Of a DNA stretch of 64,000 bases, positions 1-64,000 are shown piece by piece (within the stretch, counting starts at the first letter, position 1; the number at the start of each line of letters is the position of its first letter). This DNA comes from Methylotuvimicrobium alcaliphilum 20Z. GTDB lineage: Bacteria; Pseudomonadota; Gammaproteobacteria; Methylococcales; Methylomonadaceae. The stretch covers positions 62,001-126,000 of the forward strand of contig NC_016108.1 of assembly GCF_000968535.2 (NCBI RefSeq), given 5' to 3'. Under the pieces are notes generated by a model, which was not told the origin of the DNA, ran no database searches, and was given only the letters and a program-made list of their open reading frames with translations. The translations under genes and the position numbers were made by a program.

Positions 1-2
1 TG

Positions 3-173
3 ATTGCTTGTTTTGACGATGGTGTAAACGAAGAGCTGGTCAAGGAGCTGGCTCGGTCCGAGGCTTTGCGTGTCGTATTCCGTGACAATGGTTTCGTGTC
101 TGATTCCGTAAAAATCAACGTCGAACAGATTTTCAAACAGTTGTCTCCGGGCACCGAAGTGAAATCAATTTAA
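3..173 (+). CDS. mod: Type III R-M modification (Mod) methyltransferase, C-terminal end only
   Basis: The open frame entering from the left edge encodes the last 56 residues, ending ...QLSPGTEVKSI, and stops at TAA 171-173. The segment ACFDDGVNEELVKEL followed by RVVFRDNGF and VEQIFKQLSPGTEV is the usual C-terminus of type III Mod adenine methyltransferases, which recognise the asymmetric site and methylate one strand. The catalytic part lies outside the window. The following res gene starts 12 nt after the stop and has its own strong ribosome-binding site (AGGAGG), the normal mod-res arrangement. The call rests on this tail and on the linked res gene. Confidence 0.8.
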   Translation: MACFDDGVNEELVKELARSEALRVVFRDNGFVSDSVKINVEQIFKQLSPGTEVKSI

Positions 174-185
174 GGAGGGCTTGGC

Positions 186-3100
186 ATGAAACTGAAGTTC
201 AAAGTCCAGCCCTACCAAACTAGTGCCGTCGAATCAGTGATTAACTGCTTTGCAGGGCAAGCAAATACCTCTGGCATTGTTTACCGGATCGATCCTGGTA
301 TTGATAAAAAAGCCTTAAAAAAAGGAGCCTATTTACCGGGCATGGAGCCTGAAATAGTATCTGGCTTCAAAAACGCTGACATACAACTGACAGACGCGCA
401 GTTGATTGAAAACATACAAGCCGCGCAGCAACGGCAAAATCTGAACATCTCTCAATCTCTCGATGAATTTTTTGATATGAAAGGCACGCCCATGCCTGCA
501 TCATATAAACCTGGATGTAAGGTCAATCTCGACATTGAAATGGAAACCGGAACAGGCAAGACCTACTGCTATATCAAGACCATCTTTGAGATGAATAAGC
601 AGTACGGTTGGACCAAGTTCATTGTTGTGGTGCCTAGCATTGCCATCCGAGAGGGCGTGTTTAAATCTCTTAAAATTACTGCCGAGCACTTCACCGAAAG
701 TTATGGGAAGAAAATTCGATTTTTCATATACAACTCTAAACAGCTCCATCAATTGGAGAGCTTCTCGTCCGATGCCGGCATCAATGTCATGGTTATCAAT
801 ATCCAAGCATTCAACGCCAAAGGAGCCGATGCTAGACGTATCTATGGCACGCCTAAAAAAATGCCAAATGGAAAAGAAGAGCTTGTGGGGCTCGATGATT
901 TTCAATCTCGAAAGCCTATAGACGTCATTAGCGCTAACCGTCCAATTCTCATTCTGGACGAACCGCAGAAGATGGGTGATAAGACGCGTGAATCACTAAA
1001 AGATTTTAAGCCGCTGATGATTTTGCGCTATTCGGCGACACACAGTACTACACATAACAAGATTCATCGACTCGATGCCCTGGACGCCTACAATCAGAAG
1101 CTGGTGAAGAAGATTGCCGTTCGCGGCATTGCCATGAAGGGACTGGCCGGTACTAATGCCTATCTCTATTTGGAGTCCATCGAGATTTCCAAAAAGGCTC
1201 CGGTAGTTCGCCTTGAGATGGAGGTTCGCCAGGGCGGCGGCATCAAACGGATTGTGAAGCGCCTGGAAAAGGGAAAGGATTTGTTCGTTGAGTCAAACGA
1301 ACTCGATCAATATCGCGGCTTTGTTATTGCTCAGATCGACGCCAACAAAGACACTGTTGAATTCACCAATGGTCATGTACTGAGTGCTGGTGACGCAACC
1401 GGTGACGTAACCGAGATGGCAATCCGTCGAATTCAGATTCGTGAGGCAATCAAAGCCCACTTCGAGAAGGAACAGCGCCTCTTTGCACAGGGAATTAAGG
1501 TCTTGTCTCTATTTTTCATTGATGAAGTGGTTAAGTACCGGGATTACAGCCAGGCCGATGAGCAGGGGGAATATGCCCGAATTTTTGAAGAAGAGTACGA
1601 GCAACTTAAGGCAGAATATTTAGGCGAGCTTGCCCTTGATAACGAGGGCTACAGAAAATACCTGACCGATATTCAGGTTCGTCGCACACACAATGGTTAC
1701 TTTTCCATTGATAAAAAGACAAAGAAACTCACCGATCCCGGTTTCAAAACACGTGGTGAAGATGCCGGGCTATCGGATGATGTCGATGCCTATGACCTGA
1801 TTCTCAAGGATAAAGAACGGCTATTGTCCTTTGAAGAGCCGGTTCGGTTTATCTTCTCCCATTCTGCTCTGCGCGAAGGTTGGGATAACCCCAACGTTTT
1901 TGTGATGTGCATGCTTAAGCATAGCGATAACACAATTTCTCGTCGCCAAGAGGTAGGCCGAGGCCTCAGGCTGTCTGTTAACCAACATGGCGACCGCATG
2001 GACCATCCCGCCACGGTTCACGATGTTAATATCCTGACCGTCGTGGCCAGCGAAAGTTATAAGGACTTCGTTACCAACCTACAACGGGAAATCAGCGACT
2101 CTCTTTCCGCTCGACCACGCAAAGCGGACGAAGCCTACTTCTCCGGCAAGGTCATTACCACCGAAACCGGCACTCTGGAAATATCCCCGGTTATGGCCAA
2201 GCAGATTTATAAGTACCTGGTGAAGAACGATTATACGGATGACGCTACCGACCAAGTTGTCGATGCCTATCATGAGGCCAAAGCCAATGGCACTTTAGCG
2301 GCGTTGCCTGCTGAGCTTGCGCCCTATGCGGATCAGATATTTGGGTTGGTTGATAGCGTATTCAGCGAGTCCCAACTTCCGGATGTTGGTGATGACCGCA
2401 AGCCGAAAACAAATCCTTTGAACGCCAACTTTGAGAAAAAGGAGTTTCAGGAGCTCTGGAGTCGTATAAACCAGAAAGCAATATATCGCGTTGAGTTTGA
2501 TTCAAGTGAGCTTATTCGTAACAGCATTCGTGTGCTGGACAAAGAGTTAAGAGTGACCCCTTTACAGTACACCATCCAGTCCGGCGAGCAGGTAGAGCAC
2601 GCCACGGCTGATCAATTAAAGGCTGGACAGGGCTTTGAGATCAGAGAAACGGTTACGGAAGAACATAATGCTTCTATTCACTCTATGGTCACATATGACC
2701 TGGTTGGAAAGATTGCCGAGAATACCCAGCTAACCCGCAAAACCATTGCTGAAATACTAGGTGGCATTCAATCGGTCGTATTCAAGCAGTTCAAGCAAAA
2801 CCCAGAACACTTTATTGCTGAAATTTCTCGTCTAATTAACGAACAAAAGGCAACGATTATTATCGAGCGCCTGAGCTATGACGGAATTGCCGAGAAGCAC
2901 GATGTCAGTATTTTCACCACCGGACAGAGTAAGCAGGACTTCTCCAAAGCCAGTGAAAAGCTGCGTAACCATATCTATGACTACGCGATTACTGACTCCA
3001 AAGTTGAGCGAGAATTCGTCACAGAACTGGATACAAGTTCCGAAGTCGTGGTTTACGCAAAACTCCCGCGTGGTTTCCTGATTCCAACACCCGTTGGTGA

Positions 3101-3341
3101 TTACAACCCTGACTGGGCTATTTCATTCAAGGAAGGTTCGGTTAAACATATTTACTTCGTAGCGGAAACCAAAGGTTCAATGTCCTCCATGGAGTTGCGG
3201 GCTATTGAGCATACGAAAATAGAATGTGCCCGCAAATTTTTTGAAGAGATCAATCGCAAGATCGAGCCAGAGAATGTTAAGTATGACGTCGTTACCAGTT
3301 ACGGGAAGTTGATGGAGATTGTCGGCAGGGCAGGGGCATGA
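186..3341 (+). CDS. res: Type III restriction endonuclease subunit (Res)
   Basis: The 1051-residue product is a superfamily 2 helicase/translocase fused to a C-terminal nuclease. Walker A is METGTGKT near residues 119-126, motif II is DEPQ near 258, motif III is YSATH, and the late helicase motifs are [15 protein letters not shown] and [11 protein letters not shown]. The C-terminus carries the PD-(D/E)XK nuclease signature: PDW near residue 975 and AETKG near 994. In type III systems Res joins Mod, uses ATP to scan DNA and cleaves when two head-to-head unmethylated sites are met. Length and motif order are typical, so the gene looks intact. Start ATG 186 is set by the AGGAGG site 7 nt upstream. 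Confidence 0.95.
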
Positions 3342-3408
3342 AACACCTCAGGAAGATGAGTATGACATATATACATCGACAGTTTGCTAGGATGAAAGGA
3401 GCGATGAA

Positions 3409-5517
3409 ATGAATATTGAAATTAAAAACTGTAACAACATTGATTTCGCCAAAATTTCTCTGTCCGAAAATAAACTAAATATCAAATTTGCCCCCAACGG
3501 CACAGGGAAGAGTTCAATTGCAAAAGCACTGCTGCTTGGCGTGGAGGGTAATCAAAGCCTGCTGAGCGAACTTATGCCGTTCAAACTTAGAAAGGAAAAT
3601 CCAGATAATAAACGGACGGAGATCAACGGGGCTGAGAATATCCAAAACATCATGTGCTTCAATGAAGAATATGTCAGTCAGTTTGTTTTCAAACCGGAAG
3701 AACTGGTCAGTAACAGCTTCGATATTTTCATCAGAACAGAGGCCTACAAAATGAAAGAGCAGGAAATAGAGGATTTGATACGCAATATCAAACAACTGTT
3801 TTCTGGAAATCAAGAATTGGAAGCCTTGATCGCCACTCTCAAGGAAATGGGAGATGCTTTCAAGCTGACCAAATCCGGCCTATCAAAATCGTCATCAGGC
3901 ATGAAAGGATTGTCTGAAGGTAACAAAATACAACACATTCCTTTCGGCCTGGAGTCTTATACACCGTTCATTCAGAGTCCAAACAGTGTGAGCTGGATTG
4001 ACTGGCAAACCAAGGGATACGATTTCGCGGAACTGTCTGACAATTGCCCCTTTTGTACATCGCATGCAGCCGACAAAAAGGATCAGATTAAAAAAGTCGG
4101 GAAGGAATATGACAAAAATACAATCAAGAATCTGATTAACATAATCGGTGTAATTGAAAAGCTTGGTGACTTCTTTTCTGCTGACGCCAAGGAAAAACTA
4201 GGAGCAATTACGAACCTGAAGGAAGGTCTTGAAAAAGAACACGAGGCATTTCTTACTTCGGTGAAAAGCCAAATCGATAACTTCTCCGAAAAGCTGGAAA
4301 AGCTCAGAACGCTTTCCGCGTTTCAATTCAAGGACGGTGAAAAAGTCGCCGAAAAACTACCTGCATACAAACTGGATTTGAAGTTTTTCTCAGAACTTAA
4401 TTCAGAAAAAATGCTGGAGGCCATCACTCCGATTAACGCCTCTATCGACGATGTTATCGAACAAGCCGGTCAACTTCAGGGTAAGATCAATCAGCAGCGA
4501 AACGAAATGAAAAAAACCGTAGAACGGCATCAGAACGCTATTAACGGCTTTCTTGCATATGCTGGTTACCGCTATCTAGTTGAGGTTGCAGGGGAAGGTG
4601 AACAATCTCAACTGAAACTCCGGCACGCCGATCACGAAGAACATCTCAGTGGCGGAAGCCAACACCTCAGTTTTGGCGAAAGAAACGCGTTTGCCATTGT
4701 TCTTTTCATGTTTGAGTGTCTGGCAAAAAAACCGGACTTGATCATCCTGGATGACCCAATTTCTTCTTTCGATAAAAATAAAAAGTACGCCATCCTCGAA
4801 ATGCTTTTCCGCCGTGATGCGGAATCATGTCTTAAAAACAAAACCGTTCTAATGCTGACTCATGATGTAGAGCCCATTATCGACACGGTCAAGTCTCTTT
4901 CTGATAAGTTCAGAAATCAAACATCGGCATCATTTCTAAAATTGTCATCAGGCCAAGTAAATGAATGCGGTATAGGCAAGGATGATATACAGACCTTTTC
5001 CCAAATCTGTAAGAATGCGCTCGCCTCTGACAAGGACGATGTCGTCAAGTTGATCTATCTGAGGCGCCATTTTGAAATTATTGACAACAAGGGTGATGCC
5101 TATCAGGTGTTGTCAAACCTTTTTCACAAAGGAAACTGCATGGGTCGTGGGGTTGATATGCGTGAACCGAAAGATTCAGAAGGCAACTACCCGGAAATGG
5201 AGCTTGCCAAGTTCGAAAGTGGTTGCACTGAAATATCGAACTATCTACAAGGCTTTTCATATTCTGATTTCTTGAATCGGGTCACTGACGTCAATGCCAT
5301 GAAGTCACTATATAGCGCTTCGGCGAATGGGTATGAAAAGCTTCAGATTTTTCGCTTGATGGATATAGATATTGAAAATTCTGTTATTCAGAAGTTTATC
5401 AATGAAACATACCATATTGAGAATGAGTTTATCTGCCAGCTTGATCCTGTAAAGTTTGACACAATTCCTGAATATGTCGTGTCCGAATGTGATCGGATTC
5501 TTCGGGGGATTCAATGA
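3409..5517 (+). CDS. SMC-like AAA_13 ATPase, RloC/PrrC-like putative RNase
   Basis: The 702-residue protein has an ABC/SMC-type ATPase split by a coiled-coil-like middle. Walker A is APNGTGKSS (residues 28-36), the signature is LSFGER (about 420), Walker B is LIILDDPISSFD (about 445) and the H-loop is LTHD. A CPFC motif near residue 213 sits in the charged middle segment, where RloC proteins carry a zinc hook. The C-terminal part reads YLRRHFE (R552...E556) then LFHKG (H573), an RX3E...H layout resembling the anticodon-nuclease triad of PrrC and RloC. The E-to-H spacing is shorter than in PrrC, so nuclease activity is an inference. PrrC/RloC enzymes are often linked to R-M loci and cut tRNA when restriction is disabled; the gene follows res by 67 nt with an AAAGGAG site. 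A generic AAA_13 defence ATPase is the alternative. Confidence 0.6.
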   Translation: MNIEIKNCNNIDFAKISLSENKLNIKFAPNGTGKSSIAKALLLGVEGNQSLLSELMPFKLRKENPDNKRTEINGAENIQNIMCFNEEYVSQFVFKPEELVSNSFDIFIRTEAYKMKEQEIEDLIRNIKQLFSGNQELEALIATLKEMGDAFKLTKSGLSKSSSGMKGLSEGNKIQHIPFGLESYTPFIQSPNSVSWIDWQTKGYDFAELSDNCPFCTSHAADKKDQIKKVGKEYDKNTIKNLINIIGVIEKLGDFFSADAKEKLGAITNLKEGLEKEHEAFLTSVKSQIDNFSEKLEKLRTLSAFQFKDGEKVAEKLPAYKLDLKFFSELNSEKMLEAITPINASIDDVIEQAGQLQGKINQQRNEMKKTVERHQNAINGFLAYAGYRYLVEVAGEGEQSQLKLRHADHEEHLSGGSQHLSFGERNAFAIVLFMFECLAKKPDLIILDDPISSFDKNKKYAILEMLFRRDAESCLKNKTVLMLTHDVEPIIDTVKSLSDKFRNQTSASFLKLSSGQVNECGIGKDDIQTFSQICKNALASDKDDVVKLIYLRRHFEIIDNKGDAYQVLSNLFHKGNCMGRGVDMREPKDSEGNYPEMELAKFESGCTEISNYLQGFSYSDFLNRVTDVNAMKSLYSASANGYEKLQIFRLMDIDIENSVIQKFINETYHIENEFICQLDPVKFDTIPEYVVSECDRILRGIQ

Positions 5518-5628
5518 AGCTAAGAACCAAGTAGAAAGATCCGGTGGATTTTCACTAATTCCCCAAGATATGTGCCTTAGATATTTGCTAAAAGTGTTAA
5601 TAATACTAATCCAAAAAACGTAATAACT

Positions 5629-6834
5629 ATGTCTCGCACTGCTGACTACACCATTCAAGGTTTTCTATACCAATTCAATAAAACGTTACTAGAAATCCTC
5701 AAGGCCCAGGACGACGCAGTAATAACGATAGAGGGAATTATCGAAGATATTGAGATTGGTGATAAAGATTTAATTACCGCAATTCAATGTAAGTACCACG
5801 AGTCGAATGAGACATATACGGTCAGCGCAATATATAAGCCTCTGCTGCAAATGATGCACCACTTCCACTTTTCCTCAGAGGGAAAGATCAACTATGTTCT
5901 ATTTGCGCACTTTCCTGGCCTGTCGGACAAAGAATTTGCTGTCGACAAGGCGGAACTCCAGAAAGCACTTTCATCCACAAATAAGGTTTACAAATCCTAC
6001 GTTGATGAGCTCAACGGCAAAATTGATTTGGATGCTTTTCTAAAGAAGTTTTCAACTAGTGTCGGGCCAGCTTTCGACGAACTTGTTAATGAGGCATATG
6101 GATTGCTGGAGGTTAATGGTATTTCCACCGATGATGTTAAAACATTAGCTTACCCTAACGCTATTCAACTAATAGCCAACCTGAGTATTCTGCACGATGC
6201 TGAGAAAAGAAAGATCACTAAGAGGGATTTCCTGTCTACGCTGCACCAAATCAAGACAACGGCCATTTCACAATGGACTCTTTCCTTAAAGACGCGGCAG
6301 TCCTTGCTTACCGCTCGCCGCAAACAACTAAAACCCAATCTCGCCAAAAACGCTCGCCTAAGATATTTTGTGCTTCACATTGACTCATTGAAGGAGTTCG
6401 AGACACAGGTTGTGATGTTTATCAGCGACTACCTCGAAAAATACCACTTCAAGCCCGCTCACTTGAAAACTCCTGTGTTTTGCCTCGATACATCAGAGGA
6501 GCAATTTAGAATGATTGAGCTACGCCTTTACCAGAAAGGGATCATAACTAACGACGGATACGTTGCTAACGTATTTGATGAAAGCCGGTTCCTTCGCGAT
6601 CCAATGACTAAAAAAGGTGATAACGGGGCAGTGGAGAGAGAGTTCAGTTTGCGCCTATTGCGGTGGTCTACTCCCGGGACCGTACTAAATAAAAGGAAGA
6701 GTGATGATCTCTTTGTGCTTGGTGCAGGTGGGTACGCTGGTTTGGATATTGAAGATGTCAATCTCGAAGAACTTGCTACGGATTCTTTTAACGAAATTAA
6801 ATACATGCTAGGACTAATTGATGTGTGCGAATAA
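5629..6834 (+). CDS. PD-(D/E)XK-type nuclease (DUF4297/Cap4-like) partner of HerA
   Basis: The N-terminus of this 401-residue protein reads YTIQGFLYQ, then EGIIEDIEI (E39, D40), then AIQCKYHE (Q53, K55). That E-D...QxK pattern after a GFxYQ opening is the one seen in Cap4/DUF4297-type endonuclease domains. The remainder is alpha-helical and unrecognised; it could be a sensor or an oligomerisation region. The gene overlaps the HerA ATPase gene by 14 nt, a strong sign of translational coupling and of a complex. Nuclease-HerA pairs are known anti-phage modules in which a HerA hexamer docks nuclease subunits. The start is ATG 5629 with only a weak ribosome site, after a 111-nt gap that could hold an internal promoter. 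The family assignment is by motif only. Confidence 0.6.
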   Translation: MSRTADYTIQGFLYQFNKTLLEILKAQDDAVITIEGIIEDIEIGDKDLITAIQCKYHESNETYTVSAIYKPLLQMMHHFHFSSEGKINYVLFAHFPGLSDKEFAVDKAELQKALSSTNKVYKSYVDELNGKIDLDAFLKKFSTSVGPAFDELVNEAYGLLEVNGISTDDVKTLAYPNAIQLIANLSILHDAEKRKITKRDFLSTLHQIKTTAISQWTLSLKTRQSLLTARRKQLKPNLAKNARLRYFVLHIDSLKEFETQVVMFISDYLEKYHFKPAHLKTPVFCLDTSEEQFRMIELRLYQKGIITNDGYVANVFDESRFLRDPMTKKGDNGAVEREFSLRLLRWSTPGTVLNKRKSDDLFVLGAGGYAGLDIEDVNLEELATDSFNEIKYMLGLIDVCE

Positions 6835-8587
6835 GGTTGGGAAAGTAATATCTTGTGCTCCAGAGGCAATCATCGTTGCAATTGATGACCTCGCCTTGTT
6901 CGAAGAGCACAAAAGCAGTTTGCAAGTTGGGCGTTTTCTTAAAATCGCGCAAGGCAATCATGATTTCACTATTGCCACAATACGTAACATAAAGGGAGTG
7001 TCTGTTGGCACGGATGGTTCGCCAAATTGGCAATTTCAAGTGGAGTGCCAGGCGATAGGTACACTTATCGACGACAAAAAATTCGATAGGGGAAGTTTGC
7101 TTCTACCTGTCCCAACTGAACACGCCTTTGTTGCTGACGAGGATACACTGGACAAGCTCTTCGCTACTGATGGGCAGCACGATTTCCCGTTGGGGCAGTT
7201 ATCAATGAATAAAGACATCAGTCTAAAGATTGATGGGAATCGTTTTTTCAGTAAACACATTGCTATCGTTGGTTCGACAGGTTCTGGCAAATCATGCACG
7301 GTTTCACGTATTTTGCATGATGTCGTTGGAATTGATGCCAAACAAAATACTAATTTGGGAAAACAAAATAACTCGCACATTGTAATCTTTGATGTTCACG
7401 ATGAGTACACAGCCTCATTTACTCTCGACAAGAATCAATCTTTCACACTAAACAGACTTGATATCGACACGCTCCGTCTGCCGTATTGGCTTATGAATTC
7501 AGAAGAACTGGAGAGTATGTTCATAGAAAGCAACGAGGCCAATTCCCACAATCAGGTCAGCCAATTCAAACACGCAGTTGTTCTCAACAAGGAAAAGCAT
7601 AACCCGTCAGTTACCGTAACCTACGACACACCAGTCTATTTTTCGATACAAGAGGTCTATAACTATATTGAGAACATGAATCGAGAAGTTATCGGTCGTC
7701 TTGACGGTGAAGACAAACCGAAACTGTCTGATGGGACACTTGTGACGGATCGAAAGGATTTCTACTTTGAAAAAATTTGTTCATTTGTAGCTTCTTCTAC
7801 TGCAAATGCAACGAGGGCAACTAATGGGCCATTCAACGGCGAGTTCAATCGGTTCACATCTCGACTCGAAGCCAAACTAAATGATAAACGGCTAAACTTT
7901 CTGTTAAAAGCAACAAAAGCAGATAAAAGCCCTTATAAAACGGAGGACTTCGAATCGCTGCTGAAGCAATTCTTGGGGTACCTCGACACGTCGAATGTCA
8001 CCATCGTTGACTTGAGTGGCATCCCGTTCGAAGTGCTGAGCATCACCGTCAGTTTGGTCTCAAGGCTGATTTTCGACTTCTGTTTTCACTACTCCAAACT
8101 ACGCCACGCCAAAAGCGAACTAAACGACATCCCTGTCATGCTTGTTTGCGAAGAAGCCCATAACTATGTGCCACGTCATAACGACTCGGCCTATCGGGCC
8201 TCAAGAAAGTCGTTAGAACGAATCGCAAAAGAGGGAAGAAAGTACGGATTAAGCCTCATGGTTGTGAGTCAACGGCCTTCAGAAGTGTCCGAGACTATCT
8301 TTGCACAGTGCAATAATTTTCTTTCGCTGAGACTCACCAATGATGCAGATCAAAATTACGTGCGCAGATTATTCCCTGACAATTCAAATGCAATAACTGA
8401 AATTTTGCCGAATTTGGCTCCAGGAGAATGCGTGGTGGTTGGAGATGCTGTGTTACTGCCAGCAGTAATTAAGATGCCTCTCCCTAATCCAGAACCACAT
8501 TCACAAAGTGTAAAAGTACATAAAGAATGGCAGGAAGCTTGGCGTGAAGTTACTTTTTCTGAGGTTATCGATCGTTGGCGGAAGTAG
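6821..8587 (+). CDS. herA: HerA-like hexameric ATPase / DNA translocase
   Basis: The product (about 588 residues) opens with a HAS-barrel-like segment (GKVISCAPEAIIVAI ... VGRFLKI). It continues with the FtsK/HerA-type ATPase: Walker A GSTGSGKS near residue 150, the characteristic VIFDVHDEY segment, Walker B VMLVCEEAHNY, and MVVSQRPSEVS (sensor Gln and Arg region). These match HerA rather than VirB4 or FtsK. HerA forms hexameric rings that move DNA for an associated nuclease. ATG 6821 is preferred over TTG 6818; either way it overlaps the end of the nuclease gene. Downstream is an Mre11/Rad50-like pair, the same partners HerA has in archaeal herA-nurA-mre11-rad50 clusters. Confidence 0.85.
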   Translation: MCANKVGKVISCAPEAIIVAIDDLALFEEHKSSLQVGRFLKIAQGNHDFTIATIRNIKGVSVGTDGSPNWQFQVECQAIGTLIDDKKFDRGSLLLPVPTEHAFVADEDTLDKLFATDGQHDFPLGQLSMNKDISLKIDGNRFFSKHIAIVGSTGSGKSCTVSRILHDVVGIDAKQNTNLGKQNNSHIVIFDVHDEYTASFTLDKNQSFTLNRLDIDTLRLPYWLMNSEELESMFIESNEANSHNQVSQFKHAVVLNKEKHNPSVTVTYDTPVYFSIQEVYNYIENMNREVIGRLDGEDKPKLSDGTLVTDRKDFYFEKICSFVASSTANATRATNGPFNGEFNRFTSRLEAKLNDKRLNFLLKATKADKSPYKTEDFESLLKQFLGYLDTSNVTIVDLSGIPFEVLSITVSLVSRLIFDFCFHYSKLRHAKSELNDIPVMLVCEEAHNYVPRHNDSAYRASRKSLERIAKEGRKYGLSLMVVSQRPSEVSETIFAQCNNFLSLRLTNDADQNYVRRLFPDNSNAITEILPNLAPGECVVVGDAVLLPAVIKMPLPNPEPHSQSVKVHKEWQEAWREVTFSEVIDRWRK

Positions 8588-8617
8588 TATGGAAAATGTA
8601 ATGAAAGGAAATGAGAA

Positions 8618-9874
8618 GTGAAATTCATACATGCTGCCGACATCCACTTGGATAGTCCTTTAACGGGATTAAGCGCTTATGCTGATGCTCCTGTGGAAAT
8701 GCTGCGCACGGCGACTCGCGACGCCTTTACCAACCTGGTTACCGAAGCAATTGAGCAACCGGTTGACTTCCTGGTGATTGCCGGAGATCTCTATGATGGC
8801 ACTTGGAAGGATCACAACACGGGTATTTATTTCTGTAAAGAAATGGGGCGCCTGAAGAAAGCCGGTATTCCGGTTTATCTTCTGTTCGGCAACCATGATG
8901 CCGAAAGTGAAATGACCAAGAAGTTGCAATTACCTGATAATGTCTTTGCCTTCGACACCCGCAAACCCAGCACTTTCTGCCTGAATGACCTAAAAGTTGC
9001 TCTGCATGGTCGTAGCTTTAAGGAAAAAGAGACCCTAGAGAACCTAGCGACAGGATATCCGGCTCCAGTGCCAGGCATGTTCAATATCGGTGTGTTGCAT
9101 ACAGCTCTTCAGGGCAACGCAGCTCACGCTACTTATGCGCCGTGTAGTTTGGATGAACTTCATGCTAAAGGCTACCACTACTGGGCATTAGGTCATGTGC
9201 ATGAACATCAAATTTGGGAAGGTGCTTCGACGGTTGTTTTCCCTGGCAACCTTCAGGGTCGTCATATCCGGGAGACCGGGCCGCGTGGAGCGGTTGTTGT
9301 GACTGCAGATGAGCATGGCATTCAGGACATCGAGCGCCTGTTCGTCGATGTCCTGCGCTGGACCAGTCTTGACGTCGATGCCACCGAGTGCAAAACGTTA
9401 TCCGAAGTAGTGGCCATCATCGGCAAAGAACTCGACGCAATTGTAGAAAACAGCCCATCTATCATTCCCACAGCGGTTAGAGTCACCGTCACCGGCAAAA
9501 CGGCCGCTCACGGCGAACTTTTCGGACTGGAGTCGCAACTGCGTGCCGAAGTCTTAGCCTTGGCGGTCGCCATGGGATCTGAGCGACTTTGGGTTGAAAA
9601 GGTTAAGGTGGCCACTTCGGCGGCAGATAATGGCGAGGAGGTTCGAGCCCGAGCCGATGCATTATCCGATTTGCAGGATCTGCTTCAGGCGGCTGAATCA
9701 GACGCTGACTTCCTGAAAAGCTTGCAAGATGAACTGCTGGGCTTGGTCAACAAGGCTCCCTTGGAATTGCAAACCACTGTCCCATACTTTAAGGCCATTC
9801 GATCTGGCGATCTGGTGGACTTGGTTCGCGAAGTTCGTCCCGGACTGGTGTCTCATTTAGCCAAAGCGGAGTAA
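8618..9874 (+). CDS. Mre11/SbcD-like metallophosphoesterase (YhaO family)
   Basis: The 418-residue protein starts at GTG 8618 behind AAGGAA. It carries the calcineurin-type phosphoesterase motifs of DNA-repair exonucleases in order: HAADIHLDSP, IAGDLYDG, LLFGNHD, GVLHTAL and LGHVHEHQ. These supply the two-metal site used to cut DNA ends. Its length and C-terminal helical region fit YhaO, the Mre11-like partner of YhaN. It begins 30 nt after herA and ends 7 nt before a YhaN-type ATPase, so the two most likely form an Mre11-Rad50-like complex. Classical sbcD is less likely because the partner is a YhaN-type rather than an SbcC-type ATPase. Confidence 0.85.
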   Translation: MKFIHAADIHLDSPLTGLSAYADAPVEMLRTATRDAFTNLVTEAIEQPVDFLVIAGDLYDGTWKDHNTGIYFCKEMGRLKKAGIPVYLLFGNHDAESEMTKKLQLPDNVFAFDTRKPSTFCLNDLKVALHGRSFKEKETLENLATGYPAPVPGMFNIGVLHTALQGNAAHATYAPCSLDELHAKGYHYWALGHVHEHQIWEGASTVVFPGNLQGRHIRETGPRGAVVVTADEHGIQDIERLFVDVLRWTSLDVDATECKTLSEVVAIIGKELDAIVENSPSIIPTAVRVTVTGKTAAHGELFGLESQLRAEVLALAVAMGSERLWVEKVKVATSAADNGEEVRARADALSDLQDLLQAAESDADFLKSLQDELLGLVNKAPLELQTTVPYFKAIRSGDLVDLVREVRPGLVSHLAKAE

Positions 9875-9881
9875 ACTGACG

Positions 9882-12800
9882 ATGCGCTTTCACCGCTTAG
9901 ACTTGATCAAGTACGGCAAATTCTCTGACCGCTCAGTTGAATTTCCAGTTGCCAAACAGGACTTTCATATGATTGTCGGGCCCAATGAGGCAGGCAAATC
10001 CACATTGCGATCCGCTATCGTTGATTTGTTGTTTGGTTTCCCTTTGCGTTCCGTCCATAGTTTCCTGCACCCGCTTAACGAATTGCGCTTAGGGGCTTAC
10101 ATTAGCAATGCAGCAGGCTCGCTTGAATTTCAGCGTGCTAAAGCGCAAAAACAAACCCTGCGCTCGCCGGTGGATGCCATCTTGTCTGATACTGAACTGA
10201 CACCATTCCTGGGGGCTGCAGATAGAAGCTTCTTTGATCAGATGTTTGGCCTTGACCATACGCGATTAGTTTCCGGCGGCAATAGCATTCTCAATGCAGA
10301 GAATGATGTGGGACAGATACTGTTTCAATCTGCGGCTGGTGTCGCCAGTCTTGGTAAGATTCGTGATGCGCTCGTCGCCGAAGCTGACAAGCTGTGGGCA
10401 CCTAGAAAATCCAATGACCGGGCTTATTACATCGCCTTAGACCAACTCGATAAGGCAACGACTGCTTTGAAAGAAGCCACTGTTCGGACCAAGGTCTGGG
10501 TGGAGGCCAATAGTAAAGTCGAATCTCTGCAAGAATCGTTAAGCAATGAGCGTGAACGACACCAGAAACTCCAAAGCCAGCGTAACCGTCTTGAGCGCAT
10601 TCGTAGGCTTGCTCCGTTTTTGATGACCCTGAGAGATAACGAACAGAAATTGGTTGAAGTGATAGAGTTGCCGGCAGATGCCGCAACCATTCTCGCTGCC
10701 GCAGAACGAGAGCTCGCTATCGCCGCTGAACGCCTGGAAATGCGCAATAGTGAGGTTAAAAAAATCACTGAAGCGCTATCAAAAATCGATGTTGACCAGA
10801 CCCTACTTGATCGCGCTGCCGACATAACCAAACTAGATAACCTTCGCCTTCAATACAGCGCTTATGAAGGCGATATCGCCAATCGAAAAAATGAAATAGC
10901 GGCACTTTGGCGAGCGGTTGGTAATGCCTGCACCCAGCTGGGTTGGGCTCCAGACTCTGAAAGCGCAATTGTCCAGCGACTGCCGACACTGCTAGTGCGG
11001 CGCGAACTCAGGCAATTGGTCCGCGACCGTGGCGGGATTATTCAGACATTACGGGCTGCAGAACAGGCCGAAAAGAACAAAGATTCTGAAATCGAAGCAC
11101 TGTCGAAGCAACTGGCTGATTTGCAGATGGGAGACGTTAAACCTGCTCTACGTGCAGCATTAGCAAACGCCAAATCATTTGGTGATACTGAACGGGCGAA
11201 CCAAAAGCTACAGACTACGCTGACTAAAGCAAAATCAGCACTGGAAGGTTATTTAACGGAGTTGGGCCAATGGCGCAAAACCTTGCCAGACTTAATGTCT
11301 CAACAACTGCCTAGTCAAGAAAAAGTTAACCAATTAATTCAAGAGCGTCAAACCCTTATTTCCGATCGGAAAGCTGAATCACTGCGGCTGAAAAATCAAA
11401 CAGCCGAGGTTGCCCGGATTGAATTGCTAATCGCTCAGTTTAAAGAGCTGCATCAAATTACGACTCTTGAGGCGGTGATCGAAGCTCGCACTGAACGTGA
11501 TGAATTGTGGGGTGGCATAAAAACGGGTGATATTGATCTGCAACTTGAAGGGCCTTCGTTTGAAAGGAAAATGGCCTACGCCGATCAAGTTGCCGATAGC
11601 AGGCTCGACGATGTTGAGGAGGCAACCGAACTTCAAAGCTTAATGCATCAGCTTGAACGGGAAAAACAGAACGTAACGCTGATTGAAGTTCAACTTTCAC
11701 AATTCAATGATGATCTTCAGCTATTCGACGACCGTTGGGCTCATGATACAGCAGGCATGGGTTTGGCTGGAATGGCCTTAGAAGATATTGGTGTCTGGAT
11801 GCTCAGGCGGGAGAAAGTGTTGTCTGCGGGTATTGCGTATCAAGATGCTCAGGATGAATTTGATTCATTTACCCGTTTAGTTGCAGATTCCCATCTCAAC
11901 CTCGTTAATGTATTAAAGGACACGAGGCTGGAAGTCAAAGAGACGGATGACTTGTCCGTTCTTTGCATTCAAGCAGAAAACTATATTCAAGCCATTGATA
12001 GCGCTAAAGTTCGTTATGACACTTTATCCGCCCAGTTGCGTGAAGCAAAGACACTTGCCGCCACACTAAAACAAGCTAAGGAGGATGCAAAGTCTGAGGA
12101 AAGCCGTTGGACTGAAATCTGGTCAACAACAGTTGCTAAGTTGGGATTAGCGCCTGACAGTGATATCGGCACGGTTGAAGGCGCTGTTGAGCTTATTGAA
12201 CAAGTAGCCGAAAAACTGGAGAAAATGCGGCAGATTCAAGTCGAGCGTATCGACACCATGAATGCTGACCTGAAGGCATTTTCTGTTGAAGCTGATCGAC
12301 TCGCACAAATTATTGCACCAGAAATCAATGGCCAATCAGCCGAGCAAATAGCATTAACATTAGCTAATCGCTTAACTCTCGCCCGCGAGGCTTTTACAGA
12401 AAGCAGTCGGCTAAAGGAATCACTACGTGTTGCAAGTAATCAGGTATTGGAAGCCCAAGAATCAATTCAAACAGCAATGGCGAGTTTGAAACCGTTAATG
12501 GATAAAGCGGGAGTCGATAACAATGCGTTGCTGGGTGAAGCAATTTGGCGGTCTGACGAGCAACGTCGCCTAAAGTCAGAAATGGCAGAATCTAACGCTA
12601 ATCTGCTTAACGGTGGTGATGGTCTGACTAGGGAGCAAATTGAAGCGGAGGTTGATGCGGCTGATCTAATTCAACTTACCAGCGATTTAGCGTACGTTAA
12701 TGATGAAATTTCTGAAGCTGTTCAGAAGCAATCAAATCTTTCGGCTGACCTTGCAAATGCCTTACGGGCTTTATCCGAAATCGGTGGGTCTGACGCTGCA

Positions 12801-13331
12801 ACCCAAGCAGAAGCAAAACGCCAAGAGGCGCTTGCACAAATGTCAGATGTTGCAGAACGGTATGTAAAAGTTTTTACCGCTGGGCGCTTGCTCCGTTGGT
12901 CTATTGACCGTTACCGAGAAGAGAAGCAAGGGCCTCTGTTACAACGTGCCGGGGCCATCTTTTCGACATTAACTTCCGGATCTTTTAGCAAGCTGATTGT
13001 GGATTTTGAACGAGAACCAATGGTCCTAGAGGGGCTACGCACCGATGGCATGATGGTTGGTATCTCTGGTATGAGTGACGGTACACGAGATCAGCTTTAC
13101 TTGGCACTTAGATTGGCAGCCCTGGAAATGCACTTGGAACAAGCCATGCCGCTACCCTTTATCGCTGACGATTTATTTATTAACTACGATGATGTCCGAT
13201 CAAAAGCCGGGTTTGAAGCGCTTAAAGCATTGTCCGAACAGACCCAAGTCATCTTCCTTAGCCACCACGACCACTTGATCCCAACGGTTCAAGATGTTTT
13301 TGGCGGTCAGGTGAATGTTGTGTTCTTGTGA
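9882..13331 (+). CDS. Rad50/SbcC-like SMC ATPase (YhaN family)
   Basis: The 1149-residue protein begins MRFHRLDLIKYGKFSD and has Walker A GPNEAGKST near residues 34-42. Long charged, heptad-rich stretches predicting coiled coils occupy about 170-1000. The C-terminal ATPase half has GMSDGTRDQLYLALR (signature), PFIADDLFINYDD (Walker B/D-loop) and IFLSHHDHL (H-loop). This is the architecture of YhaN, a Rad50-like ATPase that tethers and opens DNA for its phosphoesterase. No CXXC zinc hook is visible in the coiled coil, unlike true Rad50/SbcC. It is the last gene of the run that begins with mod; the next gene is more than 500 nt away. Confidence 0.85.
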   Translation: MRFHRLDLIKYGKFSDRSVEFPVAKQDFHMIVGPNEAGKSTLRSAIVDLLFGFPLRSVHSFLHPLNELRLGAYISNAAGSLEFQRAKAQKQTLRSPVDAILSDTELTPFLGAADRSFFDQMFGLDHTRLVSGGNSILNAENDVGQILFQSAAGVASLGKIRDALVAEADKLWAPRKSNDRAYYIALDQLDKATTALKEATVRTKVWVEANSKVESLQESLSNERERHQKLQSQRNRLERIRRLAPFLMTLRDNEQKLVEVIELPADAATILAAAERELAIAAERLEMRNSEVKKITEALSKIDVDQTLLDRAADITKLDNLRLQYSAYEGDIANRKNEIAALWRAVGNACTQLGWAPDSESAIVQRLPTLLVRRELRQLVRDRGGIIQTLRAAEQAEKNKDSEIEALSKQLADLQMGDVKPALRAALANAKSFGDTERANQKLQTTLTKAKSALEGYLTELGQWRKTLPDLMSQQLPSQEKVNQLIQERQTLISDRKAESLRLKNQTAEVARIELLIAQFKELHQITTLEAVIEARTERDELWGGIKTGDIDLQLEGPSFERKMAYADQVADSRLDDVEEATELQSLMHQLEREKQNVTLIEVQLSQFNDDLQLFDDRWAHDTAGMGLAGMALEDIGVWMLRREKVLSAGIAYQDAQDEFDSFTRLVADSHLNLVNVLKDTRLEVKETDDLSVLCIQAENYIQAIDSAKVRYDTLSAQLREAKTLAATLKQAKEDAKSEESRWTEIWSTTVAKLGLAPDSDIGTVEGAVELIEQVAEKLEKMRQIQVERIDTMNADLKAFSVEADRLAQIIAPEINGQSAEQIALTLANRLTLAREAFTESSRLKESLRVASNQVLEAQESIQTAMASLKPLMDKAGVDNNALLGEAIWRSDEQRRLKSEMAESNANLLNGGDGLTREQIEAEVDAADLIQLTSDLAYVNDEISEAVQKQSNLSADLANALRALSEIGGSDAATQAEAKRQEALAQMSDVAERYVKVFTAGRLLRWSIDRYREEKQGPLLQRAGAIFSTLTSGSFSKLIVDFEREPMVLEGLRTDGMMVGISGMSDGTRDQLYLALRLAALEMHLEQAMPLPFIADDLFINYDDVRSKAGFEALKALSEQTQVIFLSHHDHLIPTVQDVFGGQVNVVFL

Positions 13332-13350
13332 CCTGGAATCTGCTGGTAAT

Positions 13351-13367
13351 GAGCATACTCCATGCTC
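13351..13367 (+). terminator. Weak hairpin after the YhaN-like gene
   Basis: GAGCAT-ACTCC-ATGCTC forms a 6-bp stem with a 5-nt loop 19 nt after the stop codon. There is no clear T-run after it, so termination is only a possibility. Confidence 0.25.
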
Positions 13368-13502
13368 TCTAAGAATCATTATAATTGTCTATGTGCCGGG
13401 GACAATGCGAGCAGTTTTGAAAAACTCTGTGCGGTAATTTTGCACACTGGAATCTGTGAGAAGTCAGTGGGGTAACTGGCTGTTCCCCCTCGATTATATT
13501 CG

Positions 13503-13600
13503 ACCTTAAAACTCGGACTATCTTCCGGTCGACTATGCCTTTTATCGTACAGCCGAGTGGTCGATATATTCGCTTGGTCTATCAATTCCTGAATCCTCTC
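13503..13600 (-). pseudogene. 3'-end remnant of a XerC/D-type tyrosine recombinase
   Basis: The minus-strand reading contains [19 protein letters not shown], nearly the same as the C-terminus ([19 protein letters not shown]) of the intact recombinase at 28548-29516. The DNA of 13503-13564 differs from the intact gene at about two positions in 62. The rest of the gene, including the catalytic Arg and His motifs, is absent. The remnant and the intact gene share orientation, so they are direct repeats about 15 kb apart, perhaps old element borders. Confidence 0.75.
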
Positions 13601-13764
13601 TGTGCCAGGAGAGTTGTCATTCACATATAATGAACCCACCCATACACGGGTGCATTTAAACAAACGACACCAAAGTCCCATAGGATTTTTTATACACCCG
13701 ACAAATGCCGATACAATATTTAGCTATTTTTTCCAAATTCTGCCTCCCCTCCATAAAACAAAAC

Positions 13765-13880
13765 TCTCAATAGACCTTGATCTAATGATAGAGTCACAAC
13801 CCCGCTTAAAAGCCTATCAATAGACCTTCATTTGTATTATGATAGATGATCTATCACAGCATCTAAAGTTCTATTGAGAG
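13765..13880. promoter_or_regulatory. Probable res/operator site of the serine recombinase
   Basis: TCAATAGACCTT occurs twice, at 13767-13778 and 13817-13828, 50 bp apart. CTCTCAATAG (13765-13774) returns inverted as CTATTGAGAG at 13871-13880, ending 4 nt before the recombinase start. GATAGAT-G-ATCTATC (13841-13855) is a palindrome with 7-bp arms. Tn3-type resolvases bind several inverted subsites directly upstream of their gene and repress it from there; this layout fits, though the subsites have not been shown to bind. Confidence 0.55.
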
Positions 13881-13884
13881 AAAT

Positions 13885-14442
13885 ATGATTATCGGTTACG
13901 CCAGAACATCGACGACTGAACAAATTGCCGGGCTTGAAGCACAACTTCGAGAACTCGAAGCGGCTCAGTGTAAAAAAATCTTCCAGGAACAGGTTTCCTC
14001 GGTTTCCGTCCGGGCTCAGTTAGAAGCGGCCTTGGAATTTACCCGGGAAGGCGATGTCTTGGTCGTGACAAAGTTGGACCGGTTAGCTCGATCGGTTGCG
14101 GATCTCATGGCCATTATTCAGACGCTGGAACAAAAGCAGGCCGGCCTGCGCATTCTTAACCTGGGCATGGATACGCAAACGCCCACCGGCAAGCTGATGC
14201 TGACGGTCTTGGGCGGTGTCGCTCAATTCGAGCGGGAAATTATGTTGGAGAGGCAGCGGGAAGGCGTCGCCAAGGCAAAAGCCGCTGGCAAGTATAAAGG
14301 CCGAAAGCCCTTGGCCACCGGACTGCGCCAGGAAGTCGTTGAACTCGCGGCCAATGGCGTAACCAAAACGCAGATTGCCCGGCAGCTTAATATTGGAGAG
14401 GCCAGCGTTTATCGAATTTTAGCGGATAATAGAAAGGGTTAA
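13885..14442 (+). CDS. Serine recombinase, resolvase/invertase family
   Basis: The 185-residue protein has the small serine recombinase layout. The N-terminal catalytic domain begins MIIGYARTS with nucleophile Ser9, then VVTKLDRLARS with the conserved Arg pair, and GGVAQFEREIMLERQREG leading into the E-helix. A C-terminal helix-turn-helix follows (GVTKTQIARQLNIGEASVYRIL). Such enzymes resolve cointegrates or invert DNA. Length matches Tn3/gamma-delta resolvases. No transposase gene is adjacent, so it is a stand-alone or orphaned resolvase. The upstream repeats probably form its recombination and operator site. Confidence 0.92.
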   Translation: MIIGYARTSTTEQIAGLEAQLRELEAAQCKKIFQEQVSSVSVRAQLEAALEFTREGDVLVVTKLDRLARSVADLMAIIQTLEQKQAGLRILNLGMDTQTPTGKLMLTVLGGVAQFEREIMLERQREGVAKAKAAGKYKGRKPLATGLRQEVVELAANGVTKTQIARQLNIGEASVYRILADNRKG

Positions 14443-14449
14443 ATAGGCC

Positions 14450-14510
14450 GACCGTAAGGATTCGTGCGGAAATGGGCATTAGCAGGTAGACTGATGTGAC
14501 GAAACTTCTA
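14450..14510 (+). repeat. Dispersed repeat, copy A
   Basis: The stretch starting GACCGTAAGGATTCG and running to ...GATGTGACG resembles 55072-55130 (GACCGTAAGAATTCG ... CATGTGACG) along about 60 nt with scattered mismatches. It does not code for a visible protein. Confidence 0.5.
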
Positions 14511-14548
14511 TACCGGGTTGCTTAAGTTACGGGACGAGGGTTCGCAAC

Positions 14549-14971
14549 CGACCCCTATGTGTAGTTCGAAACTATGTGTAAATTGTTAATACGACCTGGA
14601 AGAAAGATAGAATTCACCTGGGTTATGGCCAATATGAGAAAACCTTAGGTTCACATAGTTTTATCGGTGTCTTGAAGTAAAAATTTCAGTGACATCAGGA
14701 ATTCTAGTCAATCGTATCCGACACTACTCAATAAGTTGGCTATTTGAGAGCCAATTAGCACCCTACCTCGAGATTTCCTGACTATCGCGATGCATGAAAA
14801 AGTCGGAATTAACAATGGGCTGATATTACCCAACCGATCGCAAGTTGATGCTACTTCTTCAAGCATTGAAATTATGTGAAGTTGCGTTCGACCTTATGCG
14901 ACGGACACCAAGGTCTAATCCTCAATGTAAATTTGCAACTCCACATAGTTTCGAACTACACATAGGGGTCG
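14549..14971. mobile_element. MITE-like non-coding element with 30-bp inverted ends
   Basis: Positions 14549-14578 and 14942-14971 are perfect 30-bp inverted repeats, beginning CGACCCCTATGTG on the left. The 363 nt between them have no convincing ORF. The layout fits a miniature inverted-repeat element or a structured RNA locus. No clear target duplication was seen next to the ends. The whole 14443-15170 stretch is otherwise free of genes. Confidence 0.5.
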
Positions 14972-14997
14972 CTATGTTGAGCTTAACATAGCGACCC
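14966..14997. repeat. Strong hairpin at the right end of the inverted-repeat element
   Basis: GGGTCGCTATGTT (14966-14978), loop GAGCTT, and AACATAGCGACCC (14985-14997) make a perfect 13-bp stem. It overlaps the last bases of the 30-bp repeat. It lacks a T-run and could be a bidirectional terminator or part of the element end. Confidence 0.6.
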
Positions 14998-15170
14998 GAA
15001 GCAGACGTTCGACCAATAACCTTGATACCCCCTTTGATATGATACCTGGGATAAAGTTAACGACTTCCGGCGTTATTCTCCATTTGTCTGTTTAACAGGC
15101 TTGTCATAGTTATCTGGTAGATTTTGTACTGGTATGGATAAATGAATCTACTTGGCAAAGGTAAAATATA

Positions 15171-16184
15171 ATGAAATTATGGAAAACAGAGTGCATTGAA
15201 ATAAATTTATTCATAAGCATGAAGCATTTTAAAGTCGCAGTTATAACTGCATGGCTTATCATGGCTGCAGGCAATGCAGGTGCAATAACACTCTGTGCAG
15301 TTCCATGTGGTGTTAATACTGAAACTCGGAATTATTCTTATAATGGCTATCTAAGCGACCTCACAGTCGCATCATCACAGACGTTGCCATTTAGCCTTGA
15401 AGAATTCTATGGCGCCCTGAATCTGACTCCTGATTCACCTGTACCAGTTAGCCTGTCTTTAACCGTGAAGAGATCTGAAGAGTTTTTAGGTAGTAGTATT
15501 CTGGCGAGAGGGCATGATTATTGGTACTCAATGAATCTCGGTAACTTATCTATTCGCGGCTCAATTCTAGGTAACAACACATTCGGAATTTCTTCATATG
15601 CGGTTTCCCCGTTCAAAAATGATCACGATAATGGCAGCAGTATTGTTGATGAGCTATATATATTCGATACTGACTACAAAGCAACCGTCACTAATCAAAA
15701 TATCGAATTAACTTCAAGAGAAAGAGCGAATACGCCGGGGTGGAACTCATTTTTTCAGGACTGGTTTAGCTTTCGTTTGGAAGATTATATGGCTGCTGGT
15801 CTAGACGGAGACTTCCCTGGTGATGGTAGTTTGTTGGAGACAATGTTTGATAGTGGTAAGTTTGCACTTTTTGGCGACATCCAGGTAACTGACGATAATG
15901 GCACGGTTCTTTCTCCATTTTCTGATAGCGAAAGATTCCTCCTTAACGGAACGATTGATTCTTCTCAGGTATCCTTTCAGCCTACAACAGAACAGATGGC
16001 TACAGTATGTACAAATCTTTTATTATGTGGTGGTGGTGGTTCTGTTTCTCTTACTCCTGTTGTCCCATCAGTGCCCGTGCCGAGTGCAGTGTGGTTCTTT
16101 GGTTCTGGCCTGATTGGAATAATTGGATTGGCTAGACGACAGAAAGAGGGAAATCGGGGACAGGTCTTTCAATCAAGCATGTAG
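15171..16184 (+). CDS. PEP-CTERM (exosortase-target) exported protein
   Basis: The protein ends PVPSAVWFFGSGLIGIIGLARR, i.e. a VPxPSAVW motif, one hydrophobic helix and a basic cluster: the PEP-CTERM sorting tail of gammaproteobacteria. It should be exported, processed by an exosortase and released or anchored at the surface. A signal peptide begins at Met17 (MKHFKVAVITAWLIMAAG...AGA), so translation may begin at ATG 15219; ATG 15171 has the better ribosome site (AAAGG). The central 250 residues have no recognised domain. The tail here continues 14 residues past the basic cluster (...GNRGQVFQSSM), longer than usual. The exosortase gene is not in the window. Confidence 0.8.
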   Translation: MKLWKTECIEINLFISMKHFKVAVITAWLIMAAGNAGAITLCAVPCGVNTETRNYSYNGYLSDLTVASSQTLPFSLEEFYGALNLTPDSPVPVSLSLTVKRSEEFLGSSILARGHDYWYSMNLGNLSIRGSILGNNTFGISSYAVSPFKNDHDNGSSIVDELYIFDTDYKATVTNQNIELTSRERANTPGWNSFFQDWFSFRLEDYMAAGLDGDFPGDGSLLETMFDSGKFALFGDIQVTDDNGTVLSPFSDSERFLLNGTIDSSQVSFQPTTEQMATVCTNLLLCGGGGSVSLTPVVPSVPVPSAVWFFGSGLIGIIGLARRQKEGNRGQVFQSSM

Positions 16185-16319
16185 GGCTAATTTGAAAGGT
16201 GGTAGCTCATTCAATTACTGTCTCTCAAAATTATAGACAATAGTCCGGTTTTGGCCGGTAGTGACCGCTCGCAACTCTGAAAGGGTAAAATCTACCTTAT
16301 CTAACCTCAGTAAGTCGCT

Positions 16320-17093
16320 ATGCAAATCGAAATTCAACATTCCGCATTCAAGGCGCAGCGACTCTCCGTTGAAGTGGCGGGAGCCTTTCATGGCCCTCGA
16401 CTATTCCTTAATGGCACGATGGTAAAGAAGCAAAAAAGGCGATACACAGTGACAACAGATGCAGGCACCGAGATCACTGTCCAACTTAAGTACAACTATT
16501 TGGATCCTATCCCAAAAGTCAAGATTGGCGAAGAAGTAGTGAATATCGCCAGCCCGCTGAAGTGGTACGAATACACTTGGATAGGCATTCCCTTTATTCT
16601 GATAGTGACGGGTGGCGCCATCGGTGGACTTTGCGGCGGCGTTGCCGCCAACGCAAGTGGCAGGCTATTCAGGAGTGATCGCAGTTCACCGTCAAAGTAT
16701 GGCTTTTCCGCACTCATTACACTGGGCGCTGCCATCGCGTATTTTTCTCTTACCACTATTTTTTATTTGCTTCCCCCGATTGCAGACCTCTCTCTGGACG
16801 CGGAATTAAAGAAAGCGGTCAGCGCAATTAACAAAAATGGCCCGATGATGGCTGATAAATTCACGCGCCTAGATAACGCCCTCGCAGGCCATAAAGAATT
16901 GACATATTTCTACACCGTATTAGGTTTGGACGATGCAACTATCATTTCTAAAAAAGACGCCATCCATAAAGACGTGGAAAACAATTCGAGAAAAAATCAA
17001 GACGCAAACAAAATAATTGAGGCTGGCGTTTCGATGACATACGTTTATCGAAATGAATCAGGAGTTGAATTGTTTAGATTTTCAATCAAATGA
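16320..17093 (+). CDS. Hypothetical membrane protein
   Basis: The 257-residue protein was not recognised. The first 80 residues look like a beta-rich soluble domain (VEVAGAFHGPRLFLNGTMV ... VTVQL-like strands). Two hydrophobic helices follow near residues 88-112 (WIGIPFILIVTGGAIGGLCGG) and 125-150 (ALITLGAAIAYFSLTTIFYLL). The C-terminal 100 residues are soluble and charged. The topology suggests an inner-membrane protein with soluble domains on one side. It stands alone, without an operon partner. Confidence 0.6.
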   Translation: MQIEIQHSAFKAQRLSVEVAGAFHGPRLFLNGTMVKKQKRRYTVTTDAGTEITVQLKYNYLDPIPKVKIGEEVVNIASPLKWYEYTWIGIPFILIVTGGAIGGLCGGVAANASGRLFRSDRSSPSKYGFSALITLGAAIAYFSLTTIFYLLPPIADLSLDAELKKAVSAINKNGPMMADKFTRLDNALAGHKELTYFYTVLGLDDATIISKKDAIHKDVENNSRKNQDANKIIEAGVSMTYVYRNESGVELFRFSIK

Positions 17094-17457
17094 TTTAATG
17101 AATAAATCGGTAGAATGGCCGATCACTAAGACTATTCTTCTGATATGTCATTTAAAGATGCCTTATTGAAAACTCACTCCCCCTAAGGGAGATGATTTTA
17201 ACTATCGCTACCGTAGGGCATCGACCAAAACAATCGCTGAAGATGGTTTCCAGCGTTTTATAAACCACCTATACGGCGGCACATAAGCTACGTAATATTT
17301 CGACACATTTCCAAGCTCATTCCACCATATTCATTGCCTTAAAGCGGTCAGTCGTGGTCGTCAGCTCTTGGCCGGGTCGAGCCAAAAACGACTCAAGGTT
17401 ACTTGCCGAAAAGCTGTCATTCGCTCAACTTAGGTATCGAAAATTTCGCCGGCATCT
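17094..17457. other. Gene-free stretch with a dispersed repeat
   Basis: No gene was found. The right half (from about 17369) is a dispersed repeat shared with 34995-35112. Confidence 0.5.
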
Positions 17458-17493
17458 TCAACGGCCGGTAATGGCCGATTGCGATCCGTCGTA
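17369..17493 (+). repeat. Dispersed repeat family, copy 1
   Basis: The block from TTGGCCGGGTCGAGCC through AGGTATCGAAAATTTCGCC to the CGGCCGGTAATGGCCGATTG segment is about 90% identical to 34995-35112. Its last part (ATGGCCGATTGCGATCCGTC) is also similar, inverted, to 55272-55320. The repeat ends inside the coding sequence of a truncated gene, so it may have caused the truncation. Confidence 0.7.
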
Positions 17494-17670
17494 AAACAAT
17501 TGGATGTGCAGGATGAAGGCATTGAAGGGAACGAAGTTGCGTAGCCGCACGACAAAATCGAGCATTTCCTGATAGTCTTGGCCGCTTTTATAAAGCTTGG
17601 AATCTTCGAGTAATTCGGAAAGCAGCGAACGGGTAAGCGGCGCCATTGAGTCATAGTTCTGGGTGGGCAT
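17494..17670 (-). pseudogene. Truncated N-terminus of an ImmA/IrrE-type metallopeptidase-like protein
   Basis: The minus-strand reading starts MPTQNYDSMAPL and continues SELLEDSKLYKSGQDY, then DFVVRLRNFVPFNAFIL. This resembles the N-terminus of a longer family (about 300 residues) annotated as ImmA/IrrE-type metallo-endopeptidase. After about 60 residues the frame runs into the dispersed repeat and stops at 17458, with no HEXXH motif. The gene is therefore a broken remnant. The family call rests on this short stretch. Confidence 0.5.
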
Positions 17671-17947
17671 TGTTATTTTTCCTTAATCGACGCCTTCATT
17701 TCGGGCATGAACACAACGCTTAGTTTACCGTCAAAATCATTGTTGCATCGTCCCCACGACGTAAATTTCCAAGTAAACGCGGGTATTTTTTTCAGTCCAT
17801 AGATGGACTCGGAAAATTAGCGCAACTTTTTCAAATCCAAGCTTGTAAGCCTTGATATTTCTGGGATTAAGCGATTTTTCTGAGCAATATGTTGCGTAAT
17901 TTTGATGTTGCCCGTGCAACCTTGGGCGCAACCATCTAAAGACTGCC

Positions 17948-18091
17948 TCACCAAACCACCCCGACCAACAAAATCCCGGCGATCACCAACACCTTCATCC
18001 CCAAAGCGGTCGCGTCATTCGATCGGCGATCGTCCATAATCGCGGCCACCCGGTTTCTGACCTGATCTTGCATGTGAATTTTACGTTGCAT
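17948..18091 (-). CDS. Small single-pass membrane protein (47 aa)
   Basis: The ATG at 18091 is preceded by GAGGAG at good spacing. The product begins MQRKIHMQDQVRNRVAAIMDD and ends in a hydrophobic helix, ALGMKVLVIAGILLVGVVW, which fits a C-terminal membrane anchor. An upstream ATG extends the frame to 70 residues but lacks such a ribosome site. It is divergent from the UmuD-like gene and shares its control region, so it may belong to the same regulon. Function unknown. Confidence 0.55.
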   Translation of the reverse strand: MQRKIHMQDQVRNRVAAIMDDRRSNDATALGMKVLVIAGILLVGVVW

Positions 18092-18154
18092 GACGGTTCT
18101 CCTCATCGCTGGTTTGGAATTTTTTGACAGCATAGCAAAAACGGGTTTAAAAGA

Positions 18155-18169
18155 GAACAAAAAGAGAAC
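18155..18169 (+). promoter_or_regulatory. LexA-like box (GAAC-N7-GAAC) before the umuD-like gene
   Basis: GAAC at 18155-18158 and GAAC at 18166-18169 are separated by seven bases (AAAAAGA). This direct repeat matches the LexA box described for alphaproteobacteria (GAAC-N7-GAAC) rather than the gammaproteobacterial CTGT-N8-ACAG palindrome. It lies 42 nt before an SOS-type peptidase gene and between two divergent genes. Binding is inferred. Confidence 0.45.
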
Positions 18170-18210
18170 ATAATAAACGCCTTTCGGCTTCTCCTCGCTC
18201 TCAACCCGCT

Positions 18211-18645
18211 ATGCATACTATGCCAACGAATTTTTATTCCGCTGCTTCAAACCCTAAAACTGTGAACCTGCCGCTATTTTCCGGCAAAGTCTCGGCCGGC
18301 TTCCCCTCGCCGGCCGACGATTACATCGAGAAGACCCTGGACCTGAACGAGCTGCTGGTGCAGAAACCTGCCGCGACGTTCTTCGTGCGCGCGCAAGGCG
18401 AATCGATGCTCGGCGCCGGCATTCACCCGAACGATATTCTGGTCGTCGACCGTTCGCTGGAACCGGTACCGGGCAGGATCGTGATTTGCGCGCTGAATGG
18501 GGAGTTGGTCGTCAAGCGCTTGAAGCGCCGGGGCGGTCAGTGGGTTTTAGGCTCGGAAAATCCGGATTATCGGGATATCGTGTTGCGCGAGGAAATGGAT
18601 ACGGTGATTTGGGGCGTGGTGACGAGTGTGATTCATCCGGTGTGA
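18211..18645 (+). CDS. umuD: UmuD-like S24 peptidase (translesion polymerase subunit)
   Basis: The 144-residue protein matches UmuD in size and motifs. The self-cleavage site is Ala29-Gly30 in KVSAGFPSP, the nucleophile is Ser65 in QGESMLGAG and the general base is Lys102 in GELVVKRL; the Ser-Lys spacing of 37 equals that of E. coli UmuD. After DNA damage RecA stimulates cleavage, and the short form joins UmuC as polymerase V. No umuC follows: a convergent DUF2513 gene begins 4 nt after the stop. It is therefore a solo umuD, or works with a umuC elsewhere. The GAAC-N7-GAAC box upstream suggests damage induction. Confidence 0.88.
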   Translation: MHTMPTNFYSAASNPKTVNLPLFSGKVSAGFPSPADDYIEKTLDLNELLVQKPAATFFVRAQGESMLGAGIHPNDILVVDRSLEPVPGRIVICALNGELVVKRLKRRGGQWVLGSENPDYRDIVLREEMDTVIWGVVTSVIHPV

Positions 18646-18649
18646 TAAA

Positions 18650-19030
18650 TCACAATTGTATTCCTGTATGCTCCTCGATTTTTTTCTTGATGAGGCCTTT
18701 AGCTAAATCCCGGAGCAATTCAAGACTGAACCCGGTTGCTTTTTTCGCACCTTCTTTGGTTTGCTGCCAAATATCAGGATCGCGAATAACATCAAGAAAT
18801 TCATGCCCTGACCAAGTAAGATTATAAGCTAAAGCCCGTATGCCTGTGTTATGGTGTTTCTGCACGGCAGCTTCAATAAGCCCTGCTTGTTCCAGAAGGT
18901 AAATATGATAAGAAACATTTTCTTCATCATAATCTTCAATATCTTGAGCACAAACAACGCTACGCTTGATCGTTTCTAGCGCTTCTATTTTAAGTAGGAT
19001 TTTCCTGACTAATTCCCAGTCTCTTTTCAA
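18650..19030 (-). CDS. DUF2513 family protein
   Basis: The protein has the features of DUF2513: LKRDWELVRKILLKIE at the start, YHIYLLEQAGLIEA in the middle, and LTWSGHEFLDVIRDPDIWQ, followed by a helical tail. The middle resembles a winged-helix fold. A TTG start at 19030, behind GAGGTT, gives the N-terminus usual for the family; an upstream ATG (19063) adds 11 atypical residues. The family is common on phages, plasmids and islands and has no known function. It converges on the umuD-like gene. Confidence 0.7.
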   Translation of the reverse strand: MKRDWELVRKILLKIEALETIKRSVVCAQDIEDYDEENVSYHIYLLEQAGLIEAAVQKHHNTGIRALAYNLTWSGHEFLDVIRDPDIWQQTKEGAKKATGFSLELLRDLAKGLIKKKIEEHTGIQL

Positions 19031-19264
19031 AATAACCTCGCATTTTAGTATGGTGTGAACCAATGTAGGTCTTGAGATGAAGATAATTTAATAACATCAA
19101 ATGCTTTTCCTTCTTCCTCGGAAACCTGTCACTTTCTCTTTGTACAAAATATCCCAAGCATTGGTTCCGCCCAAAACCAAGTAGCCGCGACAGTGGTCAC
19201 ATGCCTTGGGCTATATCAAAATTTTGGTCAAAAAAACCACCTCCTTTGCCATAAACTTTAGCCG

Positions 19265-20155
19265 TTAATAAGCCTGCACGCCAAACTTCAACAACAATCG
19301 CGGCAAGATATCATCCAGATTAAGCACTTCGTCGTCGGTCAGCTCGATCAGGTTGAAGTTGTATTTCTTGTAAATGGCCTGTTTTTCTTCTTTACGAGCC
19401 AGGTATTTAGAATCGTTGTCATAGCCCCAGAACTCGATGTAAACCTTGCCGGTCGGAATATAGAAATCGCAATACATTTCCTCTTCGATCGGCAGCTTGC
19501 GCTCATAGGCATGAACGATCTCGGCCATGTACAGCCAATTATCGATCAGCATTTCCGCTTTCGACCGGACAAAGTGGCCGTCGGTCGCACGGTGCGTCGC
19601 CTCGAATTTGTGTCGGAAGCTATCCATCTTGTCGCTCTCGGTCTTCGGCTTATCGACGCCTTTAATGTTGTCGATGCTGTCTTTCAACGCTTTGACGTTC
19701 AGTATTTTTTCCGGCCACCGTACATAAGGAATACCGGAGCGTGAATCCTCGCCTTGCAGTGCGCCAAGCTTGGCGCCTTGGTCGGTGATCAGCCAGCCTT
19801 TCAGGCCTTTCTTGATCCAGCCCAGCTCCGAAAGTATGTAATTCATCTTATTGGCCGACAGCTCGAAATGCTTGCCGATCGCTGTCGCGGTAATGAGCTT
19901 GTCGTTCAAATTTCCCGCTAACGGCTCCGCTCCGGTAGTTTGACCAAAATCGACATCTTCCGGCCATGCCGCATACTGGCCGTATTTACCGTTCAAATGC
20001 ACGCCGCCCAAACGTTCGCCGGCTTCGGTCAATACCCATTGCTCCTTATCCCTTTTGAGTAACCCCCTCTCGCTCAATTGGGCGAACAATTCGTTCGAGG
20101 TCATTCCGCGTTTTTTGGCTAGTTTGGTCGTAGAGATCTTATTGACTTCGGTCAT
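19265..20155 (-). CDS. Restriction-like nuclease with N-terminal winged-helix repeats
   Basis: The 296-residue protein has two similar helix-turn-helix-like repeats, each ending in a hydrophobic strand (GLLKRDKEQWVLTEAGERLG and GWIKKGLKGWLITDQGAKLG). A C-terminal domain reads VRSKAEMLIDNWLY, then CDFYIPTGKVYIEFWG, then YNFNLIELTDDEV. The D...E spacing in the CDFYIP...YIEFWG segment fits a PD-(D/E)XK nuclease. It lies 55 nt downstream of a HelD-like helicase on the same strand, which itself carries the related segment QPDFYLPDYGIYIEHF. The two probably act together on DNA. Substrate unknown. Confidence 0.6.
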   Translation of the reverse strand: MTEVNKISTTKLAKKRGMTSNELFAQLSERGLLKRDKEQWVLTEAGERLGGVHLNGKYGQYAAWPEDVDFGQTTGAEPLAGNLNDKLITATAIGKHFELSANKMNYILSELGWIKKGLKGWLITDQGAKLGALQGEDSRSGIPYVRWPEKILNVKALKDSIDNIKGVDKPKTESDKMDSFRHKFEATHRATDGHFVRSKAEMLIDNWLYMAEIVHAYERKLPIEEEMYCDFYIPTGKVYIEFWGYDNDSKYLARKEEKQAIYKKYNFNLIELTDDEVLNLDDILPRLLLKFGVQAY

Positions 20156-20210
20156 CCTCGCCGCTCCTTTTTATCCGTTGGTAAATAATACTAATGTGTG
20201 AAATTGAAAA

Positions 20211-23171
20211 TCAGGTGATGTAATCTTCATCCGTTAGGCTGCTGTATTTAGCAGCTTTCAGATCAATAAATTTCTCGGTATGGTTGCATGAGAATTCTGC
20301 GTCCTTCCGGAAGTGCGAACAGCCCCAGAACTGCCCGTAAGGGCCTTTCCTCAGACTCAGCTTGCCGCCGCATAGAGGGCAAATCGGTTCGACGTAATCA
20401 CATCGCTTGTTCTCGCAAACCCGGAACCGGCCTTTTTCGCGCAATCCGCCCCCGCACCATTGGCAAGCCGTTACGGTGTTCGTACACAGCGGATATTGGC
20501 TGCAACCGAAAAAGCTGCCGTGCTGGCTGTCCCTGGGCACCATGTAGCCGGCGCCGCATTCGTTGCACGGAATGTCAGCGATCTTGTCTTGAAAACCCTC
20601 GCCGGTAAATTCGTCAACGCGGATCTCATAGCGCCGATCGACCAGTTCCCGGACAAAATCGGAAGCTTTGTTGGCGTCGCAAATCAGGTAAACATGATGC
20701 CGGGCGCGGGTCATCGCCACATAGAACAAGCGCCTCTCTTCGGCATGAGCGAAGACCTCCGCCGGCGGCAACAGTAGCTCTAAAACCGGATGAGTAGCTT
20801 TCTCAGGCGGGAAGCCGTGCTTGCCTTTCTCCAATCCTAACACGACCACATAATCGGCTTCCTTGCCCTTCGAGGCATGAACCGACATGAATTGCAGTTT
20901 CAACTTGGAATAACGCCGCTTGAATTGAGCTAAATCCGGCTTCCTGAAGTTAAACCTGGCCAGGACCAACACGCTCGCTTCGTCATCGGCGTTGGCGTCG
21001 ATCACCGACAACGCCGCATCCAAACCGACCGGATCGCTGTTGGTTTTGACCAACGAGACCGCCGCTTGCTCGATGACCGCATGGCTTTGAATCCGTTTAG
21101 CGATCTGCGTGGAATTCTGCATGACAAAACGGGACGCCACGTCCCCGATTTTATTGTTAAAGCGAAATGTCAGATCAAGAACGCTGATGGCGGTGTCGCC
21201 GAAATGCCGCTCGAATTCCTTGGTAATGGTGACATCGCTCCCGGTGAAACGGTAAATCGACTGCCAGTCGTCGCCCACGCAAAATAATCCGCTGTCTGGA
21301 TTTTGCGCCAACAAGCCTTTGACCAACCTCGCGCGGTTCGCCGATATATCCTGAAACTCGTCCACCAGAATATAGCTGTACGGCGACCGATAGCGTCCGG
21401 CCTCCACGTATTCGATCGCCCTCACGATCATGTCGTCGAAGTCGATCGTCTCGCTGTCGCGCAATCGCTTCTGATAAGCCTCGTATATAGGCTCAAACAA
21501 AAAAGCCGCCGCCTTCATCCGCTCATGGTCTTCATGCTGCTTTCCTAAAGAGACCAAGCCCTTAATAGTCAGACCTGAAGCCTTGAACAAACAGAGCATT
21601 TGCGCCAGCAATTGGCTGAATTTCGATACTTGTCCGAACTGGTTCAGCTGCCGAAGCAGTTCATTGTTCGGCAACGGCCGAAAGGCTACGCCTGCTTGCT
21701 TTAATTGCTGTTCGAGCGATTGCGTCAATATGCCTTGCTGCTTTTGATAACAGTAGGTTTCGATCAGTCGGGTTTGATATTTTTGATGCGTTGCCCGCTT
21801 CCAGACCATTCCTTCAAGATAGCTTTTCTGGTCAATGAACGGCGGCGTTTGGTTGTGTTCGTTGACGGCAAAATGCTCGATGTAAATGCCGTAATCGGGC
21901 AAGTAGAAATCCGGCTGATAAACTCGGTAATCCGGCCCGGCGGTGTTTACCTGGTAATTCGGCTCGTATTCATAGGCGACGCCCTGCCGGTACAAAAAAT
22001 TGGCGATTTCGCACTCCTCGTAGCTTTGCACTAGCCCACCCTGCAGCGTGCGGATGTCGTTTTCCTGAATGTATTGGTAGTACTCGCCCTGGCTTTTGAA
22101 CTTGAAAACGCTTCGATACGGATTGCTGTAATACAGAAAGTAACCGACCAGCCGTGACTTATACAGTTCGTCCTGCAATAAGCGCTGGACTTCTTCATCG
22201 ACGTACCGGGCCCGCAAATGCTCGTCTTCCGCCATTTTGTCTATCGCCGGCGCGATGCCTTCGACTTGGGCGATGATGTGCTTGCCGAGACTGTGAAAGG
22301 TTTTCACGGTCAGCGACTCGATACCGAGTTTAGACCGGATGCGCTCGTCCATTTCTTCGGCGGCCTTGCGCGCGAATGCCAGCATCAGGATTTGTTCGGG
22401 TTTAGCGTGTCCCGCCTTGATCAAATACCCGGCCCGCCCGATCATCGTGCTGGTTTTGCCGGTTCCTGCGCCGGCTAACACTAGATTGTGCTGTTCGTCG
22501 ATCACGCAAGCCCGGCGCTGGTTAGCCGTCAGTGGGTTGCTTTCGACGCTATCGAAAAAAGTCTTGAATGCCTCAATTTGTCGATCGACATAGGATGCGT
22601 TCAGGCGCTCGAACGCATCGTAGCCGTGGATTAGAATCGGTTGTATCAACCGCAAATTCTGAGCCGATCCATCAGGCAAAAAACGTTGTATGTCCTTGCG
22701 TTTTAACGCTTCGGCCAAACTCCTGTAAGACTTTAGCCATTGTCTGGCCGCAGCTTTGCGGATATAGCGTTTCCCGTCAAATAAAGTGCGCGCTTGCCGG
22801 GATGAGTCATCAATTTCCGGAGCCATGCGTTGGTAAAATTCGGAAAGATATTGCCGGTATGCCCGGTTCAATCCGGCTTGCAGTAGGAGGGATTTTTTTT
22901 TGTTGATTCCGCCGACGCGGATTATTTCACCATCTTCGAGATAAATTGCCAAAACGTCCCAGAAAAAACCAGACTCTAAAGCGACGCCTTTGCCAATGCC
23001 CAGATGTGAAATTCTACGTTGCCCGTCACCGCTGTTTAGCAGAACGCCATCTTTGATCGTTGAAAAGGAATCATAATCGGAATGCGCGGCAAACAGAGCG
23101 GCTAACCAGCCGGTACGGTAACTTAACGGAGAAGTTGATGGTTTTTTCAAGGACAGTTCCTTTGTTCGCAT
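20211..23171 (-). CDS. helD: UvrD/HelD-type superfamily I helicase with zinc ribbons
   Basis: The 986-residue protein resembles DNA helicase IV extended at both ends. Motifs: Walker A AGAGTGKTS, FARKAAEEM, an inserted nuclease-like domain (EYEPNYQV ... QPDFYLPDYGIYIEHF, lacking the usual Lys), motif II VDEFQDIS, CVGDDWQSIYRF, and AMTRARHHVYL. The C-terminus has topoisomerase-I-type zinc ribbons with repeated CxxC pairs (CNECGAG, CQWCGGG, CPLCGGK). Such enzymes unwind DNA 3' to 5'. It is the first gene of a two-gene unit with a nuclease. Promoter elements lie 18-45 nt before the ATG, which follows AAAGGT. The gene symbol is by analogy only. Confidence 0.85.
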   Translation of the reverse strand: MRTKELSLKKPSTSPLSYRTGWLAALFAAHSDYDSFSTIKDGVLLNSGDGQRRISHLGIGKGVALESGFFWDVLAIYLEDGEIIRVGGINKKKSLLLQAGLNRAYRQYLSEFYQRMAPEIDDSSRQARTLFDGKRYIRKAAARQWLKSYRSLAEALKRKDIQRFLPDGSAQNLRLIQPILIHGYDAFERLNASYVDRQIEAFKTFFDSVESNPLTANQRRACVIDEQHNLVLAGAGTGKTSTMIGRAGYLIKAGHAKPEQILMLAFARKAAEEMDERIRSKLGIESLTVKTFHSLGKHIIAQVEGIAPAIDKMAEDEHLRARYVDEEVQRLLQDELYKSRLVGYFLYYSNPYRSVFKFKSQGEYYQYIQENDIRTLQGGLVQSYEECEIANFLYRQGVAYEYEPNYQVNTAGPDYRVYQPDFYLPDYGIYIEHFAVNEHNQTPPFIDQKSYLEGMVWKRATHQKYQTRLIETYCYQKQQGILTQSLEQQLKQAGVAFRPLPNNELLRQLNQFGQVSKFSQLLAQMLCLFKASGLTIKGLVSLGKQHEDHERMKAAAFLFEPIYEAYQKRLRDSETIDFDDMIVRAIEYVEAGRYRSPYSYILVDEFQDISANRARLVKGLLAQNPDSGLFCVGDDWQSIYRFTGSDVTITKEFERHFGDTAISVLDLTFRFNNKIGDVASRFVMQNSTQIAKRIQSHAVIEQAAVSLVKTNSDPVGLDAALSVIDANADDEASVLVLARFNFRKPDLAQFKRRYSKLKLQFMSVHASKGKEADYVVVLGLEKGKHGFPPEKATHPVLELLLPPAEVFAHAEERRLFYVAMTRARHHVYLICDANKASDFVRELVDRRYEIRVDEFTGEGFQDKIADIPCNECGAGYMVPRDSQHGSFFGCSQYPLCTNTVTACQWCGGGLREKGRFRVCENKRCDYVEPICPLCGGKLSLRKGPYGQFWGCSHFRKDAEFSCNHTEKFIDLKAAKYSSLTDEDYIT

Positions 23172-23196
23172 TGACCTTTATCGGCTGCAGCCCGAA

Positions 23197-23224
23197 AGTA
23201 TAGCAAACGTCATAATTGCCGCAA
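23197..23224 (-). promoter_or_regulatory. Promoter of the helicase-nuclease pair
   Basis: On the minus strand TTGCGG (23219-23224) and an extended -10, TGCTATACT (TATACT at 23197-23202), are separated by 16 bp. The start of transcription would fall about 18 nt before the helicase ATG. The 12-bp segment AGTATAGCAAAC (23197-23208) recurs at 23363-23374 in front of the tRNA-like RNA. Confidence 0.5.
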
Positions 23225-23269
23225 AAACCGCAGCCCGGTTTTGCGCATCGGAGAGAATACTAAAATATG

Positions 23270-23354
23270 TGGCTATGAGCGGCGCCGGATTCGAACCGGA
23301 TAATGCAATCACCGTAGCGCCTGCAACCGTTCCCATTGGAAACAACCGCCCATA
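23270..23354 (-). ncRNA. tRNA-like RNA (T-arm and acceptor stem)
   Basis: The minus strand carries CCGG-TTCGAAT-CCGG, a perfect T-arm with the invariant TTCGAAT loop, directly followed by GCCGCTCATA and GCCA. GCCGCTCATA pairs over 10 bp with TATGGGCGGT at the 5' end of the segment, giving an extended acceptor stem with a terminal GCCA. An extended -10 (TATACT, 23363-23368) lies 9 nt upstream, so transcription would start at the first stem base. I could not fold a normal D-arm or anticodon arm in between. A degenerate tRNA or a tRNA-mimic is likely. Confidence 0.4.
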
Positions 23355-23362
23355 GCAGTTAG

Positions 23363-23374
23363 AGTATAGCAAAC
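23363..23374 (-). promoter_or_regulatory. Promoter -10 region for the tRNA-like RNA
   Basis: GTTTGCTATACT on the minus strand is an extended -10, identical over 12 bp to the one before the helicase gene 166 bp away. A good -35 box was not found. Confidence 0.4.
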
Positions 23375-23383
23375 CTCAAAACA

Positions 23384-23710
23384 TCAATCGCTTCCCATGC
23401 AAACATCCAACGTCCCATAAGGTAAGCCCATATCCTCTTCGGCATTCCGAAGTAAAACATCTGAGCTACATAACCGCATATAGGCTTTCACTAATTTCTT
23501 GGGATTAAGGTCGTGTTGGTGGGCAATTCTTTTGACGACTTTGTTATCGCTATTTAAGAAAACGCCGCTGCCTACGGAATCTTCCAATTCACAAACCGCT
23601 GCATGAAGTTTTGCTTCATATTCGTCTTGCTGGCGTTGTTTAATACGATTTCGATTATATTGATCGATTTCTGTTTGAGTAAAATAGGTATTGCCATGAT
23701 TTTGTAACAT
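23384..23710 (-). CDS. Hypothetical protein (108 aa)
   Basis: Start ATG 23710 follows GAGGTG at good spacing. The product begins MLQNHGNTYFTQTEIDQYNR and has a charged helical first half. The second half (NKVVKRIAHQHDLNPKKLVKAYMRL) could be a helix-turn-helix. No family was recognised. The 27-bp copy of the hydrolase 3' end lies 28 nt upstream of the start. It reads toward the tRNA-like RNA and helicase on the same strand, so it might be cotranscribed. Confidence 0.55.
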   Translation of the reverse strand: MLQNHGNTYFTQTEIDQYNRNRIKQRQQDEYEAKLHAAVCELEDSVGSGVFLNSDNKVVKRIAHQHDLNPKKLVKAYMRLCSSDVLLRNAEEDMGLPYGTLDVCMGSD

Positions 23711-23737
23711 AGTCACCTCGATAAATAATTTAACACT

Positions 23738-23764
23738 TCAAAACATCCCCTCCAAAACCCCCGG
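23738..23764 (-). repeat. 27-bp copy of the YdjM-type hydrolase 3' end
   Basis: This segment is identical to 27354-27380, the last nine codons including the stop of the minus-strand hydrolase gene. The two copies are direct repeats bounding about 3.6 kb. They could be attachment-site duplications or traces of a partial gene duplication. Confidence 0.7.
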
Positions 23765-23817
23765 CGTCTCAACCCGCCACACCGAAAAAACTCAACTCCA
23801 CACTATCTCTCATCAAC

Positions 23818-24027
23818 TTAACGACAAGCATCAACCGCAACACAACCGCTTTTACCATTTAGCCACACAACAGCCGTATGCCCGCTGAGTATGCTGGCCG
23901 CTGTACGAGTTGAAAATAACTCTGGCTCAGCTCCAGGATAGCTACGATATTCAACGGTATCGCCTATTGATACGTTAGCGTTCCATTGGGCAGCTATTTC
24001 ATGTTATGAAGCTTCGCGTTGTTTCAT
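23818..24027 (-). pseudogene. Small gene interrupted by an early stop codon
   Basis: From ATG 24027, behind AGGTGA, the frame reads MKQREAS, then TAA (24004-24006), then continues openly for 61 codons: HEIAAQWNANVSIGDTVEYR ... GHTAVVWLNGKSGCVAVDAC. The ribosome site and the length of the continuing frame suggest a real short gene broken by one nonsense codon. Function unknown. Apart from this, 23765-24129 shows nothing else. Confidence 0.45.
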
Positions 24028-24113
24028 TTTTATCACCTAGAGGCTTACAGGCCATTTAATAGACTAGGAACAAACACACTTTTTCCACTGCCGGAAAAAC
24101 CCATCTAAACTAT

Positions 24114-24133
24114 CTAACATATATATACTTTAG
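24114..24133. repeat. AT-rich palindrome, copy 1 (one mismatch)
   Basis: CTAACATATATATACTTTAG differs at one base from copies at 24571-24590 and 25554-25573. It overlaps the stop codon of the 144-residue hypothetical gene. Confidence 0.7.
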
Positions 24134-24552
24134 ATGATTCTATAAAATACAGCTTTCCTAACCTTCCCCATGTCGCTGATCGCTTTTTTGATGTCTCTAT
24201 CCACTTGCTCCTTGTATTTCTCTATCAACTCATCCTTCCTGTGATGATCCCTGCTTTTGTTCGCGGCCGTGCGCCCGGTAACCGCGAACCATTTGTTTAA
24301 TGTCAAACGGTCAATGCCTCGCCCCATCCAGCCCTTCACCAGGTTCAGCGCCAAGGTTGGCGTCAGATCCACGCCATCATCTACTTCCACCCTTTCCAGC
24401 CAATAGAAAAGCACGGTTTGCTTATATCGTTTCGACGCCGCCGCCGCCATCGCCCTTCGCTGGTCTATATTCTCCAAATCCATAGCAATTTCGATATCGG
24501 CCTTGTAGTGATCCAATGTGTAAAAATAGATTGATCGCCCAGATTTAGCCAT
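24130..24552 (-). CDS. Hypothetical protein (140 aa)
   Basis: Not recognised. The product begins MAKSGRSIYFYTLDHYKADI and contains RRAMAAAASKRYKQTVLFYW and a basic, helical C-terminus (DHHRKDELIEKYKEQVDRDI). ATG 24552 is taken as the start; a TTG at 24564 would add four residues, and neither has a strong ribosome site. It is divergent from the exonuclease gene, with one 20-bp palindrome between the two starts and another at its 3' end. This layout could mean joint control by a regulator binding the palindromes. Confidence 0.55.
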   Translation of the reverse strand: MAKSGRSIYFYTLDHYKADIEIAMDLENIDQRRAMAAAASKRYKQTVLFYWLERVEVDDGVDLTPTLALNLVKGWMGRGIDRLTLNKWFAVTGRTAANKSRDHHRKDELIEKYKEQVDRDIKKAISDMGKVRKAVFYRII

Positions 24553-24570
24553 TGTTATTACCAAATTTAA

Positions 24571-24590
24571 CTAACATATATATATTTTAG
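24571..24590. repeat. AT-rich palindrome, copy 2, between divergent genes
   Basis: CTAACATATATATATTTTAG is a 20-bp near-perfect palindrome with one mismatched pair, lying between the starts of the 140-aa gene and the exonuclease gene. It returns inverted and identical at 25554-25573. It may be an operator or part of a gene-cassette boundary. Confidence 0.7.
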
Positions 24591-24612
24591 TATTGACGGA
24601 AGTTTTAGGCTA

Positions 24613-25524
24613 ATGGAAAATCGGTTATCTATAAATATAATTGGTATTGATCAATTTACCGCCGCTATGGACGACAACGCACTACAAAAAGCCAGAGATG
24701 AAGCCATCGCCGCTGACAGATGCTTTTCCAAGGGTCGGTTGCGGGACGAATTCAGGATGAAACCAAAGCCGGACGCCATCCCCATAAAGCATTACAAAAA
24801 CGGCTATGGTCGAGAATTCGGGGTTTATCGAATAGCCGACTGCGTGCCGATCCGGACAATCCAACAGCGTGAGCCGACAGAGAAGCAAAAACGTGCCAGA
24901 GCGATCATGGCCTTGAAAGCGAAGCTCCGCAGCAATGAAGCGCTTGCCGGCGAAATCGCCTGCGCTTGGCTTGCCGAAGCCCCGCTTTTCCTCGACACGG
25001 AAACCACCGGCCTCGATTATAACGCGCAGATTATCGAGCTGGCTCTAGCGGATGCGGCCGGTCATGTGCATTTCGAAACCAAGATGAAACCGACCATCCC
25101 TATCGAGCCGGATGCGTCTGCCATTCACGGCATCGATGAGGCCGCCTTGACATCGGCGCCGGCCTGGCCGGAAGTCGTCCATCGGGTCAAAGAGCTGGTC
25201 GCCGGGCGGACTGTGGTGATTTTCAATGCCGAGTTCGATTCCCGCATGGTGTATCAGACGTGTAGCGCGTTCGGCGAATCCACGGACTGGTGGAAAACGG
25301 TCGAAACCCGATGCGCGATGTACTTGGCGGCCAAAGCCTTCGGACCCACGAACCGCTACGGCTCAATATCACTGGAAACAGCGACATCGATAGCCGGCAT
25401 ATCATGGACAGGTTCCGCGCATTCGGCCACGACCGACACGCTGGCCACCGTCGATCTTGTAAATTCGATTGCATCGTACCGGCGTGACATCGAGCGGCAA
25501 CTGAGCGAATTGGAGGCGACGTAA
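24613..25524 (+). CDS. DEDDh 3'-5' exonuclease (DnaQ-like)
   Basis: The C-terminal 180 residues of this 303-residue protein form an RNase T/DnaQ-type exonuclease: Exo I FLDTETTGLD, the IHGID segment typical of DnaQ, Exo II VIFNAEFDSRM, and Exo III HSATTDTLAT with the His-Asp pair of the DEDDh class. The first 110 residues form a basic helical extension with no recognised fold, perhaps a nucleic-acid or partner-binding region. It would remove nucleotides from 3' ends of DNA or RNA. The gene is flanked on both sides by the 20-bp palindrome. It is not next to polymerase genes, so it is not the replicative proofreader. Confidence 0.88.
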   Translation: MENRLSINIIGIDQFTAAMDDNALQKARDEAIAADRCFSKGRLRDEFRMKPKPDAIPIKHYKNGYGREFGVYRIADCVPIRTIQQREPTEKQKRARAIMALKAKLRSNEALAGEIACAWLAEAPLFLDTETTGLDYNAQIIELALADAAGHVHFETKMKPTIPIEPDASAIHGIDEAALTSAPAWPEVVHRVKELVAGRTVVIFNAEFDSRMVYQTCSAFGESTDWWKTVETRCAMYLAAKAFGPTNRYGSISLETATSIAGISWTGSAHSATTDTLATVDLVNSIASYRRDIERQLSELEAT

Positions 25525-25553
25525 AAATGTTGATCCTTAATTTACAAATGTAA

Positions 25554-25573
25554 CTAAAATATATATATGTTAG
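25554..25573. repeat. AT-rich palindrome, copy 3, after the exonuclease
   Basis: CTAAAATATATATATGTTAG is the exact reverse complement of 24571-24590. The pair brackets the exonuclease gene. Confidence 0.7.
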
Positions 25574-25671
25574 TTAACAAATAAATAATAAGAATCCATA
25601 TTCACAGGGATTAAAAGTTTTGCAGAATGCCTGGAATCCGGTTCCCAGCATCGCTACCGCTGAATTTCAGA

Positions 25672-25776
25672 TCCACCATCGCATCCCCCGGCCTCAACCA
25701 AAACTGCACGACCACCTCCCCCCGGATCGCGGTCAGATTCAAATAATCCGCCAGATCCCCCGCCTTCGCGTAATGC
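25672..25776 (-). pseudogene. 105-bp fragment of the YdjM-type hydrolase gene
   Basis: About 101 of 105 bases equal 27418-27522 in the intact hydrolase gene, in the same orientation. It encodes the near-C-terminal part of the protein (GDLADYLNLTAIRGEVVVQF) without start or stop. It is a remnant of a partial duplication. The rest of 25525-25965 is non-coding and holds the palindrome above and presumably the promoter of the following lipoprotein gene. Confidence 0.8.
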
Positions 25777-25980
25777 AAAAAATAGTCAGCTAACTGAATC
25801 GTAAACCTTTATTCATTAAGAACATATGCTGTTGCGGCCTATCGTGCCAAGCAACTGAGCATTATTGATAGACCCCAGATACGCTCTATGCTAGTCTTTA
25901 CCGCTTTTTTTTGGTGTAAGTAGCTGTCGTTATCACTATGCAATGCCAGATCTTTTTATCCGTAAATGTCAGGATGGTGT

Positions 25981-26616
25981 ATGAGGTACTTTCTAATTTT
26001 CCCTTTTCTTTTATTAACGGCTTGTGCATTTACTGATATTACGGTTGATACGAAAGGCAACCGTGAAAACTTGAATCTTTCTGGGGGCGATAACAGGGAA
26101 ATCATTTTACTCGTTCCTTATGCCGATGAGCGGGATAACCAAAATCGTTGCGGTATGAAAAAAAATGGTTATAACATGGATACCGCCGACGTTTTTTGTT
26201 CTCCATCACCAGCGCAACAACTAGCAGAATCTGTTGCCGAGGAATTAAGGAAAGCAGGTTTTAGTGTTAAAACGCAGGGAGAAACGAGTAAAGCAACCGG
26301 CGTAAAAATACAAGGAACGCTACGTAAATTTTTTGTCGAGCCTGTGATTGGCTTTACCACTGTTAGCATGGAAACGGATATAAGTGTGCATTTAATTGCT
26401 ACGTCCAATAATGGCTTAAATGCCGAACGTACTTTTTTTGTAAAAGGTATGCAGAGCGCCATGGCGGCCACCGAATCCAATTTCCAAGGTTCAGTGAATA
26501 ACGCAACCTCGCAAATTGTGAAACAAATAGTAACAGCCATCATTACGCTAATGAATCGTTACCCGGAACTAGGACAAATGAGTCCGGTTAATTTTAAATA
26601 CTATGCTTACAACTAA
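25981..26616 (+). CDS. Lipoprotein, YajG-like
   Basis: From ATG 25981 the product begins MRYFLIFPFLLLTAC, a signal peptide with lipobox LTAC, so the Cys should be lipidated and the protein anchored in the membrane facing the periplasm. The mature part (LVPYADERDN, SVAEELRKAGFSV, GVKIQGTLRKFFVEP, AATESNFQGSVNNATSQIV) resembles YajG-type outer-membrane lipoproteins that bind other envelope components; the match is loose. It is first in a cluster of three lipoprotein genes reading the same way, the next starting 15 nt after its stop. Confidence 0.7.
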   Translation: MRYFLIFPFLLLTACAFTDITVDTKGNRENLNLSGGDNREIILLVPYADERDNQNRCGMKKNGYNMDTADVFCSPSPAQQLAESVAEELRKAGFSVKTQGETSKATGVKIQGTLRKFFVEPVIGFTTVSMETDISVHLIATSNNGLNAERTFFVKGMQSAMAATESNFQGSVNNATSQIVKQIVTAIITLMNRYPELGQMSPVNFKYYAYN

Positions 26617-26631
26617 GGAGTGTTTTTTTCA

Positions 26632-26763
26632 ATGAAAGCCATATATTCACTTTGCTTAGTTTTTTTATTCGCTCAAGGTTGCTCCAGACACGTTGTAATA
26701 GAACCTGAATCAATATCCAAGCAGAACGATTCCGATTGGATTATAAAATCATCCCCAAAATAA
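26632..26763 (+). CDS. Very small lipoprotein (43 aa)
   Basis: ATG 26632 lies about 13 nt after AAGGAG. The product begins MKAIYSLCLVFLFAQGCSRH: a signal peptide with lipobox FAQGC. The mature peptide is only about 27 residues (SRHVVIEPESISKQND...). It sits between two larger lipoprotein genes, 11 nt before the next likely start, and all three probably form one operon. Function unknown. Confidence 0.6.
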   Translation: MKAIYSLCLVFLFAQGCSRHVVIEPESISKQNDSDWIIKSSPK

Positions 26764-26774
26764 CGGCAGCAAAG

Positions 26775-27350
26775 ATGACTACCAGAACAAAAACACGCCG
26801 TTTAATTTGTATTGCCCTTATTTTTTCTTTGGTCGGCTGTGGCTGGAAAGTCACTCCGCCGATTTTAGATCAACAAGTTTTAAATCAAAGCCCGATCTCT
26901 GAAGCAGCTGTACTCACAGTAAACGATGGGGGGATCATTTGGGGCAATGGCGAACTTGGCGAAATTGTGCGGAAAACGTTAATAGAACGAGGAGCCTTCA
27001 ACGAAGTTTATTACCCTTTGGAACCTAGAAATCCGCCTGATTACCGCCTTCGCATCACTGCAAGTGGAAATATTGACGAAGAAATTGGATTTGGAATAGT
27101 AAAGAGCATTTTTATTGGCATGCTCTTTTTCATACCGGTTGGAATCATTCGTTTTAATAAGGATTTTGTACTGGATGCAGATGTAACTGTGATCAAACAA
27201 AACCAAGAACTACTTCATTTCGCCATAAAAACAGAAACAGAAGTGTCCCATACCATGTTCTCCCATGCTAACCAATACGAACCTGTTGCTCGTCAAAAAG
27301 CATTTGAAGACTTGGCGCTTCGTATTATTTCTAAATTAAAATCAATTTAG
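26775..27350 (+). CDS. Lipoprotein, unknown function
   Basis: ATG 26775 is preferred because it gives MTTRTKTRRLICIALIFSLVGC, a proper signal peptide with lipobox LVGC; a start at 26736 would add 13 residues and overlap the previous gene. The mature protein has a YajG-like N-terminal half (NDGGIIWGNGELGEIVRKTL) with one hydrophobic segment in the middle (SIFIGMLFFIPVGIIRF), unusual for a soluble periplasmic domain. It is the last of three lipoprotein genes. Confidence 0.65.
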   Translation: MTTRTKTRRLICIALIFSLVGCGWKVTPPILDQQVLNQSPISEAAVLTVNDGGIIWGNGELGEIVRKTLIERGAFNEVYYPLEPRNPPDYRLRITASGNIDEEIGFGIVKSIFIGMLFFIPVGIIRFNKDFVLDADVTVIKQNQELLHFAIKTETEVSHTMFSHANQYEPVARQKAFEDLALRIISKLKSI

Positions 27351-27353
27351 GCC

Positions 27354-28073
27354 TCAAAACATCCCCTCCAAAACCCCCGGTGTCACAACCCTCCCCGCCC
27401 CACCATCAAACCGCATTTCCACCATCGCATCCCCCGGCCGCAACCAAAACTGCACGACCACCTCACCCCGGATCGCGGTCAGATTCAAATAATCCGCCAG
27501 ATCCCCGGCCTTCGCATAATGCAGCTTGACCTTAGCCCCGCTCCAGCGGGCCGGATGGTAAACCTCCAATTGCGTGACATCGACGACTTTATCGGCATCG
27601 ATGTGCAATTCCCCGAGCAAGTAATAATCGTGGTTCGCCTGCAGGTTCTCGACCAGCCAGCGGAGCGACCGGCCTTTCATGTCGGCGCGCTGTGAGATCA
27701 CGCGCAGCGGCGACGGCCAAAACAAGTCGACGCCCCGGATGTTGGCCATGTCGATCTGGATGTGGGACCAATAGCCGCCCAGGATCGCCCAAAAGCCCAT
27801 TGGCCAGACGAGATACAACGGCGAGGCCAGCGCCGCGAGGATGCCGACGCCGATTAGGGAATGGGTAGTGGTCCGGTGGCCGAAGCGCTTCTCGATCGGC
27901 ACCGATATGAAAAACAGCGGCCGGCCGACGCGCGAGGTCGGGATGTCGATATCGGGCATGAACGAGAACAGAATCGCAAGGCCCCAGGCGACCGGTTCGG
28001 TCGGGTATTCGAACACCGCCGCCCCGCCGAGATAGAGCGCGGTCGAGAACGCGGCGTGGGTGGCGGCAAGCAT
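27354..28073 (-). CDS. Membrane-bound metal-dependent hydrolase (YdjM/DUF457 family)
   Basis: The 239-residue protein starts MLAATHAAFSTALYLGG and has the conserved polar motifs of the YdjM/DUF457 family: the early THAAF His, SFMPDIDIPTS, HRTTTHS, and GYWSHIQIDM. They are embedded in four or so hydrophobic helices. They probably bind a metal in the inner membrane; family members are often SOS-linked but the substrate is unknown. The C-terminal 90 residues are soluble and beta-rich. Pieces of its 3' end lie at 23738-23764 and 25672-25776, so the locus has been duplicated or used for integration. Confidence 0.8.
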   Translation of the reverse strand: MLAATHAAFSTALYLGGAAVFEYPTEPVAWGLAILFSFMPDIDIPTSRVGRPLFFISVPIEKRFGHRTTTHSLIGVGILAALASPLYLVWPMGFWAILGGYWSHIQIDMANIRGVDLFWPSPLRVISQRADMKGRSLRWLVENLQANHDYYLLGELHIDADKVVDVTQLEVYHPARWSGAKVKLHYAKAGDLADYLNLTAIRGEVVVQFWLRPGDAMVEMRFDGGAGRVVTPGVLEGMF

Positions 28074-28120
28074 AGCGTAAAATATCTACTTAGATTTTAA
28101 TTTCGGAACTAAAAAACACC

Positions 28121-28444
28121 ATGTCGGCCATTACACAAAGAGACCAGGCAATATCGCTACTGAACAAAAACTTAAGGCAACTTATCAAGTTATACAAAGA
28201 ATGCTACCTTTCGAGGGGCAGAGGGGCTTTGTTAGTTTATGCAAGAAATGTTATTTCAAATGTGCTTCCCAACCAGGATGACTACAGAACGGAAGAAGAG
28301 ATACTTGAGGTATTTACCTCCCCGGACTCTTACGCTCAATTAAAAGAAATGATCACCCATTACGATCAGAAGAACGAAGGTATCCTAGCGATCATTACCG
28401 ACTTTGCAAACGCCACTTATTTCATTACAGTCAAATTCAAGTAA
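28121..28444 (+). CDS. Hypothetical protein (107 aa)
   Basis: Not recognised. The product begins MSAITQRDQAISLLNKNLRQ and is probably all-helical, with YARNVISNVLPNQDDYRTEE and a hydrophobic-patterned end (ATYFITVKFK). It is divergent from the hydrolase gene with a 47-nt gap. The ribosome site is weak. No membrane segment or known motif was seen. Confidence 0.5.
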   Translation: MSAITQRDQAISLLNKNLRQLIKLYKECYLSRGRGALLVYARNVISNVLPNQDDYRTEEEILEVFTSPDSYAQLKEMITHYDQKNEGILAIITDFANATYFITVKFK

Positions 28445-28547
28445 AACGACCGTCGCAGATCAATCACCGCCCCCAGGATCATCACCATTGGCGTGAAGTC
28501 GATGTAATGCATGCCGGCTCGTGGCACATTTCGCGCACCGTGCGCTT

Positions 28548-29516
28548 CTAATACTCCACCTTAAAACTCGGGCTATCTTCCGGTCGACTATGCCGTTTAT
28601 CGTACAGCCGAGTGGTCGAAACATTAGCATGGCCCAGCCATTCCTGAACTTTGGCGATATCGGCTTTATGATCGAGCGCATTGGTCGCAGCAGTTGCTCG
28701 CAGCGAGTGCACGCAAAAGCCGTGGGTATCGAGCGTAATGCCGACTTGTTTGGCGTAACGCATGACCACATCCCGATACACCGAACGCGGATTGAGCGGT
28801 TTAGTGAGATCACCAGTCGAGTTGTTTTTCACCGGCCGAAACAAAGCGCCTTCCAGATCCGCACTATGGCCAGCCGTTTCCAGATATTCGGCGATTAAGC
28901 GTTGAGTTTTCGGCTCCACCGGCACGAAGCGCTCTTTTTTCCGTTTGCCGTGGACATGGAACATCATCACGCCGGATCTTCGTTGATAATCTTTGACACG
29001 CAGATTGCACAGTTCCTGCCGGCGCAGACCATGATAGAGCAGAGCGGCTAAAATCGCCCGGTCGCGTTGCCCTTTTATTGTGTCTTCCGGCGGCGCTTCC
29101 AATAACTGTCGGGCCTGGTCGTTGCTCAAGGCCGGGGTTTTGCCTTCATTGTTATTGGCCATGGGTCGCTTCACGCCTTTGACCGGATTATGGGTCACGG
29201 CGTTTTTCTCACATAAATACTCAAATAAGGAAGACAGAGCAGAGAGCTTGCGGCGGATGGTGGCGTCGGAGAATTTTTTCTCTTCAATGGTTTTTCGCCA
29301 GGCAATGACATGGGACCGGGTGACGATACGAAACTCAGCCGGTTGGCTGATGCCGACAAATTGCGCGAAATCGCGAATGTCATTCTGGTAAGCTTTTCGG
29401 GTTTTCTCGGAACTGATGTTGGCAAACCATTCGAGTTCCGGCGGCACGTCGGATAATTGCTGAAACTGTTTCGCGGTCAGTGCGCGTTCCGGATTTTTGA
29501 GCAACAAGTCGGTCAT
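28548..29516 (-). CDS. XerC/XerD-type tyrosine recombinase
   Basis: The protein has an N-terminal SAM-like core-binding domain ([18 protein letters not shown]) and a catalytic domain with all hallmarks: first Arg in [12 protein letters not shown], Lys region [21 protein letters not shown] (His-X-X-Arg), [11 protein letters not shown] and nucleophile Tyr in TRLYDKR. It cuts and rejoins DNA at specific sites through a 3'-phosphotyrosine link. ATG 29516 (MTDLLLKN) is preferred over 29543. A remnant of the same 3' end lies at 13503-13600 in the same orientation. It probably served an integrative element in this mosaic. Confidence 0.92.
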
Positions 29517-29668
29517 GCGGTTATACCTTATGTATAGGTGCAAATGAGGTAGGATTTTGGGGGCGTGTTTTTAGGTCCTATAAAATATATTATAGGACCT
29601 AAAGTGGGCGGAGCCAAAGCTAAAGCTTCGCTGACGTTTCCTTGGGAAAATGCCGCCGTCTATGCTAG

Positions 29669-29684
29669 AGTATTTAAAAGTACT
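29669..29684. promoter_or_regulatory. Possible operator of the toxin-antitoxin operon
   Basis: AGTATTTAAAAGTACT is an imperfect 16-bp palindrome 26 nt before the antitoxin start. ParD-type antitoxins usually bind such repeats to repress their own operon. Confidence 0.35.
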
Positions 29685-29709
29685 ACCTTTTAATAACGAG
29701 GCGCTCACT

Positions 29710-29982
29710 ATGGCAACATCTGTTAAACTCGATGCGGATTTGAAAAGTCGAATTCAGCATCTGGCTGATCTGCGGCACCGGTCATCGCATTGGATTATGC
29801 GCGAAGCCATTCGCGATTACGTTGAACGCGAAGAAGCTCGAGAAAGTTTCAAACAAGAAGCCTTGTCAGCTTGGCAGGCTTATCAAGAAACGGGTAAACA
29901 CCTAACGGGCCAAGAAGTGCGTCATTGGCTCAGCACCTGGGGTACAGAGCATGAGCAAGAGAGCCCAGAGTGCCACGAATAA
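29710..29982 (+). CDS. Ribbon-helix-helix antitoxin (ParD/RelB-like)
   Basis: From ATG 29710 (MATSVKLDADLKSRIQHLAD, behind AACGAGG) the 90-residue protein has a CopG/Arc-type ribbon-helix-helix: the TSVKLD strand followed by two helices ending AIRDYVEREE. An acidic C-terminal tail would bind the toxin. It overlaps the toxin gene by 13 nt, ensuring coupled synthesis. An upstream ATG at 29650 adds 20 residues that do not fit the family. Confidence 0.85.
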   Translation: MATSVKLDADLKSRIQHLADLRHRSSHWIMREAIRDYVEREEARESFKQEALSAWQAYQETGKHLTGQEVRHWLSTWGTEHEQESPECHE

Positions 29983-30263
29983 TAATTACCGAAGGAGCGA
30001 CTCAAGGTTTGGAGCGCTGTCGCCTATTTTTAGCCGAAAAAAGTCCTTTGGCTGCGGCAAGAGCCGCGCGGGCAATTGCACAGCAATTTGAGCTCCTAGA
30101 AACAGAACCCGAAATCGGCAGGCCGTGGGAAGAATTTCCACAGTTGCGTGAATTACTCATTCCATTCGGCGATTCCGGTTTTGTGGCACTCTATCGCTAT
30201 GAACCGAATGATAATGCTCTTTATGTACTTGCCTTTCGACACCAGAAAGAAGCGGGTTACTAA
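29970..30263 (+). CDS. RelE/ParE-family toxin
   Basis: The 97-residue protein has the ParE/RelE layout: MPRIIITEGATQGLERCRLF, LLETEPEIGRPWEEFPQLRE, FGDSGFVALYRYEPNDNALY, VLAFRHQKEAGY. The last strand with RHQKEAGY is typical of ParE-type members. ParE toxins poison gyrase and RelE toxins cut mRNA on the ribosome; the sequence alone does not decide, but lack of the RelE catalytic set and the ParD-like partner favour ParE-like. It overlaps the antitoxin gene. Confidence 0.85.
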   Translation: MPRIIITEGATQGLERCRLFLAEKSPLAAARAARAIAQQFELLETEPEIGRPWEEFPQLRELLIPFGDSGFVALYRYEPNDNALYVLAFRHQKEAGY

Positions 30264-30492
30264 TTAGGACTAACGAGAGCATGTGAACAGAAGCTTACGG
30301 TTTCGACCCAGAGCACTCCTGTCGGCTATGATTTTGCGCTTACCTAAACCGGTCAGTCGTGACGTACTGCAACCGACCCATAAGCGACTATCGCTCTAAG
30401 TTAGTCAATGACCACAAACCGATTTAAAGCTGACAGTAGGATGATTTGCTGAGCAAACTCTATATACCTACTTTTAAGGGTTTGCGCATAAA

Positions 30493-32838
30493 TTAAGTTG
30501 TCCCTCGTATGCGGGTACGTGTTCTGATTGCTAGGTTTTGCGCCTGGAATCTGTTCCGAACAATCTGAGCCATCTCATCGTAAACAGGTGCGGTACCCGC
30601 AGGATCAGCAATGGTGATAATCAAAGAGAAGTGCTGTGGTTTGAAAGCTGCTTCATCTACTTCAACCCCGTGCCGAGTCAATAGTTGCAATTTTAAACGC
30701 CAACGCAACCCGCGCTCTCCCGTTTCGCCCATATCTCCGAAGTAAGTTCTGACTGGCGCCCATTTACGAAGTTTCTCCACTTGGTAAGCTTCGTAAAGCA
30801 ATTCTGGATTGCGGTGTTCAGGGGGAACCAACCCTTTGAATTCAACCTTGATTTCTCCGGTATCGCGCTTCGTGCGCTCTCGATATACTCCAAGGTGGGC
30901 ATCAATATGTGTTTCGCAATATTCCGTACCCCATCGAGCTCCCCTTGAGGGAGCAAAAGCCAGAGTCATCCACACCTCCCCGAAATAGCGCCCATCCCGC
31001 ATTAATGATGGCGGGTAAGGAAAATCATCCCATTCCAGAAAATATCCCGGTCTAAGGGTGTCTTCAAAAATCAGAGTTGCAGTGTGCGGTGTGCATTCTA
31101 GGCTATATGGCGCAGAGGATGGCAAGCCAAATCCCAAGTAATTTTCTTCTCCATCAGGTACACGCTTTCCTGAGCGAGGATCTCTGGCATGGTGTGTCAG
31201 CAGTGCTCTAGCGAGAACAGGTGATGGTAACGGAGTAATTTGATGGTAAATCTGCGCCAAAGTTCGAGAGACCAAAGGTGTTGAGAAACTGGTACCAATA
31301 TCTTCCGCAATGCCCGATTCCGTAATGGAACGAATGCCGTGAATGTGAAGGCCATCCGTCGAGCAAGATCCACCATAATGCACCACGTCGGGCTTGATGA
31401 TGTAATTAGGGCCTGCACCGTGGCGTGAAAAAGCGGAAGGGTGATGCTGTTTAGGGCCTTTGTTCTTGAAATCGACGTGGGATACCGCACCGACGGTTAT
31501 GCTAAGAATACTATCTGCAGGAGATGTAATTCTGCCTGATTCCAGTTGGTTTGGTGTTCGTGGGAAGTCTAGTAGGGGCGGAGTGACATAATTTCCTGCG
31601 CTGATTACGAAGGACACTTGGTACTTTTCTTGAAGGTTATCCAGTTCAACAGCGAGTTCAGAGAATTCATCTAGTGAGCATAGAGCATCCGTCCCCAAGG
31701 AAAGATTCCAGACCTTATACTTGTTCGCATGTTCATCCAAGGCAGCCTCAAGCGACATCAGCAATTCCGATTCCATAAGCGCCAGAGTATCGCCACGGGA
31801 AGGATCGTCATTGGGGATAACCTGGAGGTCAAATATGCCGCAAGGACTTGATTCCAGCCCTGATAGCGTTGGATTTAGTTCAGAACCCCAGCAGATCAAG
31901 CCAGCTACGAATGTTCCGTGATCAGTGTTACGATATGGCTCAGCAACTTGCTGATCGCGACCTACAATCCAACTGTTCAACGGCAAAATCTGATCAGAGA
32001 TTCCGCTATCAACAACTACGACAACAGGTATGTCTAAATCATCTGAGCCTCGGATTGGGAGCTGAGGAAGGGATGACTCCAGATTTATTGACTTGGGCCG
32101 TACTGTGCGCACAAGTGGCATATGACTGATTGATCGAACAGAAATAATTTTGGATAGGGCTTCTACATCGGCGACTGATCGGCATTCGGCGGCATATATC
32201 CAACTCTGAGCTGCATATCCCCTTTGGTCTAGTTGTATCCCTTTCGCTTTGCAGGCTTCAACGAATTCAATTGCAATCGCCGTTTGATCTTCATTCGCAC
32301 CAAAGCTGAACAGTTTGACTCTGGTGATGAAGCCGTTCTTGCCACGCGGACTGTAGCGAAGCACATCTTCTGCACTAACCCCTTTTCTCCTCAACAAAGG
32401 GGTCACCGCTTCGATGGATTCGATGCAGGATAGCTCTTTCACAATCCGGTCAGAAGTATTTTCTTCAATAGATGCCTTCAACTTGGCGAGACCGGAAGGT
32501 GTTGCCTTGATGTAAAGCTCACCAAGGCCGCCACTCCCAATAATCGGGCATGTATGATGGGAGAACAAAGTATCTGGTCGATGGCTTTTGGCGGCGGCCT
32601 TGGCAATGACCTTCACTCTCACCGGAGCTGCCTTTACACCCTTTAAATTAAGCAGAACTGATTCCTGGATCGCGGTAATCTGATTAACCAGACGATGGCG
32701 GTACTGGTCGTCTACTACTCTAAAAGGCTGAGGAGGCCCACCGCCACCAGTAACTCTCCGCTCTGCTCCCTGTTTTGGCATAATGAGCTTTATTGGAAGC
32801 CTATCATGCCGTGTATCCCCTTGGCTTCTATTCGCCAT
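30493..32838 (-). CDS. Subtilisin-like (S8) serine protease paired with AAA+ ATPase
   Basis: The 781-residue protein holds a subtilase domain with the triad in VVVVDSGISD (Asp near 278), DHGTFVAGL (His near 307) and GTSFSTPLV (Ser near 519), plus the oxyanion region VISAGNY. No signal peptide is present, so it acts in the cytoplasm. About 250 N-terminal residues and a 240-residue C-terminal beta-rich region (FSLIITIADPAG) are unassigned. The start overlaps the end of the AAA+ gene by 11 nt and has a GGGGAG ribosome site inside that gene, so the pair is translationally coupled. Cytoplasmic ATPase-subtilase pairs are typical of defence islands; a role in cleaving a host or phage protein is inferred. 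Confidence 0.85.
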   Translation of the reverse strand: MANRSQGDTRHDRLPIKLIMPKQGAERRVTGGGGPPQPFRVVDDQYRHRLVNQITAIQESVLLNLKGVKAAPVRVKVIAKAAAKSHRPDTLFSHHTCPIIGSGGLGELYIKATPSGLAKLKASIEENTSDRIVKELSCIESIEAVTPLLRRKGVSAEDVLRYSPRGKNGFITRVKLFSFGANEDQTAIAIEFVEACKAKGIQLDQRGYAAQSWIYAAECRSVADVEALSKIISVRSISHMPLVRTVRPKSINLESSLPQLPIRGSDDLDIPVVVVVDSGISDQILPLNSWIVGRDQQVAEPYRNTDHGTFVAGLICWGSELNPTLSGLESSPCGIFDLQVIPNDDPSRGDTLALMESELLMSLEAALDEHANKYKVWNLSLGTDALCSLDEFSELAVELDNLQEKYQVSFVISAGNYVTPPLLDFPRTPNQLESGRITSPADSILSITVGAVSHVDFKNKGPKQHHPSAFSRHGAGPNYIIKPDVVHYGGSCSTDGLHIHGIRSITESGIAEDIGTSFSTPLVSRTLAQIYHQITPLPSPVLARALLTHHARDPRSGKRVPDGEENYLGFGLPSSAPYSLECTPHTATLIFEDTLRPGYFLEWDDFPYPPSLMRDGRYFGEVWMTLAFAPSRGARWGTEYCETHIDAHLGVYRERTKRDTGEIKVEFKGLVPPEHRNPELLYEAYQVEKLRKWAPVRTYFGDMGETGERGLRWRLKLQLLTRHGVEVDEAAFKPQHFSLIITIADPAGTAPVYDEMAQIVRNRFQAQNLAIRTRTRIRGTT

Positions 32839-33991
32839 GACACTCCCCTTCTTGATGAGCTAATCGATGAACTGTCGCCTTGGATACAGCAAGTAATTCT
32901 GCGAGTATTGCGAAGCTATATAGCCGTAGATCGCGCTCCCTGAGAATCTTTACGATTTCAGGAATATCTTTGTTGTTTAATTGAACGGCAAAACATCTAT
33001 TTTCGTCGCCAGCCAAAGAAAGGTTTTGAATAACCAAAAAAGCGTCATTCATTTGCACAGGCCGACTGTTGACGAGGCTGCGTCGTTTCAAACGAATGCA
33101 GGTTTCGCGGATATCCGAACCAGAGAAACCCTCTGATAGGTCAGCCAGAACATTCAGCTCCTTTTCAGAAAAAGTGAGTGGGGCTGAAAAATCTGTCCAC
33201 ATCTGATTTCGTTGGTCAAGGGATGGCAATTGCAATGCCAATCTGTAGGTAAACCGTCGCCAGACGGCTGCATCAAGTAAAGCTTCGTGGTTGGTTGCGG
33301 CAATAACAATAGACTGACGGCCCAGTGTATCCAAATTTTGTAGAAAACTGTTCACTACACGTTTAAGCTCTCCCATTTCCTGGTTATCACTACGAATCTT
33401 CGCGATTGCATCAAATTCGTCCAGGAAGAGAACACAAGGGGTCTTGGCCGCGAAATCAAATAATGCGCGAATGTTTTTTGAGGTGCTCCCGAGGAAAGAA
33501 GAAATAAGGCCGTCAAGTCGAGCCACGTAAAGTTCCAGTCCCAGTTCTTTTGCGATATGCCGAGCAAGTCGGCTTTTGCCAGTGCCAGGTGGCCCGAATA
33601 TCAAGAAGCTCATGGCGCCTGAAAGCTCATTGTTGTCAATCGAACCGTAGCTCTTGGAAATGCTGATGAATTCATGAACAACGTCCCACTGAGCCTGTGA
33701 TAGATGCATTGGAGGCTCGGTAATACCCTTGAATTGAACATGCTCAACCAAGGGAAATCGGCTTTCCGCGTCAACAGGCAAAGCTCGCAATAGTCGAACA
33801 TCCGCCGGCCTTAGCTGGTGATCCGTTTCCTCCAACATCTTGCGTAGTCGGGCAGCCGCACTCGTCTCGCCGACATCATCAAGCTTGTCAGCTAGGAAGG
33901 CTGAGTAATTGCGCACTTTATTCACGTCGAGACGCAAGGCGCCATTTACAATGCGGAAAACCTCATTCATAAAACGTATATCTGTTTTCAT
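32828..33991 (-). CDS. AAA+ ATPase (FtsH/CDC48-like) of an ATPase-protease pair
   Basis: The 387-residue protein has an N-terminal helical part and a classical AAA+ module: Walker A GPPGTGKSR near 133-141, Walker B CVLFLDEFDAI near 185-195, sensor 1 IVIAATNHE, and the Arg-finger region AAVWRRFTYRL. The C-terminus reads SFAILAELLAVSKATVHRLA, a helix-turn-helix-like segment. It may recognise and unfold a target, or activate the downstream subtilase. A Met at residue 8 (33970) is an alternative start. Confidence 0.85.
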   Translation of the reverse strand: MKTDIRFMNEVFRIVNGALRLDVNKVRNYSAFLADKLDDVGETSAAARLRKMLEETDHQLRPADVRLLRALPVDAESRFPLVEHVQFKGITEPPMHLSQAQWDVVHEFISISKSYGSIDNNELSGAMSFLIFGPPGTGKSRLARHIAKELGLELYVARLDGLISSFLGSTSKNIRALFDFAAKTPCVLFLDEFDAIAKIRSDNQEMGELKRVVNSFLQNLDTLGRQSIVIAATNHEALLDAAVWRRFTYRLALQLPSLDQRNQMWTDFSAPLTFSEKELNVLADLSEGFSGSDIRETCIRLKRRSLVNSRPVQMNDAFLVIQNLSLAGDENRCFAVQLNNKDIPEIVKILRERDLRLYSFAILAELLAVSKATVHRLAHQEGECHGE

Positions 33992-33997
33992 GAGACG

Positions 33998-34026
33998 ATT
34001 ATTGTATATAGCAAGATATTTGTCAA
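33998..34026 (-). promoter_or_regulatory. Promoter of the ATPase-protease pair
   Basis: On the minus strand TTGACA (34021-34026) is followed after exactly 17 bp by AATAAT (33998-34003). Transcription would begin at or next to ATG 33991, so the message may be leaderless, or start translation at Met8. Confidence 0.45.
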
Positions 34027-34220
34027 TGAAGTGAGACGGACTATCTGCTTTAGTAATATTTCAAATCTAGGCAACGCTTTCTGGAGGAAGATTCCCCAAA
34101 AAAGATGATCCCGGAAGGATTCATGCTCAAATGCAACGGCTACGTCAGAAAGGAACATTTTCGCATCATCATGTTATAATTAGTAGAATGACCTTTGTTA
34201 AGCCCCGCTCAACAAGTGAA

Positions 34221-34730
34221 ATGAACGACAACTCCTATCAATATAGATACTGGAACACCCTAAAAGAATTACGCACCCATGTGATGTATTTGCATGATTA
34301 CGCCACACATTCCGAATGGTGGGACAAAGCTACTAATATTTTTCTGGCGTTAGCATCTAGCAGCAGCATCGCTGCTTGGGCGATTTGGAAAGATCAGCAA
34401 ATTGTATGGGCATGTATCATCGCATTGGCCCAGATTATCAGCGCAATAAAACCTTTTCTACCTTATAAACAGCGCTTGGGTGTTATCAGCGAGTTGAACG
34501 ACAAAATCCAAGAAATCGCTCTTGAGTGCGAAAAAAAATGGTTTGATGTTGCTGAAGGGGAACTGACAGAAAGAGAGATTCATGACTTACAAATTGAACT
34601 ACGTAACAAAGCGTTCAATGCAGAGAAGCGAATATTGAAAGGAGTAATTTTGCCTAGAAAAAATAAGATTTTAAAATCTGCCGAGACAAAGGCTGACCTC
34701 TTTCTACGAAATAATTATCACTTTGGATAA
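34221..34730 (+). CDS. Two-TM membrane protein (SLATT-like)
   Basis: From ATG 34221 (MNDNSYQYRYWNTLKELRTH) the 169-residue product has a short cytoplasmic start and two close membrane helices (NIFLALASSSSIAAWAIW and IVWACIIALAQIISAIKPFL). A long charged helical C-terminal tail follows (LNDKIQEIALECEKKWFDVA). This layout is like SLATT proteins, predicted pore-forming effectors in conflict systems; the match is structural only. Upstream in-frame ATGs (34131, 34188) exist but add no recognisable sequence. A 48-residue gene follows 4 nt after its stop. Confidence 0.6.
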   Translation: MNDNSYQYRYWNTLKELRTHVMYLHDYATHSEWWDKATNIFLALASSSSIAAWAIWKDQQIVWACIIALAQIISAIKPFLPYKQRLGVISELNDKIQEIALECEKKWFDVAEGELTEREIHDLQIELRNKAFNAEKRILKGVILPRKNKILKSAETKADLFLRNNYHFG

Positions 34731-34734
34731 CAAA

Positions 34735-34881
34735 ATGTCTGGCAATGAGAAAAGACAACAATCAGAGTCACGAATAATAGCGAAAGATTCTGGTCGGTCT
34801 TTACCGGTAACAAACACTGCTACGCCGATGCCAAAAGTAAAACCACCAAAACAGCCAGAACCTCAAAAACAGCAGAAATAA
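34735..34881 (+). CDS. Tiny Pro/Gln/Lys-rich protein (48 aa)
   Basis: ATG 34735 lies 4 nt after the stop of the two-TM protein gene, so it is very likely cotranslated with it. The product begins MSGNEKRQQSESRIIAKDSG and ends in a repetitive basic, proline-rich tail (PKVKPPKQPEPQKQQK). It is probably unstructured. It could be a regulator or partner of the membrane protein, as small genes next to such effectors often are; this is inference. Confidence 0.5.
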   Translation: MSGNEKRQQSESRIIAKDSGRSLPVTNTATPMPKVKPPKQPEPQKQQK

Positions 34882-35278
34882 ATTAAGCGTATGGATTAAA
34901 AGCAATACGCACTTATTGGCCGGCTGATGTGAAGCGTTATACGACTGCTTTCGGTTTTACTGCAGCCATACGCTAAAATCTTTGAATGTCGCAGAATGGC
35001 CGGGTCGAGTCAAAGACTACTCAAGGTTGCTTGCCGAAAAGCTGTCATTTGCTCAACTTAGGTATCGAAAATTTCGCCGACATCCTCAACGGCCGTTTAT
35101 GGCCGATTGCCACAATTCACCACTCTCAACAGCCGACATTCACTACTGGTGGATTCGTATCGGAATCGATGGCCTGGGTGGTATCGAAACCAGTTGCTGG
35201 AATATGCAAAATAGGTTTATTCAGTGTGACAAAATTTTCTGAGGTTCCGGCATACAGCTCCAAATTGGAGAAGATTTT
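34882..35278. other. Gene-free stretch with a dispersed repeat
   Basis: Positions 34995-35112 repeat 17369-17486 at about 90% identity. Nothing else was recognised; the short ORFs here are in repeat sequence. Confidence 0.6.
34995..35112 (+). repeat. Dispersed repeat family, copy 2
   Basis: Shares with 17369-17486 the segments GGCCGGGTCGAG, TTGCTTGCCGAAAAGCTGTC, GCTCAACTTAGGTATCGAAA and TCAACGGCCG...ATGGCCGATTG. Confidence 0.7.
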
Positions 35279-36304
35279 TCATGGTTGGATTCGATTTTGA
35301 TCGTCGTTGTTGTCGTTATGGCCGACTATGATAGGCGAAAGCCATTTATAACGAAACTGGCGTTCTCCTGTCTTTGGACCCCGCCAAAAGCCGTGCCAAT
35401 GCGCCCGGCGCAAATGCGGTTTGACAACGCGGCCGGACGGTTCCGTTTCGTTCACATGCCGCAACTGGGTGCCGGTCTTTTCTCCGATCGACCAGATTTT
35501 CGGCTTGTCGGGCGGGAATAACCGCCAACCGCCTTTGACCTTTTTCGGCCGCGGATAATGCGGTTTCTCATCGGGTACCTTCGGGTCGACAATTTCCGGC
35601 TCTTCGCTGCACAGGTACAGAACCAGGCTCACTAACGGATTGATCGATTTGACGATATTTTCAATCGAAACGCCAATTTCAGAGAATTCAGGAATCACAA
35701 TGTTTGCTTGTTCGCCCTGCCGTTTCGCTTCACTCAACCACCGGTCAACCGCTTCGGTAATCGTCCATGGCCCGATATGCAGAATATGCGGTTGTAGTTC
35801 GGATTCGGTATCGAGCAGAAAACGCAGCTCGTTTCGGTGCGTGTTCGTGTCCTGTTCCAGATGCACCCAGAAACCGTAGAGGCGTGTTTCAAACCACCGA
35901 TAATCTTCCGGCATTTCAATATAGACGCACCATTCAGGCAGGCGCAGCAAGACATCGCTTGGGATCTCGCCTTTAACCGTCGTGTCGGCCAATGCGGCAA
36001 ACGTGTCTGGATCGAATCGGTAAACGCCTTGGCTATATCGCCAGGAACCCAGCGCGGCAAGGTTCGCCACGTCGGCAACGAGATTCAACGGCAAGCGCAA
36101 GCGGCCGGTTTGATGTTGCGCGCTGATAATTGAGTACCAAGCGGCCATCGGCATAAAGCACCAGTTCGGCCAATCGGGTAAATCCTTGCCCCGGTCTTGC
36201 CGGAAAATCTCGACCTGCTTCCAGGCATCGGGATAATGTTTAGCAATGGCGTTCAAGTGCTCAAGGGGGCGTAGCATAAAAGGCCTAAAAGGCTTGTCAA
36301 ACAA
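35279..36304 (-). CDS. AcrVA2-family protein (anti-Cas12a homologue)
   Basis: The 341-residue protein follows the order of conserved blocks known from AcrVA2 of Moraxella: CFMPMAAWYSII, ALGSWRYSQGVYRFD, LLRLPEWCVYIEMPE (AcrVA2 has FLNLPDWCVYVDI), the RFLLDTESELQPH region, SLVLYLCSEEPEI, IWSIGEKTGTQLRH, and RRAHWHGFWRGPKTGER (AcrVA2: RRGHWHGYWQG) ending WLSPIIV. AcrVA2 lowers Cas12a production by acting on its nascent chain and mRNA; homologues are widespread on plasmids in hosts without Cas12a, where the target is unknown. Here it lies beside the leading side of an IncP-type transfer region, consistent with protecting an incoming element. Homology is strong; activity on Cas12a is not implied. 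Confidence 0.85.
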   Translation of the reverse strand: MFDKPFRPFMLRPLEHLNAIAKHYPDAWKQVEIFRQDRGKDLPDWPNWCFMPMAAWYSIISAQHQTGRLRLPLNLVADVANLAALGSWRYSQGVYRFDPDTFAALADTTVKGEIPSDVLLRLPEWCVYIEMPEDYRWFETRLYGFWVHLEQDTNTHRNELRFLLDTESELQPHILHIGPWTITEAVDRWLSEAKRQGEQANIVIPEFSEIGVSIENIVKSINPLVSLVLYLCSEEPEIVDPKVPDEKPHYPRPKKVKGGWRLFPPDKPKIWSIGEKTGTQLRHVNETEPSGRVVKPHLRRAHWHGFWRGPKTGERQFRYKWLSPIIVGHNDNNDDQNRIQP

Positions 36305-36496
36305 GCCATTTAAGCATAAAACAAACTAATTTGTCGCGTCCTTGCGGCGATTGATCAATCGATAAAAGTTCGTCGTTCGTTTATTTTGATTTATTTTCCG
36401 TTCCTTACGCCCTCCTTTTTTGTTGAGTAAATTACTCGGCCTTTCTTCGGCATTTAACTCCGGTATCTTTGGGCGGATTTTGATCGGCGACTACAA

Positions 36497-39400
36497 CTAA
36501 CCAATACAGGCCGTCCGCTTAGGTCGCTGTTCCTGTGCACGTTTTTGTTCCTTCGTTTGCTCCTGCTTTTCGCGTTGTACATTGTCCTGAAGGGCCTGGC
36601 TAAGTGCCGCCCTCACCTGGCGTTCCAATCCGTTTCGCCCTAATTGGCTCCGTGTGGCAAGATCATTAAAATCTGTATGTGCCTTCATTTTATCAAGGGC
36701 ATCAATTTGTTCAGAACTGAGCAAAGCATTTTGCAGTTTAATCACTTCCTGATTCGAAAGTTTTACCGTTTCCGGCTCCTTCTGCGCGGCTTCGAGACGG
36801 CGCATTGCACGATCATGCTCTCTATACTGCTGGGGAGTAAACGATTCGAGATTAGGTGGATAAACATTTTCACCCGGCGCAAAAATTGGAAATATCGCGG
36901 TGCCATTAACAGCCTTGGCCGCCTCTTCGGCTTTACTGCGACCTGGATTAATACTATCCGTGAGAAGCCGGTTCCTATCGTCGTCGCCGGCGATGATGAC
37001 AGGTTTATCCGGAAACTTTTCGTGCAACGCCTTGGCCACAACCGGAAGATTTCCGGAATCAAATGCGGCTACAGTGGCGAAACCCAATGCCTCGGCATTA
37101 GTGGCGGCCGTCGCGTAACCCTCGGAAATGACCAAGGCCGGTGCTTGATCCAGGGATTCAATTCCGCCAATCACATGGAAACAACCTTCTTTACGGCTAT
37201 CTTTGGCGAACCGCTTAGTTCCATCTTCTTGAATATACTGCATCGTCCATTGCTTGCCATCGACGTCAGTGGCCGGAATGTACGTTTTCTGGCCCCCGGC
37301 GTCGGTGAGTGTGCCGGCATGTGCCTGAATGCCTTTATCACGTAGATAGGGGGTTGGCTCGAATACCGGCACTAAATTAGCCGTTTGACGGCTTACCCGT
37401 TGCGCAGTAGCCTCATGGACGCGTTCCTGTTCAGCCGCCCTGGCTGCCAATTTTTCGGCAGCCTCGGCCTGCAATTTTGCTTTTTCCTGTGGATCGAGCA
37501 AATATCCCTTTGATTTCCATTTCATATCAATGCCGGTGCGGTTGTTCTTAATGTAGCCGGCAGGATGACCATCCAAGTGACCGACATAGAAACCGGATTT
37601 CTCTCCGGTCTTATCGCCCCCCACTTCGATTCGGTGTTTTTTGCCGTCCATAATTGGGTGTCCGTCGGCCACAATAAAGTCGATCGATCGCATGGCGTCT
37701 GCGAATTCCTCCATGGGGGATATTGCCGGACTTTGTTGATTAGGGACATTATCAGGCTTCCAGCGCTCCAACTCATCCCTCTGTGCATTAGGGCCAACGT
37801 ACCACGATTTAGCAACTTTATCCCATAACGCACCGGCGGCTTTGGCGGCGTTACGTTCACCATACGGCACTGCTAAATACTCGCGTTTATCATTTTTGAC
37901 CGGGCTTACGGGTTCGTAATCAATGGGTCGATCAACCGAATCGTTGCTTTTATGTGTTGTCCAGTTAGCAAATGGTTCGGGATCAACGCCAGGGGGAATA
38001 AACCAAGATCGCTCTTGACGGTCCCACCGAGCGCCAAGCTTTTTCGCGTCATCCTTTTCCTGATAGGGAACATTGATATAGGTCCTGGAATCAGACGTTG
38101 AATCAGTATCTCCCTGCGTAATGTTTTCGGTATTGCTGCGTTCGGTTTTAGCCGCTAAAACATCTTCCGGACAGGCTTCACCGAAGTGCTTAATCCATCG
38201 ATCTCTTAAAGCCGGTTTGTTGCTCATCAATGCGGTTGTTACGGTTAGATTGAACGTTTTTACATTGTGATCGTGCTCATAAAGCATAACCGCACTCTCT
38301 TCCAGATAATCGCGCTCACTTTCATCTAAAGAAAGGGCGTCTTTGAATGCTGTAGTAGGATCGTTGTAACGTTTAGCTTCATCGAGTCCACGCCATCCAT
38401 CACCGTTCCAAAACGTAAATTGATCGCTGGCGAGAATAAATTCTTTGCTATTCGTTTCCGGGGGTTCCATTGACACAATCTCATCCAACCATTCCCGTTT
38501 GCTGAATGATTCGGAGCGGGCCTCTGCCGACAGCCTTGGTGTCAATGTCGAAAGTTTTAACAATCGTGCAAGCTCGTCTTGGTATTCTGTCATCGCTTTA
38601 TCCTCGTTGGCTTGGGATATATTGCCTCCATCTATTGATTTCCGTGCGTCATTAATTGCGTTGTGCCATGCTTCAGATGCGGCAAGAAACGCTTCTTTGG
38701 AGGCTTGAACAATGGGATCCTCATGGCTTAATTGGTAACGGGCCTCATTTGCGCTGGGTTCACCGTACACACGGACTAACTCCTGATGATAGTTTTCCTC
38801 CGCAGCTTGCATGCGCTGGTATTCCTTCGTGGTAAGATCGGCAAGTGTTGCAGTGTGTGTCTGCGCTTTCTCCTGCTCCTGGATGTGCTGTTGTTCAAGA
38901 CCAAGAATATAGCCTTGTATCTTTTCGGCATCAGCGGCCGCTCGGAATATCTCTAATGGATCTTCCTTAAGCGCCTTGATCCACGATCCAACATAAGCCG
39001 CATGTTGACCTGGATCATGTCCAATCCCAAGCTCATCACCCAAAATCATGCTGGAAATTTCCGCCCGAAGTTCTTCCTTGGCGTACCCCTCGCTGCCGAA
39101 AGGATGTGCCAGGTCTCGGTCCAGGCGTGATGAGTGACCAGTCCAGTGGCCCAACTCGTGTAATGCCGTCGAGTAATAGCGATCTGCGCTTGAAAACAGC
39201 CCCTTATCCGGTAAGTGAATGCTATCGGTCAATGATCGGTAAAATGCTCTTTCACCACCGTTATGCTGAATATTGGCACCGGATGTGTTCAATATATTCT
39301 CCGCCCGCTCAATCGGATCCCATGTTTGTTCTTTTTTCTCAAGCTCCGGTAATCCATCGATTTGCTCACCGTTGAATACGGTCGCAAAAAACACCCGAGG

Positions 39401-42400
39401 ACGTTCAAGCTTAACAATCACTTTAACGGGCTTTCCTTCGGCGTCTAAAACGGGTTTGCCATACTCATCTTTCTTGGTCTGTTCTTCGGTGAACTTCCAA
39501 TACTGAATACCCGTGCCCTTCTCGCCTTTCCGAACTTGCGCTCCTTCGGCCGCCGCTTGGTTATAGGTCAGCCAACGCTGATCGACGCGATCCTGAGCCA
39601 TCAGGTGCAGCGCATTGATCCCCTTGTAGCGATTCCCGGTAGTCGGGTTATACGGCAAGAAAGATCCTGACGCTCCGGCCTCCCACGGTCGTTGCCATGG
39701 CGCTGTCCCGGCTTCGAGTTGCTTGATTAAATTCTCGGCAACGGTTTCGTGAAACGGTTTCTTCTGATTCATGGAAATGCCCCCACTTTGGCTATGTACA
39801 TCTGCGGTATTACTGACATCTTTCGCTATGACGGCCGGCTCACTATTCACCGGGTGAATGGCCGATTCGTTGATTACTTTGGGAATGCCATGTTCTTGCT
39901 CAACTTCATCGTTTTCCTTGTTCCGGCTTTTCTTGATCAAATCAACAACAGGTTTCGATGCGGTGATCCGTTCAAACACTCCAACTCCGTCGCTACCCGT
40001 TGGAATAAATACCCGATCCACCCAACTGATACGCTCGACAAATGCGCCCTGCTCTTTCAGAAGACGTTTTTCGGCATCGGTTAGATAGCCTCGCCCTTTG
40101 ATCTCGATCCGATCCTCGCGATTGACCTTGGCGGTTGCGATTTCCCAGCCGTTTGAAAGAATGGCCTTGTTGCCGTTCTTGATTGAATTAAACAAATCGC
40201 TGGCCGACATAGTGGATAAGCCGGAATCCAGCCCCAAATTCTTGAGCGTTTGCTTGGCAGCCTTTGGCCCCAACATGCGGCCTAGCAGCTGCTCGCCGTC
40301 ATCGGTTTGCAACCGCTTGATGGTTTCCGATCCCTCGACACGATCCCAAATAGGCAGGATCACGCCGACTATCATCCGCTCTGTTTTGGTTTCAGTTTTC
40401 GGCGCATTGGCCAGTTGTTCATTCCAAAGCCTTTCGGCTTCCTTCTCATCGATCGCCCTGGTCAGCGTCACTTTCTGATAACTACCCACGCCATTAGTGA
40501 CAACGGACCTATAGTCATAGCCGCGACTAATCGCATCGGCATTATCGATGTATCGATGATCGTTTTTTCTGATCGTATGCACGACGCCGCGGTGTACCGT
40601 CTTGCCTTCTGAATTGAGTCTTTCGCCTATATCGGAAAGAAAAAAGACATCTCCTTTGTTTTTTCCGAACTCAGCGACAAACCATCCGCTGATGTCGTTA
40701 TCCCTTGGATTTTCGCGCACTAACTTTTTGGCATCTTCCCATGCGTTATATTGAATCTCGTTGGTAACAGCCAACTCGACATAGCGGGTCTGTGCTCCGG
40801 TATTTTTATCTTCATAAGCAACATCATCGCGCGTCTTGACTATGCTCAGAGCGGTCATGGTCTGCAATCCAACATCATACAAACCCCGCTGCTTGGCGTA
40901 TTCCACGGCCTCTATGAGCCTATCCTCAAACTCGCCAAAAACAGCGTTCTGCATGTCCGTTTTCAGCGACAACAACCGATTCAAAAACTGCGGTATTGCC
41001 GGGATCTTGCTTTCACTCAACGATAGATTCTCATCGAGCAGATTTAACCCCATCTGCTTGGTGACCTCATGAAATGACAGGCCGGTTTGACCGCGATAAA
41101 GATCACTAAAGAAATTCTTCAGCGCAGTCGAGGCATATTCGCTTTCAAGATTATCGGATGCCGTAAACATGCCTTGACCGGTCGCTTCACGTTGGCCGCG
41201 AGTTAGTGCGCCTAACTGATCTAGTCTGCGGGCAATGGATGATACGAAACGCTTTTGCGCCTTCAGGTTGGTCGTGGGCAACACATAATGCGGTTCTTGC
41301 GCCTGGTTAGTCCTATGGGTTCGACCGAAGCCTTGTACCGCTGAATCGGCCCGCCAACCCGGCTGCAAAATGTAGTGAATCCGTTTACGCTGATTTTCCG
41401 CGGTATTGTCGGCATGGAATGAATACCCTGTGCCACCCGCTCCGGAAAACACCAAAATATCTTTTTTGTTGTTTTGGAAGGCTTCGGCATCGGCCCTGGA
41501 CGCGTTCTTACCACGCTTCTCTTCAACAACTCTTAGATTGCCTTCTTCATCACGAACCTGGACAAACCTACGGCTACGGCCGGTGACTTCGGCTACCGTG
41601 TCAGAACCAAAAGCGTTGATGATGGAATCGAGCGGATTCTCAGGCACCCGGATTTGATGCAGCGTTTCCAGTAAAGCGTCACGCAAGGCAATCGCTTCGC
41701 GATCAAAGACCTGATTACCTTCTGCATCACGGACAGGGATATAAACAGTATTACCGTTACTATCTTGAGACTCTTCGTAGGCCGCGACCGGAAAACCGTT
41801 GCGCACGTAGTCCATCAACATCTGTCTTGGCGTAAAATCCAAGTCTTCAAGGGCTGCGTCATTGGCCGCCGCATCGGCAATGATCCGTTCTTGGGACGCC
41901 TCGTTTGTGTTGACCAACTGAATGACGGCAACATGGCCGGCATCCAGCTGTTCGCGAATATCGTCAATCACACGAGGCGTTTGCATCGCGGTGATGATTT
42001 GATTGAAAAAACGCTGATGAGCGCCCCAGAATTGCGACATTGCCGCACTCTTCCCTGCGCCGCTCTTACCGGCTTGGGTGATTTCCAATGCCTGATCCAC
42101 ATTGTCTAAAACCACTTGCCAAGCGCCGGCGAGTTCGTTGTAGATGTCTTCCTGCAAATCTGAAAGCGTATGCTCCAGCCGTTCATAGCTCACGCCGTCA
42201 TACGACAGCGAACGGGCGAGATACATGCCCATCGCCTTCATATCACGGCTAATCAGTTCCATTGAAGCAATACCGCCTTTAGACACATTATCGATAAACG
42301 CAGTCGTGTCGGCGAATGGCGTGCCTTCGCCCCACAGACCCAGCCGATCCGCATAGCTCAGGTTGCTAATTTCCGTAGCGCCGGTAGCCGACACATAGGT

Positions 42401-44140
42401 AACCCGCGCATTGGGCAGCGCTTTTTGCAGATTGATACCGGCAATCGCTTGTTGCGAAGGCTTTTTAACGCCGCGTTTGCCCTTGACGGCAATAGCGTTA
42501 CCCATGCTATGCGCTTCATCAAATGCAATCACGCCATCAAAATCTTTGCCCAGCCAGTCAATGATCTGTTGAGCTCGGGTCTTGCCGCCCTTCTGCCCTA
42601 AGTCATTGGCTAGTTTTTTCTCGCCCCCGCGAAGTGTTGAATACGTGGTAAACAGAATGCCGTATTTTTGAGTGATTTCATTACCGGCCTTGGTTTTGCC
42701 CTGAAAGAAAATCTTGCTGGGATCGCCGCCTACGCCTGCGAAATCCCGTCTCGCATCCTCAATCAATCCCTCGTTGAACGAAACCCAGACGGCCTTGCTT
42801 CGACCCTGCATCAGGTTATCGAGAATAATGCCGGATATTTCCCGGCCTTTGCCGACGCCGGTGCCGTCGCCAATGAAAAAACCCTTCCGTGATCCGTTCG
42901 GCAACAATTCGGAATGTGCTTGTCCTGCGTAAACAATAGACTCAAGTTGCGCAATAGACAGCAGGCCATCTTGTATTACATTCACGGGCAGAACCGGTGC
43001 ATAAGTCGGCGTGAGCGGCTGAACGGCCGACATTGCCGCTGACTGCACCAGCTTTCCGGGGTGTGGTTTTGCCCCTGGAATAGTAAGGCGCTGCGGGCTG
43101 TAAGATGCGAATACGGAATCGGTGAACTCGCTGACTTCTCCGCTCTTAACCTCTATTGCAACGGCGCCGACAGGGTTGCTTTCGCTGATGCCACTATTTC
43201 CTCCAATATCTGCGCCGCCGCTTCCTCCAGCGTTTCCGCCAGTTCCATTTGAAATGCCACTCCCGGCTCCGATTCCGTCATTAACGACATCGCTAACTGC
43301 GGATTCGCCTCCAGCTTGGCTATCAGTAGCAGAGGCTCCTGAACCTCCCCCGTGTCCAATAGATTCCGCTCGAGAGCTTCCCGTATCAGAACTAATGCCG
43401 CGAGCTCCGTCGCTGGGTTGTAAGCTATCCGGTACTGTTGGAGTATCTTCATCGATTGCTGGTTGATTGAAGCCTCGTTGTAGGTGCTGACGATCATTTC
43501 TAATGCCTTCTAATAATGTGGGTAAATCGGCGACCGAATCGACGCTACCCGTTAAGACGGGCTGAGTCGTCGGTTCGGTTTTATCGATAACCAAGAGTTG
43601 GTTATCGAACGTCGTACCGTACTTCGCATACTCCTTGCCGGCTATGCCGACATTCGCACGCACGGTGTACTTTTTCTCTATCTCCTTCCACCAGTTGGCG
43701 AATGCCGGTCGATCAGCGGCCATTCCATTGCCGACCACAGCCACCAGCCGGCCGCCGTCTTGTAACCGTTTTAAGGCCTGTTCGATGTGTCTAGCGCCGT
43801 TCGATGTGTCGCGTTGCCCCCGCACTCGGCCAGCGGTCGAAGAAAACGGCGGATTCATAACAATGACGGTAGGTTTGATGTCGGGTGGTAATACGTTGTC
43901 CAGCTGCTCCGCGTTTTCCTTGAACAGTCTCGCCTTTGGAAACAGTGAGGAAAGTAACGCCTGCCGGCGTGGCGATAACTCATTTAAAACTATTTCGGCC
44001 CCGGCAATCTTTGACCAGATCGCTAAATCTCCAGTCCCTGCGGAGGGTTCGCCCATCACATCATAGGGCTTGACGTTCGCCACCCAATTGGCAACAAACG
44101 ACAAAGCAGGCGGTGTGCTGAATTGCTGAAACTCTTCCAT
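36497..44140 (-). CDS. Giant polyvalent protein: MTase, strawberry-notch helicase, ArdC, Toprim
   Basis: The 2547-residue protein joins five activities. An N6-adenine methyltransferase-like domain has GEPSAGTGDLA near 31-41 and MNPPF near 95. A strawberry-notch/SNF2-type helicase has GDGTGVGKGRE near 425, DEAH near 541, YVSATGATE, and a late QGFGRTHRTNQ motif. ArdC begins FHETVAENLIKQLEAGTAPW near 1462, with zincin motif HELGH near 1663. Two DUF5710 repeats (NVPYQEKDDAKKLGARWD near 2020; AVPYGERNAAKAAGALWD near 2087) precede a TraC-type Toprim (VISEGYATAATNAEAL near 2335, IIAGDDDRNR). Such polyvalent proteins enter recipients with conjugating DNA to protect and prime it. It takes the traC position of RP4 and ends the traI-to-traC run. 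No frameshift was seen. Confidence 0.9.
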   Translation of the reverse strand: MEEFQQFSTPPALSFVANWVANVKPYDVMGEPSAGTGDLAIWSKIAGAEIVLNELSPRRQALLSSLFPKARLFKENAEQLDNVLPPDIKPTVIVMNPPFSSTAGRVRGQRDTSNGARHIEQALKRLQDGGRLVAVVGNGMAADRPAFANWWKEIEKKYTVRANVGIAGKEYAKYGTTFDNQLLVIDKTEPTTQPVLTGSVDSVADLPTLLEGIRNDRQHLQRGFNQPAIDEDTPTVPDSLQPSDGARGISSDTGSSRAESIGHGGGSGASATDSQAGGESAVSDVVNDGIGAGSGISNGTGGNAGGSGGADIGGNSGISESNPVGAVAIEVKSGEVSEFTDSVFASYSPQRLTIPGAKPHPGKLVQSAAMSAVQPLTPTYAPVLPVNVIQDGLLSIAQLESIVYAGQAHSELLPNGSRKGFFIGDGTGVGKGREISGIILDNLMQGRSKAVWVSFNEGLIEDARRDFAGVGGDPSKIFFQGKTKAGNEITQKYGILFTTYSTLRGGEKKLANDLGQKGGKTRAQQIIDWLGKDFDGVIAFDEAHSMGNAIAVKGKRGVKKPSQQAIAGINLQKALPNARVTYVSATGATEISNLSYADRLGLWGEGTPFADTTAFIDNVSKGGIASMELISRDMKAMGMYLARSLSYDGVSYERLEHTLSDLQEDIYNELAGAWQVVLDNVDQALEITQAGKSGAGKSAAMSQFWGAHQRFFNQIITAMQTPRVIDDIREQLDAGHVAVIQLVNTNEASQERIIADAAANDAALEDLDFTPRQMLMDYVRNGFPVAAYEESQDSNGNTVYIPVRDAEGNQVFDREAIALRDALLETLHQIRVPENPLDSIINAFGSDTVAEVTGRSRRFVQVRDEEGNLRVVEEKRGKNASRADAEAFQNNKKDILVFSGAGGTGYSFHADNTAENQRKRIHYILQPGWRADSAVQGFGRTHRTNQAQEPHYVLPTTNLKAQKRFVSSIARRLDQLGALTRGQREATGQGMFTASDNLESEYASTALKNFFSDLYRGQTGLSFHEVTKQMGLNLLDENLSLSESKIPAIPQFLNRLLSLKTDMQNAVFGEFEDRLIEAVEYAKQRGLYDVGLQTMTALSIVKTRDDVAYEDKNTGAQTRYVELAVTNEIQYNAWEDAKKLVRENPRDNDISGWFVAEFGKNKGDVFFLSDIGERLNSEGKTVHRGVVHTIRKNDHRYIDNADAISRGYDYRSVVTNGVGSYQKVTLTRAIDEKEAERLWNEQLANAPKTETKTERMIVGVILPIWDRVEGSETIKRLQTDDGEQLLGRMLGPKAAKQTLKNLGLDSGLSTMSASDLFNSIKNGNKAILSNGWEIATAKVNREDRIEIKGRGYLTDAEKRLLKEQGAFVERISWVDRVFIPTGSDGVGVFERITASKPVVDLIKKSRNKENDEVEQEHGIPKVINESAIHPVNSEPAVIAKDVSNTADVHSQSGGISMNQKKPFHETVAENLIKQLEAGTAPWQRPWEAGASGSFLPYNPTTGNRYKGINALHLMAQDRVDQRWLTYNQAAAEGAQVRKGEKGTGIQYWKFTEEQTKKDEYGKPVLDAEGKPVKVIVKLERPRVFFATVFNGEQIDGLPELEKKEQTWDPIERAENILNTSGANIQHNGGERAFYRSLTDSIHLPDKGLFSSADRYYSTALHELGHWTGHSSRLDRDLAHPFGSEGYAKEELRAEISSMILGDELGIGHDPGQHAAYVGSWIKALKEDPLEIFRAAADAEKIQGYILGLEQQHIQEQEKAQTHTATLADLTTKEYQRMQAAEENYHQELVRVYGEPSANEARYQLSHEDPIVQASKEAFLAASEAWHNAINDARKSIDGGNISQANEDKAMTEYQDELARLLKLSTLTPRLSAEARSESFSKREWLDEIVSMEPPETNSKEFILASDQFTFWNGDGWRGLDEAKRYNDPTTAFKDALSLDESERDYLEESAVMLYEHDHNVKTFNLTVTTALMSNKPALRDRWIKHFGEACPEDVLAAKTERSNTENITQGDTDSTSDSRTYINVPYQEKDDAKKLGARWDRQERSWFIPPGVDPEPFANWTTHKSNDSVDRPIDYEPVSPVKNDKREYLAVPYGERNAAKAAGALWDKVAKSWYVGPNAQRDELERWKPDNVPNQQSPAISPMEEFADAMRSIDFIVADGHPIMDGKKHRIEVGGDKTGEKSGFYVGHLDGHPAGYIKNNRTGIDMKWKSKGYLLDPQEKAKLQAEAAEKLAARAAEQERVHEATAQRVSRQTANLVPVFEPTPYLRDKGIQAHAGTLTDAGGQKTYIPATDVDGKQWTMQYIQEDGTKRFAKDSRKEGCFHVIGGIESLDQAPALVISEGYATAATNAEALGFATVAAFDSGNLPVVAKALHEKFPDKPVIIAGDDDRNRLLTDSINPGRSKAEEAAKAVNGTAIFPIFAPGENVYPPNLESFTPQQYREHDRAMRRLEAAQKEPETVKLSNQEVIKLQNALLSSEQIDALDKMKAHTDFNDLATRSQLGRNGLERQVRAALSQALQDNVQREKQEQTKEQKRAQEQRPKRTACIG
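38146..38160. promoter_or_regulatory. TrbA/KorA-like palindrome inside the polyvalent gene
   Basis: TTTTAGCCGCTAAAA, identical to the site before traI, lies within coding sequence of the giant polyvalent gene. It may act as an internal silencer or be chance. Confidence 0.45.
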
Positions 44141-44158
44141 TTCCTCATCCCGCCGCGT

Positions 44159-44560
44159 CTACGTGGGCAGCTTCTGGATTCGGCTGGTGAGTTCTTTAGT
44201 TTTGCGGGTTGCCCATGTGGCATCCTGTTCAGTCCAATCGGCTTTCTCGGTGTTGCCTAGATGGATGTTGAATGCCGTTTCCATCGCATCATAGGCGTCT
44301 TTCGTTGAATATACCCCTTCGGCCATCGTTCCGCCGAAAGCGCGATTGGCCTCATCAGTTAAGAATTTTGTCGTGATTTCACCGTCCTTATCGAGCTTTT
44401 CAGCGAGTCGTAACGCGAGAACATAGCGAGACCGATCTATCGATATCGGTGATGGGTCCGCCTCTTCTTTTGAATGAACAATCGGCGATATCGGCGCATC
44501 AGCCACGACCAGCCAGTCGTTAAATAAATCCCATTGATCCGGATTCGATTTCTTCGCCAT
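44159..44560 (-). CDS. Hypothetical transfer-region protein (133 aa)
   Basis: The product begins MAKKSNPDQWDLFNDWLVVA and contains RYVLALRLAEKLDKDGEITT and FLTDEANRAFGGTMAEGVYS, a helical segment. It is separated from the giant polyvalent gene by 18 nt and from the 72-residue gene upstream by 2 nt. A similar segment may precede the methyltransferase domain in related long proteins, so it could be a split-off N-terminal module. Function unknown. Confidence 0.65.
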   Translation of the reverse strand: MAKKSNPDQWDLFNDWLVVADAPISPIVHSKEEADPSPISIDRSRYVLALRLAEKLDKDGEITTKFLTDEANRAFGGTMAEGVYSTKDAYDAMETAFNIHLGNTEKADWTEQDATWATRKTKELTSRIQKLPT

Positions 44561-44562
44561 AT

Positions 44563-44781
44563 TTAACTACCCGAGAATAAGTCCGCGCTACTGTCTAACG
44601 CGTCTGATTCACCGATAGCATCCTCTTCAAATGCGCCGGCTTTCTCGGCCTCATCCGGATCAAACTCCACGGCAAAGCCTGGCGCCGATTCTGCGTCGCT
44701 CAGCTTTTCAATCAGTGCGTCAGTCGGCTTGACCGCTATCTCGATTTCGGTGTTTGAACGGCTATTAGTTTCATTATTCAT
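44563..44781 (-). CDS. Small acidic transfer-region protein (72 aa), traD position
   Basis: The product begins [20 protein letters not shown] and is strongly acidic ([20 protein letters not shown]). It probably has little fixed structure. It lies between topoisomerase (traE) and the polyvalent gene, where RP4 has traD, but no clear sequence similarity to TraD could be judged. Packed with 7 nt and 2 nt gaps, it belongs to the tra operon. Confidence 0.6.
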
Positions 44782-44788
44782 GATGGTA

Positions 44789-46858
44789 TTACCCCTTAAT
44801 GACTGTCTGATTGTTGTCGCGGCCCTTGCTATAGTCGGGTCGTCCTTTTAGCTCGGGATAGGTTTGCTTGCAGGTAGGGAAGTTGCTGCATCCCCACCAA
44901 AAATGCCCTGGCTTTTTGCTGGGCCGACGCGAAAGGCCGCTACCGCACGCCATGCACTTGTGCAGCGAAGATACCGGAGTCCCCTCTTTACCGCCGGCAA
45001 TGCGCACGGCTCCCGCGTTCGCCTTCGCCACTTGTTCGCGGATAAAATCCTCTTGCCTGGCTATAAATGCGCCCATCTCGGTATTGCCTTGCTCGATACC
45101 TTTCAACATTCGTTCATACAAGGCAGTCAAAACCGGACTTTTCACGACTTCCGGCAAAGCATCGATGACGCTGCGACCCAATGTCGTGCTAATAATATGT
45201 TTGCCCTTGAGTTCTAGGAACTCTCGGCGTTTTAACTCCGAAAGTATGGATGCTCGGGTGGCCGATGTACCGATGCCATCGCCATCACGTAACACCTTCT
45301 TATGATCCGGGTCCGATACAAATTTATGTATGTTCTCCATGGCACGGGTTAGCGTGCCTTCGGTAAACCTGGCCGGCGGCTTCGTCTTGGCATCCCGTCT
45401 GGCGGCCTGTCCGCAGGTCACATCGTCGCCTTGTTTCATGGCCGGCAAGCGTTGCCTGTTGCCTTCTTCCGAATCGTGTTTGTCGTCCTCGTCAGCTTCT
45501 TGAAACACCTCTCGCCAGCCGTTGCGCGTGATGACCTTCCCGTTCGCGGTGAAGGTTTCGCTCTCGACTTCCGCACTCACGGTTGTTTGCCTGTACTCGT
45601 GCAACGGATAGAACTGAGCGAGGTAAGCCCTAACAATCAGCTCATAGATAGTGCGCTCTTGGTCACTAAGGCCGGACTTTCCTCCCTTGTGCAGCGTCGG
45701 AATGATCCCGTGGTGCGCGGTGATCTTCGAGTCGTTCCAGGTTTTTGACTTGATGCGTGGATCGGCACCGTCCACGATCCCGCCCAGCTCGGGATTGACG
45801 TATTTGATCGCCGCCAAAATACCGGCTGCATCGGCGTGTTGAGATTCCGGCAGATAGGCGCAATCGGTACGCGGGTAGGAAGTCAATTTGTGAGTTTCAT
45901 AAAGCGCCTGGCAGGCTTTCAGAACCTCTTCAGCGCTATAGCCGAATTTATGGGAGGCTAATAGCGTTATGTCGGACAGCGCAAAAGCCAGCGGCTGGCT
46001 TTGTGTCTTGGCTTCCTCCTTATACTCGGCAATGATGACGGGCTTGCCGGCTATCTTCTCGACAAGCGCGTTGGCAATAGCGGTATCGACAAGTCGGCCT
46101 TCGGAATCAAGGCCGGCTTGATCTTCTTTAGCCTTCCACGCGGCGAAAAAGGAACCTCCCGCATGCTGAATCTCGGCTCGGATAGTATGGTACGGGACCG
46201 GCTTGAATCCTTCGATTTCTCTATCCCGCGCAACAACTAGGGCCAAGGTGGGCGTCTGTACTCGGCCAACGGTCAGCAGCGCTCGAGAACCGCCACGTTG
46301 CGCCCGTAACGTGTATGCGCGGCTAAGGTTCATACCTATGAGCCAGTCGGCACGCTGCCGTGCCTTGGCGGCATCGGCCCAGCCGGCAAAATGGGTGTTA
46401 TCCTTCAAGGCGGCCAAGCCACGTTGGACTGAAACAGAGTCTTGCGCAGACACCCAGAAACGACGTACAGGCTTGGTATTGTTGAAGTGTTCAAGGACCT
46501 CATCTACCAGCAATTGTCCTTCACGGTCGGGATCGCCGGCGTTTACAATGACGTCGGCCTCTTTGAGTAGCTTACCGATCGCGGTCAATTGTTTCTTTGC
46601 ATCCTCCTTGGGCATGAGTATCCAGGTCGTCGGAATAATAGGCAGTTCATCAACTCGCCAGACTTTCTTGCCATTGTGGCCGCGTGGTACATCACTCGGT
46701 GTGTAATCATCCGGTTCGGCCTGTTCGAGCAGGTGTCCAAAGCACCAGGTTACTTTGTCGCTCCCACACTGGATAAAGCCATCGCCTTTGCCTGTCATCC
46801 CCAATTCCCCCGCAATGGCTTTTGCCACAGAAGGCTTTTCTGCAATAAATAGATTCAT
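44789..46858 (-). CDS. traE: DNA topoisomerase III of the transfer region (TraE)
   Basis: The 689-residue protein is a type IA topoisomerase. The Toprim domain opens [15 protein letters not shown] with [12 protein letters not shown], and the catalytic Tyr is in [30 protein letters not shown] is the conserved gate segment. A C-terminal zinc ribbon (HKCMACGSG ... [14 protein letters not shown]) completes it. It passes one DNA strand through another to relax or decatenate DNA. In RP4 traE encodes topoisomerase III at this same place, between traF and traD/traC. It starts 9 nt after traF. Confidence 0.95.
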
Positions 46859-46867
46859 ACCCGCTCC

Positions 46868-47401
46868 TTACAATGTCATTACCGGCCGTATCACGGTCTT
46901 AATTTGTGAACGATCGACAGGCCCGAAGTAGCGGCCATCAAAGGACGTGCCGCTAACATCGGACATGAGAAGTAATTCGTCGTCGCCTAATCTATAGTGT
47001 TCTACATGGAAATGCGGCAATGCCCGCCCGGCACTATCAACCTTGCGGGGTACACTGAAAGGAAGAAGCTCGCCATTGACCCGTACGCCCGCTTCATCAA
47101 TCACGACGATGTCGTTTTTAGCCGCTAAAATGCGTTTCATCAGGTAACCATATCCACCCGGGCAAAACCCGGCCCCGATATACCCTCTTTCCTTCGCCAT
47201 TGTGAACACTTCATTTTCCGGCGGACAAAACAGCACATAGGCGCCTTTCGCGACTTGAGCATTGCTGGTCAAATACAAGCCAACCGGAATGCTTTTCGTC
47301 GTGTTAATGCGTACTCCGGCAGCATAGGCGCATCCACTAACGACCAGAGCGGCAATACCTGCTCTCGCAACACGATCCGTAAAGCGTTTCAAGCGCTTCA
47401 T
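46868..47401 (-). CDS. traF: TraF conjugal signal peptidase-like protease (S26)
   Basis: The 177-residue protein has an N-terminal membrane segment (AGIAALVVSGCAYAAGV), then NTTKSIPVGLYL with the S26 nucleophile Ser, and GYLMKRILAAKNDIVVI with the basic residue. In RP4 TraF cyclises the pilin TrbC after signal cleavage. It overlaps the end of traG by 4 nt (ATGA), showing coupling. The gene also carries one copy of the TrbA/KorA-like palindrome inside its coding sequence (47116-47130). Confidence 0.92.
   Translation of the reverse strand: MKRLKRFTDRVARAGIAALVVSGCAYAAGVRINTTKSIPVGLYLTSNAQVAKGAYVLFCPPENEVFTMAKERGYIGAGFCPGGYGYLMKRILAAKNDIVVIDEAGVRVNGELLPFSVPRKVDSAGRALPHFHVEHYRLGDDELLLMSDVSGTSFDGRYFGPVDRSQIKTVIRPVMTL
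47116..47130. promoter_or_regulatory. TrbA/KorA-like palindrome inside traF
   Basis: TTTTAGCCGCTAAAA, identical to the site before traI, lies within traF, about 260 nt before the traE start. Confidence 0.45.
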
Positions 47402-49299
47402 ATCGTAATCTCCACTTCGTCGTGTACCTGAATAAGCTTGTCGCTCAACAGCGGAGCCGGGATCGAAGCCCGCGCTTGAAAAATCGAGTCCTTAAAATAG
47501 AGCGGTTGTTTTCCATAGATGGCGGGATATCCGGCTACATAAATGACCATATCCCCCGCTTCTTCAATCTCACCCGCCGCATTCTTACGCGGCCCCGGCA
47601 TACGTAGGCATTCATCGGCCGTCAATAATGGCCTCTGCACTTCCTGAATGGTGCGTGAGACTTGCCCCATCATGGCGGCCGTTCGGCGTCCGCTGGTGGT
47701 GATCTGCTCTTTAATCACCGTGGTTTGCCCGGTTAAGCGCGAAAGATGCTCGGCCGTCTCAATGCGATTGGGTGGATAAGCGTTCTGAACGTGGCAATTC
47801 GAGGTAATCTGTTCATCGTGACCGTATCCTGTTTCACGGCTCTTGAGCTGGTTAATGTCCTGACAGATCAGATAACACTTGATTCCGTAACCGGCTACGA
47901 AAGCCAAAGACTCTTGCAGGATTTCCAGCTTGCCAAGACTTGGAAACTCATCCAGCATCAAGAGCAAACGATGCTTGTAGTGCGCCACCGGGCGACCGTT
48001 CTCGAATTCCATCTTGTCGGCCAGCAGACGAACGATCATGTTGACCATTACGCGCACCAGCGGCTTCAGACGGGACTTATCGTTCGGCTGAGTCACGATG
48101 TACAAACTCACAGGGTCATCGTGATTCATTAAGTCTTTGATGCGAAACTCTGACTGACTGACATTCTTGGCTACGACGGGATCTCGATACAGGGCCAAGT
48201 AGGATTTGGCCGTGGAAAGGACGGACCCGGCTTCTTCTTCGGGGCGGTCCATCATGTCGCGGGCGGCCGATCCAATGGCCGGATGGTTCTCGCCGTTCTG
48301 GTAATGGCCGTAGGTCACCATTTCCATCCAGAGCTCGGCAATGTCACGATTAGGATCGGCTAGCATGGCGTCGACCGATGGCAACGTGGCCTGCGTGCCT
48401 TCCTGTTTTGCCTTGTAGAGTGCATGCAGGATGACGCCAACCAGCAGCGCAAAAGCGGTCTTCTGCCAATGCGATTCGAGACCCTTGCCGTCCGGATCGA
48501 CAATGAGGGCGGCAAGGTTCTGTACGTCGCCCACCTCGTATTCCGTTCCGGTGCGGATTTCATCTAATGGATTCCAGCATACGCCGCCGCTGACCGATGC
48601 CGGCGCAAAGTTTAGAACCTTGTTTTTGGCGTGCCGCTTTCTCCAGCCCGCTGTTAATGCCCACAGCTCGCCTTTCAAGTCGGTGATAACCGCGCTGGCC
48701 GGCCAGGAAAGCAGGGTCGGCACCACAAGTCCAACACCCTTGCCTGAACGGGTCGGCGCATAGGTCAGAACGTGTTCCGGCCCGTTATGGCGCAAGTAGT
48801 AAAATTTACCCTGATTATCTTCCCATCCGCCGACATACACCCCGGTAGAGGATGGCGATTCTTTACCGGTCACCGCTTCAAGAAAAGTGCGCGGCCGTGG
48901 CAATAGACCCGCCGCCTGAATATCCTGCTCCCCGGCCCATCGAGCCGAACCGTGCAGGTGCTCAGTTGCCTTCGATGAATTCGAAGCGATAACTTTCGCA
49001 ACGGCTACGCTCAGCAGACCCGTCGTTGAAACCAATATACCCACACTACCGGCTTGCATGAATTCATTCGGATACTGGCTGTACCATGCCGTCCCCCATT
49101 GCAAAATCGACCAGGGCGAATATACATGATTGATGTGAACGCCCAAACTCTCTTGATAGTTGAATGCGGCGGCGAAATACTGCGTGGCCGCCTGTAGACC
49201 GCCGCCCAGCGAAAGCACCCCTAAAGCCGGCAACAGTTTATTGCCTTGCTTTTTTCGCCGTACCTGGGGACCCACTGCATTATGGTGTTTTGTACTCAT
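47398..49299 (-). CDS. traG: TraG type IV coupling protein (VirD4 family)
   Basis: The 633-residue inner-membrane ATPase has two N-terminal hydrophobic segments. Walker A is APTRSGKGVGLVVPT, Walker B is LLMLDEFPSLGKLE, and YLICQDINQLKS follows. It recruits the relaxosome (TraI on DNA) to the mating channel and powers DNA export. It starts 4 nt after traI and overlaps traF. Length matches RP4 TraG. Confidence 0.95.
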   Translation of the reverse strand: MSTKHHNAVGPQVRRKKQGNKLLPALGVLSLGGGLQAATQYFAAAFNYQESLGVHINHVYSPWSILQWGTAWYSQYPNEFMQAGSVGILVSTTGLLSVAVAKVIASNSSKATEHLHGSARWAGEQDIQAAGLLPRPRTFLEAVTGKESPSSTGVYVGGWEDNQGKFYYLRHNGPEHVLTYAPTRSGKGVGLVVPTLLSWPASAVITDLKGELWALTAGWRKRHAKNKVLNFAPASVSGGVCWNPLDEIRTGTEYEVGDVQNLAALIVDPDGKGLESHWQKTAFALLVGVILHALYKAKQEGTQATLPSVDAMLADPNRDIAELWMEMVTYGHYQNGENHPAIGSAARDMMDRPEEEAGSVLSTAKSYLALYRDPVVAKNVSQSEFRIKDLMNHDDPVSLYIVTQPNDKSRLKPLVRVMVNMIVRLLADKMEFENGRPVAHYKHRLLLMLDEFPSLGKLEILQESLAFVAGYGIKCYLICQDINQLKSRETGYGHDEQITSNCHVQNAYPPNRIETAEHLSRLTGQTTVIKEQITTSGRRTAAMMGQVSRTIQEVQRPLLTADECLRMPGPRKNAAGEIEEAGDMVIYVAGYPAIYGKQPLYFKDSIFQARASIPAPLLSDKLIQVHDEVEITI

Positions 49300-49303
49300 G
49301 TAG

Positions 49304-51505
49304 TCATCGACTCCTGCCTGATGTTGTTTTAATCGATCCTATCGGGGTAATCGTGATGAAATCGCCTATCCCGACGCGCTTCAATCGCCTGGTCGTCGCT
49401 TGATCGATCGGCATAACCATAACGTCATCGCCCTGTTTCAATAATGCCAAAGCCTGACCCTCGACAGTTCTGACTCCTGCATAAGCAAAGGCTCCTTTTT
49501 GTCCATTATATAAGTTATGCTTCGGTATATCGTTTATTTTAAGCCTCTTTTGCTCTCTTTCGTCAATATATTTTTTAGCGGCAGTGATTTGTTCAGGACT
49601 CACGCCTGCCCCAGAAACTCCCCGTCGCAATGCGTTATCTGGTTTGGCTCCTTGCTGCTCCAGGTGACCAGAAACATCACGCGGCAATAGCACTTCACTT
49701 CCGCCGGCGATGCGAACCACACCGAGTTGGGACAACCCTCGCAAACGGTGCCGGCTTTGGGGCGGCGGGACTCGTCCAATGCCCCCAATGTCGGGCTTCC
49801 GGCTGACGCCGGCGCTAACATTTCCCCCTGTTCCTCGACCGCCGCCTGCTCGGCCATAAAGTTCTGATCGGGTAGCGTGCCGGTCGGCAGCGACTCCTGA
49901 TTCAGAGCGGCCAATGCCGCGTCCAGCTCGGACTCGATGTTGTGCTGTTCGTTTGTCATGACTGTGCTCCTTGATTAAAAGCGCTTGCCGCCGGCTTTCC
50001 AAGATCGGATCGGCAAAGGTGATGGGTAAACGCGAATCGACGGCGGCTCGGATGATCTGCGCCTTGAACTCGGCGGCGCCGTTGACGGTGATACGACTCC
50101 CGTAGCGTTCCATTGCCAACGTCAAGGCTTGTTGCAATCCTTCATGGGAAGCTTCTCGGGATATTTGCAGGCGATCGCCATCATCCCGGACGGCCGACCT
50201 GCCGGCTCGGAAAATGATCGTGCCTTTTTTGGTGATGTTGTCCAGGGTAGGCGCTTGGCCGGAACCCGGTCTGGCCTGTCCATCGCCTTTAACAGTATTA
50301 CCTTTGAGCCCCTGCGAGGCCTCACGGGCACGCAAGGCGGTCAATGCCTCGGCACTGCCCTGCATCGCCTCCTGCTTGAGCCAGTCGGCCCATGTCCGTC
50401 TCCGGAACGCATCATAGAAACCTTGCCGCTCCCGCCGGTACTGCTTATTGATCGACTGTATTTCGTTACGAAGCGCTTGACTGGCTTGCGCATACAGCAA
50501 CTTCTTAACCAACCGCCCTTCGGTCAATGTTTTGATAGCTGTTCGACGCAGCCGACTCGACTGCTTGGCGGCTTCTATCCGCCTCTCCTTACGTTTTCGC
50601 GCCTTGTCCAACTCGGCGGCACGCGCCGCCGTCGACGTTTGCTGCTCAGCCTTATACTTGGCGTACAACTCAACCGTATCAACCCGTAGACGAATCGGGC
50701 TTTTTTGATAGTGTCGCTTGGCCTGGGTTTGTCGCTGAGGTGATGCCTCGAATGGTCCCAAACGATCCTCGAGTTTCGATTTTGACAACTCGCGCGATAA
50801 GGTGCTGGCCTTAACCCTCGTACCGTCGCCCGCCTCAATGACAAAGCCATTGCCACGCTCTCGCAATTCCAGACCGTTTTCGTGCATTACCCGATGCAAG
50901 TCCGTCCACGTCGCGGCGCTTCGGATCTCGTCCAGACATTCCCGCTTAATCCAACCCAACAGGCTTTCAACGCCTGCATGGCGTTCCATGTCGGCGGCTC
51001 TATTTTCGGAACCGCTCTTGCGCGGAATATGATTGTCGGGCTCAAGCCGGTAATCTCGCTCAAGAATTGTGCATAATTCGGCCAACGTTTTATGCGGATA
51101 ATACGGTTCGTGCATGGTGTGGCGTGTCGGATGAATCTTATTGATGGCAATATGAATATGCAGATTATCCGTGTCGTAATGCACTGCGCTGATTCGCTGG
51201 TGTTCGCCATAACCAAGCCCCATACAAATGCGCTCTTCAATGGCCCTTAAGGTATCGACACCGGGCTTCTCGCCGGTTCTAAAGCTGACCAGTAGATGGT
51301 AGGTTTTATCGCCCTTGGCCCGCGTGTTGAGATGCTGGGTTGCCAGTGCCTCGGCAATTGCGGCTTGAACCGTACCGGCCTCGCAATTGGTGACCTGAAC
51401 CGCACCCAATCTCTCGGTTTTTTCTTGCGCATCGGTGATGTAATCCGCTAAGCCTGCAAAGTTACTTTTACCCAGCGAGCGCATGGGGACATGCTTGGCA
51501 ATCAA
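49304..51505 (-). CDS. traI: TraI relaxase (MOBP, IncP type)
   Basis: The 733-residue protein is close to RP4 TraI from its first residues: MIAKHVPMRSLGKSNFAGLA, then DYITD with nicking Tyr22, TYHLLVSF (motif II) and HYDTDNLHIHIAIN (motif III, metal-binding His triad). TraI cuts oriT, stays covalently on the 5' end and leads the strand into the recipient. The N-terminal 250 residues are best conserved; the C-terminal part is basic and low-complexity. traH lies entirely within its 3' half in another frame. A TrbA-like palindrome lies 17 nt upstream of its start. Confidence 0.96.
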   Translation of the reverse strand: MIAKHVPMRSLGKSNFAGLADYITDAQEKTERLGAVQVTNCEAGTVQAAIAEALATQHLNTRAKGDKTYHLLVSFRTGEKPGVDTLRAIEERICMGLGYGEHQRISAVHYDTDNLHIHIAINKIHPTRHTMHEPYYPHKTLAELCTILERDYRLEPDNHIPRKSGSENRAADMERHAGVESLLGWIKRECLDEIRSAATWTDLHRVMHENGLELRERGNGFVIEAGDGTRVKASTLSRELSKSKLEDRLGPFEASPQRQTQAKRHYQKSPIRLRVDTVELYAKYKAEQQTSTAARAAELDKARKRKERRIEAAKQSSRLRRTAIKTLTEGRLVKKLLYAQASQALRNEIQSINKQYRRERQGFYDAFRRRTWADWLKQEAMQGSAEALTALRAREASQGLKGNTVKGDGQARPGSGQAPTLDNITKKGTIIFRAGRSAVRDDGDRLQISREASHEGLQQALTLAMERYGSRITVNGAAEFKAQIIRAAVDSRLPITFADPILESRRQALLIKEHSHDKRTAQHRVRAGRGIGRSESGVAADRHATRSELYGRAGGGRGTGGNVSAGVSRKPDIGGIGRVPPPQSRHRLRGLSQLGVVRIAGGSEVLLPRDVSGHLEQQGAKPDNALRRGVSGAGVSPEQITAAKKYIDEREQKRLKINDIPKHNLYNGQKGAFAYAGVRTVEGQALALLKQGDDVMVMPIDQATTRRLKRVGIGDFITITPIGSIKTTSGRSR
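49600..49959 (-). CDS. traH: TraH relaxosome protein, nested inside traI
   Basis: This 119-residue frame lies wholly within traI but in a different frame and has its own AAGGAGC site before ATG 49959. The acidic N-terminal half (ESELDAALAALNQES) and the conserved end (CEGCPNSVWFASPAEVKCYC, then MFLVTWSSKEPNQ) match RP4 TraH, which is encoded in the same nested manner and has the same length. TraH stabilises the TraI-TraJ-oriT complex. The C-x-x-C and CYC cysteines suggest metal binding. Confidence 0.9.
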   Translation of the reverse strand: MTNEQHNIESELDAALAALNQESLPTGTLPDQNFMAEQAAVEEQGEMLAPASAGSPTLGALDESRRPKAGTVCEGCPNSVWFASPAEVKCYCRVMFLVTWSSKEPNQITHCDGEFLGQA

Positions 51506-51521
51506 GACACGATCCTTAAAA

Positions 51522-51536
51522 TTTTAGCCGCTAAAA
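51522..51536. promoter_or_regulatory. TrbA/KorA-like operator upstream of traI
   Basis: TTTTAGCCGCTAAAA is a perfect 15-bp palindrome around one central base, lying between the end of traJ and the start of traI. It contains the TTTAGC-S-GCTAAA core known for TrbA operators of IncP plasmids, related to KorA sites. Repression of traI by a TrbA-type protein is likely; the regulator gene is not in the window. Confidence 0.65.
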
Positions 51537-51539
51537 AAA

Positions 51540-51908
51540 TCATGACTCAGCTCTGGGTTGAACGATGGACTTCATGACCCGCCCCATTTCATTTTGCGTC
51601 GCCTCAATCCGGTTCAGAAGGGCTCGAATAGTGGCATCGCTAAAATGAGCGGTACGCACGTCATCGGTCAACCAGAGTTTGAGTAAGCCGCCCAAACGGC
51701 CGAGATCACCGTTGATACGTGCCAATTCGCGCACTTGTTCGTAATCGACAATGCCTGTGATTTTATAACCCTGTCCTACCGTCATCAAAAAAGAAGACAG
51801 ACTCATCCCTGCCGCTCTAGCATTGCCTTCAATCAACTCCCGCTCTTCCGGAAGGCAATACACCTTGATGGGTGGCGTGCTTTTCCGTGTTTTCTTTTTA
51901 TGTTCCAT
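51540..51908 (-). CDS. traJ: TraJ oriT-binding protein
   Basis: The 122-residue protein matches RP4 TraJ block by block: PPIKVYCLPEERELIEGNAR (ribbon-helix-helix strand and helix), VGQGYKITGIVDYEQVRELA and INGDLGRLGGLLKLWLTDD. TraJ binds an inverted repeat in oriT and recruits the relaxase. It is transcribed away from oriT, opposite to traK, and is followed by traI after 34 nt. Confidence 0.95.
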   Translation of the reverse strand: MEHKKKTRKSTPPIKVYCLPEERELIEGNARAAGMSLSSFLMTVGQGYKITGIVDYEQVRELARINGDLGRLGGLLKLWLTDDVRTAHFSDATIRALLNRIEATQNEMGRVMKSIVQPRAES

Positions 51909-51939
51909 GGTTTCCTCTCAATCTAAAGCCGGCGGTAGC

Positions 51940-52078
51940 CGGCCAGCCTCGCAGAGCAGGATGTCCGTTGAGTGCGTAGCGCGAATAAGGTCAGTGAAGC
52001 AGGAACATCCCGCTTGCGGGTGGGCCTACTTCACACATCCTGCCCTGTCCTAACGGACGGTTACGCCAAGAATAGGAG
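51940..52078. other. oriT: IncP-type origin of transfer (oriT)
   Basis: The stretch between traJ and traK repeats the RP4 oriT plan: GGCCAGCCTCGCAGAGCAGG, an inverted repeat GTCCGTT (51963-51969) / AACGGAC (52052-52058), GTGAAGCAGGAAC, the short hairpin CCCGC-TT-GCGGG (52009-52020), GGGCCTACTTCAC and the nick region CATCCTG|CCCTG with the nick expected after 52042. RP4 has CTATCCTG|CCCGG at the same place. The rest of 51909-52239 holds AT-rich DNA with two TATAAT-like hexamers (52155-52160, 52166-52171), possibly the traK promoter, without clear -35 boxes. Confidence 0.93.
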
Positions 52079-52239
52079 CCCCCTGCAGTTTCGATTTATC
52101 ATACATAAAGACTGGAAAATATCCTAATTTAATTTCGATATAGAGAATATTGAGTATAATTGACGTATAATCGAACACAACCGGATTGAACTGACACAAA
52201 GTTGACAATTAATAGGAAAACGATGGATGAAAAATCGAT

Positions 52240-52626
52240 ATGGCTAACAGCTATCCCGAACAACTTGGCGAATGGGTCAAAAAACGGCAATCAACAAAAC
52301 GAGACAAGAACTTAGTGGCATTCTTGGCGGTTAAAAACGATGTGCAAGCAGCATTAGATGCGGGTTACGCAGTTAAAACGATATGGGCCAACATGGTCGA
52401 TACCCAACGGATCGAATTTGGTTACGACACATTCTTAAACCATGTAAACCGCTTGATACGCCGACCGCAGGCAGCCCGTTCAACCGAAACCGAAACCGAA
52501 ACAACAGCCACTGCCAATAACGCTACGAAATCAAAAACAAGCAAGACACAAAAAACAACGACACCGCCTTCTTCTCAGGCTGGCTTCGTATTCAATCCAA
52601 AACTCAACAAAGAGGATTTATTTTAA
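52240..52626 (+). CDS. traK: TraK oriT-binding protein
   Basis: The 128-residue protein shares the RP4 TraK start (SYPEQLGEWVKKRQ), the central block FLAVKNDVQAALDAGYAVKT and the end FNPKLNKEDLF. The middle-to-end part is a Thr/Lys-rich linker. TraK wraps the oriT region to help TraJ and TraI reach the nick site. It is the first gene of the rightward traKLM operon and overlaps traL by one base (TAATG). Confidence 0.93.
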   Translation: MANSYPEQLGEWVKKRQSTKRDKNLVAFLAVKNDVQAALDAGYAVKTIWANMVDTQRIEFGYDTFLNHVNRLIRRPQAARSTETETETTATANNATKSKTSKTQKTTTPPSSQAGFVFNPKLNKEDLF

Positions 52627-53351
52627 TGACTAAAATTCATATGGTTTTGCAAGGCAAAGGGGGGGTCGGCAAGTCGATGATCGCGGCCGCAATTGCTCAA
52701 TACAAGGCAAGCAAGGGGCAAGCGCCTCTATGCATTGATACCGATCCTGTCAATGCGACGTTTGAAGGATACAAGGCATTAAAAGCGCGTCGTCTGAACA
52801 TCATGGATGGCGATGAAATCAACACCCGCAACTTCGATGCCCTGGTTGAACTGATAGCGCCGACCCAAAGCGATGTCATTATCGACAATGGGGCCAGCTC
52901 GTTCGTCCCGCTCTCGCATTACCTCATCAGCAACCAAGTGCCGGCACTGCTCAAGGACATGGGTCATGAGATGGTTGTTCATACCGTCATCACCGGCGGC
53001 CAGGCCCTTCAGGACACGGTAAGCGGATTTGCTCAATTGGCCGGCCAGTTTCCGGATGAATGTGTGTTTGTCGTCTGGCTTAATCCTTATTGGGGACCTA
53101 TCGAGCACGAAGGCAAGGGCTTTGAACAAATGAAGGCCTACAAAGACAACAAAAATCGTGTATCGGCCATTATCCAGATTCCGACGCTCAAGGAAGAAAC
53201 CTACGGACGGGATTTCTCGGAAATGCTGCAAGCCCGGCTGACCTTCGACGAAGCCCTAGCCATGCAATCGCTAACCATCATGACCCGACAGCGGCTCAAG
53301 ATCGTGCGCACCCAGATTTTTGGGCATCTTGAGAACGCGGCGGTGCTGTAA
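52626..53351 (+). CDS. traL: TraL, ParA/MinD-like ATPase
   Basis: The 241-residue protein equals RP4 TraL in length and has the deviant Walker A QGKGGVGKSM, CIDTDPVNATF and DVIIDNGASSFVPL. Proteins of this type use ATP-driven dimerisation; the exact role in conjugation is unclear. Coupled by TAATG overlaps to traK and traM. Confidence 0.93.
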   Translation: MTKIHMVLQGKGGVGKSMIAAAIAQYKASKGQAPLCIDTDPVNATFEGYKALKARRLNIMDGDEINTRNFDALVELIAPTQSDVIIDNGASSFVPLSHYLISNQVPALLKDMGHEMVVHTVITGGQALQDTVSGFAQLAGQFPDECVFVVWLNPYWGPIEHEGKGFEQMKAYKDNKNRVSAIIQIPTLKEETYGRDFSEMLQARLTFDEALAMQSLTIMTRQRLKIVRTQIFGHLENAAVL

Positions 53352-53791
53352 TGGCGACTGACAAAATCGAGGAAACCATCAAGGAAATTGCAGTTAAACA
53401 CGGCATCGCTGTGGGCCGCGACGATCCAATCCTGATCCTTCAAACCATCAATGAGCGATTGATGCAGGACAGCGCAGCCGCCCAGCAAGAGATCCTAGAC
53501 CACTTCAAGGAAGAGCTTGAAGCAATTGCGCACCGATGGAGCGATGATGCAAAAAATAAGGCGGAAAGGACGCTCAACGCAGCCTTGACGGCCAGCCGCG
53601 AGACTATGACCCAGACGATGCAGGAAGGCGCCAAGTCGGCGGCGGAATTGATTCGCCGCGAGATTAAAGCGGCATCCGCACAGTTCGCGGCGCCGATCCA
53701 CGAAGCAAAGCGCGTGGCCCTCATGAACCTGGTCGCCGCCGGCATGACGATCATAGCGGCTGGACTGGTCCTTTGGGCCGCCTCGATGTAA
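53351..53791 (+). CDS. traM: TraM transfer protein
   Basis: The 146-residue protein, third in traKLM, has a helical, coiled-coil-like middle (AAAQQEILDHFKEELEAIAH) and a single C-terminal membrane helix (NLVAAGMTIIAAGLVLWAAS), as in RP4 TraM. It probably ties TraL or the relaxosome to the inner membrane; its precise role is not known. It overlaps traL by one base. Confidence 0.9.
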   Translation: MATDKIEETIKEIAVKHGIAVGRDDPILILQTINERLMQDSAAAQQEILDHFKEELEAIAHRWSDDAKNKAERTLNAALTASRETMTQTMQEGAKSAAELIRREIKAASAQFAAPIHEAKRVALMNLVAAGMTIIAAGLVLWAASM

Positions 53792-53827
53792 AGACAACCT
53801 ACATAACCCGGAGGACCGGGCTATCGT

Positions 53828-54559
53828 TTATAGGGGCTTTGACAGTCCTAAGGATTGAGAGCGGCCTTGCCGCTGCTCATGGGTTTGTTTGCGCTCCCTC
53901 TCCTGCTTGCGCATGAGCGCTTGATGACGCCGTGCCGCCTCGCGCATAGCATCCCAATCAGACGCAAGTTCCGGATTCTCCGCCCGCATCTTACGGGTGG
54001 CCAGTTCTTCAATTTTTGGGGCATGAATCCCCATCCCTTCCTTGATTTCGCGCACTGTCTCAAGACGATTATGCAGATTGCGCAGACGTGCTTGCTGTTG
54101 TGTTTGCCGGGCCTGCCATGCCCGTTTCGCGCTAGGCATGGACAACAAACCGGGCGTATTGGCCTGCGTGTGTTGTAGACGCGCTTGCTGACGATCGATC
54201 AAGTTTTCAATCCGATCCTCGATCTGTTCAACCTGGGCGTGTTTAGCTTGAGCGTACAGCGCCAATGCTTCTTGATACGTTTGCTCAAGGGGAGCGCCCT
54301 CCAATAGAGCTTGTTGTTCTTGCTCCAAGCCCTGAGTGCGCTCTAACAACACATCGCCGACCAAACTGTTCCCGGCAAATCTTATCCCTGTCGCCTTTCT
54401 CGTAGATCCCGGCGGCGCTTGAGTTCCGCCCTCTTCCAATCGCTCGACCCGACCCACTGTATCGTCGGTTAAAGTTCCTAAATCACCGTTTCGAATAACC
54501 CTGGGGAAATTGCTCCGAGGGCCGCGTTCACCAACTGACTTGTTCAAAGACATCTCCAA
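53828..54559 (-). CDS. Coiled-coil protein beside traM
   Basis: The 243-residue product is highly charged and Gln/Arg-rich (LEQEQQALLEGAPLEQTYQE, QTQQQARLRNLHNRLETVRE, MRKQERERKQTHEQRQGRSQ), predicting extended coiled coil. It was not identified with a known IncP gene. Start may be TTG 54559 or ATG 54553 (MSLNKSVG); GGAG touches the ATG, so neither is ideal. It lies 18 nt downstream of the kfrB-like gene on the same strand, with the TrbA-like palindrome between and over its start, so its expression is probably repressed separately. Confidence 0.6.
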   Translation of the reverse strand: MEMSLNKSVGERGPRSNFPRVIRNGDLGTLTDDTVGRVERLEEGGTQAPPGSTRKATGIRFAGNSLVGDVLLERTQGLEQEQQALLEGAPLEQTYQEALALYAQAKHAQVEQIEDRIENLIDRQQARLQHTQANTPGLLSMPSAKRAWQARQTQQQARLRNLHNRLETVREIKEGMGIHAPKIEELATRKMRAENPELASDWDAMREAARRHQALMRKQERERKQTHEQRQGRSQSLGLSKPL

Positions 54560-54578
54560 ATTTTAGCGGCTAAAATTT
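54558..54578. promoter_or_regulatory. TrbA/KorA-like operator before the coiled-coil gene
   Basis: A 21-bp perfect palindrome centred on TTTTAGCGGCTAAAA (54561-54575), extended by AAA and TTT. It lies between kfrB and the coiled-coil gene and carries the same core as the site before traI. Confidence 0.65.
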
Positions 54579-54924
54579 ACCGGGAGCGCCCTCGACTCAG
54601 TTTAGCGGTCTCTGACGATATGACTGCTTTACCATAATCGTTGTAACTAATGCTTTTTACACTCCCGTGAGAAGGGACTATATCGAAATCTTGCCGAGCA
54701 TGCATGACAAATTTTTTACCTATTTGCTGATACACACTATTTTTGTCCGCATAAACGATGACGCCGTCATACCGCTGCGACTTATCCACCGGCTCCGCCG
54801 TGTAAATATTGTATATCCCAGGCTTCAGAGTGCCTGCTTTGTCTACCTTCTGACTCGTCCATGCCCCATCACTTTCGCCTTGCAGTATCCGTTGGCCATT
54901 CATTACTAAAAGACGCTGTTTCAT
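54577..54924 (-). CDS. KfrB-like plasmid maintenance protein
   Basis: The 115-residue protein matches the C-terminal domain of KfrB proteins of IncP-type plasmids: RLLVMNGQRILQGESDGAW, KVDKAGTLKPGIYNIYTA, YDGVIVYADKNSVYQQIGKK, and FDIVPSHGSVKSISYND. KfrB works with KfrA/KfrC in plasmid stability in some IncP members; function here is inferred. The start lies inside the outer arm of the inverted repeat 54922-55016. Confidence 0.75.
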   Translation of the reverse strand: MKQRLLVMNGQRILQGESDGAWTSQKVDKAGTLKPGIYNIYTAEPVDKSQRYDGVIVYADKNSVYQQIGKKFVMHARQDFDIVPSHGSVKSISYNDYGKAVISSETAKLSRGRSR

Positions 54925-55016
54925 GCCTATCCTGTTTCAGATAACTAATTGATTCATCCGGCACAACAAAAAGCCAATATTTAGATACTGGCTTTTTGTT
55001 GTGCCGGATAGGCATG
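54922..55016. repeat. Nested inverted repeats with strong 19-bp hairpin
   Basis: Inner arms 54958-54976 (CCGGCACAACAAAAAGCCA) and 54989-55007 are a perfect 19-bp inverted repeat with a 12-nt loop. Outer arms CATGCCTATC (54922-54931) and GATAGGCATG (55007-55016) are also perfect. The hairpin could terminate transcription in both directions or mark a recombination site at the edge of the transfer region. Confidence 0.6.
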
Positions 55017-55706
55017 CAATTGTAGATGAAGAGCAATAACTACACCAATAGCCAGCTTAAACTATTTGGATGACCGTAAGAATTCGAGAATAGGTATTAG
55101 TGGATAAACTCATGTGACGCGTGTTTTATAGAGTCATCTATTCATGATTCGCCAGATCAAGCCCTACTTCACTGTCCCGTAATTCGTAAATACAGAATCG
55201 ACTGGGGTGCTGTTGACACGGACTCAACGCCCGCAAAATGTATGGCGTCAATGCCATGCCATCATTCTGCATTTCCGAGTATTTTTACGACAGATCGCAA
55301 TCGGCCAAAAGCCGCCGGTCGGGGTCGTTATCCAATTTCAATAGTTAAGGCAACCTGTGACCCATTTGACTGTCCGGTATTCGGCGAGCAAATTGATAAT
55401 ATCACTGCGTCACTACGGTCAAATGTGATCCACCTCGGTATATGAATCAGTGATAGCAAGTGAGTCGATACCAGCCTGTCATTTTATCTATATAGTGCCT
55501 GAACGATAATCTTTTATCATATAAAAAACAATAAGTTATGATATAATTGCTCGTTGAAGATTCGCCAAATCCATTATGGCTTGATATCTGCTTAATATTA
55601 GTAACTTGCTGATAATTAATAGAATTATTTTTCAAGAAATAAGATTAGCGTAATCTGGCCCTGAATCAGCGCGTCAAACTGTCAAAACTTCGTTAAAAAA
55701 AGCCCT
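55017..55706. other. Gene-free stretch with dispersed repeats
   Basis: 55072-55130 resembles 14450-14510 and 55272-55320 resembles, inverted, the end of the repeat at 17369-17493. The remainder is AT-rich and holds no convincing gene; short ORFs here were rejected. Confidence 0.55.
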
Positions 55707-57203
55707 ATGAGAAACGTATTTCCGTCCCAAATGAGCATCGGCCAAATCGGTATTGCCGACATCCAAATCGATGTCTCTTCCCGCGATGATATTCCGGTCA
55801 TCTTGCTGGGTCTTCAGCACATTTACACGACCCTGCCATTAAGAGCGGCAGTGTTTAAAATCCTGGAGGAAGTCGTGCCGACCAAAGTGGACAACGAGGT
55901 AGCGAAGGTCGTCTCTATCACTAAAGGGCGTCCGGGTATGGATCAATGGTCGATTTTGGTATTAGGCGCCTTACGTTTAGGCTTGAACGCGGACTACGAT
56001 CGTATTCTGGAGCTGGCCAATCAGCATAGAACCCTGCGTGAAATGTTGGGTCATGGCTGTTTCGATGCTGACCAACGTTATTGCTTGCAAACCTTGAAAG
56101 ACAATCTTTAACTGTTAACACCCAAGGTCATGGCGCGTATCAATGTCGAAGTCATTCGAGCCGGTTATCGCTTACTGGATCTTGATGTTCATGCCATGAT
56201 TCGCGGACGTTGCGATTCGTTTGTCTTAAAGACGGATGTGCATTTTCCCACCGATACCAACTTGTTGTATGACGCCATCCGCATGTTGATCCAGGTCTGT
56301 TCTAAATGGCATGCGCAGCATGTCTTGCCCGGCTGGCGGAATCATGAAAGTAACCGGCGTCAATTCAAACGCCAGTATCGCAAGCTGCAGAAGCTCAAGC
56401 ATTCGACCTCTAAAAATGAAGACAAAAAAGCCGCTAAAGAACGGGAGATCCAGCAAGCCTACCAGGACTACATTGATCTGGCCGGGGTCTATCTTGACCG
56501 CGCTCAAACCAGTATCGAGGTTTTGAAAAACGACTATAAAATCCCCGAAATACATCTCGCTGACCTACACACCTTTAGTCAGCATGCCGAGCGCCAAATT
56601 GATCAGATTAGACGCCGCGCTATTTTAGACGAAACCATTCCTCATGCCGAAAAAGTCTTTTCCTTGTTTCAACCGCATACCGAATGGATCAGTAAAGGCA
56701 AAGCCGGTGTTCCGGTTGAATTGGGCCTGCGGGTCTGCATCATGGAAGACACTCAGGGCTTTATCTTGCACAGCCAAGTGATGCAAAAAACCACCGATGA
56801 CAAAGTCGCCGTGGCCATGGTTAAAGCGACTAAAGCGCAATTTCCGAGTTTTAATGCCTGCAGTTTTGACCAGGGCTTCCATAGCCCGGACAATCAAAAA
56901 GAACTGAAAAGCCATCTTGAGCACGTTGTTTTACCCAAAAAAGGCAAGTTATCCAAAGCCGATCAGGAACGCGAGTACGCACCGGAATTTAAGCACGCTA
57001 AACGGCAACATTCCGCCGTTGAATCGGCCATTAATGCCTTGGAAGTCCATGGCCTGGATAAATGCCCTGATCACGGTATTGACGCTTTCGAACGTTATGT
57101 GGCGTTAGCCGTGCTATCACGGAATATTCAAAAACTGGGCACTATTAAACGCGACGCGGAACGGCAACGACTGCTACTTGAAAAACAAAAGCTAGCCGCC
57201 TGA
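55707..57203 (+). pseudogene. ISNCY-type transposase gene with internal stop
   Basis: Codons 1-134 end at TAA 56109-56111, then the same frame continues for 363 codons to 57203. Reading through gives TLKDN-L-[stop]-LLTPKVMARIN, where ISNCY-type transposases have an unbroken chain; CAA to TAA is the simplest cause. The continuing part has RCDSFVLKTDVHFPTDTNLL, NACSFDQGFHS and the late HSAVESAINALEVHGLD segment with acidic residues of a DDE-type transposase. The full length (about 497 codons) fits the family. Terminal inverted repeats could not be defined. The copy is most likely inactive. Confidence 0.75.
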
Positions 57204-57546
57204 CACTGTTTTTTGCAAGCCTGGAAAGTTATCCACAGTATAGGTGCGCCGATAATTTGAGGTTATTGAGAATAGTTCTTATTAAGTGACCGGCATTCCG
57301 AAAATAAATGGTTTTTGATGTGCCTGGTAAATTTGTTGAAAAATAAATCGCCCACTTTGATGCGGAAATTTTGAAAAAACGGCTTTTCCGTTCAGACACT
57401 AAGTACCCTACCGAACAGAAACTCTTGTAATAAATGAAGACAATCTATACCCGCCCTTAAATCCCAACTTTCCCATGCTCCTAAGGGCTGTTTTAACCAA
57501 GATTAGACCAGCTTAGCCAGAACGATAACACTAATCCTAAATAAGG
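57204..57546. other. Gene-free stretch between two insertion sequences
   Basis: No gene was seen. It presumably includes the right end of the ISNCY-type element and ends with the TAAGG target duplication of the IS21-type element (57542-57546). Confidence 0.5.
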
Positions 57547-57849
57547 TGTAAAAGCCAGCCCAAACCCGCAGTTATTTGCCGAATATTAAAATCCCCCCCA
57601 CGTTATCCCCCAGCCTCAAATAGCATGCTGAAAAATCGTGATGGCTGTTTTTTCACGAACACCACTCATCAATAATCAAGCAAAACATCACGGTCAGCGG
57701 TATAAAGAACGGTGTCGTTGAGAGAAGGTATGACGCCACAAAGATTTGACGGTCAACGCAGACGCCATACCCCCAAAACCGTGCCGAAGCACGATCCTCA
57801 GTGTGACATATCTGAGGAATAAATCCAGCCCTCATCGGCCTTTTTGTCG

Positions 57850-58287
57850 ATGTGTCGCACCGCCCGCCTTTATCATTGTCACCGTTGTCATGCACAGGTC
57901 ATCATCTGCTCAAGTTGTGATCGTGGTCAGCGTTATTGCACTCGCGAATGCGCCGCGTCCGCCCGTTTAGAGTCCCGCAGGCGCGCCGGGAAAAAATATC
58001 AGTCCACACGCTCAGGACGCTTCCATAATGCCGACCGTCAACAACGGTTTCGAGAACGACAGAAACAAAAAGTAACGCATCAGGGTTCCTTACCGGTGAC
58101 CGCTCATGATGTACTGAAACGTAAGCGCACCGGACTCGAAAAAGCCGAAACCATCGAATTCATGGCCGGTGATTTGCGTTGTCACCATTGCGGTGCTCGG
58201 TGTGCGCCTTGGTTACGCCGGGATTTTGTCCATGCCGGCCGGATTTTACCTGTATTCCGGAACCGCTTCGCGGGCGAGGGGGGATAA
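57850..58287 (+). CDS. IS21 accessory zinc-finger protein
   Basis: From ATG 57850 the product reads MCRTARLYHCHRCHAQVIIC, SSCDRGQRYCTRECAASARL, then a basic stretch (GKKYQSTRSGRFHNADRQQR) ending in KVTHQGS. The C-x-x-C/C-x-x-C pattern predicts a small zinc finger of the type found as an extra gene upstream of istA in a subgroup of IS21 elements. A second Cys pair, RCHHCGARC, lies near the C-terminus. Its stop overlaps the istA start (TAATG). Role unknown, perhaps in target choice or regulation. Confidence 0.7.
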   Translation: MCRTARLYHCHRCHAQVIICSSCDRGQRYCTRECAASARLESRRRAGKKYQSTRSGRFHNADRQQRFRERQKQKVTHQGSLPVTAHDVLKRKRTGLEKAETIEFMAGDLRCHHCGARCAPWLRRDFVHAGRILPVFRNRFAGEGG

Positions 58288-59870
58288 TGACCATCAATAA
58301 AGACATTGAAGCGAAAATACTGCGTTATCATTTTGTGGAGCAGTGGCGAGTCGGCACGATTGCCTCACAGTTGGGTATCCATCATTCTGTTGTTGACCGT
58401 GTGTTATCGCAAGCAGGCCTGCCGAAGGTTGAACGCTCGCCGCGGGCATCGATCATCGATCCGTATTTACCGTTTATCCGGGAGATATTGGCGCAGTTTC
58501 CGACCCTGACTGCCGCCAGGTTGTATGAGATGGCGAAACAACGGGGTTATCCCGGCGGCCCCAGCCAGTTCCGCCAGCGCATCAGTCAACTGCGCCCGCG
58601 CCGACAGCCGGAAGCCTATTTGCGCTTAAAAACCTTACCCGGTGAACAGGCCCAAGTCGATTGGGGACACTTTGGTTCGATTCACATAGACAAAGCCAAA
58701 CGGCCGTTAATGGCGTTTGTGATGGTGTTAAGTTGGTCACGGCAAATCTATTTGCAGTTTTACCTCAATCAACAAATGGAAAACTTTCTACGCGGTCATG
58801 TGGCGGCGTTCGAGGCCTGGAATGGTTTACCCAAGGTGCTACTCTATGACAATCTCAAGTCGGCCGTGCTGGAACGCCGAGGCGACGCCATCCGTTTTCA
58901 TCCCACGTTGCTGGCCTTATCCGCGCATTATCGCTTTGAGCCACGCCCGGTCGCCGTCGCGCGCGGCAATGAAAAAGGCCGTGTGGAGCGGGCGATTCGC
59001 ACTATCCGGGATAATTTTTTTGCCGCGCGGCATTTTCAAACACTCGAAGAACTGAATCAACAGGCCGATCAATGGTGTCAAGGCGTTAGCGGCGAGCGGC
59101 GCTGCCCGGAAAATACCGAACTGACGGTGCAGGAGGCTTTTCATCAGGAACAGCCGAGTTTGCTCAGTCTGCCGGATAACCCGTTTGATACCCGTGAAAG
59201 GACACGGGTCATGGCCCGAAAGACGCCTTATATCCGCTTTGATTTGAATGACTACTCGATTCCGCATCAGCACGTACAAAAACCGCTGACGGTGATCGCC
59301 CATCTTAAGCAGCTCTGCATCCTAGATGGCGAACACATGATTGCCCAACACCGGCGCAGTTTTGATAAGGCTAAGCAAATCGAAGATGAAAACCATATCA
59401 ATGCCTTATGGCTGCAAAAAACCAACGCCAAGCAGCACCGCGGGCAAGACCGCTTAAGCGCCGCTTCCGCGCATATGCCCCTTTTCCTGCAACAAGCCAT
59501 CCAACGGGGCCATGTGTTAACCACCACCCTCCGCTTACTGAATCAGCTATTGGATGATTATGGCCGGGACGAATTGCACAGCGCGCTCGACGAAGCGCTC
59601 AAACAGCAATCGCCCTACCCGCAAGCGGTGCAACACATCCTGGAACGCCGGCGTGATGAAAAACAGCGACCGCCGCCCCTGGCCGTCGCGGTACCCGATA
59701 AAGTCAAACCGTACCACATCAAAGCGGTCAACCTGGCTGAGTATGACCAACTCAATCCCAGTCATGAGGACGGCCCGGTCAATGACAGCGAAACAGAGCA
59801 GGACAAGGAGAAAAAGCAAGAGCCAGAGAACGCTATAACAACGATAACCAAGGAGGGAAACCATGATTGA
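58287..59870 (+). CDS. istA: IS21 transposase IstA
   Basis: Start ATG 58287 follows GGGGG and overlaps the preceding stop. The 527-residue product has an N-terminal helix-turn-helix (VGTIASQLGIHHSVVDRVLS) and a DDE integrase core: EQAQVDWGHFG, KVLLYDNLKSAV and GNEKGRVERAIRTIRDNFF. IstA joins element ends to the target. It overlaps istB by 8 nt. Confidence 0.93.
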   Translation: MTINKDIEAKILRYHFVEQWRVGTIASQLGIHHSVVDRVLSQAGLPKVERSPRASIIDPYLPFIREILAQFPTLTAARLYEMAKQRGYPGGPSQFRQRISQLRPRRQPEAYLRLKTLPGEQAQVDWGHFGSIHIDKAKRPLMAFVMVLSWSRQIYLQFYLNQQMENFLRGHVAAFEAWNGLPKVLLYDNLKSAVLERRGDAIRFHPTLLALSAHYRFEPRPVAVARGNEKGRVERAIRTIRDNFFAARHFQTLEELNQQADQWCQGVSGERRCPENTELTVQEAFHQEQPSLLSLPDNPFDTRERTRVMARKTPYIRFDLNDYSIPHQHVQKPLTVIAHLKQLCILDGEHMIAQHRRSFDKAKQIEDENHINALWLQKTNAKQHRGQDRLSAASAHMPLFLQQAIQRGHVLTTTLRLLNQLLDDYGRDELHSALDEALKQQSPYPQAVQHILERRRDEKQRPPPLAVAVPDKVKPYHIKAVNLAEYDQLNPSHEDGPVNDSETEQDKEKKQEPENAITTITKEGNHD

Positions 59871-60621
59871 TGCCGACCAACTCAAGCAACAAGCGATTGA
59901 GCTCAAGCTTCATGGGATTCAGGCGCATTGGCATGAACTGACGCAAGTACAGTATCCCTGGCTGGAAACCCTATTAAACTGGGAGCGGCAAGAGCGAAAA
60001 CAACGTTCACTGGAGCGCCGTTTAAGCCACGCCAAACTGGGGCGCTTTAAGCCCTTAACCGAATTTGATTGGCAGTGGCCGGACAAAATAGATCAAAAAG
60101 CGATCCATGCGTTAATGCACTTGGATTTTTTAACCGGGGCCAATAATATCATCCTACTGGGCGGTAACGGCGTGGGCAAATCAACCCTGGCGCAAAACCT
60201 GGGTTATCAAGCGGTGATGCACGGCCATACGGTCTTGTTCACAACAGCCGCCAACATGCTCAATGACCTGGCCGCCCTGGACAGTGACAACGCCCTGCGG
60301 CGAAGAATCAAGCACTACGCCAAACCGGCTTTGTTAATCATCGATGAAGTCGGCTATCTCTCCTACAGCAACCGCCACGCGGATCTCCTGTTTGAAATCG
60401 TCAATCAACGCTATGAACAACGTTCCACGCTGGTCACCACCAATCGCCCGTTCGCCGAATGGAACGACGTCTTTCCCAATGCCGCTTGTGTCGTCTCCCT
60501 GGTTGACCGGCTGGTTCATCATAGTGAGATCATCGCGATCGAGGGAAAATCTTACCGCATGAAAGAGGCCAAAGAACAAGCGACGGAACGACGCAGCAGA
60601 CAACAAGGGGGCGCCAAATGA
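59863..60621 (+). CDS. istB: IS21 helper ATPase IstB
   Basis: The 252-residue AAA+ protein has Walker A LLGGNGVGKSTLAQNLGYQA, Walker B ALLIIDEVGYL and sensor TLVTTNRPFAEW. IstB, related to DnaC, forms oligomers on target DNA and activates IstA. It overlaps istA upstream and the small accessory ORF downstream. Confidence 0.94.
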   Translation: MIDADQLKQQAIELKLHGIQAHWHELTQVQYPWLETLLNWERQERKQRSLERRLSHAKLGRFKPLTEFDWQWPDKIDQKAIHALMHLDFLTGANNIILLGGNGVGKSTLAQNLGYQAVMHGHTVLFTTAANMLNDLAALDSDNALRRRIKHYAKPALLIIDEVGYLSYSNRHADLLFEIVNQRYEQRSTLVTTNRPFAEWNDVFPNAACVVSLVDRLVHHSEIIAIEGKSYRMKEAKEQATERRSRQQGGAK

Positions 60622-60809
60622 AAATACTGAAAATCACCACCCATTGGACACCGGAAGAGGCCGATTGCGTCTATCAGTTGCTCGATGATTTGAAAGAAGC
60701 CATTTGGCAACGTTATGGTGAGGATATCCTGGACATGTACAAAACAATACAGGATGAACAACAGGCGGAACATGAGGAGTGCGATTTCAATGATGAGATC
60801 CCGTTTTAG
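60618..60809 (+). CDS. IS21 accessory small protein (63 aa)
   Basis: ATG 60618 overlaps the istB stop (ATGA). The product begins MKILKITTHWTPEEADCVYQ and is acidic at its end (AEHEECDFNDEIPF). The TPEEADCVYQLLDDLKEAIW stretch is a helix-turn-helix-like pair of helices. The coupling makes it a genuine part of the element; function unknown. Confidence 0.65.
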   Translation: MKILKITTHWTPEEADCVYQLLDDLKEAIWQRYGEDILDMYKTIQDEQQAEHEECDFNDEIPF

Positions 60810-61047
60810 CGGGTCGTTGTTTAATGCTTTTAAAAATGTGCCGTCCGCCGTATTTTTTGTTTTTATCCTGCGGCAAATAGTTGCGGGTTTATGTCGGCGT
60901 TAACATAAGGACCGCTGCATCAATCAGGTACTTACGCCAAGCTGCTTATTTACCTCTTCTGCTGTCGACTAAATGGCAAGATTGCCACCCAGTGGTTAGT
61001 GGTAGTCCGTATTGCTGACACTCAAGAAGCGCTATAGGAATAAAATC

Positions 61048-63453
61048 ATGAATCAAGCTCGCAAACCAATCAGGCTGACCGCAAAGTTACTGAAAAACAT
61101 TGATGCCTACTGGCGTGCCGCCAATTACCTGTCTGTCGGTCAGATTTATCTTTACGATAATCCATTACTTAAACGGCCACTCAAGATTACGGATATTAAA
61201 CGCATGCTGCTCGGACATTGGGGGACGACGCCGGGGCAGAATTTTATTTACGTGCATTTAAACCGGATCATTAAGCAACACGATCTGAATATGATTTATG
61301 TATCCGGCCCAGGCCACGGCGGTCCGGCTTTAGTCGGCAACACCTATCTGGAAGGCACATACAGCGAAATCTATCCAGATATTAGTCAAGATGAGGCGGG
61401 GCTGCAAAAGTTGTTTAGGCAGTTTTCCTTTCCAGGCGGCATTCCCAGCCACGTTTCCCCGGAATGTCCAGGCTCGATTCATGAAGGCGGCGAATTGGGC
61501 TATTCGCTCAGCCATTCCTTCGGAGCCGTATTCGACAATCCGGACCTTATTGTGGCTTGCGTGGTCGGCGATGGTGAAGCAGAGACCGGGCCCCTGGCGA
61601 CATCCTGGCATTCCAACAAGTTTCTTAACCCGCTATCCGATGGCGCGGTGCTGCCGATATTGCACCTCAACGGCTACAAAATTGCTAACCCAACCGTATT
61701 CGCCCGTATTGAGCCTGAAGAATTAGATCAGTTTCTGCGCGGTTGCGGCTGGACACCTTATTATGTCGAAGGCGATGAGCCGTCACTGATGCATGCAGCG
61801 ATGGCCGAAACCCTAGATTCTGTAATGTCACAGATACGCAGTATTCAGCACAATGCCCGCAGTAATGCTGATTTGACCCGGCCGCGCTGGCCAATGATTG
61901 TGTTGAAATCGCCCAAAGGCTGGACCGGCCCGAAATGGGTCGATGGCCAACAAATCGAAGGTAGTTTCCGCTCGCATCAGGTGCCGCTGTCTGACCCGGC
62001 CAGTCAACCGGAACATCTGCAGATGCTGGAAGACTGGCTTAAAAGTTACCGTCCAGAAGAACTATTTGACGAAGCGGGCCGCCTAGTTCCAGAGCTGGCC
62101 GAATTAGCGCCCAAGGGGGAGCGCCGCATGAGCGCTAACCCTCATGCCAACGGCGGACAGTTGTTACGCGACTTGATCATGCCGGACTTTCGAAACTACG
62201 CGGTTACTGTGCCGACACCGGGCGCCGTTAAGGCTGCTGATACGCACGAACTGGGCGTCTTCTTGCGTGATGTGGTCAAGCTCAATCAGCCGCAACGCAA
62301 TTTCCGTATCTTTGGCCCTGATGAAACCCTATCCAACCGCTTGAACGCTGTGTTTGAGGTAACCCGTCGGCAGTGGGATGCACGAACCCAAGACAGCGAT
62401 GAATTTTTGGCTGAAGACGGACGGGTCATGGAAATGTTAAGCGAGCATCAGTGCGAAGGTTGGCTGGAAGGCTATTTGCTGACCGGGCGGCATGGGTTGT
62501 TCAACTCTTATGAAGCCTTCATCCACATCATTGATTCCATGTTTAACCAGCATGCCAAATGGTTAAAAATCACCGCACAACTACCCTGGCGTCAGCCGAT
62601 TGCTTCGTTGAATTACTTACTGGCTTCCCACGTCTGGAATCAAATCCACAATGGTTTTACCCATCAAGACCCCGGTTTCATCGACCTCGTAGTGAATAAA
62701 AAAGCCGCAGTGGTGCGGGTGTATCTGCCGCCGGATGCCAATTGTCTGTTGTCGGTATGGGATCACTGTCTACGCAGCCGGCATTACGTAAATGTGGTGA
62801 TCGCCGGCAAGTATCAGGCACCGCAGTGGCTGAGCATGGATGCGGCGGTCAAGCATTGCAGTGAAGGCATTGGTATCTGGCATTGGGCCAGCAATGATCA
62901 TGGAAATGCCCCTCACGTGGTCATGGCCTGTTGCGGTGATGTGCCTACATTAGAGACACTGGCGGCAGTCTCCATCCTGAATGAGCACTTGCCCGAATTG
63001 AAAGTCCGGGTGGTTAACGTCGTAGACTTGATGAAGCTGCAACCCCAAAGCGAGCACCCGCACGGTTTGAGCGATAGCCATTTCGATGCACTGTTCACCG
63101 AGGACAAACCGGTGATTTTTGCATTCCACGGCTATCCCTGGTTGATCCATAGGCTCACTTACCGCCGAAACAACCATGAAAACATCCACGTTCGCGGCTA
63201 CAAGGAAGAAGGTACCATCACCACGCCGTTTGATATGACCGTACTCAACGATTTGGATCGCTTTCATCTGGTAATGGACACTATAGACAGACTGCCGCAG
63301 ACCGGAGAAAAAGGCATTCACCTAAAGCAACAACTCCAATCCAAGTTAATTGCGCACAGGCAGTACATCAATCAATACGGTGAAGACATGCCGGAGATTC
63401 TGAACTGGCAGTGGGGCCGCAGTCATGTGATCAAGCCAAGGCTAGCCGGTTAG
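61048..63453 (+). CDS. xfp: Phosphoketolase (Xfp)
   Basis: The product (801 residues from ATG 61048 behind AGGAA; an upstream ATG at 61012 is less likely) is a thiamine diphosphate enzyme that splits xylulose 5-phosphate and/or fructose 6-phosphate with phosphate to acetyl phosphate plus a sugar phosphate. Motifs: [59 protein letters not shown], and [12 protein letters not shown]. In methanotrophs it opens a route from RuMP/pentose-phosphate sugars to acetyl units. An aldolase gene follows on the same strand. The IS21 element ends 142 nt upstream and may have altered its promoter. Confidence 0.95.
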
Positions 63454-63487
63454 GGAAGCGCTGATTAAATACTTCGACAGGCTTGGA

Positions 63488-63515
63488 CGAACGGTAAGTG
63501 TTTGATTCCGTTCGT
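63488..63515. repeat. Hairpin between phosphoketolase and aldolase genes
   Basis: ACGAACGG (63487-63494) and CCGTTCGT (63508-63515) form an 8-bp stem with a 13-nt loop. Lacking a T-run, it may be a REP-type element or an RNA-processing structure. Confidence 0.35.
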
Positions 63516-63571
63516 GCCCTCAAGCGCAAAAATGGTGAGCTATAGCGCCGCAACCAGACACAGCAATACAG

Positions 63572-64000
63572 ATGGTTACTCGCAATTTGAAAATGGAAAA
63601 AACGCTCATGCATAGACAAATGCTGATAGATACCGCAAGCGCGCTGGTCGCGGATGACAAAGGCCTTTTGGCAATCGATGAAAGCATCACAACCTGCAAT
63701 AAACGTTTTGTTGCCTTGGCGATACCTCAAACCGAAGCGGCCCGGCATGACTACCGGGAGTTAATAGTCACCACCAGCGGTTTGGCTGAATCGATTAGCG
63801 GCTTGATTCTTTATGATGAAACCATTCGGCAGAGCAGTGATGACGGCACGCCCTTTGTCAAGCTTATAGTCGAGGCGGGCATTATTCCCGGCATTAAAGT
63901 CGATATTGGCGCAAAAGGCATGGCCGGTCATCCTCAGGAAAAAATAACCGAAGGATTGGATGGTTTACGCGAACGCATGGCCGAGTATGTGCAGATGGGT
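63572..64000 (+). CDS. Class I fructose-bisphosphate aldolase, 5' part
   Basis: The frame stays open to the window edge. It reads ASALVADDKGLLAIDES followed by TTCNKRF, TTSGLAESISGLILYDETIR and AGIIPGIKVDIGAKGM, all conserved in the class I (Schiff-base) aldolases that cleave fructose 1,6-bisphosphate. The catalytic Lys region lies beyond the edge. Possible starts are ATG 63572, 63593 and 63608; the family N-terminus fits 63608 (MHRQMLIDTASALV) best, but none has a clear ribosome site. Together with phosphoketolase it suggests a sugar-phosphate carbon-routing operon. Confidence 0.85.
   Translation, partial: MVTRNLKMEKTLMHRQMLIDTASALVADDKGLLAIDESITTCNKRFVALAIPQTEAARHDYRELIVTTSGLAESISGLILYDETIRQSSDDGTPFVKLIVEAGIIPGIKVDIGAKGMAGHPQEKITEGLDGLRERMAEYVQMG

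Follow-up and report, generated by a model that had tools for sequence, protein, structure and literature searches.

Closely spaced, co-oriented genes for restriction-modification, ATPases and nucleases raise the question of whether such a locus encodes one defence system or several that have come to lie side by side. At positions 1-13331 of the window (the whole stretch of 64,000 nucleotides analysed here), six complete genes on the + strand are preceded by the 3′ end of a seventh, mod, with intergenic spacings of 12, 67, 111, -14, 30 and 7 nt. This arrangement had been described in the first-pass annotation, and recomputed open reading frames agree with it, as do HMM scans with the families it had assigned to the components. 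The locus is, in all likelihood, a modular defence island of at least four separately travelling units on a plasmid-like molecule; the contig is a separate molecule of 128,415 bp in a genome of two contigs (4.8 Mb). The co-oriented run extends upstream of the window, and its gene content is as follows.

C1:56215-59487 (contig coordinates), upstream of the window: SNF2 helicase
C1:59493-60194, upstream of the window: DUF4391 gene (DUF4391 229.4 bits)
C1:60191-62173: mod, type III methyltransferase, full gene (MTase_III 764.5 bits; N6_N4_Mtase; DPPY motif)
1..173, +: 3′ end of mod, stop at 171-173, most of the gene lying outside the window
186..3341, +: res, type III restriction subunit (REase_III 1109.1 bits)
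3409..5517, +: PrrC/RloC-like ABC ATPase, PADLOC candidate PDC-S06 (PDC-S06 986 bits)
5629..6834, +: DUF4297-type nuclease (DUF4297 146.7 bits)
6821 (or TTG 6818)-8587, +: HerA translocase (HerA 573.6 bits), overlapping the nuclease gene by 14 nt
8588..8617, +: module junction, a homology break between HerA and YhaO
8618..9874, +: YhaO-like phosphoesterase of Mre11/SbcD type (Metallophos 51.9 bits)
9882..13331, +: YhaN-like ATPase of Rad50/SMC type, the partner of YhaO (AAA_27 252.2 bits)

Since the genes share one orientation, are separated by at most 111 nt and have no terminator-like site in the gaps, we infer that they may be carried on one transcript. Neither promoter-like sites (15, vs. 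20.3 in shuffled sequence) nor terminator-like sites (15 vs. 15.6) are in excess, and the gaps 3342-3408, 5518-5628 and 8588-8617 hold none of either kind. The GC contrast between modules is small, with 0.461-0.486 in the type III unit, 0.416-0.436 in the S06 ATPase, nuclease and HerA genes, 0.517 in yhaO and 0.476 in yhaN. No tRNA genes were found in the window, and the sole Rfam match at gathering thresholds is a traJ-II RNA distant from the locus. In viral contigs, no stretch matched patterns built from S06 or YhaO.

The first unit is of type III restriction-modification, Mod and Res each carrying their respective domains: Mod has the DPPY motif, and Res (motifs GTGKT and ETK) combines a helicase with a C-terminal endonuclease domain, ResIII and RE_endonuc both exceeding the Pfam cut-offs. 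Mod would mark the cell's own DNA and Res would translocate along and cut unmodified DNA. It differs from a plain type III system in the SNF2 helicase and DUF4391 genes that precede Mod-Res. This four-part arrangement is recurrent, with extra genes between the parts in three of the five plasmid loci opened (out of 264 Res-bearing plasmid records). Across 20 Res loci, Mod was present in 19, the helicase in 12 and DUF4391 in 8; Res-bearing genomes number 25 including the window's own, and the 15 sampled from the other 24 are nearly all top scores. Within open-licence PMC, the sole literature match for DUF4391 concerns another subject.

The ATPase that follows matches the model PDLC04889 (PDC-S06) over its full length (residues 1-699 of 702, 986 bits); PDC-S06 is a PADLOC candidate family and not a proven system. 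AAA_13 exceeds its cut-off (45.1 bits), and by Foldseek the predicted structure (pLDDT 69.5) resembles SMC and Rad50 heads. It shares with the RloC/PrrC anticodon nucleases an ABC/Rad50-like head, a CxxC zinc-hook motif (C213 and C216) and a C-terminal R-x3-E (R552-x3-E556), both motifs being invariant in 12 of 12 sequences including the window's. Its length lies inside the 658-897 aa given for RloC in the accessible part of PMC2610378, where the zinc hook is written CX2C and the catalytic triad R-x3-E-x36-52-H. The triad is where the likeness ends: only two of the 12 sequences, the window's not among them, have a His at that spacing; H669, the only invariant His after E556, lies 113 positions further on. 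Thus, the label RloC-like holds for the head and the zinc-hook motif and fails for the canonical triad spacing, and because of that spacing we rejected full RloC membership and do not file the protein as RloC. IbfA of IncI1 plasmids was also rejected as a relative, being described in the available source text as a 518-aa protein with a TOPRIM domain. As with RloC/PrrC, some S06 relatives are linked to restriction-modification, of type III in the window, type II in L071 and L072, and type I in L196 and L197, among 13 loci with usable flanks (in L116, L117 and L198-L200 the flanking ORFs were read and not scanned). S06 is most likely an abortive-infection RNase, whose activity would be released by a block to restriction or by the appearance of DNA ends.

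The nuclease and HerA had been taken as part of the archaeal end-resection set in a bacterial-type form, an assignment that gave way on closer comparison: Foldseek and profile matches led us to reject archaeal HerA-NurA, and the pair is a DUF4297-HerA system, relatives of which have solved structures. The nuclease model (pLDDT 83.3, pTM 0.56) matches the DUF4297 chains 9c1m, 8ziq and 8zir, the first 18 Foldseek matches all being DUF4297-HerA entries, and the profile match to 9c1m covers its full length (E 7e-132); D40, Q53 and K55 are conserved without exception in 31 sequences, including the window's. HerA retains intact Walker A and Walker B motifs and matches 9c1m_M at E 4.1e-237. Profile and fold agree with the system over full length. 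The gene order is also that of DUF4297-HerA, with the nuclease gene directly upstream of and overlapping herA, as in the relative described in the accessible text of PMC11291478 (structures 9c1m, 8ziq, 8zir, 8xav), which is reported to form a supramolecular assembly, cleave dsDNA and hydrolyse ATP. The window's proteins are closest to the 9c1m and 8ziq sequences and more distant from 8xav. Because both fall short of the NCBIfam equivalog cut-offs (nuclease 175.7 bits against 300 for NF042945, HerA 622.2 bits against 850 for NF042944), we place them in a divergent branch. Of 63 nuclease-HerA rows, 59 have HerA next to the nuclease, and the remaining four are contig ends or match the nuclease in part; these rows represent 62 and not 63 loci because L005, L036 and L201 are one locus. 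The predicted nuclease-translocase assembly would cleave dsDNA, hydrolyse ATP and lead to abortive infection.

The last unit pairs a phosphoesterase (motifs DIH, GDLYD, GNHD and GHVH) with a partner ABC ATPase (P-loop GPNEAGKS, SDG, Walker B FIADD and SHH), the motif combination of Mre11-Rad50/SbcCD, and would process DNA ends. YhaO reaches 51.5 bits against the SbcD model, below the curated cut-off of 77.65, and the CxxC zinc hook of Rad50 was not found in the window's YhaN. Because of these two failures, and because close relatives of the AAA_27 ATPase are annotated YhaN, we use the name YhaO-YhaN. In Bacillus subtilis, YhaO-YhaN is likewise a gene pair of a phosphoesterase and an AAA_27 ATPase. 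Unlike SbcCD/Mre11-Rad50 and the B. subtilis pair, the window's pair is a mobile cassette between defence systems.

Do these units belong together? The first-pass annotation had proposed that they do, with restriction making ends, HerA-nuclease and YhaO/YhaN degrading from them and the RloC-like ATPase acting as backup. In favour of such a system are the contiguity, common orientation and small gaps of the genes, together with an old HerA-YhaO adjacency (see below). The neighbourhoods of the sub-modules, the check that the first-pass annotation had itself suggested, led us to reject it. In a search with the window's genes, no other sampled locus held close relatives of two window modules (E 1e-15), whether among 66 nuclease-HerA control rows (64 loci, L005, L036 and L201 being identical), 20 Res loci or 69 YhaO-YhaN loci, many of which end at contig ends; 15 of 239 YhaN-bearing plasmid records were opened, six with 4.5-kb flanks only. 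Res, the RloC-like ATPase and YhaN were absent from all 63 nuclease-HerA rows, L020 having a weak match to YhaO (26%) on the opposite strand, 3 kb past HerA. Likewise, S06, nuclease-HerA and YhaO-YhaN were found in none of the 20 Res loci, and Mod, Res, DUF4391, the nuclease, HerA and the window's S06 in none of the 69 YhaO-YhaN loci (E 1e-15). The single cross-match is an SNF2-type helicase, 23% identical, in the nuclease-HerA locus L027, which lacks Mod and Res. Every sub-module is thus found without the others and, since DNA homology also shows cassette boundaries, a single seven-gene system is very improbable. Independent distribution, homology breaks at the cassette edges and somewhat differing GC speak for a modular island; co-orientation, the gaps of at most 111 nt, the old HerA-YhaO adjacency and the recurrence of RloC-like neighbours of YhaO-YhaN speak against it. 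Weaker, pairwise links survive, between S06 relatives and restriction-modification, between distant RloC-like ATPases and YhaO-YhaN, and between HerA and YhaO. The modules are probably parallel layers that may supply each other with DNA ends and not one complex.

The module boundaries can be read directly in DNA alignments, where homology blocks end at the cassette edges (5622-8591 for nuclease-HerA, 8604-13331 for YhaO-YhaN): similarity to a Gallionella HerA locus stops at 8591 and similarity to YhaO-YhaN loci begins at 8604. In two Methylomonas koyamae plasmids YhaO-YhaN stands behind BREX, and between BREX and YhaO lies a relic of about 50 bp of the herA 3′ end, matching window positions 8544-8597. 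Because this relic precedes yhaO there, the HerA-YhaO adjacency must be older than the window's plasmid, and the two have been neighbours for longer than chance stacking in the window would predict. The relic points to a swap of the system upstream of YhaO-YhaN. The gene downstream also differs between the two BREX plasmids, being RloC-like in one and Gabija in the other. In a genome of the same genus (G004), YhaO-YhaN has 93.8% DNA identity over 4823 bp and lies on a 5-Mb contig downstream of glmS, behind the atp operon (gene names from ORF reading); no nuclease, S06 or Res match was found there.

We regard the YhaO-YhaN pair as a candidate defence module. Quite conceivably, it is an ordinary DNA-repair pair riding on plasmids, perhaps in plasmid maintenance, with no defence role: YhaO occurs at E <= 1e-50 in 29 genomes of a phylum-wide set of 239, YhaO-YhaN usually has no recognisable defence partner, metabolic or maintenance genes flank several plasmid loci, and the G004 copy has the setting just described. 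Yet its DNA is shared as an exact cassette, and in the close subfamily (YhaO at least 66% identical) defence-type genes adjoin it in six of nine loci seen. These neighbours are BREX, Gabija, TIR/DUF1016, KAP-NTPase, DUF3320 or nuclease-HerA genes, in the window, pLM6, pFW12EY, G047, G871 and Paraburkholderia phymatum (the loci without them are in G004, G890 and G884), and TIR, Fic, DarT, HipA or DUF4007 genes are found close to some of the distant plasmid loci as well.

Such neighbours have suggested two other readings. A possible one is that YhaO-YhaN forms an unrecognised mobile defence module with an RloC-like ATPase: the pair would process the ends of invading DNA, and the ATPase, on sensing ends or a failure of defence, would shut off translation. 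A response of RloC to DNA breaks is described in PMC3874168 and PMC12707154. In M. koyamae pLM6, in G047 and in plasmids of Rhizobium sp. TH2 and Roseibium, YhaO-YhaN is followed immediately, on its own strand, by an RloC-like gene (AAA_13/PDC-S06-type); in G447 and G284 (the latter visible only with PF13166) such a gene immediately precedes the pair, and in P. phymatum one lies within 8 kb on the opposite strand. Leaving one out, because six of the seven query ATPases come from test loci, the association holds in 6 of 69 loci against 0 of 86 control rows (one-sided Fisher p 0.0069, the 86 controls including two repeated rows), and AAA_13 lies within 10 kb of YhaN in 4 of 12 matches, the window's included (28 genomes with YhaO or YhaN). 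Against this, the link is confined to a minority (none of 30 loci in the sample taken across the phylum, and 2 of 24 and 4 of 15 in the other sets), the scanned ATPases span three PDC-S06 models, with the window's differing from that of its counterparts, both kinds of gene are common in defence islands, and the sampled loci are interrelated. In the window itself, 3 kb of nuclease-HerA separates the two, and PADLOC gives YhaO no match and YhaN only weak LmuB and mad matches. The more tentative reading is that the subfamily is a mobile defence core with interchangeable partners, DUF4297-HerA or BREX upstream and an RloC-like ATPase or Gabija downstream, which in several lineages would make up a three-gene unit together with a break-sensing ATPase of RloC-like type. 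DNA ends from restriction or phage replication would then serve at once as material to degrade and as an alarm signal.

By title and the start of the abstract, no paper among the matches listed from open-licence PMC places YhaO/YhaN in phage defence, a weak negative given that coverage, and no title among the matches listed there, a review of SMC-based immunity included, sets an Mre11-Rad50-type pair beside BREX; the available text of a BREX survey (PMC12839542) lacks the words YhaO, YhaN, Mre11 and SbcD. Should YhaO-YhaN prove to act in defence, a complex of Mre11-Rad50 type, a known repair enzyme, would be added to the means of defence, and the RloC-like gene that recurs beside it would connect the processing of DNA ends with the arrest of translation in a way that can be tested. 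Otherwise, the locus still records cleanly how modules are swapped around a neutral anchor. Defence islands are often put down to mere clustering, and modular ones are already known; the joint here is unusually readable, base by base, with the same cassette following nuclease-HerA in the window's plasmid-like molecule and BREX in two plasmids. As in the island of BREX and type IV restriction on a resistance plasmid (accessible text of PMC8565348), systems lie side by side on a mobile plasmid; the window differs in that its modules are others and in that YhaO-YhaN, a mobile cassette next to varied defence systems, is kept while its neighbours are swapped.

The run of defence genes in the window comprises the end of mod and six complete genes on the + strand, with the intergenic gaps reported in the first-pass annotation. 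The run extends beyond the window on its upstream side, where genes for an SNF2-type helicase and for a DUF4391 protein precede mod.

Genes of the run (window positions)
1-173, + strand, end of mod
186-3341, + strand, res
3409-5517, + strand, S06, PrrC/RloC-like ABC ATPase
5629-6834, + strand, nuclease of DUF4297-HerA type
6821-8587, + strand, HerA
8618-9874, + strand, YhaO, Mre11-like
9882-13331, + strand, YhaN, Rad50-like

All seven genes had been proposed to form one joint defence system, a proposal that did not survive a neighbourhood search with the window genes. The nuclease-HerA set consisted of 62 loci plus L005, which repeats L036 (63 rows); Res, S06 and YhaN were found in 0/63, and YhaO gave one weak match (L020, 26%) that was lost at 1e-15. 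Another nuclease-HerA locus, L027, has an SNF2-type helicase (23% identical) without Mod or Res. In the 20 Res loci (15 from genomes and 5 from plasmids, some cut by contig ends), S06, nuclease, HerA, YhaO and YhaN were likewise absent from all 20, with Mod in 19, the helicase in 12 and DUF4391 in eight. Every module belongs to a family that is either described or listed as a candidate, and defence islands are themselves a familiar arrangement. Three features seem new to us: the exchange that can be read at the joint between HerA and YhaO, the occurrence of YhaO-YhaN with an RloC-like neighbour in both Alpha- and Gammaproteobacteria, and the type III core extended by DUF4391. No report of these three was found in the open-licence literature, where DUF4391 is named in one paper on another subject.

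HerA adjoins the nuclease in 59 of the 63 rows, and its absence in L031, L065, L066 and L067 is due to contig ends or partial matches. The predicted model of the 401-aa nuclease has DUF4297 chains as its best Foldseek hits, a nuclease profile built from 31 sequences matches 9c1m (E 7e-132) and HerA matches 9c1m_M (E 4.1e-237); the two genes are thus assigned to the DUF4297-HerA system. Since both proteins fall below the NCBIfam equivalog cut-offs, they represent a divergent branch of it. Mod and Res form a type III restriction-modification pair, and the set helicase-DUF4391-Mod-Res is seen repeatedly as an extended version of its core (L158, L159, L161, L162, L164, L166 and L170-L173), with L159 the sole case of permuted gene order. 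Three plasmids carry other cargo genes inserted among the core genes. In Enterobacter the cargo is an ATP-dependent endonuclease plus a DUF2130 protein; in Aeromonas it is an ATP-binding protein plus an AAA ATPase with DUF4276; in Sulfitobacter it is an RNA-binding-domain protein.

The 702-aa S06 scores 986 bits against PDC-S06, a candidate family of PADLOC to which it belongs, and its predicted model, of modest confidence, resembles SMC and Rad50 heads. Residues C213, C216, R552, E556 and H669 are invariant in 12/12 sequences, including that of the window. According to PMC2610378, RloC combines a zinc hook with the triad R-x3-E-x36-52-H. S06 shares the hook and R-x3-E, but a His at triad spacing occurs in only 2/12 sequences, the window's not among them; we therefore rejected S06 as RloC proper and retain the label RloC-like. 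Relatives occur in 907 plasmid records. Flanks were usable at 13 other loci (L076 was too short), and four of these adjoin R-M genes: the similar plasmid loci L071 and L072, with a cytosine methyltransferase and type II endonuclease, and L196 and L197, with S06 directly downstream of type I R, M and S genes. No R-M genes were recognised near S06 in the other nine (L120-L123 by annotation; L116, L117 and L198-L200 by reading ORFs); L120 has just a plasmid DNA methylase 8 kb away.

YhaO has Mre11-type phosphoesterase motifs, and YhaN has ABC motifs and lacks a CxxC hook. When the window was compared with the other sampled loci by blastn, homology blocks stopped at the edges of gene cassettes.

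Homology blocks (blastn, window positions)
5622-8591, Gallionella nuclease-HerA locus
8604-13331, Methylomonas koyamae plasmids pLM6 and pFW12EY and genome G047
8604-13416, same-genus genome G004 (5-Mb contig), 93.8% over 4823 bp

The common YhaO-YhaN DNA therefore begins 14 bp ahead of the start codon in four loci, which represent three contexts, the gene preceding it in G004 being presumably glmS from its ORF; in the more distant L190-L192, homology begins at 8617-8618. Within the brxL-yhaO gaps of pLM6 and pFW12EY, a piece (L068 ~15918-15970 and L069 11765-11813, respectively) aligns with the 3′ end of herA (window 8544-8597 and 8544-8592, respectively), scoring 52 and 53 vs 31 and 30 for the best of 200 shuffles. 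The pFW12EY relic reads IAFSDVIDRCRK-stop and its HerA counterpart VTFSEVIDRWRK-stop. The relic was not found in six other YhaO loci tested, and a search of the plasmid collection for this stretch found it in the pLM6 and pFW12EY records and no further ones. The simplest reading of these alignments is that an ancestor of the two plasmids had HerA ahead of YhaO-YhaN and that BREX took its place. On the 3′ side, pLM6 has an RloC-like ATPase and pFW12EY has GajA-GajB (Gabija, L069 16773-20242) directly adjoining. With neighbours exchanged on both sides, YhaO-YhaN is the constant element in pLM6, pFW12EY and the window. The yhaN of G047 is split into two ORFs (L189 6855-10318); its YhaO-YhaN may be inactive, or the split an assembly error.

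The ATPases adjoining YhaO-YhaN in pLM6 (870 aa), G047 (869 aa), G447 (899 aa) and G284 (760 aa; an additional case found by PF13166) are also PDC-S06 by PADLOC, under other models than the window's S06, and the order YhaO-YhaN-ATPase recurs in two alphaproteobacterial plasmids. By leave-one-out tblastn, an RloC-like ATPase is present in 6/69 YhaO-YhaN loci (2/24 genome, 0/30 phylum-wide and 4/15 plasmid loci) vs 0/86 control rows, two of which are repeats (one-sided Fisher p 0.0069). Among 28 genomes with YhaO or YhaN, 4/12 AAA_13 matches, the window's included, lie <=10 kb from YhaN. The association is a lead rather than proof, because the sampled loci are interrelated and defence genes cluster generally.

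Type III restriction proceeds by translocation and then cutting of unmodified DNA. Most likely, four defence layers would act in parallel, the type III unit cutting unmodified DNA. Results given for a DUF4297-HerA relative include dsDNA cleavage with ATP hydrolysis as one assembly, and abortive-infection defence (PMC11291478); by analogy, the window's pair would cleave dsDNA and hydrolyse ATP as a single assembly. S06 probably serves as a backup aimed at translation or RNA, since PrrC is described as set free upon inhibition of its R-M partner and RloC as reacting to DNA damage or breaks (PMC3710099, PMC12707154). YhaO-YhaN, the fourth layer, would process DNA ends, and ends passing between layers are a possible, candidate link.

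The window spans positions 62001-126000 of a contig of 128,415 bp, one of the two that make up the 4.8-Mb genome. The host is probably a family-level relative of Methylomonas koyamae, since G896, a genome given as belonging to another genus of the same family, has a YhaO match whose coordinates coincide with those in pFW12EY. The window's contig is plasmid-like because it carries ORFs that we take, from ORF lists, to encode ParA/ParB, a relaxase and a coupling protein, and a traJ-II RNA motif (51945-52045, 90.2 bits) near conjugation-like ORFs, so read. The same molecule bears an IetA-IetS defence pair (30493-33991; AAA ATPase and subtilase-family protease) and, at 19265-23171, a PDC-S69 candidate defence protein adjoining a UvrD-like helicase that carries topoisomerase zinc ribbons. 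Two inverted copies of a 455-bp repeat (14548-15002 and contig 51633-52087, L002 5633-6087; 99% identical, ~24.5 kb apart) bracket the island, one per side; the terminal inverted repeats of the element, 30 bp long, are perfect (14549-14578 / 14942-14971). This MITE-like element could mobilise or invert the island. The 3′ end (28551-28648) of a tyrosine recombinase gene (28548-29543) is repeated at 13496-13593 (88%), 165 bp behind yhaN, which suggests a recombination scar at the island's right edge. If the window-end ORFs at 61012-63453 and 63572-64000, presumably phosphoketolase and fructose-bisphosphate aldolase, are read correctly, the plasmid-like contig also carries sugar-phosphate metabolism.
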